Notes: generated by a model from the sequence alone, not told the origin. Shown: positions 1 to 24,863, numbered from the stretch's first letter. The stretch: 24,863 nucleotides of DNA from a virus (IMGVR_UViG_3300009785_000084:1-24863), one strand, 5' to 3'. Numbers and translations are program-made.

Positions 1-1
1 A

Positions 2-1366
2 TTTCAGTCAGTTAATGAATTCTTTGACGATATTCTTTCTTACACTGGCGGCATTCCCCTATATCAAGAGCAGTTAATGAAGATGGCCGTTAAGGTCGGA
101 TTTACTCTTGATGAGTCAGAACAACTTCGTAGAATTGTTGGCAAAAAGAAAGTCGACCAAATGCCAGCCTGGAAAGCAAAGATCGAACAAAAGGTCGAAG
201 AAAATAATCTAGATAAACAGGTAGGTGAGATTTTGTGGAAAGTCGCCGAAGACTCCGCAAACTACTCTTTTAATAAGTCGCACTCGATTAGTTACGCCAT
301 TCTCGCCGCTATCACAACTTACTTAAAGTTTAAACACCCAAAAGAGTTTTTTCTTTCTCTGCTTAAAATGACAAAGCACGAGCCAGACTCTCATGCAGAG
401 ATTGCCCTAATCAACCAAGAACTTTGCTTGTTTAACATGAAGCTTCTACCTCCAGATTTATCAAAGTCTGACATTAACTTCGATATCGAAGGTCGTAATA
501 TTAGATTTGGCGTTAATAGCATTAAAGGGGTTTCAGAAAAAACCTTAGAGAGCTTGGTTGATTTTAGAAAAGCTCAAGAAAGTAGCCAAAACAAATACGA
601 TATATTTGTAACTGCCAAGCAATGCGGCCTCAACATAGGCGTCCTGTCTGGCCTCATACAGGGCGGAATGATGGACTCCTTCTGCACCTCACAAGCAGAG
701 ATACCAAATCGCTGTCGCTTGGTCCTAGAAGCTCAAGCTTTTAATATTTTGACCGATAGAGAAAAGCGAAACATAATACAGCTTGGGGAAAGATTCAATT
801 ACGATGCCCTAGAAACAGTACACTCAATAGTGAAAGACTCCTTAATAGCAGATGACGGTAGACCTATCATGAAGCCGTCTCGTTTTGGGACTTTCAAAAA
901 GAAGTATTCATCCTACAGAAAAATTTACGACAAAAACAAAGATCACTTAAAATTTGCTAACTGGTTCTTTGAGCGTAAGTATTTAGGCTATAGCCACTCC
1001 ACTCAAATTAAAAACGTATTCGGCAATTCCTCTGATCTAGTTGACAGCCTAGAGTTGAAATCTATTCCAGATAATGGAAGAGTAAAATTTGTTGGAGTTG
1101 TAACAGACTGTATAGCAAGAACAAGTCGCGCTGGAAACAAATACATGAGAGTAGAAATTCAAGACGATTTTGGTAAGGTTAATTTTATGCTTGCCAATAA
1201 TAGAAGATCCTCTACATTAGACAAGTACCTTGATGAAGGCGGTAAAAAACCCAAAGAAGATCAAATTGTTTTTATTTACGGAAGCAAAGGCGAAGACATT
1301 ATCTTTGGAGAAAAGATAAACATTCTTGATGAAAAAATTTACACTAAACTATCTGAAATTAAATAA
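2..1366 (+). CDS. dnaE: DNA polymerase III alpha subunit (DnaE-type), 3' part
   Basis: This is the C-terminal part of a bacterial-type replicative DNA polymerase (family C), which extends primers at the phage replication fork. The frame is open to the left edge of the window, so the ATG at 77 is internal and the gene begins outside. Seen: a fingers segment (YQEQLMKMAVKVGF followed by LRRIVGKKK), the conserved block FNKSHSISYAILAAITTYLK, a helix-hairpin-helix-like stretch (GVNSIKGVSEKTLESLVDF, about nt 500-565) and an OB-fold-like segment (VKFVGVVTDC to MRVEIQDDFG, about nt 1084-1180). The protein ends soon after the OB fold and lacks the long tau-binding C-terminal region of E. coli DnaE, as expected of a stripped-down phage version. 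Its TAA overlaps the ATG of the next gene by one base (TAATG), so the two are probably translationally coupled. The family call is firm; catalytic aspartates lie upstream and cannot be checked. Confidence 0.93.
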   Translation, partial: FQSVNEFFDDILSYTGGIPLYQEQLMKMAVKVGFTLDESEQLRRIVGKKKVDQMPAWKAKIEQKVEENNLDKQVGEILWKVAEDSANYSFNKSHSISYAILAAITTYLKFKHPKEFFLSLLKMTKHEPDSHAEIALINQELCLFNMKLLPPDLSKSDINFDIEGRNIRFGVNSIKGVSEKTLESLVDFRKAQESSQNKYDIFVTAKQCGLNIGVLSGLIQGGMMDSFCTSQAEIPNRCRLVLEAQAFNILTDREKRNIIQLGERFNYDALETVHSIVKDSLIADDGRPIMKPSRFGTFKKKYSSYRKIYDKNKDHLKFANWFFERKYLGYSHSTQIKNVFGNSSDLVDSLELKSIPDNGRVKFVGVVTDCIARTSRAGNKYMRVEIQDDFGKVNFMLANNRRSSTLDKYLDEGGKKPKEDQIVFIYGSKGEDIIFGEKINILDEKIYTKLSEIK

Positions 1367-2862
1367 TGGACTTTTCTGAATTTAACTTAACTCCTAGCGC
1401 CAAATCATGTTTAGTAAAAAGCCAAAATATGGCTGAAGAATTGGGGCATTTGAAAGTCATTGACTTACATTTATTGTCGTCAATTATAGACCATGAGAAT
1501 ATAAATATAGACAACGCTTTATCTTTTTGCGATATGAGTAAAGACGGTCTTGGTCAAGCTGTGTTTTCTGCCCTGTGTTCTTATAAAGAGCCTAAGCGTA
1601 AAAAAAAGATCTATGCAGAAGAGATTATAGAAATTTTAGAGTCATCCCTTGTGATCTCCAGGTCTCTAAAACACGACTACATTGGAGTAGATCACATATT
1701 CTTAACAATAATAAATACCAGAAGAGAAATTTCAGAATTTTTAGAAAGTTTAGAAATTGACGTTGGAAAATTATCTGATGTTTTATCTAACTATATAAAA
1801 AATGGAGTAGATAAGGTGCCAGTCCAAACTGGCGCTCCCCCCAAGGCTCAGCCACAAGATAAAGATCCAATATGGTCTTGCTGTGAAAATATAAACGAAA
1901 AAATTAGAGAAAGAGGCACTTTTGAAATATTTGGTAGAGACAAAGAAATTGATCGAGCCTTTGAAGTTTTGCTAAGAAAAAACAAAAGTAATGTCATTTT
2001 CGTTGGAGACGCTGGTGTCGGTAAAACCGCTCTGGTAGAAGGCATGGCTGAAAAAATTGTAGAAAGAGAATGCCCAGATCTTTTGCTTCACAAGGAAATC
2101 ATATCTTTGGATATAGCCTCCGTTGTCTCTGGAACTATATACAGAGGGCAAATGGAAGAAAAAATCAAAAACATAATCGACTCTTTGAAAACAAACAAGC
2201 AATATATCTTGTTCATTGATGAAATCCACACAATTATTGGTTCTGGTACAAGCTCAGAGGGAGGTTTAGACATGGCAAATATACTAAAGCCAGCTTTATC
2301 TAGGGGAGAGATTTCCTGCATAGGTGCAACAACTACAGAAGAATATAAAAGTTTTTTTAAAAAAGATTCGGCCCTTGATAGAAGATTCGAAAATATTGAA
2401 GTAAAGGAGCCCTCTAAAAAAGAAGTGGAAGAACTATTACTGAAAGCAAAGACTTCCTACGAAGACTTCCACACGGTGACATACTCAGAAGAGGTTGTTA
2501 AGCTAATTATAGATCTTTGCGACTACTATCTTCCAGCTAAAAAATTTCCAGATAAGGCTTTTGATATTCTAGATGAATCTGGAGCTAAAACAAAAAAAAC
2601 ACATGTGGTCAGACCGAAAGAAGCTAAAGACATGGAGGAAGATATGATGAAGGCTCAATCCGACTTGGATACCAAAGTTTTTGATAAATTGCATAAGAAG
2701 TATGAAGCTATCTTAAAAAAGTGGGGGAAAAAGCTAGAAAAGAGTTCTTTTAGTGTTGACAAGCAAACTATATATGATATATTTGCTAATAAATTAAGCG
2801 TAGATGCAGAAACTATAAAAAACAAATCTACAATCAAACCCAAAGGAATTATAGGATTTTAA
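1366..2862 (+). CDS. Clp-type AAA+ ATPase, N domain plus a single ATPase module (ClpA/B/C D1-like)
   Basis: A phage-encoded Hsp100/Clp unfoldase-like ATPase of 498 residues. Residues about 1-145 resemble the double-repeat Clp N domain. After a Pro/Gln-rich linker (about 150-165) comes one AAA+ module: Walker A GDAGVGKT (214-221), a pore-loop stretch GTIYRGQMEEKIK with the substrate-gripping Tyr, Walker B ILFIDEIH (Asp285, Glu286), the sensor region GATTTEEY, and the arginine-finger block ALDRRFENIEV. Then come the D1 small domain and a charged helical segment. The chain stops where ClpA/B/C would enter the second ATPase ring, so it is about half the family length. It ends in KPKGIIGF, which happens to contain the IGF tripeptide known from ClpP-docking loops. 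Overlap with dnaE suggests a replication-linked role such as remodelling a replication protein, but this is inference. Substrate and partner peptidase are unknown. Confidence 0.88.
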   Translation: MDFSEFNLTPSAKSCLVKSQNMAEELGHLKVIDLHLLSSIIDHENINIDNALSFCDMSKDGLGQAVFSALCSYKEPKRKKKIYAEEIIEILESSLVISRSLKHDYIGVDHIFLTIINTRREISEFLESLEIDVGKLSDVLSNYIKNGVDKVPVQTGAPPKAQPQDKDPIWSCCENINEKIRERGTFEIFGRDKEIDRAFEVLLRKNKSNVIFVGDAGVGKTALVEGMAEKIVERECPDLLLHKEIISLDIASVVSGTIYRGQMEEKIKNIIDSLKTNKQYILFIDEIHTIIGSGTSSEGGLDMANILKPALSRGEISCIGATTTEEYKSFFKKDSALDRRFENIEVKEPSKKEVEELLLKAKTSYEDFHTVTYSEEVVKLIIDLCDYYLPAKKFPDKAFDILDESGAKTKKTHVVRPKEAKDMEEDMMKAQSDLDTKVFDKLHKKYEAILKKWGKKLEKSSFSVDKQTIYDIFANKLSVDAETIKNKSTIKPKGIIGF

Positions 2863-2864
2863 TT

Positions 2865-3074
2865 ATGAGAAAAACAAACCGTATCGTAAAAACAATGAAG
2901 CAAAGCGGGGGCCGTTTTTTTGGCCTTCGCACAAAGGATGGAGCTAGCTATAACGCTCAGTTCGTAAATGAGACTCCCAGTTATGTGGTCATTCACGACC
3001 GAAATGCTGGCTTGAGGCGAAAGTTCGCCAAAACCAGTTTGGCTGGTCTCAAAATGGGTACTGTAAGTATCTAA
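2865..3074 (+). CDS. Small basic protein, possible SH3-like barrel
   Basis: A 69-residue Lys/Arg-rich protein starting two bases after the ATPase stop, with a plausible ribosome-binding site (TAGGA about 8-9 bases before the ATG). It contains SGGRFFGLRTKDGASYNAQF followed by YVVIHDRNAGLRRKF. This pattern of short beta strands resembles the small SH3-barrel-like proteins common in phage genomes, by recollection only. It is the last gene before a strong terminator, so it probably belongs to the dnaE-AAA+ unit. Nucleic-acid binding is possible from the charge, but no function can be assigned. Confidence 0.6.
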   Translation: MRKTNRIVKTMKQSGGRFFGLRTKDGASYNAQFVNETPSYVVIHDRNAGLRRKFAKTSLAGLKMGTVSI

Positions 3075-3080
3075 TCAACT

Positions 3081-3106
3081 AGGGCGGTAGAAATACCGTC
3101 TTTTTT
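3081..3106 (+). terminator. Rho-independent terminator after the dnaE-AAA+ unit
   Basis: A seven-pair stem, GGCGGTA with TACCGTC (one G-T wobble), closes a GAAA tetraloop and is followed by six T. It lies 8 bases after the preceding stop codon and only 14 bases before the next ATG, so the next gene needs its own promoter. Confidence 0.88.
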
Positions 3107-3120
3107 GTGTAATATATTAG
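3107..3120 (+). promoter_or_regulatory. Start-proximal promoter-like box GTGTAATATATTAG
   Basis: This AT-rich box fills the whole space between the terminator T-run and the kinase ATG at 3121. It matches the box before the tail operon (GTGTAATATAATAC at 23388-23375, minus strand) at the first ten bases and at the same 14-base distance to the ATG. It contains -10-like TAATAT or TATATT. No recognisable -35 element or Shine-Dalgarno site is present. Confidence 0.45.
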
Positions 3121-4215
3121 ATGGAAAAAGGGACAAAAATTAAAATTTCTGATTATCTCCTAAATAGAGTTATGGGAAAAAGCCAGTCATTAAAAATATC
3201 TCTGACTGAAAAAAAATATTTACTTAATATTTTTATTGAAGATTCTTATTTAAATAAAAAATTTCCAGAAATTAATCAAATTGATCAATCGATCAAACTT
3301 ATTGATAGGAACCTTTATTACGACATTTACAAATTTTATTACGACAAACTTGGCTACGCAATTAAGGTTGGAGAAAAAGTTGATTCATTTGTATTTGAAA
3401 GAGAAAAGAATGCGTTAGAGTCCATAAAAGATCTAAACCTTTCTCCAATATTTTTTAATACCGCCCATTCGGATAATTATGCTTATCTTTTGACATCTTT
3501 TGAGCATTCTCAATCATCAAAAGAATTAGGTCTTTCTTACACTTATGAAAATATAGAATTACTAGCCTCTTCATTGGCAAAAATACACAACGCTACGAAA
3601 ACAGAAGAGAATGAGAGAGAATATTTTATTGAGTCTCTTTATTCTTTTTCTTTTTATGAAGAAATTTTGGGTTCAGAAACATATGAAGAATTAAAAGAAG
3701 TAAAAAACTTTAAAGAAAGTTTAGATTTACTTAGTGCAATTAAAAAAGCAATCGGTATACAGACCTCTAATCATACAGAAGGTTATTCATGTCTTTGCCA
3801 TACAGATTTAAATCTTTCTTGTATTTTAAATAGACCAGAAGAAATGAAAATTTGCAACTTTTTCGATTCTTTTAAAATTCATCCCGCCTGGGATCTCGCA
3901 TTTGCTTCTTACAAGTTAGAATTAGATAGCCATCCAATTTATGAAAAAAGATTTTTAGATGCCTATCATGCAGAATCTTTTCTTAAAGAAGAAACATATA
4001 GTTATGTTTATTACAAACAACTAGCTTATAAATTTATTTTATATAAACTTGTTGCAACTTATTTTTTTGAACTACTAATGTCAGATAGTGATTCAACAAA
4101 TTTCTTGTCTCTTTTTAAAAATTACTCTTATATAAGAGAAACTATACAAGATGAATTTTCAGAACATATGGATATGTTGGACGAAATGTTTGTGCCTTAC
4201 ATAAAAAATCTTTAA
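3121..4215 (+). CDS. APH/choline-kinase-fold phosphotransferase, atypical active site
   Basis: A 364-residue protein that looks like the aminoglycoside phosphotransferase / small-molecule kinase family. The key region is CHTDLNLSCIL (His227, catalytic Asp229) followed by CNFFDSFKIHPAWDLAFASY. There Asp249 sits 20 residues after the catalytic Asp, where the metal-binding Asp is expected, and PAWDLA matches the family's conserved tail. The residue five after the catalytic Asp, normally Asn (HxDxxxxN), is Cys234, so the enzyme is unusual or a pseudokinase. The N-terminal lobe is divergent, with no clear nucleotide-binding Lys. It lies upstream of GT4/GT9-type genes, so a sugar or lipid-sugar substrate is one guess. 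It follows a terminator and lacks a Shine-Dalgarno site. The fold call is moderate; the substrate is unknown. Confidence 0.6.
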   Translation: MEKGTKIKISDYLLNRVMGKSQSLKISLTEKKYLLNIFIEDSYLNKKFPEINQIDQSIKLIDRNLYYDIYKFYYDKLGYAIKVGEKVDSFVFEREKNALESIKDLNLSPIFFNTAHSDNYAYLLTSFEHSQSSKELGLSYTYENIELLASSLAKIHNATKTEENEREYFIESLYSFSFYEEILGSETYEELKEVKNFKESLDLLSAIKKAIGIQTSNHTEGYSCLCHTDLNLSCILNRPEEMKICNFFDSFKIHPAWDLAFASYKLELDSHPIYEKRFLDAYHAESFLKEETYSYVYYKQLAYKFILYKLVATYFFELLMSDSDSTNFLSLFKNYSYIRETIQDEFSEHMDMLDEMFVPYIKNL

Positions 4216-4218
4216 AAA

Positions 4219-4248
4219 AAATATTGTAGAATTATAGCAAATATTGTA
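4219..4248. repeat. 10-bp direct repeat overlapping a promoter
   Basis: AAATATTGTA occurs at 4219-4228 and again at 4239-4248, exactly 20 bp apart start to start, or about two helical turns. The second copy abuts the TATAAT at 4249-4254. The layout is that of an operator for a regulator binding one face of the helix. Confidence 0.5.
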
Positions 4249-4254
4249 TATAAT
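4249..4254 (+). promoter_or_regulatory. -10 element TATAAT just before a start codon
   Basis: A perfect TATAAT ends 7 bases before the ATG at 4262, so transcription should begin almost at the start codon. A weak -35 candidate, TTGTAG, lies at 4224-4229 with a 19-base spacer. No Shine-Dalgarno site precedes the ATG. Confidence 0.5.
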
Positions 4255-4261
4255 AGCGTAT

Positions 4262-4729
4262 ATGCAATACAATTTATACAAGCCAAACGCCAAAAGCACT
4301 GGGTGTGCTTTTTCTTTTAAAGTAATTGAAAAAGATAAAGAAGGAAACCCAACCAAGCCGACATTCTTAATTCAAGCTATCAAGCAAGCCAGCTGGAATC
4401 AAAGCAAAAGATCTGGATCATTCAGCGCTAACGCCAAAGACCCAGAGAAGAATATCTATTGCAAAATCAATGAAAATGAGGCTGGCGCTATTTTAAATTC
4501 TATTGAGAAATATGTTGAGTTTTCAGCATTTCATACCTTTAATGATGATAAAACCACAATCTCTCTAAAACCGTATCAAAAAAATAATGGTGTAGACGCT
4601 TGGTCTTTTGGCGTTATTAAAAACTCCACACTTAAGTTTGGTATTGGAATTGAAATTGGCGAAGCTAGAACATTGAAGACTTTGCTAGAGCTGTACCTTA
4701 CAACACTTTTTTCTTACGGAGGCCAATGA
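4262..4729 (+). CDS. Putative phage ssDNA-binding protein (PC4/whirly-like)
   Basis: A protein of 155 residues. I start it at ATG 4262 (MQYNLYKPN) rather than the TTG at 4244, which lies inside the promoter-like region. It has alternating strands ending in GVDAWSFGVIKNSTLKFGIG and a final helix (EARTLKTLLELYLTTLF). An N-terminal NLYKPNAKSTGCAFSF segment is followed by a SWNQSKRSGSF segment. The pattern resembles small ssDNA-binding proteins seen in other phages, but this is from memory and weak. A role in replication fits a genome with its own polymerase and a possible annealing protein. The stop overlaps the next ATG by four bases (ATGA). Its promoter region carries a direct repeat suggesting regulation. 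Confidence 0.4.
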   Translation: MQYNLYKPNAKSTGCAFSFKVIEKDKEGNPTKPTFLIQAIKQASWNQSKRSGSFSANAKDPEKNIYCKINENEAGAILNSIEKYVEFSAFHTFNDDKTTISLKPYQKNNGVDAWSFGVIKNSTLKFGIGIEIGEARTLKTLLELYLTTLFSYGGQ

Positions 4730-6420
4730 AAAGGAAAGTCCTAATTCATTCGAATAACGCAAAAGCGTTTACTGGTTTCGGCAAGCATACCAAAAATATT
4801 CTTCGCCATTTACAAGCTACGAATAAGTATGAAATTATTGAATTGGCCAATGGAACTCCTTGGGGCGATCAACACCTAAAAATGAGGCCCTGGAAGGCCC
4901 AAGGCTCTCTGCCAAATGATCCCGCGGCCGTACATCAAATCAATTCTGATCCAAATAGGGCCAGATTGGCTGGTTACGGGGCGGAAATGATTGATCGAGC
5001 AATCAAAGAATACAAGCCAGATATTTATATAGGTATTGAAGATATTTGGGCGTTTTCTAATTATTGGAAAAAACCGTGGTGGAACAAAATCAATAATATG
5101 ATTTGGACCACACTCGACAGTCAGCCAATTTTACCACAAGCAATTGAAGCTGCTCCCGAAACAAAGAATTTTTATGTCTGGGCTTCTTTTGCAGAAAAAG
5201 ATATGGTCAAGGCTGGACAAGGTCATGTAAAAACCTTACATGGAACCGTCGATACGGAAGACTTTAATAGATTCGCTGATGCAGACAGGAAAAGACTAAG
5301 AGAACAATTTGGCCTTTCCGATGAATTTATTATTGGGTTTGTTTTTAGAAATCAATTAAGAAAAAGCGTCCCAAATTTACTAGAAGGTTTTAAAATATTT
5401 AAAAAGGATTGCCCAAAAGCTAAATTACTTTTGCATACCCATTGGACAGAAGGTTGGGATATACCAAGACTTATAGAAGAAAAAGGGCTAGATAATAACG
5501 ACATTCTGACAACTTATTATTGCTCGTCTTGCGGTCGATATGATATACGACCCTTCAGTGGACAGGAGCAAGATTGTAGATTTTGTGGCGCTAAAAAAAC
5601 AGTCAGCACAACAAACATCAAACACGGTGTTGATGAAGAACAACTAAATCAAATATATAATTTAATGGATGTTTATTGTCATCCGTTTACTAGCGGAGGT
5701 ATGGAAATACCCATCTTCGAAGCAAAACTCACTGGACTAATTACTCTAGTTACAAATTATTCTTGCGGGGAAGATTCTTCAACTAGCGAAAGTGGTAGTT
5801 TCCCGCTTGACTGGTCGGAGTATCGAGAACCAGGAACGCAATTTATTAAAGCTTCTACTTATCCTTCAAGTATAGCCAAACAACTGAAAAAAGTTTGGAA
5901 CATGGATTTGAATAAAAGGTTACAACTTGGCTGGAAAGCAAGAAAATGGGTAGAAGAGAACTACTCTAAAGAAGTCGTCGGCAAACAGTTAGAAAAAATC
6001 TTAGATGAAATGCCAGATATAGATTATGATTTTAATTGGGAAGAAGAAGAAAAACAAAAATCTTTAGACCTGTCCGATTTAGTAGATGACGGCGAATCTT
6101 TAGCTATCGTGTTGCCCCATACAGCCTCAGATATCCTTTGGTTAAATGCTATGGTTGGCGATGTTAAAAACTTATATCCATCCCATGATATATATATATT
6201 TACTCAACCAGATTTATATTGTTATATAGAAGATCATCCCGATGTTCATAAGGTGCTCCCATATTCAAAGGAAATAGATAATCCACTTTTACTTGAAGGT
6301 AAATCAGATCATGAAGGTTATTTTGACCTGGCTTTTTTCCCCCATCATGGCCCTCAAAAATCAGCTTCGTTTTTTCATAACGGAAAAGATAAAAATACAT
6401 TTAAATTATGTCGCACATAG
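4726..6420 (+). CDS. GT4-type glycosyltransferase with zinc ribbon, fused to N-terminal half of a GT9 domain
   Basis: A 564-residue GT-B glycosyltransferase. Residues about 1-430 look like GT4: N-terminal KRKVLIHSNNAKAFTGFGKH, the second domain from EFIIGFVFRNQLRKS, and the donor-site block GGMEIPIFEAKLTG. In the usual E-x7-E motif the second Glu is Glu332, while the first position is Gly324. Inserted in the second domain is a zinc-ribbon-like Cys set: Cys266, Cys269, Cys284, Cys287. From about residue 465 a new domain begins (ESLAIVLPHTASDILWLNAM, then YPSHDIYIFTQPDLY), matching the start of GT9 heptosyltransferases. This half-domain ends at a TAG and continues in the next ORF in another frame. 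Start choice: GGAGG 5 bases before the ATG, plus ATGA overlap with the previous gene. It probably transfers a sugar to host surface glycan or a phage component; the acceptor is unknown. Confidence 0.8.
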   Translation: MKRKVLIHSNNAKAFTGFGKHTKNILRHLQATNKYEIIELANGTPWGDQHLKMRPWKAQGSLPNDPAAVHQINSDPNRARLAGYGAEMIDRAIKEYKPDIYIGIEDIWAFSNYWKKPWWNKINNMIWTTLDSQPILPQAIEAAPETKNFYVWASFAEKDMVKAGQGHVKTLHGTVDTEDFNRFADADRKRLREQFGLSDEFIIGFVFRNQLRKSVPNLLEGFKIFKKDCPKAKLLLHTHWTEGWDIPRLIEEKGLDNNDILTTYYCSSCGRYDIRPFSGQEQDCRFCGAKKTVSTTNIKHGVDEEQLNQIYNLMDVYCHPFTSGGMEIPIFEAKLTGLITLVTNYSCGEDSSTSESGSFPLDWSEYREPGTQFIKASTYPSSIAKQLKKVWNMDLNKRLQLGWKARKWVEENYSKEVVGKQLEKILDEMPDIDYDFNWEEEEKQKSLDLSDLVDDGESLAIVLPHTASDILWLNAMVGDVKNLYPSHDIYIFTQPDLYCYIEDHPDVHKVLPYSKEIDNPLLLEGKSDHEGYFDLAFFPHHGPQKSASFFHNGKDKNTFKLCRT

Positions 6421-7505
6421 CAGAAGTTTACGCAAAGGATTTGGGGGTCAGAATTGGCCTGCCCAAAATAACAGATCATTTTTATCCTAATGTCATGGAT
6501 AAATATATTTATTTTAATCCACATAGTGATTACCCATCACAAGAATACAAACATTGGGATATTGTTTTCTCTATGATAGAAGGAGCTTTAGAAGAAAAAG
6601 AAATAGGTATTTTGACAGCTCCAAAACAAAATGAAGTAACAGTTAAACAAAATAATCATTTAATTAAAAAATCATTATTGTATGTAGGCACAGCTAGCCA
6701 TCGAGTCCATATTAGTGACATTTTTTCTATTCCATCTGTTTGTGTATTGGGCAACATGTATAAACAAAATTTTGATTTATTTAAATATGCGGAAATCATA
6801 ACGCCAGATTTTTCAAAACAAAAACCCTCCTTTGAAATTAAGGAGGGTAGAAATAGAGTCGATGAAATCAAGCCAGAGTCTATAGCTAAAATTATATTAG
6901 CTCAACTTGAAATCGAGTTAGATCTTAATTTCGAGACAATTAGAATTGGCGAAAATTTTCATAGCTCCACAATGGAAATTGTACCTAACTTTTTTGAGCC
7001 CTACCAGGAAGTCAAAGGCAAATCAGTAAATTTAAGATCAGATCTCCACTTTGATCTGGAGATGATAACTTATTGGTGCCAGCATTGCATTGTTAATCTT
7101 TACTTAGATAAAGAGCTAGAAGAAGACGTCGTAGCTAATTTATCAAATCTCAAACAAATTGTTTTTAAATATTCCGAAGAACATCAAAAACAAGACCTAG
7201 CAAACTTTTTTAAAATATTAAAAAAATACGGAAAGAACATTATTATAGAAGTTTTTAACGAAAAAATAGTTTCTGATGTGAGACTAAAGTATTTCGATTA
7301 TAGTGTGATTTTAAAACAAGAAGTTCCCGAGGTGTCCGACTTGCCCAAAGACTGTAAATGTATATCTAATAAGCAATTCGCTTCAAACGGGGAGTTTTAT
7401 TTATCAGAATCTTCCGCTAAAAGACTTGACAAAACGAATAACTTCGTATATGATGGAATCTCAAAATTAGAAATAGAAAGTTTATACTTATATGTCAAAA
7501 AATAA
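6408..7505 (+). CDS. C-terminal half of GT9-like domain plus unknown domain
   Basis: A 365-residue ORF beginning 12 bases before the TAG of the glycosyltransferase, in the -1 frame. Its first residues, MSHIAEVYAKDLGVRI, continue a GT9/heptosyltransferase fold at exactly the point where the upstream ORF ends. LLYVGTASHRVHISDIFSIP fits the conserved second-domain donor region of that family. Residues about 175-365 form an additional alpha/beta region (for example VNLRSDLHFDLEMITYWC) that I do not recognise. There is no ribosome-binding site near ATG 6408, so translation probably restarts after the upstream stop. Alternatives are a real frameshift mutation or an assembly error splitting one GT4-GT9 enzyme. 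A TAA in this frame at 6402-6404 rules out a simple longer reading. Confidence 0.65.
   Translation: MSHIAEVYAKDLGVRIGLPKITDHFYPNVMDKYIYFNPHSDYPSQEYKHWDIVFSMIEGALEEKEIGILTAPKQNEVTVKQNNHLIKKSLLYVGTASHRVHISDIFSIPSVCVLGNMYKQNFDLFKYAEIITPDFSKQKPSFEIKEGRNRVDEIKPESIAKIILAQLEIELDLNFETIRIGENFHSSTMEIVPNFFEPYQEVKGKSVNLRSDLHFDLEMITYWCQHCIVNLYLDKELEEDVVANLSNLKQIVFKYSEEHQKQDLANFFKILKKYGKNIIIEVFNEKIVSDVRLKYFDYSVILKQEVPEVSDLPKDCKCISNKQFASNGEFYLSESSAKRLDKTNNFVYDGISKLEIESLYLYVKK
7426..7454 (+). promoter_or_regulatory. Sigma-70-like promoter inside the GT9 ORF
   Basis: TTGACA (7426-7431), a 17-base spacer and TATGAT (7449-7454, five of six matches to consensus) form a near-ideal sigma-70 promoter. Initiation near 7461 would give a leader of about 30 bases for the gene at 7492. 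A second -10-like TATACT lies at 7483-7488, three bases before that ATG. Confidence 0.55.
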
Positions 7506-8232
7506 ATTATACGGCCCAGACCTGTGGAAACGCAACGAACACGGACTCCTAGAGTCCGTTGAATACGAATTTAATCAAGATGGCTCAGTCAACTGGCGAG
7601 CCATGATAAGCCCAGAGCACCTATATCCAAATAAGGATCACTTTGAAATGCGCAAGATGCCAGTTCCAGATTCTATTGAGGGCTTGGAAGATAATCAGCT
7701 TTTAATCAAGCTAGGCGGGATCAAAGAGTTGGCGAAGCTTCGGGGCTTTCATAATTTGACATACGACATTTACGAGTCCTCGGATAATCGCGTAGTAACC
7801 CAGTGTATGATTAATTGGATTGATAACTACGAAAGCAATGGCTCACAAACATTTAGTTCAATAGCTAACGCCACTGTTCACAATACAAATGGATTTGCCG
7901 CTAAGTTTCTAGAATGTATTGCAGAGAATCGCGCATTCGTTCGTGCTGTTCGTAACTTTCTCGGTATTCATATCGTCGGAGCTGACGAGATTGACTCTTC
8001 AAAGAATAAGTCTCCCATTGTAGCCCCTCCTTCATCCGCTGGAGCGAAGGATATTAGCCCACAGGGCATCCTAAAGGAAAAAGCGGGTACAGACTTCAAT
8101 TCTTTCAAGGGAAGCCTTAGAGAGTGGTATAAGAGCGGCGCATACACCAATGATCCAGAAGCAATCAAAGAGTGGTCCGATTATAAAGATATTCCAGCAA
8201 AAGAATGTCGTAAATTATTAAAATTAATTTAA
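7492..8232 (+). CDS. Possible single-strand-annealing recombination protein (Rad52/Erf-like)
   Basis: A 246-residue protein overlapping the upstream ORF by 14 bases. The central region (about 70-165) has a beta-rich part around LTYDIYESSDNRVVTQCMIN, then helices with AENRAFVRAVRNFLGIHIVG and DEID. A helix rich in ENRA/RAVR just before the end of the core is typical of phage Rad52-, Erf- or RecT-like annealing proteins, which pair complementary single strands during replication and repair. A linker with Ser/Pro (about 170-190) leads to a helical C-terminus (FNSFKGSLREWYKSGAYTND). The assignment rests on remembered motif style, not a match I can verify. It is also plausible as an unknown conserved phage protein. 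A sigma-70-like promoter lies upstream and a terminator downstream. Confidence 0.35.
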   Translation: MSKNKLYGPDLWKRNEHGLLESVEYEFNQDGSVNWRAMISPEHLYPNKDHFEMRKMPVPDSIEGLEDNQLLIKLGGIKELAKLRGFHNLTYDIYESSDNRVVTQCMINWIDNYESNGSQTFSSIANATVHNTNGFAAKFLECIAENRAFVRAVRNFLGIHIVGADEIDSSKNKSPIVAPPSSAGAKDISPQGILKEKAGTDFNSFKGSLREWYKSGAYTNDPEAIKEWSDYKDIPAKECRKLLKLI

Positions 8233-8240
8233 ATTAATTT
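8221..8240. repeat. 20-bp perfect AT-only palindrome at convergent stops
   Basis: AAATTAATTT occurs twice in tandem. The unit is itself palindromic, so the 20-mer reads the same on both strands. It contains the stop codons of both converging genes (TAA at 8230-8232 on plus, TAA at 8236-8234 on minus). Confidence 0.6.
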
Positions 8241-11200
8241 ACAGTAGTTTCAAAGAAGGCGGAATCGACAACGGTTCCGTCTTTTTTTAGATCAAATTTC
8301 ATATTAAACCCAGAATTATAAGATCCAAAAACAATAGCGTTGTCTATATCATTAAATTTAAATACATCGTGCTCATAATCTTCTGTCACAAGAACGTATT
8401 GACCATTTTTTTCTACAAAGGCATCTAAGGTATAATCTAGTTGAGTTAAACTAAACACTCTATCTTTTTTATCTACTGTCACAAATCTATATTCTACATC
8501 TTCGTAATTTGAAATTCCAACTCCAAATCCACTACCGCTTATCCTTTGATAACTATTGCTATCCGAATGACCCATTCCTATATTTTTAATTATAGGCTTC
8601 ATGTAAACATCCCTTTTGCTTTCTATTGTAAATGTAGATCCATAAGTACTGCTTGACTCTGGATTTCTAAGAGCTGCAATTTTGACAGAATAAGTTCCAT
8701 CTATCAATCCATTTATTTCAAAAGATGTGACATCGTCAGATTCTCTTTGAAATTCTTTTTGTATATATGGCCCAGATTGAGCCGACCTGTAAAGAGAAAC
8801 TCTGTAAGATGTCTCATTACTATTAGGTTGAGCACTTATTTCTCCAGTTATAGCATAAGTTAAATCGTTTTTCGCAAATTGATCATGTACTGCATTTGGA
8901 GTAAGGGGTCTATTTATTGTATGTGCTGGTATACCTATATTATGAGTAATTTCTACATCATCGAAATCTTCACTTTCTATTTTTTTAAATTTTTGTAAGT
9001 TGTATTGCATCGCTTCAATATCGAACGTATTATTCTCTTGTTCGGTCTTTTTAATAACTTTATAAGTTTTGTCTACGTCGTTATTTAGCTCTATATTAAA
9101 GAAAGAGCCAGTTGGTACTCCAGTTAAATTTTCAAAATTAGCATCTTCAGTATCTAAGAATAATTTCATTGAATTTTCTAGTTCTGTAACCCCAGTTACT
9201 TGCATTTTTTGTATTTGTGTTAAACTGGATTCGTCAATAAAGTCACTATTTACAACACCCCTATAAGTATCTGAGTCTTCTCCGAACTGATAGGCTGTTT
9301 GGAATCTCACTATATCATATATGTTTTCCAATTCATTCTGTTTTCTATTTGTATATAAATATACCCCTCCATTTGCTCCTAATTGAATTGAGCTCATTTT
9401 TACATTACTTTCTACTGTAATATATGGGTCTGGAGTAGAGGACTTTACCGCTAAAACTTTTCCATAATTTATTTCAAAATTCTTAACCTCATCGTCAATT
9501 CTAATTATATCCCCTGGCTCTAAACATATGCATTCCGTAGACCCTCTGAACTTTACAATCTCTGTTTCCATTTTATTGCTAAGTAAAACGTATTTTCCCA
9601 TTCTCCTGGCTTGAGATTTAGATGTAGAACCTATGCCGTTTAACATTTTTGTAATAATTCCGTATTTTCTTATCCCATCTTCGTCTTCTATATATTCTGA
9701 TTTATTTCCGTATAAATTACTCCTATCAGAGTATACAACTTCGACTTTTGTAAATCTAGCAGAAGATGTTATATCTCCATAACTGAATATTCCATCGTGT
9801 ACGTTTCCATTGTTGAAAATCGCGCTAATTTCTTTTTCGTTATCTATCGCAAAGTTTAAACCAACTCCATCCCAATAAGTGAATCCCCTAAATACAGAGG
9901 CTATGTTTCCTATAACCTCAAATGCATTTTTGGGCTCATAAATTCTAAGATTACAGCTAAACCTCGGCTCTAAACCCCTCGTGGCATCTGACAACCCATC
10001 GAAATATCCATCATTATCTACAGCATCGCAATACTGCGCTATTTTATATAGGTTAAATATATTTATATCCTCCCTATCATCTATCGCGTTACCTACTCCA
10101 TAAATAGGGTTTGACATTATGTCGTATAGAATCCAAGCGGGGTTATCACTCCAGCCTAATTTAAACGTTCCGTCCCAAGGGCCATTGTAAATTCTTTCCC
10201 TATTCTTGCCAAAAGTAAAATTTGAATCTAAAACTGCATTCGCTGTACCTGCGAGGTCTGCATGAAATCCTCCCACTCTATCTTTAATGCAATTATCGTG
10301 GCGCACTGTATCTATAACAGTTCCGTCCCAATGATGTATTAGTTGATTGTTTTTTCTTATTTTAAGGTCAGATAATTTCGTTCCCGCTTTTAGTTTAGTA
10401 GTGCTACTCCAATCTGAGAAGCCCATGAATAAATAAGGAGGCGAGTCTGCATTTAGATTGTTTGTCGTGCCGCCAAATTGTATATTTCCCCTTGGAGTGC
10501 TCATTGTATTAGAACTGGTTCCAACCACTTCATCTCCAACTTTTACTTCTAATGTGTATTTTTTTCCGACTGCCTTTAAACTAATGTCATACACATCTGC
10601 TGGATTGACATTGCCAACTGTCAAGAAACTTGGATCCGACCTAAATCTTTTAACTACTCCTGCTACATCGTATGTGTCAGTAATATAATCTGTTCCTTGT
10701 ACGGATAAATTTCTTATAGCGCCACTTCCTTTCCGACTAACTGTGGTATTCTGACTATTAACTCCTAATAAAAATAAACCATTGATTATCACCATTCCAT
10801 GAGAATTAGATTCCATATTAGCTAATTGAGAAGATGTAAGTTCTACAATGGTCTCGGGGGGATCTTTGCTTACGTCTTTAAGCGTTATTCCATCCAATAA
10901 ATTACCCTCAATCTTAAATTGTACAAATTCAAATTTGCGAAAAATTCTCGTACTGTTGGAATTTACGCTCGAAACCGTAGTTGTGATTATGGTGTCATTA
11001 CCATCTTTATTAGTGCCATTAGCTGATCTACCTGCAGCTTGCATATTTATTCTACCATCACTATTGAACTTTATCTCTAGTCTTTGAGGGCTATTTGTCC
11101 ACAATATAGCGCCGTCAGTAACGTTGTCTCCTATCAAATAATCAAACTGTATATCAATATCTTTACCATCTGCACCATCAGTTACAATAACCTTAGGCAC

Positions 11201-14005
11201 ACTAATCGTAAGATTTTGGGCATTGTTTATATACTCCCACTCAGAATATTGATGTTCGTTATTTCTTCCAGCTATACTCGTCACGAGTTCGAAATCGACC
11301 TTAGCCTCACCGTCAGTTAAAGTGGATTTTCTTATTACGGCCATTATCGCATTGCTCCTTTGAAATATAGCGACTCTATTTGCCTGGGTAGATCCTCCGT
11401 CCATGTCCACAATATACTGAGGGTCACTAGTCGTCGTAGATATAGAGCCAAATCCAATTCTTGCTTCAATTTCAAAATTACTAGTCCCCAAATCAATATG
11501 ATCATAAACTTTTCCATAACCTCCTCCATCAAAAGTTTGAATACTTCTTAATCCATATTTTTTTGAACTTGAGATAAATCTTTTGTCACTGCCGTCTGCG
11601 TTTAATGGTTCGTAGTTTGACGGGATTGCAATAAGTTTTCCTCTGACTTCGAAGTCTCTGCTCGGCGCGACCGCAAAATTTCTCGCATCAAATATTGTGC
11701 CAGCTGTAGCTACAAGGGGATAACTAAATGGTTCTTGTATACTTTCAGAAATATAGCTTAGAGAACACTCTCTGGTGATAAGCGTTGAGTCTGTTTCAAA
11801 GCTCTTTTTTTCTACTGTAACAAATCTATTAGGGTTCTTCCACTCTTCTCCAGGAAATATAAGGTCTCCAGATGTATACCCATATTGATCTATCATAGCT
11901 TGTGTCAGACCTGGTATATCAGTATCATCAACCGTGACAGACTTTAAAGACTTGTTTTTTGGCAAATCTCCTATTCCAGAATATGTATCAAGATAATTAG
12001 AAGTTACAATACCAGCATATCGGACAAGGTCTTCTTGTTCGAACAGTCCTAATGCTATATTTTGTATATTATTTCCTGCGGCCAATAAATCACTTACAAC
12101 TCCGCTCACTCCGCCTTTAAAACCGTAACGGTAAGATATTAATAAAGTTTCAGATCTTTGGACGCCAGCATCGTTGCCGTCAGCTATGATGTCGCTTAAA
12201 CCTTCTATAGCTATGGTGGGCGTACATTTTTTTACGTCTATTCTTTTAACTGTGTGAGTATATGGATATGCATCGTTTTCTAATGGGGGATTGATCATCC
12301 AATTTGAAAAGTCTCCCCCTTGTCTCGGGTCAGAATATCCTTGCCCGTCGCCAGCTCTAGCGTCTCCTCCATATGAAAGTGGGCCGAATAATTTTTTTCT
12401 TATATCAAAATCTTGAACTCCTTCATCATGACCCTCCATTGTTGGTTGAGTTTCGAAACCATTTCTAAAATCAAAATCAACATTTCCATAATTGTATTTG
12501 AAATTTAAATCACTAATATAGCCTAGGCCAATTTCCTTACCAGCTATTTCTCCTCGGATAGGAGATAATTGACTTGAGCTTGGCGATTCTAGTGAAATCG
12601 GGCCAGTGGCACTATCATAAACAAAAACATCGTATCCGTTGTCTAGGCCACTTTGTAGTGTATTTGGGACATTGACGCCCTTTTGAGCAAAAAACTTTCC
12701 AGTATTAAATACCCCTGCGGACGCTTCCTCCTCGTTATCCCCAATTTCGAAAAAGTATATCCCTCCTCCAGCAAATCCATCTATCAAATATTGTTTTCCT
12801 ACTTTACCAGCTTGATTTACATCTAGTACATTTGGAGCAGCGGTGTAGGTACCAAACTTGCTATCATTTAAAACTTGATAACCATAAATAACTGAAGAAG
12901 GAATTTCTACAACTCGTCCATCTTCCTGTTGTATTGATCTTTTTGCTTTGCCCGCTCCATTATATACATCTAAATCGAATATTGTGGCATTATAGATTTC
13001 ATTTGCTACAGCATTGAAGTTGGTAAGTTTTACATTCCGCTCTTTCCATGCAATAGCTGGGGAAAGATTAGCCGCACCAGGATATTGATACCAAATAGAG
13101 CTCTCTCTGTCAACCCACGGAAAATCTTCACTTGTTGAGGTCGCCTCAGCAATTGCTAGACTCGTGTCGTTCCCATTAGTGCTACTTGTGGCATATGAGT
13201 AAAGTTCGCCAAAGTGCCAAAAAAAGTTTCCATTACCAGCGTCTTGCTTAAAGATAGTAGCTGTAGCCGCGTTACCAGCTGAATTGGTGTACGCTACGTT
13301 CCATTTTAATGATCCCTCTGACCTAAGCTGTGTCGGTGTCGACGCGCCTGCTTGCATCGCTATTGTTGCGGTTCCTTTGAAAGTATTAGTTCCATCGCTC
13401 CATTCAATTCTGAAATCAGTTACGGTGGCTGGGTCTACAGGGGCGCTGCTATCAAATTGGTTGGTGGTGCTACTTATCCTTGAATATATATTATCAGTAT
13501 GTGGAAAAATTCCATTCAATTTAAATTGAATAAACCCAAATCTGCTTAAAGACTTATTTTCCTCCAAAAATTCCAACAAAGCCTGCTTGTCTTGACCAAT
13601 TTCTTCTTTTTTAAAAACAGACATGCCAGAATTATTGATATTATAGGTTTCGGGAGCTACCAATTCTCCAGATATATTATTGAAAGCAGTTTCTATATTT
13701 CCGCTAGTTAACCTACCCATCATTTGGATTTGATCAAAGTCTACTGTCCTTATTTGAGCTTGAGATGTGCTTCTGTCTAAAACTGAAGTATCTTCTAAAT
13801 ATACAGACTCTAGCAAATTTATATTATTTGGTTTTTTTCCTTCTTTATCAATCAAACCATAAATTGGACCTTCAGATATTAAATCCATAACAGCCATTGA
13901 CGCGATAGATTGCAATGCATCTTGACCCGCAGTTGGTGGCTCAAGCGTAGCCGAGCCTCTGATCGGCTTAGCCTTTGACTTTAAATATTCCTTGTAGTCC
14001 TTCAT
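8234..14005 (-). CDS. Tail tip / host-specificity protein J, second copy (J2) with LamG-like insertion
   Basis: A 1923-residue lambda gpJ-type protein, the central hub and receptor-contacting fibre at the tail end. The N-terminus has the family signature MDLISEGPIYGLIDKEG. A motif shared with the other J lies near residue 292 (ATSTSEDFPWV), followed near 575 by WMINPPLENDAYPYTHTVKR. The most conserved block starts near 1272 (YNGPWDGTFKLGWSDNPAWI, then INIFNLYKIAQYCDAVD and LEPRFSCNL). Between IPSNYEPL (about 795) and that block sits an insertion of roughly 450 residues with concanavalin/LamG-like traits (FDGGGYGKVYDHIDLG at its start; LIHHWDGTVID at its end). The other copy has none there. 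A fibronectin-III-like module (about 1715-1790) and a unique tail of about 130 residues follow. It is the last gene of the minus-strand tail unit. The start lacks a good Shine-Dalgarno but has GTGTAATGTAATTAGG before the ATG. Confidence 0.88.
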   Translation of the reverse strand: MKDYKEYLKSKAKPIRGSATLEPPTAGQDALQSIASMAVMDLISEGPIYGLIDKEGKKPNNINLLESVYLEDTSVLDRSTSQAQIRTVDFDQIQMMGRLTSGNIETAFNNISGELVAPETYNINNSGMSVFKKEEIGQDKQALLEFLEENKSLSRFGFIQFKLNGIFPHTDNIYSRISSTTNQFDSSAPVDPATVTDFRIEWSDGTNTFKGTATIAMQAGASTPTQLRSEGSLKWNVAYTNSAGNAATATIFKQDAGNGNFFWHFGELYSYATSSTNGNDTSLAIAEATSTSEDFPWVDRESSIWYQYPGAANLSPAIAWKERNVKLTNFNAVANEIYNATIFDLDVYNGAGKAKRSIQQEDGRVVEIPSSVIYGYQVLNDSKFGTYTAAPNVLDVNQAGKVGKQYLIDGFAGGGIYFFEIGDNEEEASAGVFNTGKFFAQKGVNVPNTLQSGLDNGYDVFVYDSATGPISLESPSSSQLSPIRGEIAGKEIGLGYISDLNFKYNYGNVDFDFRNGFETQPTMEGHDEGVQDFDIRKKLFGPLSYGGDARAGDGQGYSDPRQGGDFSNWMINPPLENDAYPYTHTVKRIDVKKCTPTIAIEGLSDIIADGNDAGVQRSETLLISYRYGFKGGVSGVVSDLLAAGNNIQNIALGLFEQEDLVRYAGIVTSNYLDTYSGIGDLPKNKSLKSVTVDDTDIPGLTQAMIDQYGYTSGDLIFPGEEWKNPNRFVTVEKKSFETDSTLITRECSLSYISESIQEPFSYPLVATAGTIFDARNFAVAPSRDFEVRGKLIAIPSNYEPLNADGSDKRFISSSKKYGLRSIQTFDGGGYGKVYDHIDLGTSNFEIEARIGFGSISTTTSDPQYIVDMDGGSTQANRVAIFQRSNAIMAVIRKSTLTDGEAKVDFELVTSIAGRNNEHQYSEWEYINNAQNLTISVPKVIVTDGADGKDIDIQFDYLIGDNVTDGAILWTNSPQRLEIKFNSDGRINMQAAGRSANGTNKDGNDTIITTTVSSVNSNSTRIFRKFEFVQFKIEGNLLDGITLKDVSKDPPETIVELTSSQLANMESNSHGMVIINGLFLLGVNSQNTTVSRKGSGAIRNLSVQGTDYITDTYDVAGVVKRFRSDPSFLTVGNVNPADVYDISLKAVGKKYTLEVKVGDEVVGTSSNTMSTPRGNIQFGGTTNNLNADSPPYLFMGFSDWSSTTKLKAGTKLSDLKIRKNNQLIHHWDGTVIDTVRHDNCIKDRVGGFHADLAGTANAVLDSNFTFGKNRERIYNGPWDGTFKLGWSDNPAWILYDIMSNPIYGVGNAIDDREDINIFNLYKIAQYCDAVDNDGYFDGLSDATRGLEPRFSCNLRIYEPKNAFEVIGNIASVFRGFTYWDGVGLNFAIDNEKEISAIFNNGNVHDGIFSYGDITSSARFTKVEVVYSDRSNLYGNKSEYIEDEDGIRKYGIITKMLNGIGSTSKSQARRMGKYVLLSNKMETEIVKFRGSTECICLEPGDIIRIDDEVKNFEINYGKVLAVKSSTPDPYITVESNVKMSSIQLGANGGVYLYTNRKQNELENIYDIVRFQTAYQFGEDSDTYRGVVNSDFIDESSLTQIQKMQVTGVTELENSMKLFLDTEDANFENLTGVPTGSFFNIELNNDVDKTYKVIKKTEQENNTFDIEAMQYNLQKFKKIESEDFDDVEITHNIGIPAHTINRPLTPNAVHDQFAKNDLTYAITGEISAQPNSNETSYRVSLYRSAQSGPYIQKEFQRESDDVTSFEINGLIDGTYSVKIAALRNPESSSTYGSTFTIESKRDVYMKPIIKNIGMGHSDSNSYQRISGSGFGVGISNYEDVEYRFVTVDKKDRVFSLTQLDYTLDAFVEKNGQYVLVTEDYEHDVFKFNDIDNAIVFGSYNSGFNMKFDLKKDGTVVDSAFFETTVN
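8258..8288 (+). terminator. Rho-independent terminator for the plus-strand block
   Basis: A ten-pair stem, GGCGGAATCG with CGGTTCCGTC (two G-T wobbles), closes an ACAA loop and is followed by seven T. It ends transcription of the plus-strand gene finishing at 8232. It lies within the last codons of the converging J gene and resembles the terminator at 3081 in its GGCGG...CCGTC-T-run design. Confidence 0.85.
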
Positions 14006-14015
14006 CCTAATTACA

Positions 14016-14396
14016 TTACACTATATTGACAAGGCAGTAATCAATTACTTTTTTCCTGTCACTAAGCAAAAGTTTTAGTTTTATTTCGCTTTGGGTTGCT
14101 TTGGGTTTTATTCTGCCTCCATTTTGTTTAAATCCTGTATTTTTTTTAGTATAATTTTTAGTGCTTTCTTCGTATTCGTAAACCTCAAGGCACAAATTTT
14201 CTCCATCTGCAAAAACTGTTTCAAAAGTTTTCATATTTCTTAACTCTACAAATATACTCATGTCGTCATGACGTTCTATAGTTATAAATCTTTTCGCATG
14301 ATTGAATTGTGATTGCGTTTTTCCATTAACCCTTATCGTTGCTATTTGTATCGGCTTTGGTTCAACTGGTAAAACTAGTACTGAATGTCTAATCAT
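14016..14396 (-). CDS. Unknown 126-residue protein between the two J genes
   Basis: It begins 6 bases after the first J stop and ends 10 bases before the second J start, so it is part of the tail operon. A weak ribosome-binding site, GGA, lies about 10 bases before the ATG. The sequence is strand-rich: SVLVLPVEPKPIQIATIRVN, RFITIERHDDMSIFVELRN, then a Lys-rich region GGRIKPKATQSEIKLKLLL. No Cys cluster, signal peptide or membrane segment is seen. The position suggests a J-associated structural or assembly protein. I do not recognise a family. Confidence 0.7.
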   Translation of the reverse strand: MIRHSVLVLPVEPKPIQIATIRVNGKTQSQFNHAKRFITIERHDDMSIFVELRNMKTFETVFADGENLCLEVYEYEESTKNYTKKNTGFKQNGGRIKPKATQSEIKLKLLLSDRKKVIDYCLVNIV

Positions 14397-14402
14397 AATT
14401 TT

Positions 14403-17400
14403 TTATCCGTTAAATATTTTTCTTGAATCTGCTGATTCTACATCTACCGACGTTATTTCAAATGAATAAGTTCCATAAACATTAATGTCATCGAAACTAC
14501 CCGTCGTTATAAATTTATTATTTTGAACAACATCTTGTTTTGCTATTCTCCTTGTATTTGTGGTGCCATTTGGATGGACGACGTTAATATTGTAAATTGT
14601 TTCATTGCCATCTAAATCTCCACTAATTGTAAAGTTTATTTTTTGAGCATATTCAGTGTTTACTAATTCGGTCGAAAATCCGTGTGGTTGAGTAATTGTC
14701 TTAATTGTATTTTCGGGTATGCCAACATTATATGGCTCTGTCTCATCTAAAGTAAAATCAGTCGGCTTTTCAATCAAATCAAACTTTTCTTTTCTATATT
14801 CTGTGGCGCTAATAGCATACAAATTAGTATCTTCTGGTTGTATAGTTAATACTCTATATTGTTGTGGCACCCTGTTCGTCAAATCTAAATTAATCAAAGT
14901 GCCGACTTGAACATCGGAAAAATATCCATCTGTGTCGTCTATACCAATTTTTATTTTGCTAGACAAATCTTCTACTCCAGTAATTTTTAATTTCCTAACT
15001 TGAGGTATGTACATATCATCTAACTCTTGGCTTCCGATTGTGCCTCCGTTTCCAACATGATTATACAAGTCAACTAATTTATCTTGTCCTGTAGACATTA
15101 TTACATAAGCCCCGCTATGATTATTAAGTATAGAATTTACGTTTGGCCTGTTTTCTATTGTTAATGATTTAATAGAAGGGTAAGTAAGGCTGGAATCAGA
15201 AGTCGAACTATCTGCTGATACTTTTATTTTTCGACCAGCGTTTACGGTTAAATTTTGGTTATCGCTGGTATCGGCTATATCAATTACTTCCCCAAAGACT
15301 GTAAAGGTATTAAAGCTAGGATCGTTAGACGCTAATATTCTTAATTTTTTGGCACCATGATAGCTTGACATTTCTACTTGAATTTGTGATATATCTTTAG
15401 CTGATCCAAAATCAACAGTTAAATAATTATCAGACGCATCATACCCCGCTGCACTAGACAAACCTAAAGTCCACCACATGTTACTTCCGCCAAAAGCTTG
15501 GTGTGGTCCATATGTACTGCTATTTGAATAACCAGCTGTTACAGTTAACCCATCCCTTACATAAGGTCCAATTTCAAGTGTCGTTCCATCGCCCGCAACA
15601 TAATCACTACCATTACTTTGAAAATTTGTTTCGGGAAAACTTTTACCATTAGTATCTATTAAAGTTATTTCTTTAATAGATTGCTGATCGGTCGTTGCAG
15701 TGTTATCGCTGTTTGTTCCTAAAAATTTAAAATATCGGAACGACCCTTGTCCAGCGAATGTTTGATCTCCAAAATCCTTTTGTAAAATCTCTGCGTAACT
15801 TGGTTCGAAGGTTTTAAGTTCATCTTGGACTTCAATAATATCTCCTATAGAAACCATCAAGCCTTGGCTAGATGTTTTAAAGTTTACGATTTCTCTTTCT
15901 AGTTTATTTGAATATAAAATATATCTACCCAATCTTCTTGCTTGGCTTCTACTTGTTGCGCCTTTAGCCGTCACCGTTCTTCTTTTTAGGCCATTTTGTC
16001 TCATTCCATCTTCATCGATTACGGTTTCTTTTTTAGCTGTATAGTCATCTTTTTTATCTAAATATACTACATCTGCCACATTGAATAACGCAGACTTGTC
16101 TGTCGTTTGATAATTAAATATTCCATCAAAAACATTTCCATTATTGAAAACCATCATAGTCTCTTTAGGTTGATCTGCAAAAAAATCAAGACTACCATTT
16201 GCCCAGAAAGCCATTCCGTTGAATACGCTAGAAATATCTTTTATAGTCTCGAATGCATTATTTTCTGAATCTAACATTATGTTGCAAGAAAACCTTGGTT
16301 CTAATCCACCTAGTCCGTTATCTAATCCAACGAAATGACCATTAGAATCTACAGCATCACAATATCTACCAATTTTATATAAGTTAAAAATATTTATATC
16401 TTCGAGATCATCTATCCTATTGCCAATTCCATATCTTTGATTAGTCATTAAATCATAAAGTATCCAGGCTGGATTATCAGACCAGGCTAATTTAAATGTT
16501 CCATCCCAATCCCCATTATAAATAACTCTTGTTCCTAAACTTGAAGCATCCTCCACAAATCTTGCATCCCTTTTATCTGGACTTAAAGGAAAATAATTAG
16601 AAGGAACTAATATCTTTTTTAATCTTAACTGATATTGCTTGTTTGGGGGCGTTTGAAATGTTCTCGCATCTATTGATGTTTTTAAGATAGCGGAAAATGG
16701 ATATGAAAAACGTTCTTTTATAACTTCTGTAACTTGGTATACTCTAGCGGCTCTACCTATTCTGACAGAATTTGTTTCAAAATCATTTTTTCTTATAACA
16801 ACTTTTCTTGGAAATTGGTTACATAAACTGTTTATATCTTCATTGGGGTAATCGTCGACTATTTCGTTGTAAGAGGGTAGTGTGATTTGATCGCTATCCG
16901 TCGCAAAAAAACTAGTAACAATTCCAAAATGAGAAATTTGTGTTTCTTGCGCAGGGAATATACTTTCTGGAACCCCATCAAAAGAGACAAAAACTGAAAA
17001 GTTTATTTGTGTGGCGTCTTGCTTAACACTGCTATCTAAAACACTTAATTCTGTTAGAATATCTTGATATAATCGTTCAATAATAAAAGTCACCGTTACA
17101 CAATCTACATCTTTTCGTTTAACTATATGTGTACAGTCTATTGTATCGACGTCTAATGGGACATCATTCATCCAGTCGGATTGCAATGTTCCATCTGATT
17201 GAAGATCAGTGCTAGCTGTACCTTCGACAGCACTATACTTTCTCATCCCATAGTCTCCCAGCCTATCGATGGTGGTGCCTAGGGCGGTAGGGTCGGAGGT
17301 GGTCTGAGTTCTGTTTATTTCTTTTAGATGAGGATCGGTCTTATCTCTAGAATTAGTTGGCCCAAATATGCTCTTATTATAATCCGTGGATGTGCGGCTT

Positions 17401-20400
17401 TCATTAGTAATTGGTTCTTGGACCTCTTCTCCAAACCTATAATCCATTGAAAAATCGGTAAAATTAAATAAAGTTGAATCTTTTTCAATTGTTTTTAATT
17501 CTATGTCTTTCCCATAAAGCTCAGCATCCGTTATCTTAATATTCGGATTAGCTCTATGCACGTATTGAAATTTACCATCCTTTTGAGAAAACACATCATA
17601 ATCTCCAGATATGCCACTTGCTATTTTTTGGCCACTTATTTCCGCACTATCATCAGTTGTTATAAATATTTTATTAGTGTCAAGTGAGTGATCAGCATTT
17701 ACTGGTAAACCCTTTTCTCCTAAATAAACTGGAAAATTAAATGCTCCCTTAAACCTGTTTGACTCAGACTCCGTTAATTCTTTTCCAATATTATATGGTA
17801 TATACGATCCAGTTACCATCGGCAACCTAGTCTCCGCGTAATCCTTCGCTGGCGTGTAAGACCTATACCGTCCTTCTATCGCTCCAGGCTCAAAATCATT
17901 AAGCATATATTCATGGGTCATAGACTCGTACTCAGTTCCGCGGCGCACATCAAAACCAGTGACTTCTGGATAGGCGCATCCGAGAGTATTAGAATCGTCT
18001 AATGACAATACGTTACCGCCCACCGTGAAATATAATTTATGATTTTTTTTAAAATTATTATTAACTAATGGAAATAGTGGATTACCTGCGCTATCTGCAA
18101 AGTTACTAAACTTTATACTGCAAGGATCTAGTAACTTACCATTATGCGGTGGCCCAGAAGATTGTGCTCTAGAGTTTTCATCAAATTTCTTGGCGGTGGC
18201 GGCTGTCAGTACATATCCATTTTGATTATAGTGGGTGGCCGCACCATAAATAGGATATTTTCCTTGGTAATAGTATGCTATTGGGTCTATTATGCTAAAA
18301 GTATGTGTAGGTATCGTATAGTCATACCAAGTGGTCAAGCCTGCATTAGCGCCGACCCAGGGATAATCTGTACTTGTTTCAGTTGCTCCATCAATCGTGT
18401 TACTTATGTCGCTTCCATTATCGCTACCCTCGGCCCACGAATTAACGAATCCGCTTACCCGTGTATTCCTATCGTAGCGTTTTAAACGCCAATAGTATGC
18501 GTCTGAACCCACTGCCTTTTGTTTGTCAAGTAAATTGTCGACATGTCTCACTAGGGTTGGTCCTGGCCCTATCGGAGTGCCACCACTACTCCCGTAATCG
18601 TCTGGCGTCTCATAGATGCTACGCCCATCCAAGTAGTCTCCAGCACGATAACGCGCAATCCATTGTCTCGATCCATTTTTTAGAATTGGTTGCCCATTGC
18701 TATTTGCATATAATCTTACGCTTTCTTTAGTGCTTATAGCTCCATTACTAATTTCCATATCAAAAGTAGCTACTTTATCACAAATGGAATGATCTTCTGT
18801 TTGTTGCTTTAGTCCAAAAAATTTATCAGCAGAAAAGCATATATATCCAAAATCGTTTTTAGGTGTGTATTGATTTGCTAAATTTTCTCCTAAAACTGCA
18901 AGATCATTTAAATGAAACGCGTCATCTATCATTCCAGCTCCTGGATTTGAGTTGTTTTTATAAGCTCTGATTTGGCATCGCCCTGGTTCGCCAGTATGTA
19001 AATATTCTTCATCAAAGGAGTGCCACTCGTCTGCAGGATATTGATCATTTAGTCCTGTTACTCTAATTATATTTTTGTAGTCGGAACTGGAACCCACACC
19101 AGGAGTAATTTTATTGAGCGGTGCAACGCTTTGAATTCGTATAGAATTAATATTAGTATTAGTGGAGGGTAGTAGAAAAGATCCAGTAATTCTGTACTTT
19201 ACTCCTTTTTGAAAAGTCTTTAAATCCTCATAACCGTAACTACCCTCATTATCTCCCCGCTGCTCATAAATATACATGGAGCCCTCGCCTGGGGCTGTAA
19301 AAACATCACTGTGTCTTTGATCATTTAGACCGCCCGTAATCGCTTTACTGCGAGTAACATTCAGTCTTGGCATTATATTATATAGCCCATCTGTTCGATC
19401 ATCGCTCCCAGCTGGGTGATCGCCCACTCTAGGGGCGTTATTAAATGGCTCGGATCTAAAAAATTTATGAGGTTTCCAGTGATCTAATCCAAGATTATTT
19501 ATCTTATTACTTAATACATCTATTAGGGGTTCTTTTAATCCTTGCGGGTGCGTGTTTGTAGCAAATTCGTTTACAAATTTGGAAGGACGTCCATTTTCAA
19601 AAACACTGGCTGTAGATCTATTACTCATATAAGGCAATTGATAGTCCCCAAAGCCCAGTGCCGCTGCGCAATAATACAATACAGACCTGCGTTGATCGTC
19701 GTTCCGAGGCGCAGTCGTGGAGAAGTGTATATAATTAATCATGGCTCTTGAACAAAAGATTTGGCCCAACCTTCCCTGTTCGTTTACTGATTGACCATGG
19801 TTATAACTTCCTTGGTATACTACTGGTTTACTTTCTGGAAAGCTCCAAGCGCTCTCCATGTTCCAATTACTAACGAGCACATCTGGAAAGTACAATTTTT
19901 GAACATTGTAGGGCGATTTTCTGAACCCAAATCCCGCTCTATAATAACTCATATAATTATCGGCGCATGAGTGGGCAATCGCAAACTTTCTCCAATTCAA
20001 GTAAGACATAGAACCATCGGCCCTATACCGATGACCAATGTTACTCATGATATATGTGTCCATGGGATACATGAAATGAAGGGGCTGACCATTGCCTTGC
20101 GTGATATTTGGATCTAGCGTCATTTTTTCGACAAGTATATTTTCTAATTTATTCTTGTCTGTAATAACCAACTGACGTCTTGTACTTCCCATAGATGCAT
20201 CGTTGATGGGTAGCATATAAGTGGGCTTAGGAATAGGCTCTCTATGATTAAATCTTTTTACCAAATCCTGTTCGTATTCATTTATTTTTCCACTTACAAA
20301 ATGTTCCACATGGTGGGTTGCCACATCCATTTTAGCTACTGTTAAGGGTTCAGTTCTTGTCGCTGTTGATTTAGGCTCTTCTACAACCGTCCCGTCAAGA

Positions 20401-20684
20401 TATGTGGCTTCTAATGGGCCGCAACTTTCTCCTTTTTGATTTACAAAACCTTCTATTGGGCCATCAGAAACCAAATCACAACTAGTAAGTTTAGCGGTCG
20501 ATAGTTTTAAATCAGATCCAAGCGGGGTGCTTAATCTCGTAAATTGGCCGACTATGGAATCTGCATTAGCCTGCAGTCTAACCGCTCGCCTTTTATCGTT
20601 CGAAGCCGACAAGCTACCAAAAAGAGCACCCCTCACAGAAAATTTACTGTAATTTTTATATTTTTTTAAAATATATTCTTTCAT
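14403..20684 (-). CDS. Tail tip / host-specificity protein J, first copy (J1), 2093 residues
   Basis: A giant lambda gpJ-type tail hub protein. The N-terminus carries CDLVSDGPIEGFVNQKGE. A region at about 480-600 resembles a galactose-binding-fold carbohydrate module (GVKYRITGSFLLPSTNTN near its start, ending with a DDAFHLNDLAVL strand). ATETSTDYPWV near 772 and WMNDVPLDVDTIDCTHIVKR near 1175 match the second J. The core block starts near 1388 (YNGDWDGTFKLAWSDNPAWI, INIFNLYKIGRYCDAVDSNG, LEPRFSCNI). A discoidin/F5-8C-like module, absent from the second J, is inserted at about 1700-1810 (NYLTVDFGSAKDISQIQVEM, KKLRILASNDPSFNTF). A fibronectin-III-like stretch ends the chain. The ATG overlaps the upstream stop by one base (TAATG). 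Parts of the gene are visibly richer in G+C than its neighbours (34 of 60 at 18541-18600), suggesting acquired domains. Confidence 0.9.
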   Translation of the reverse strand: MKEYILKKYKNYSKFSVRGALFGSLSASNDKRRAVRLQANADSIVGQFTRLSTPLGSDLKLSTAKLTSCDLVSDGPIEGFVNQKGESCGPLEATYLDGTVVEEPKSTATRTEPLTVAKMDVATHHVEHFVSGKINEYEQDLVKRFNHREPIPKPTYMLPINDASMGSTRRQLVITDKNKLENILVEKMTLDPNITQGNGQPLHFMYPMDTYIMSNIGHRYRADGSMSYLNWRKFAIAHSCADNYMSYYRAGFGFRKSPYNVQKLYFPDVLVSNWNMESAWSFPESKPVVYQGSYNHGQSVNEQGRLGQIFCSRAMINYIHFSTTAPRNDDQRRSVLYYCAAALGFGDYQLPYMSNRSTASVFENGRPSKFVNEFATNTHPQGLKEPLIDVLSNKINNLGLDHWKPHKFFRSEPFNNAPRVGDHPAGSDDRTDGLYNIMPRLNVTRSKAITGGLNDQRHSDVFTAPGEGSMYIYEQRGDNEGSYGYEDLKTFQKGVKYRITGSFLLPSTNTNINSIRIQSVAPLNKITPGVGSSSDYKNIIRVTGLNDQYPADEWHSFDEEYLHTGEPGRCQIRAYKNNSNPGAGMIDDAFHLNDLAVLGENLANQYTPKNDFGYICFSADKFFGLKQQTEDHSICDKVATFDMEISNGAISTKESVRLYANSNGQPILKNGSRQWIARYRAGDYLDGRSIYETPDDYGSSGGTPIGPGPTLVRHVDNLLDKQKAVGSDAYYWRLKRYDRNTRVSGFVNSWAEGSDNGSDISNTIDGATETSTDYPWVGANAGLTTWYDYTIPTHTFSIIDPIAYYYQGKYPIYGAATHYNQNGYVLTAATAKKFDENSRAQSSGPPHNGKLLDPCSIKFSNFADSAGNPLFPLVNNNFKKNHKLYFTVGGNVLSLDDSNTLGCAYPEVTGFDVRRGTEYESMTHEYMLNDFEPGAIEGRYRSYTPAKDYAETRLPMVTGSYIPYNIGKELTESESNRFKGAFNFPVYLGEKGLPVNADHSLDTNKIFITTDDSAEISGQKIASGISGDYDVFSQKDGKFQYVHRANPNIKITDAELYGKDIELKTIEKDSTLFNFTDFSMDYRFGEEVQEPITNESRTSTDYNKSIFGPTNSRDKTDPHLKEINRTQTTSDPTALGTTIDRLGDYGMRKYSAVEGTASTDLQSDGTLQSDWMNDVPLDVDTIDCTHIVKRKDVDCVTVTFIIERLYQDILTELSVLDSSVKQDATQINFSVFVSFDGVPESIFPAQETQISHFGIVTSFFATDSDQITLPSYNEIVDDYPNEDINSLCNQFPRKVVIRKNDFETNSVRIGRAARVYQVTEVIKERFSYPFSAILKTSIDARTFQTPPNKQYQLRLKKILVPSNYFPLSPDKRDARFVEDASSLGTRVIYNGDWDGTFKLAWSDNPAWILYDLMTNQRYGIGNRIDDLEDINIFNLYKIGRYCDAVDSNGHFVGLDNGLGGLEPRFSCNIMLDSENNAFETIKDISSVFNGMAFWANGSLDFFADQPKETMMVFNNGNVFDGIFNYQTTDKSALFNVADVVYLDKKDDYTAKKETVIDEDGMRQNGLKRRTVTAKGATSRSQARRLGRYILYSNKLEREIVNFKTSSQGLMVSIGDIIEVQDELKTFEPSYAEILQKDFGDQTFAGQGSFRYFKFLGTNSDNTATTDQQSIKEITLIDTNGKSFPETNFQSNGSDYVAGDGTTLEIGPYVRDGLTVTAGYSNSSTYGPHQAFGGSNMWWTLGLSSAAGYDASDNYLTVDFGSAKDISQIQVEMSSYHGAKKLRILASNDPSFNTFTVFGEVIDIADTSDNQNLTVNAGRKIKVSADSSTSDSSLTYPSIKSLTIENRPNVNSILNNHSGAYVIMSTGQDKLVDLYNHVGNGGTIGSQELDDMYIPQVRKLKITGVEDLSSKIKIGIDDTDGYFSDVQVGTLINLDLTNRVPQQYRVLTIQPEDTNLYAISATEYRKEKFDLIEKPTDFTLDETEPYNVGIPENTIKTITQPHGFSTELVNTEYAQKINFTISGDLDGNETIYNINVVHPNGTTNTRRIAKQDVVQNNKFITTGSFDDINVYGTYSFEITSVDVESADSRKIFNG

Positions 20685-21373
20685 TAAAATGTTCTATATA
20701 ATTCAGATACAGAGCTACCAAAAGAGTTTTGTATTTTTAATAAAGCATTTGTTCTATTAGATTTAAATCTTCTTTGTAGTTGAGCGTCTAAATGTAATTC
20801 AAAGTTTGTAACAGAAGTCCCGATAACATAAGACCCCACCCTCAATCTTCCATATACAATAGGTATAGCTCTGCCCTGTGTAGACACATTGCTTGGATTT
20901 TGAAAAAGAAAGGATGAATTTTTTATAGACGCTTTAATACTTGATTCTCTCGGCTCGTTTTCTGGTATAGGCGTTAGCAAATACATAATACCAGCAATAA
21001 GCAAACCCACACCTAATGCTATAAAAAATGCAGATACGGCGACACTCAAGCCCCCAAAAACACCAATACCAATAGCAGCAACTCCAAGGACTACTGCGAA
21101 AGCAGGCCCGTAACCAATTAGACAAGGAACTAAATCCACTTGTTCAATTTTCTTTTCGCTTTGCATTAATTCAAATGCGTTTTTTGATTTACCATCTAAT
21201 ATTATTTCGTAGTGTCCTCCAGCTTTAGCATTATCAATAATATGCTTTCTAAATCCAGGGAAAATAGCATCTAAAGCATGGACCACATCTATAGGTTTTT
21301 TTATATTTGCAAATTCAAAAGACTCTCCGTAAATTTTTTGGAGTTTGCCATGTAGTTTGATTTTTGTCTTCAT
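20684..21373 (-). CDS. Tail assembly protein I-like, second copy (I2)
   Basis: A 229-residue lambda gpI-type tail assembly protein. Residues 1-85 are a ubiquitin-like N-part (KIKLHGKLQKIYGESFEFAN). A long hydrophobic, Gly/Ala-rich segment (about 92-135) ends in YLLTPIPENEP. Then comes the conserved part SFLFQNPSNVSTQGRAIPIV with YGRLRVGSYVIG. The first I protein shares TPIPENEP and the YGxLRVGS motif, so they are paralogs. The C-terminus (SELYRTF) differs. Its ATG overlaps the upstream stop (TAATG) and is preceded, at a 6-base gap, by AGGAGGAGG lying in the upstream gene's poly-glycine codons. In lambda, gpI is needed for tail-tip assembly and is not abundant in virions. The role of a second copy beside a second J is inferred as J-specific chaperoning. 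Confidence 0.82.
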   Translation of the reverse strand: MKTKIKLHGKLQKIYGESFEFANIKKPIDVVHALDAIFPGFRKHIIDNAKAGGHYEIILDGKSKNAFELMQSEKKIEQVDLVPCLIGYGPAFAVVLGVAAIGIGVFGGLSVAVSAFFIALGVGLLIAGIMYLLTPIPENEPRESSIKASIKNSSFLFQNPSNVSTQGRAIPIVYGRLRVGSYVIGTSVTNFELHLDAQLQRRFKSNRTNALLKIQNSFGSSVSELYRTF

Positions 21374-21960
21374 TAGTAGCCTCCTCCTCCGCCGCCGCCG
21401 CCGCCAGCACCACCCGACGAGGTTGAGCTTCCGCCAGTTGAAGATGATGTATTTCTATCAATAGCCTCAATTAAAGTTTCCGTTACTCTAGATCCAACTC
21501 TAAGTTCTCCATACCCAACTGGGACGTTACTATATTGAGATGTAAAATTACCTTTAGATGCGAAAAAGAAAGATTTTCCGCCTAACTGAGCTACCATTGC
21601 TTGCGGTTCATTTTCTGGAATTGGAGTCATTAAATATTGTATGCCAGCCATAACCAATCCAATTGCTAAGTTTACTGCAAAAGCAATACCTACTGGCCCA
21701 GAACCCCCGACAAAAGGAACAATATCTATTGTTTCAATTTCTCTTTTGTTTGAAGCTTGATTTGCGTTTTCGACTAACTCTCCATCAACTATAAATTGGT
21801 ATAAATGATTTCTTTCGGCTTCTCTAAGAAAGAAATTTTTAAAACCATCATAGTTAGCATCGATAGCCAAGATAGCGTCTACTGGTTTAGCGATGTTCGC
21901 CATTTTAAAGTGGGGCTTAAATTTTCTTGCAACTAATCCGTGTAACCTTATTTCTGTCAT
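21373..21960 (-). CDS. Tail assembly protein I-like, first copy (I1), poly-Gly tail
   Basis: A 195-residue lambda gpI-type protein. It has an N-terminal small domain (TEIRLHGLVARKFKPHFKMA), a hydrophobic segment at about 88-112 ending in YLMTPIPENEP, and the conserved region KSFFFASKGNFTSQYSNVPV followed by YGELRVGSRVTE. The C-terminus is a Ser/Thr/Gly linker ending in nine consecutive Gly and a Tyr. Gly-rich tails of this kind are common in gpI homologues, and the tract here also supplies the ribosome-binding site for the next gene. Its ATG overlaps the stop of the JAB gene by four bases (ATGA). It is one of two I paralogs in tandem. Confidence 0.82.
   Translation of the reverse strand: MTEIRLHGLVARKFKPHFKMANIAKPVDAILAIDANYDGFKNFFLREAERNHLYQFIVDGELVENANQASNKREIETIDIVPFVGGSGPVGIAFAVNLAIGLVMAGIQYLMTPIPENEPQAMVAQLGGKSFFFASKGNFTSQYSNVPVGYGELRVGSRVTETLIEAIDRNTSSSTGGSSTSSGGAGGGGGGGGGY
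21380..21405 (-). repeat. GGC/GGA triplet tract serving as Shine-Dalgarno for I2
   Basis: On the minus strand five GGC codons (21405-21391) are followed by GGAGGAGGAGG (21390-21380), then CTACTA and the ATG of I2 (21373). The tract encodes the poly-glycine tail of I1 and presents an excellent AGGAGG site at a 6-base spacing. Confidence 0.7.
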
Positions 21961-22331
21961 GCTACTTCCTCCCTTAGTTGATTTAGTTGCTCTTGTTTCG
22001 CGTCAGAATGCTCTGGTTCATGAATTCCAAATTTATTATTTTTTGTACAATAGATCAAAAATGGATAACAAATAACATCGGCAGATTTTATATCAAAAGG
22101 TGAAGGATTCTCAGTTCCGTCATTATGGGAATGATAAACAGCTACAATATCGCTATTGTTTTTTATGTAAAGAAATTCCTTTGCTGGTATGTAAAATTGA
22201 TTTTTTTTGTCTTCTGCTCGGTTTTCGCACATGATCAAATCAAGCTCCCCATCTTTATATATAATGAAACCGCAACGCTCTTCGGAAACATCTTTTTCAC
22301 ATTCAAATTCTATTTTTCTTTTTATGCTCAT
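21957..22331 (-). CDS. Tail tip K-like protein, JAB/JAMM domain only
   Basis: A 124-residue MPN/JAMM metalloprotease-fold protein. Visible zinc-site motif: a Glu in SEERCGFII (17 or 18), His67 and His69 in YHSHND, Ser77 and Asp80 in NPSPFD. This matches HxHx7SxxD, so the site looks intact. In lambda, gpK has an N-terminal JAB domain followed by an NlpC/P60 peptidase. Here the chain stops after JAB, so peptidoglycan cleavage by P60 is missing or encoded elsewhere. The position between L and I is the canonical one. The start overlaps the L stop by one base (TAATG) and the stop overlaps the next ATG. Confidence 0.85.
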   Translation of the reverse strand: MSIKRKIEFECEKDVSEERCGFIIYKDGELDLIMCENRAEDKKNQFYIPAKEFLYIKNNSDIVAVYHSHNDGTENPSPFDIKSADVICYPFLIYCTKNNKFGIHEPEHSDAKQEQLNQLREEVA

Positions 22332-23374
22332 TAGTAAGAATATTTTTCTGTTCCTGGAAATCCACCATAAGGAAGATTTTTATTATTATTCACGCCACCT
22401 AAATCATCGTTAGCATATCTTAATCTGCAGCCAAATAATTTCTTAGAACATTCGTCTTTAATCCATAAGTCTGGCCTATCTTCTGGTCTTGCACCAGCAG
22501 CTGATGTATGGGCGCTTTTGCATATATAGTAAACTGGGTGTTGCTGATAGTAATTTGATGTAAGCCCTTGCCCTTCACTTACCCTATCGCTAAGCGTGAA
22601 AATATAATCCGCTACTTCGTAAGATTTGTCAGCTTCCCATAGCCCTTCTGGAGTTATTAAAGTATCTACACTAGTAGAGCTCGCCGTCACAGGAAATAAA
22701 TCGCCATTTAATGAAAAATTAGTTCCAGCACCAGTGACAAATGACTGGTCATTTGCGGTAGCTATCGGCCTATCATGCCCTGGCTCGGTTTTGTTGTATC
22801 CATACCTACATCCAAATCCTCTGTAAATCCAAGAACAGTACCTTGCCGAAATTTTTCTAGATGGGATTTCTATATTTTCAAGCTCCAAACTAGAAACTAA
22901 TTCAAACTCAACTGCGAGTTTATTTTCAGACATTTTTCTAGAAATGAAATACTTGTCGTCTGGCATTCTAGCATTAGGGTTCGCAGTTCCCCATGGATTT
23001 TGATTATTAGGAAAGTTTGCATCGTCTATAAATTTTAAAAATGTTCTTTTTCTTACCACTTTTGCACCATTCAAGTTATCAAAACGCCTCAAAAGGGAAG
23101 AAATATAAAGCCCTGCGTTAGAGACCTTTACTACAGGTCTAGGCAATCTCTGGTCACCCAATAAATCAAACCCCTGCGCTTCTGCTGGAATTGGCAAATA
23201 CTCTTGGCCATCAAAGATAATTGGCCCTCCAATGCCATTAGTTCCTCCATGAAAATTGATTTGGGCTTGAGAATCTTTCTGGTAATTGTAATATAATGTA
23301 AATAATTCCAACAGTGCCGTCGGTTCTACATCAAAAATAGCTCTTGCAAAAGCTTGATTTATTCCATTTGCCAT
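22331..23374 (-). CDS. Minor tail protein L (Fe-S type) with inserted carbohydrate-binding-like module
   Basis: A 347-residue lambda gpL-type tail tip protein. Cys180 and Cys189 (ARYCSWIYRGFGC) plus Cys309 and Cys316 (ECSKKLFGC) have the same pair spacings (9 and 7) as the four Fe-S ligands reported for lambda gpL. The C-terminal GGFPG motif is also typical. Between the Cys pairs lie about 120 residues instead of about 20. This insert includes WEADKSYEVADYIF and YYICKSAHTSAAGARPEDRP before DLW, which resembles a CBM5/12-like fold, with an extra Cys285. It is the first gene of the minus-strand tail unit. It has no Shine-Dalgarno; its ATG is preceded by GTGTAATATAATAC. Confidence 0.87.
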   Translation of the reverse strand: MANGINQAFARAIFDVEPTALLELFTLYYNYQKDSQAQINFHGGTNGIGGPIIFDGQEYLPIPAEAQGFDLLGDQRLPRPVVKVSNAGLYISSLLRRFDNLNGAKVVRKRTFLKFIDDANFPNNQNPWGTANPNARMPDDKYFISRKMSENKLAVEFELVSSLELENIEIPSRKISARYCSWIYRGFGCRYGYNKTEPGHDRPIATANDQSFVTGAGTNFSLNGDLFPVTASSTSVDTLITPEGLWEADKSYEVADYIFTLSDRVSEGQGLTSNYYQQHPVYYICKSAHTSAAGARPEDRPDLWIKDECSKKLFGCRLRYANDDLGGVNNNKNLPYGGFPGTEKYSY

Positions 23375-23388
23375 GTATTATATTACAC
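23375..23388 (-). promoter_or_regulatory. Start-proximal promoter-like box before the tail operon
   Basis: GTGTAATATAATAC on the minus strand sits directly before the L ATG and contains a perfect TATAAT ending two bases before it. It shares its first ten bases and its spacing to the ATG with the box at 3107-3120. Read on the plus strand it gives TATTAT/TATATT and could also drive the divergent gene at 23408. Confidence 0.5.
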
Positions 23389-23407
23389 CCAAAAGACACA
23401 AATTAAA

Positions 23408-23908
23408 ATGAAGTTGAAAAACATTTCTTACAGAAAATATGAACCTAAAGATTTTGAGAAGCTTTTTAAGCTATTTCTTAAGTTCCAGTCAAAGGTTAAG
23501 TTGACCCAGTACGATCATTTAGGTAAAAATCAAAGCATTCAGTTTCTTCTTCCATATTTGGCTGGCGAATTAAAAAAACTACTAAAAGACCATAAATATC
23601 ATTATATTTTACAAAATAACGAAAATAATGAAATTATTGGTTACGCCTGTTTAGACGACAGTATTATTATGGACGGGCAGATTGATTTGATCTTGCTTTT
23701 TAAAGATGAAGACATCACATATGATAAAATTTTCAAATACATACTTTTTTTAGGTCTTAAAAAAGAGTTCGAAGACAAAAGAATTTTTGCTGTTTTAACT
23801 CAAAGAGACAGGTTTGATACATATTTCGAGTTTATAAAAAGGCTTTTCCCAGTTTATGTTATGCGCAAAGATTCTTTCGGAAAAGTATATATAGAAATTT
23901 TAGTATGA
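23408..23908 (+). CDS. Possible GNAT-fold acetyltransferase-like protein
   Basis: 166 residues from ATG 23408 (MKLKNISYRKYEPKDFEKL). The longer reading from 23354 would run through the divergent promoter and into the L gene, so I reject it. The order of elements suits a GNAT N-acetyltransferase: a first strand and helix (YRKYEPKDFEKLFKLFLKF), a central hairpin (HYILQNNENNEIIGYACLDD), a strand GQIDLILLF, then helix and strand (KRIFAVLTQRD). However, the acetyl-CoA pyrophosphate loop (Q/RxxGxG/A) is not visible; KDEDITYDKIF stands in its place. It may be a degenerate GNAT or an unrelated alpha/beta protein. It heads the short plus-strand cluster, divergent from the tail operon, with no Shine-Dalgarno. 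Confidence 0.4.
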   Translation: MKLKNISYRKYEPKDFEKLFKLFLKFQSKVKLTQYDHLGKNQSIQFLLPYLAGELKKLLKDHKYHYILQNNENNEIIGYACLDDSIIMDGQIDLILLFKDEDITYDKIFKYILFLGLKKEFEDKRIFAVLTQRDRFDTYFEFIKRLFPVYVMRKDSFGKVYIEILV

Positions 23909-23946
23909 GAGTATGTGTAAAGATTATCTTTCATATATAAATAATT

Positions 23947-24174
23947 ATGATCATTTTGTATAAAAATAATAATAAATGTTTTGTTCAACGCGGTGAACCG
24001 TACTTAAGTTTGGATGAAGAAGAAGACAACTTATCAGATCTTATCTTTGCGAAAGTTGTTGCGAGCAGTGAATATGAATCGTTAGATAATGAAATGTCCC
24101 CAATTTTAGAGATAACACAAGACTTAGAAGACCCAGAAGGGGAGCTCGAAGATCTCCCAGAAGAAGACGATTGA
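23947..24174 (+). CDS. Small, extremely acidic protein
   Basis: 75 residues with 23 Asp/Glu against 4 Lys/Arg. The N-terminus is ordinary (MIILYKNNNKCFVQRGEPYL), then come acidic stretches (LDEEEDNLSDL, and a tail of EDPEGELEDLPEEDD type). No domain is recognised. Small acidic phage proteins can mimic DNA or inhibit host enzymes, but nothing specific supports this here. No Shine-Dalgarno precedes the ATG; TATAAATA at 23936-23943 could act as a -10 region. An imperfect inverted repeat, AAAGATTATCTTT, lies at 23919-23931. Confidence 0.6.
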   Translation: MIILYKNNNKCFVQRGEPYLSLDEEEDNLSDLIFAKVVASSEYESLDNEMSPILEITQDLEDPEGELEDLPEEDD

Positions 24175-24176
24175 AT

Positions 24177-24215
24177 TTGCTGTTAAAGTAAGGATTTATC
24201 TATATTTTGGTGTAA
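24177..24215 (+). promoter_or_regulatory. Candidate promoter with GTGTAA box
   Basis: TTGCTG (24177-24182), an 18-base spacer and TATATT (24201-24206) form a weak sigma-70-like promoter. The GTGTAA motif (24210-24215) seen before other unit-leading genes follows, 15 bases before ATG 24225. Confidence 0.35.
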
Positions 24216-24224
24216 ATGTTATAT

Positions 24225-24563
24225 ATGTCTGAAAATATTCATCGTTTAGAAAAAGAAATCCACTCAAGCCATTCCATTACCTTGTTTTCCAACAATCATT
24301 TCGCAAACAGAATCGGCACATTAACTTCTCAATATTCACTTACCGAAGATTTTCACGCATATGCCAACGTAATCCAAGAATTAAATAGAAAATATAGTCA
24401 ATTTAATCTTTCAAGTAAGATAGTTTCTTCGGTAGATGCTGGATTTAAACCGACAAATTTAACTGACTTTATAGCATCTTTGGATTCTTCTCCCACAGAT
24501 GATATACTCACAGAGGCTGGTGATATCTTAGTACAAGAAAATGGATTCAATCTAATCCTCTAA
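24225..24563 (+). CDS. Unknown 112-residue protein
   Basis: I prefer ATG 24225 (MSENIHRLEKEIH). An in-frame ATG at 24216 would add three residues and overlap the GTGTAA box. The sequence is hydrophilic, mostly helical in appearance, with HSITLFSNNHFANRIG and a Ser/Thr-rich C-terminal half ending in ENGFNLIL. No motif, membrane segment or Cys cluster is present and I recognise no family. No Shine-Dalgarno precedes either start. Confidence 0.6.
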   Translation: MSENIHRLEKEIHSSHSITLFSNNHFANRIGTLTSQYSLTEDFHAYANVIQELNRKYSQFNLSSKIVSSVDAGFKPTNLTDFIASLDSSPTDDILTEAGDILVQENGFNLIL

Positions 24564-24583
24564 CAAGATATATAAAATTTAAC

Positions 24584-24612
24584 TTGACATTTCCATTTAT
24601 CCAGCTTACTAT
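24584..24612 (+). promoter_or_regulatory. Strong sigma-70 promoter with almost no leader
   Basis: A perfect TTGACA (24584-24589), a 17-base spacer and TACTAT (24607-24612) end 8 bases before ATG 24621. The expected transcription start is at about 24619-24620, so the message would be essentially leaderless. No Shine-Dalgarno is present. Confidence 0.65.
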
Positions 24613-24620
24613 GTATAGTA

Positions 24621-24809
24621 ATGAGCAAATGGACGGAACAACAAAGGGGAGCTTTCTGGAAAAAAGAAGGTAAAAATGGTAAATACTTAGCTGGCTATGT
24701 AGTAATAGAGGGTAAGAAACACCCCGTAACGGTTTTTCCCAACCAATATAAAGAGAAGCAAAATCAACCAGAGTTTATTATCTACGAAACTTTTGGCGGC
24801 TCTAATTAA
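24621..24809 (+). CDS. Small conserved phage-type protein (DUF736-like pattern)
   Basis: 62 residues. The order GAFWKKEGKNGKYLAGYVVI, then KHPVTVFPNQYKE, then NQPEFIIYET follows the pattern I remember from short phage and plasmid proteins of the DUF736 kind (G-x-hydrophobic-W-K, Y-L-x-G, N-x-x-K, N-x-P-D/E-aromatic). Those proteins have no firmly known function. It has its own near-consensus promoter and a hairpin terminator downstream. Its TAA overlaps the stop of a putative converging gene by three bases. Confidence 0.6.
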   Translation: MSKWTEQQRGAFWKKEGKNGKYLAGYVVIEGKKHPVTVFPNQYKEKQNQPEFIIYETFGGSN

Positions 24810-24863
24810 AACACCCAGCGATATCCAACGAATACTTTGTTCTTAAAGACGTCGGCGTCTTTA
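24806..24863 (-). CDS. C-terminus of a possible outer-membrane beta-barrel-like protein (partial)
   Basis: On the minus strand the frame open from the window edge reads KDADVFKNKVFVGYRWVF and stops at TAA (24808-24806). Alternating hydrophobic and aromatic residues ending in Phe are what a last beta-strand with a C-terminal barrel-assembly signal looks like. Only 18 codons are visible, so a phage tail or other strand-rich protein is equally possible. The convergent arrangement with a small plus-strand gene mirrors the junction at 8232/8234, which supports a real gene here. Confidence 0.4.
   Translation of the reverse strand, partial: KDADVFKNKVFVGYRWVF
24844..24863 (+). terminator. Hairpin, probable terminator cut by the window edge
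   Basis: An eight-pair perfect stem, TAAAGACG with CGTCTTTA, closes a TCGG loop. It lies 35 bases after the stop of the plus-strand gene. The T-run that would confirm termination lies beyond the edge. As at 8258, the hairpin falls inside the 3' coding end of a converging gene. Confidence 0.5.

Follow-up and report, generated by a model that had tools for sequence, protein, structure and literature searches.

Paralogous gpI and gpJ pairs in a single phage tail-tip operon: a candidate for alternative or mixed tail-tip hubs

In a siphophage tail the central hub closes the tube, detects the receptor and sets off the release of DNA, and it is regarded as a single trimeric protein. In lambda the tip consists of three gpJ, three gpI and three gpL, and gpI carries two hydrophobic helices that are thought possibly to enter the outer membrane (PMC11101478). 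In the Salmonella phage Jersey the gpJ-like hub is without a C-terminal antireceptor, and an added N-terminal domain, inserted in HDII, has been proposed to fill that role (PMC13243795). The lactococcal 936-group phage Phi4.2 encodes two receptor-binding proteins in adjacent genes, both of which are found in the virion (PMC6315561), so that two receptor-binding proteins per virion are already known, but not at the hub. Among the titles and abstracts listed from the open-licence literature we found no report of paired J hubs.

The window analysed here, IMGVR_UViG_3300009785_000084, is a whole IMG/VR entry of 24,863 bases and a fragment of a larger phage genome. Its tail-tip operon runs on the minus strand from 23374 to 8234 in the order gpL, gpK, I1, I2, J1, a 126-aa gene and J2, and the seven genes are tightly packed, neighbours overlapping or standing apart by about 10 bases at most. 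An earlier note on this DNA had given the order I1 next to I2 and then J1, a small gene and J2, and all seven minus-strand open reading frames were recovered at their places. The features are as follows.

22331..23374, minus strand: gpL-like tail-tip protein (HDI and Fe-S part of the hub), 347 aa, single copy; Pfam Phage_tail_L PF05100, E 3e-39
21957..22331, minus strand: gpK-like protein, JAB domain only, 124 aa; Prok-JAB PF14464, E 1e-8; phrog_30
21373..21960, minus strand: I1, first gpI (plug) paralog, 195 aa, with a short hydrophobic stretch and a Gly/Ser-rich C-terminus; phrog_32, E 4e-22
20684..21373, minus strand: I2, second gpI (plug) paralog, 229 aa, with a longer hydrophobic stretch; phrog_32, E 1.6e-35
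14403..20684, minus strand: J1, first gpJ hub paralog, 2093 aa; phrog_31 ('central tail fiber J'), E 1e-102; Phage-tail_3
16812..20363, minus strand: large N-terminal module of J1, about aa 108-1291, candidate host-facing; 1194 aa from the N-terminal motif to HDII, hypervariable in close pairs
15783..16526, minus strand: J1 hub core, 248 aa; 54-55% identity to the J2 core; profile match to lambda gpJ
15207..15536, minus strand: aa 1717-1826 of J1, where an F5/8 type C (discoidin-like) domain may be inserted; Pfam E 0.0016, which misses the family cut-off
14016..14396, minus strand: 126-aa gene between J1 and J2; predicted Ig-like beta sandwich
8234..14005, minus strand: J2, second gpJ hub paralog, 1923 aa; phrog_31, E 7e-97
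10199..11608, minus strand: J2 insert between HDII and core, about aa 800-1269, tentatively laminin-G-like, candidate host-facing; Foldseek, low-confidence model
9452..10195, minus strand: J2 hub core, 248 aa; 54-55% identity to the J1 core; profile match to lambda gpJ

The operon converges with orf246 and two glycosyltransferase-like genes, and ClpA-like and DnaE-like genes lie farther off. At 4726-7505 a glycosyltransferase-like gene (phrog_2170) is followed by a gene that tentatively looks like another, and both are kept beside the operon across the family. In a consensus scan, promoter-like sites were no commoner than in shuffles, so nothing speaks against a single transcript. Lambda gpK usually has an NlpC/P60 part, which is missing from the gpK-like protein at 21957-22331.

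The presence of two I-like and two J-like proteins in one operon, as claimed in the earlier note, holds: phrog_32 matches both I proteins, phrog_31 matches both J proteins, and the members of each pair are homologous to each other. I1 and I2 are 36% identical over 184 aa (E 2e-37), and the hub cores of J1 and J2 are 54-55% identical over 247-248 aa (E 4e-82), values that rule out the sharing of motifs by chance. The J1/J2 alignment spans nearly the entire conserved length; identity is about 30% for HDII and the region of the N-terminal motif, and about 25% on the C-terminal side of the core. The note had also named a refuting outcome, homology confined to the core block; this is ruled out by further homologous stretches at the N-terminus (SDGPI/SEGPI), in HDII (SYPF, DAR.F, PSNY.PL) and after the core. 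Among the shared blocks that it had listed, SDGPI/SEGPI, DAR.F and PSNY.PL are confirmed, but the PWV motif corresponds only to a minor 69-aa match within poorly alignable modules. A profile built from ten J sequences hits PDB chains of lambda gpJ (194-506), of F2-pyocin and of other J proteins, and an I profile matches lambda gpI 14-212 (PDB chain). By phrog and profile, the N-terminal domain, hydrophobic stretch and C-terminal plug of the gpI family are homologous in I1 and I2, and HDII-HDIV of J1 and J2 are homologous to those of gpJ. The phrog hits, pairwise alignments and profile matches to lambda gpI and gpJ establish I1/I2 and J1/J2 as genuine paralogs within the I and J families of lambda.

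The two J proteins are built differently around the common hub. In J1 genes the N-terminal module measures 885-1415 aa and the joint from HDII to the core only 19-29 aa, whereas in J2, measurable in seven genes, the part in front is 508-883 aa long and HDII is separated from the core by an insert of 227-470 aa, which no J1 has. After the end of the hub there are about 110-120 aa in J1 and about 245 aa in J2, against roughly 500 in lambda, so that neither has room for a lambda-style C-terminal shaft, fibre and receptor-binding domain, and none was found; the C-terminal part is variable within the J family. PA14/GLEYA domains occur in the J1 module of the orthologues in L016, L097 and L112, and the possible F5/8C-type insert of the J1 in the window is absent from the other aligned J1 proteins. 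The model of the J2 insert (pLDDT 55) gave Foldseek hits to laminin-G with TM to target of 0.54-0.60, from which a laminin-G-like fold is tentatively suggested. The hydrophobic stretch is 27-29 aa long in I1, 48-49 aa in I2 (two measured) and 55-60 aa in several single I proteins. The 126-aa gene keeps its place and a constant size (124-140 aa) with variable sequence across the inner dual clade; it is absent from the outer dual lineages L022, L137 and L142 and is therefore dispensable for the dual state. Its product is predicted to form an Ig-like beta sandwich (AlphaFold pLDDT 82), and a structural search gave no informative fold match.

Including the source contig, the dual I/J layout is present in 21 IMG/VR contigs from many metagenomes; some of these are near copies of one another, and further contigs stop before J2. 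The 20 others are L009, L010, L011, L013, L015, L016, L018, L020, L022, L106, L107, L108, L112, L114, L126, L127, L137, L138, L139 and L142. Single-pair relatives, which the earlier note had suggested looking for, were found in the same gene neighbourhood: many relatives have one I and one J, and several of them have the same neighbours, orf246 and GT1. Every dual contig that reaches gpL has one gpL gene, no dual contig has a third J, and an 84.7-kb sibling contig has one gpM-like match; a whole second tail module is thereby ruled out. With a single gpL and no third J, one docking site appears to serve two hubs.

In L009:4180-10460, which is near-identical to the source contig, a one-base length difference in an A-run splits J1 into two open reading frames, as an allele or a sequencing error, and in several lineages J is split into two or more open reading frames with the N-terminal part as a separate gene (L024:2063-12328, L025:7439-14617, L142:1393-9095). 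Two or three long I-like genes (430-500 aa) stand ahead of a single J in L044:2262-6504 and L156:2957-5885; the latter contig is binned as a Lokiarchaeota MAG yet has the phage gene neighbourhood, and is probably a misbinned phage contig. In the Pseudomonas prophage-like loci L187, L206, L222, L224, L228, L231 and L232 two tandem I-like genes are followed by a single J, although some of these hits may overlap. I can thus multiply without J, and the number of I genes is not strictly tied to that of J genes.

No cultured relative was found: orf246 has no match in INPHARED, and the glycosyltransferase is only 22-25% identical to its matches. At a cut-off of E 1e-10 or better, 1,510 INPHARED records matched the J core at 1,511 places; with a second J place in just one of these records, the dual layout has escaped the isolate collection. 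A separate search listed two J places in the INPHARED record PQ843332, which has about twice the length of its relatives and split J open reading frames, and which is probably a concatenated or damaged assembly and not a true dual-J phage. None of 80 loci in GTDB genomes has two J genes, and nine combine a single J with two or more I-like hits.

A tree of HDII and core, with 89 rows and 323 columns, places J1 and J2 in sister clades of their own, each with strong support (100/96 and 99/95), which are joined at 94/85 apart from the single-J relatives; the split is therefore old. In the I tree the I1 and I2 proteins of the group fall in one set of 49 rows with support 96, in which the L024 gene is the sole single I; the separation of I1 from I2 is weaker, with some long branches. 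Any J1 core set against any J2 core, from one genome or from two, gives an identity of 50-56%, so the copies have not been homogenised and gene conversion keeping them alike is ruled out. The simplest reading of both trees is one early split each of I and J in this group, or a second I-J set may have been imported early from a sister phage.

Both copies have been maintained. Among the more diverged pairs dN/dS was 0.28-0.38 for J1, 0.25-0.33 for J2, 0.09-0.24 for I1 and 0.18-0.27 for I2, the very close pairs having too few changes for a judgement. By this measure both J copies are under purifying selection and kept as working genes, and the ratios rule out that one of them is a pseudogene. Across 60 single-J relatives, 54 hub columns show at least 97% invariance; of these, 47 are retained in J1 and 46 in J2, and the two proteins are equally far from the single J proteins (44.4% and 44.6% identity). 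On sequence grounds, the view that J1 and J2 would both be able to act as hubs is supported.

Variation between close relatives is concentrated in a few places. Two metagenomes yielded the contigs L010 and L011, whose sequences agree at about 99-100% along most of a 19.5-kb stretch spanning the entire operon, with three clear dips: the C-terminal part of gpL (95.8%), J1 at aa ~250-430 (94.4%) and the J2 insert, where 82-90% of bases are identical and residue identity goes down to 32% in one stretch. The gpL dip (L010:4601-5100) is a third hotspot of variation beside those in the J genes. In the more distant pair L107/L108 the same J1 and J2 modules are variable and most hub windows are at least 90% identical. 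Diversification thus affects the presumed host-facing modules of both J proteins, which is what contact of both with the host would lead one to expect, and from this variability and the weak fold matches we infer that the modules are candidates for receptor binding.

Two natural experiments bear on how the copies work together. A single I and a single J occupy the same gene neighbourhood in L024; its I is of I2 type (40% identity to I2 against 31% to I1), and its J, split into open reading frames of 1256 and 2156 aa, is of J2 type with a core inside the J2 clade. I1 and J1 were either lost jointly from this lineage or absent from the start, and in this single contig, with its split J, an I2-J2 pair appears to suffice alone and I2 and J2 to go together. 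In L059:3-9430 and L067:3-6421 an independent, younger duplication within a single-J lineage has the order J-I-J, and most hub windows of the two J copies are 75-90% identical while aa 101-450 are mostly 19-59% identical. Judged from these alignments, two J proteins with different N-terminal modules arose at least twice, and the J-I-J case suggests that the dual-J state was selected repeatedly. Together, the lone I2-J2 of L024 and the independent J-I-J arrangement favour cognate pairs acting at one site.

The reading that we prefer, with a probability of roughly 0.55, is that the operon encodes two cognate I-J hub sets which are made together and fill one tip position as alternative or mixed trimers, giving two receptor specificities. 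Duplication of an ancestral I and of an ancestral J, or else the early import of a second set, would have been followed by retention of both copies as working genes; I1, I2, J1 and J2 would be made from one compact operon, J1 and J2 would keep the hub fold HDII-HDIII-HDIV for a seat under the single gpL ring, and each I would supply the plug for a J. The trimers in the tip would then consist of J1, of J2 or of a mixture of the two, J1 presenting its very large N-terminal module at the HDII-insertion position and J2 its laminin-G-like insert between HDII and core, and two receptor specificities would result from a single genome. This account builds on the homology, the old duplication, the constraint on both copies, the single gpL and the focus of diversification on the J modules; that both J proteins enter virions, that I1 pairs with J1 and I2 with J2, and that two receptors are used are what it would predict. 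Two kept, constrained, hub-capable J proteins, each with its own variable module, are what a hub of double specificity predicts. The alternative or mixed hub with a double receptor range put forward in the earlier note is plausible and is strengthened, though not proven, by two full, constrained paralog pairs in which each J has a hypervariable region resembling a receptor module; virion content and receptor use are the conjectural part of it. For the broader version, in which co-expressed, interchangeable hub-plus-plug sets give mixed hubs or two particle classes, as bet-hedging at the hub that evolved at least twice in this family, we see about an even chance.

Some observations count against two interchangeable sets. 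I multiplies without a second J in L044, L156 and the Pseudomonas prophages, and the consistent contrast between J1 and J2 in their decorations and in the length of their C-termini could point to different positions and not to alternatives. In such a division of labour, the main rival reading, J1 and J2 would be in every virion at fixed, different positions, both needed, with one virion type; J1 might be the canonical hub and J2 an extra layer or adhesin, perhaps helped by the 126-aa protein, and I1 and I2 would be likewise specialised. The HDII/core insert in all measurable J2 and no J1, the tails of about 110 and about 245 aa, the shortened hydrophobic stretch of I1 and the fact that J1 and J2 are old and always kept together in the dual clade all fit this arrangement. 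It is nevertheless the less likely one, because L024 gets by on a lone I2-J2 type pair, J1 and J2 both retain almost every hub-invariant residue, the hubs of the young L059 pair, being mostly 75-90% identical, would compete for one site, and the 126-aa gene is absent from the outer dual lineages.

That only one J is now used in the virion, the other being a reserve, a module-donating recombination partner or a protein expressed under other conditions, we regard as improbable. The receptor-like modules of both J proteins do differ between close relatives, as recombination would give; however, purifying selection is similar across both proteins, their hub identity is no higher within a genome, with no sign of exchange, and they lie in one compact operon without invertible repeats. 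Between 8000 and 23500 just one inverted repeat of at least 22 nt was found, a palindrome at the convergence of J2 and orf246, and the operon genes all face one way. A flanked invertible segment, like that of Mu-type phase-variable tail genes, is not present, and an invertible switch is ruled out by the lack of flanking repeats and the uniform gene direction. A chimeric contig joining two phages, or another assembly artefact, is the least credible explanation by far: the layout is known from metagenomic fragments only, with no isolate, but its recurrence in 21 contigs from many metagenomes, in the same order and spacing, with orthologous I1, I2, J1 and J2 clades and the same flanking genes, effectively refutes it.

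If the reading with two hubs at one site is true, one phage may dock on two kinds of cell surface. A lineage with two sets would test whether hubs can be hetero-oligomeric and whether one genome can give two infectious particle types, and how phages hold two receptor specificities without DNA switching.

Compared with the lambda tail tip (PMC11101478, PMC10721106), the operon has the same gene order and families, and the gpI plug and gpJ hub domains are recognisable by profile. It differs in having two I and two J genes in place of one each, so that the standard of one I and one J per operon holds neither here nor in the 20 other contigs, and in the lack of room for a C-terminal shaft and fibre, the very large N-terminal module or mid insert, and a gpK reduced to JAB. 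Single-I, single-J relatives, among them L030-L033, L042, L068, L080, L081 and L084, share the gpL-gpK-I-J arrangement and, on contigs that extend far enough, orf246 and the glycosyltransferase neighbours with the dual operon; an extra gene lies between J and orf246 in L042 and L068. In Phi4.2 the second protein is a peripheral receptor-binding protein on an ordinary baseplate, whereas here the genes of the central hub itself and of its plug are doubled. The Jersey hub resembles these J proteins in having no C-terminal antireceptor and an HDII-insertion module, but Jersey has one J only.
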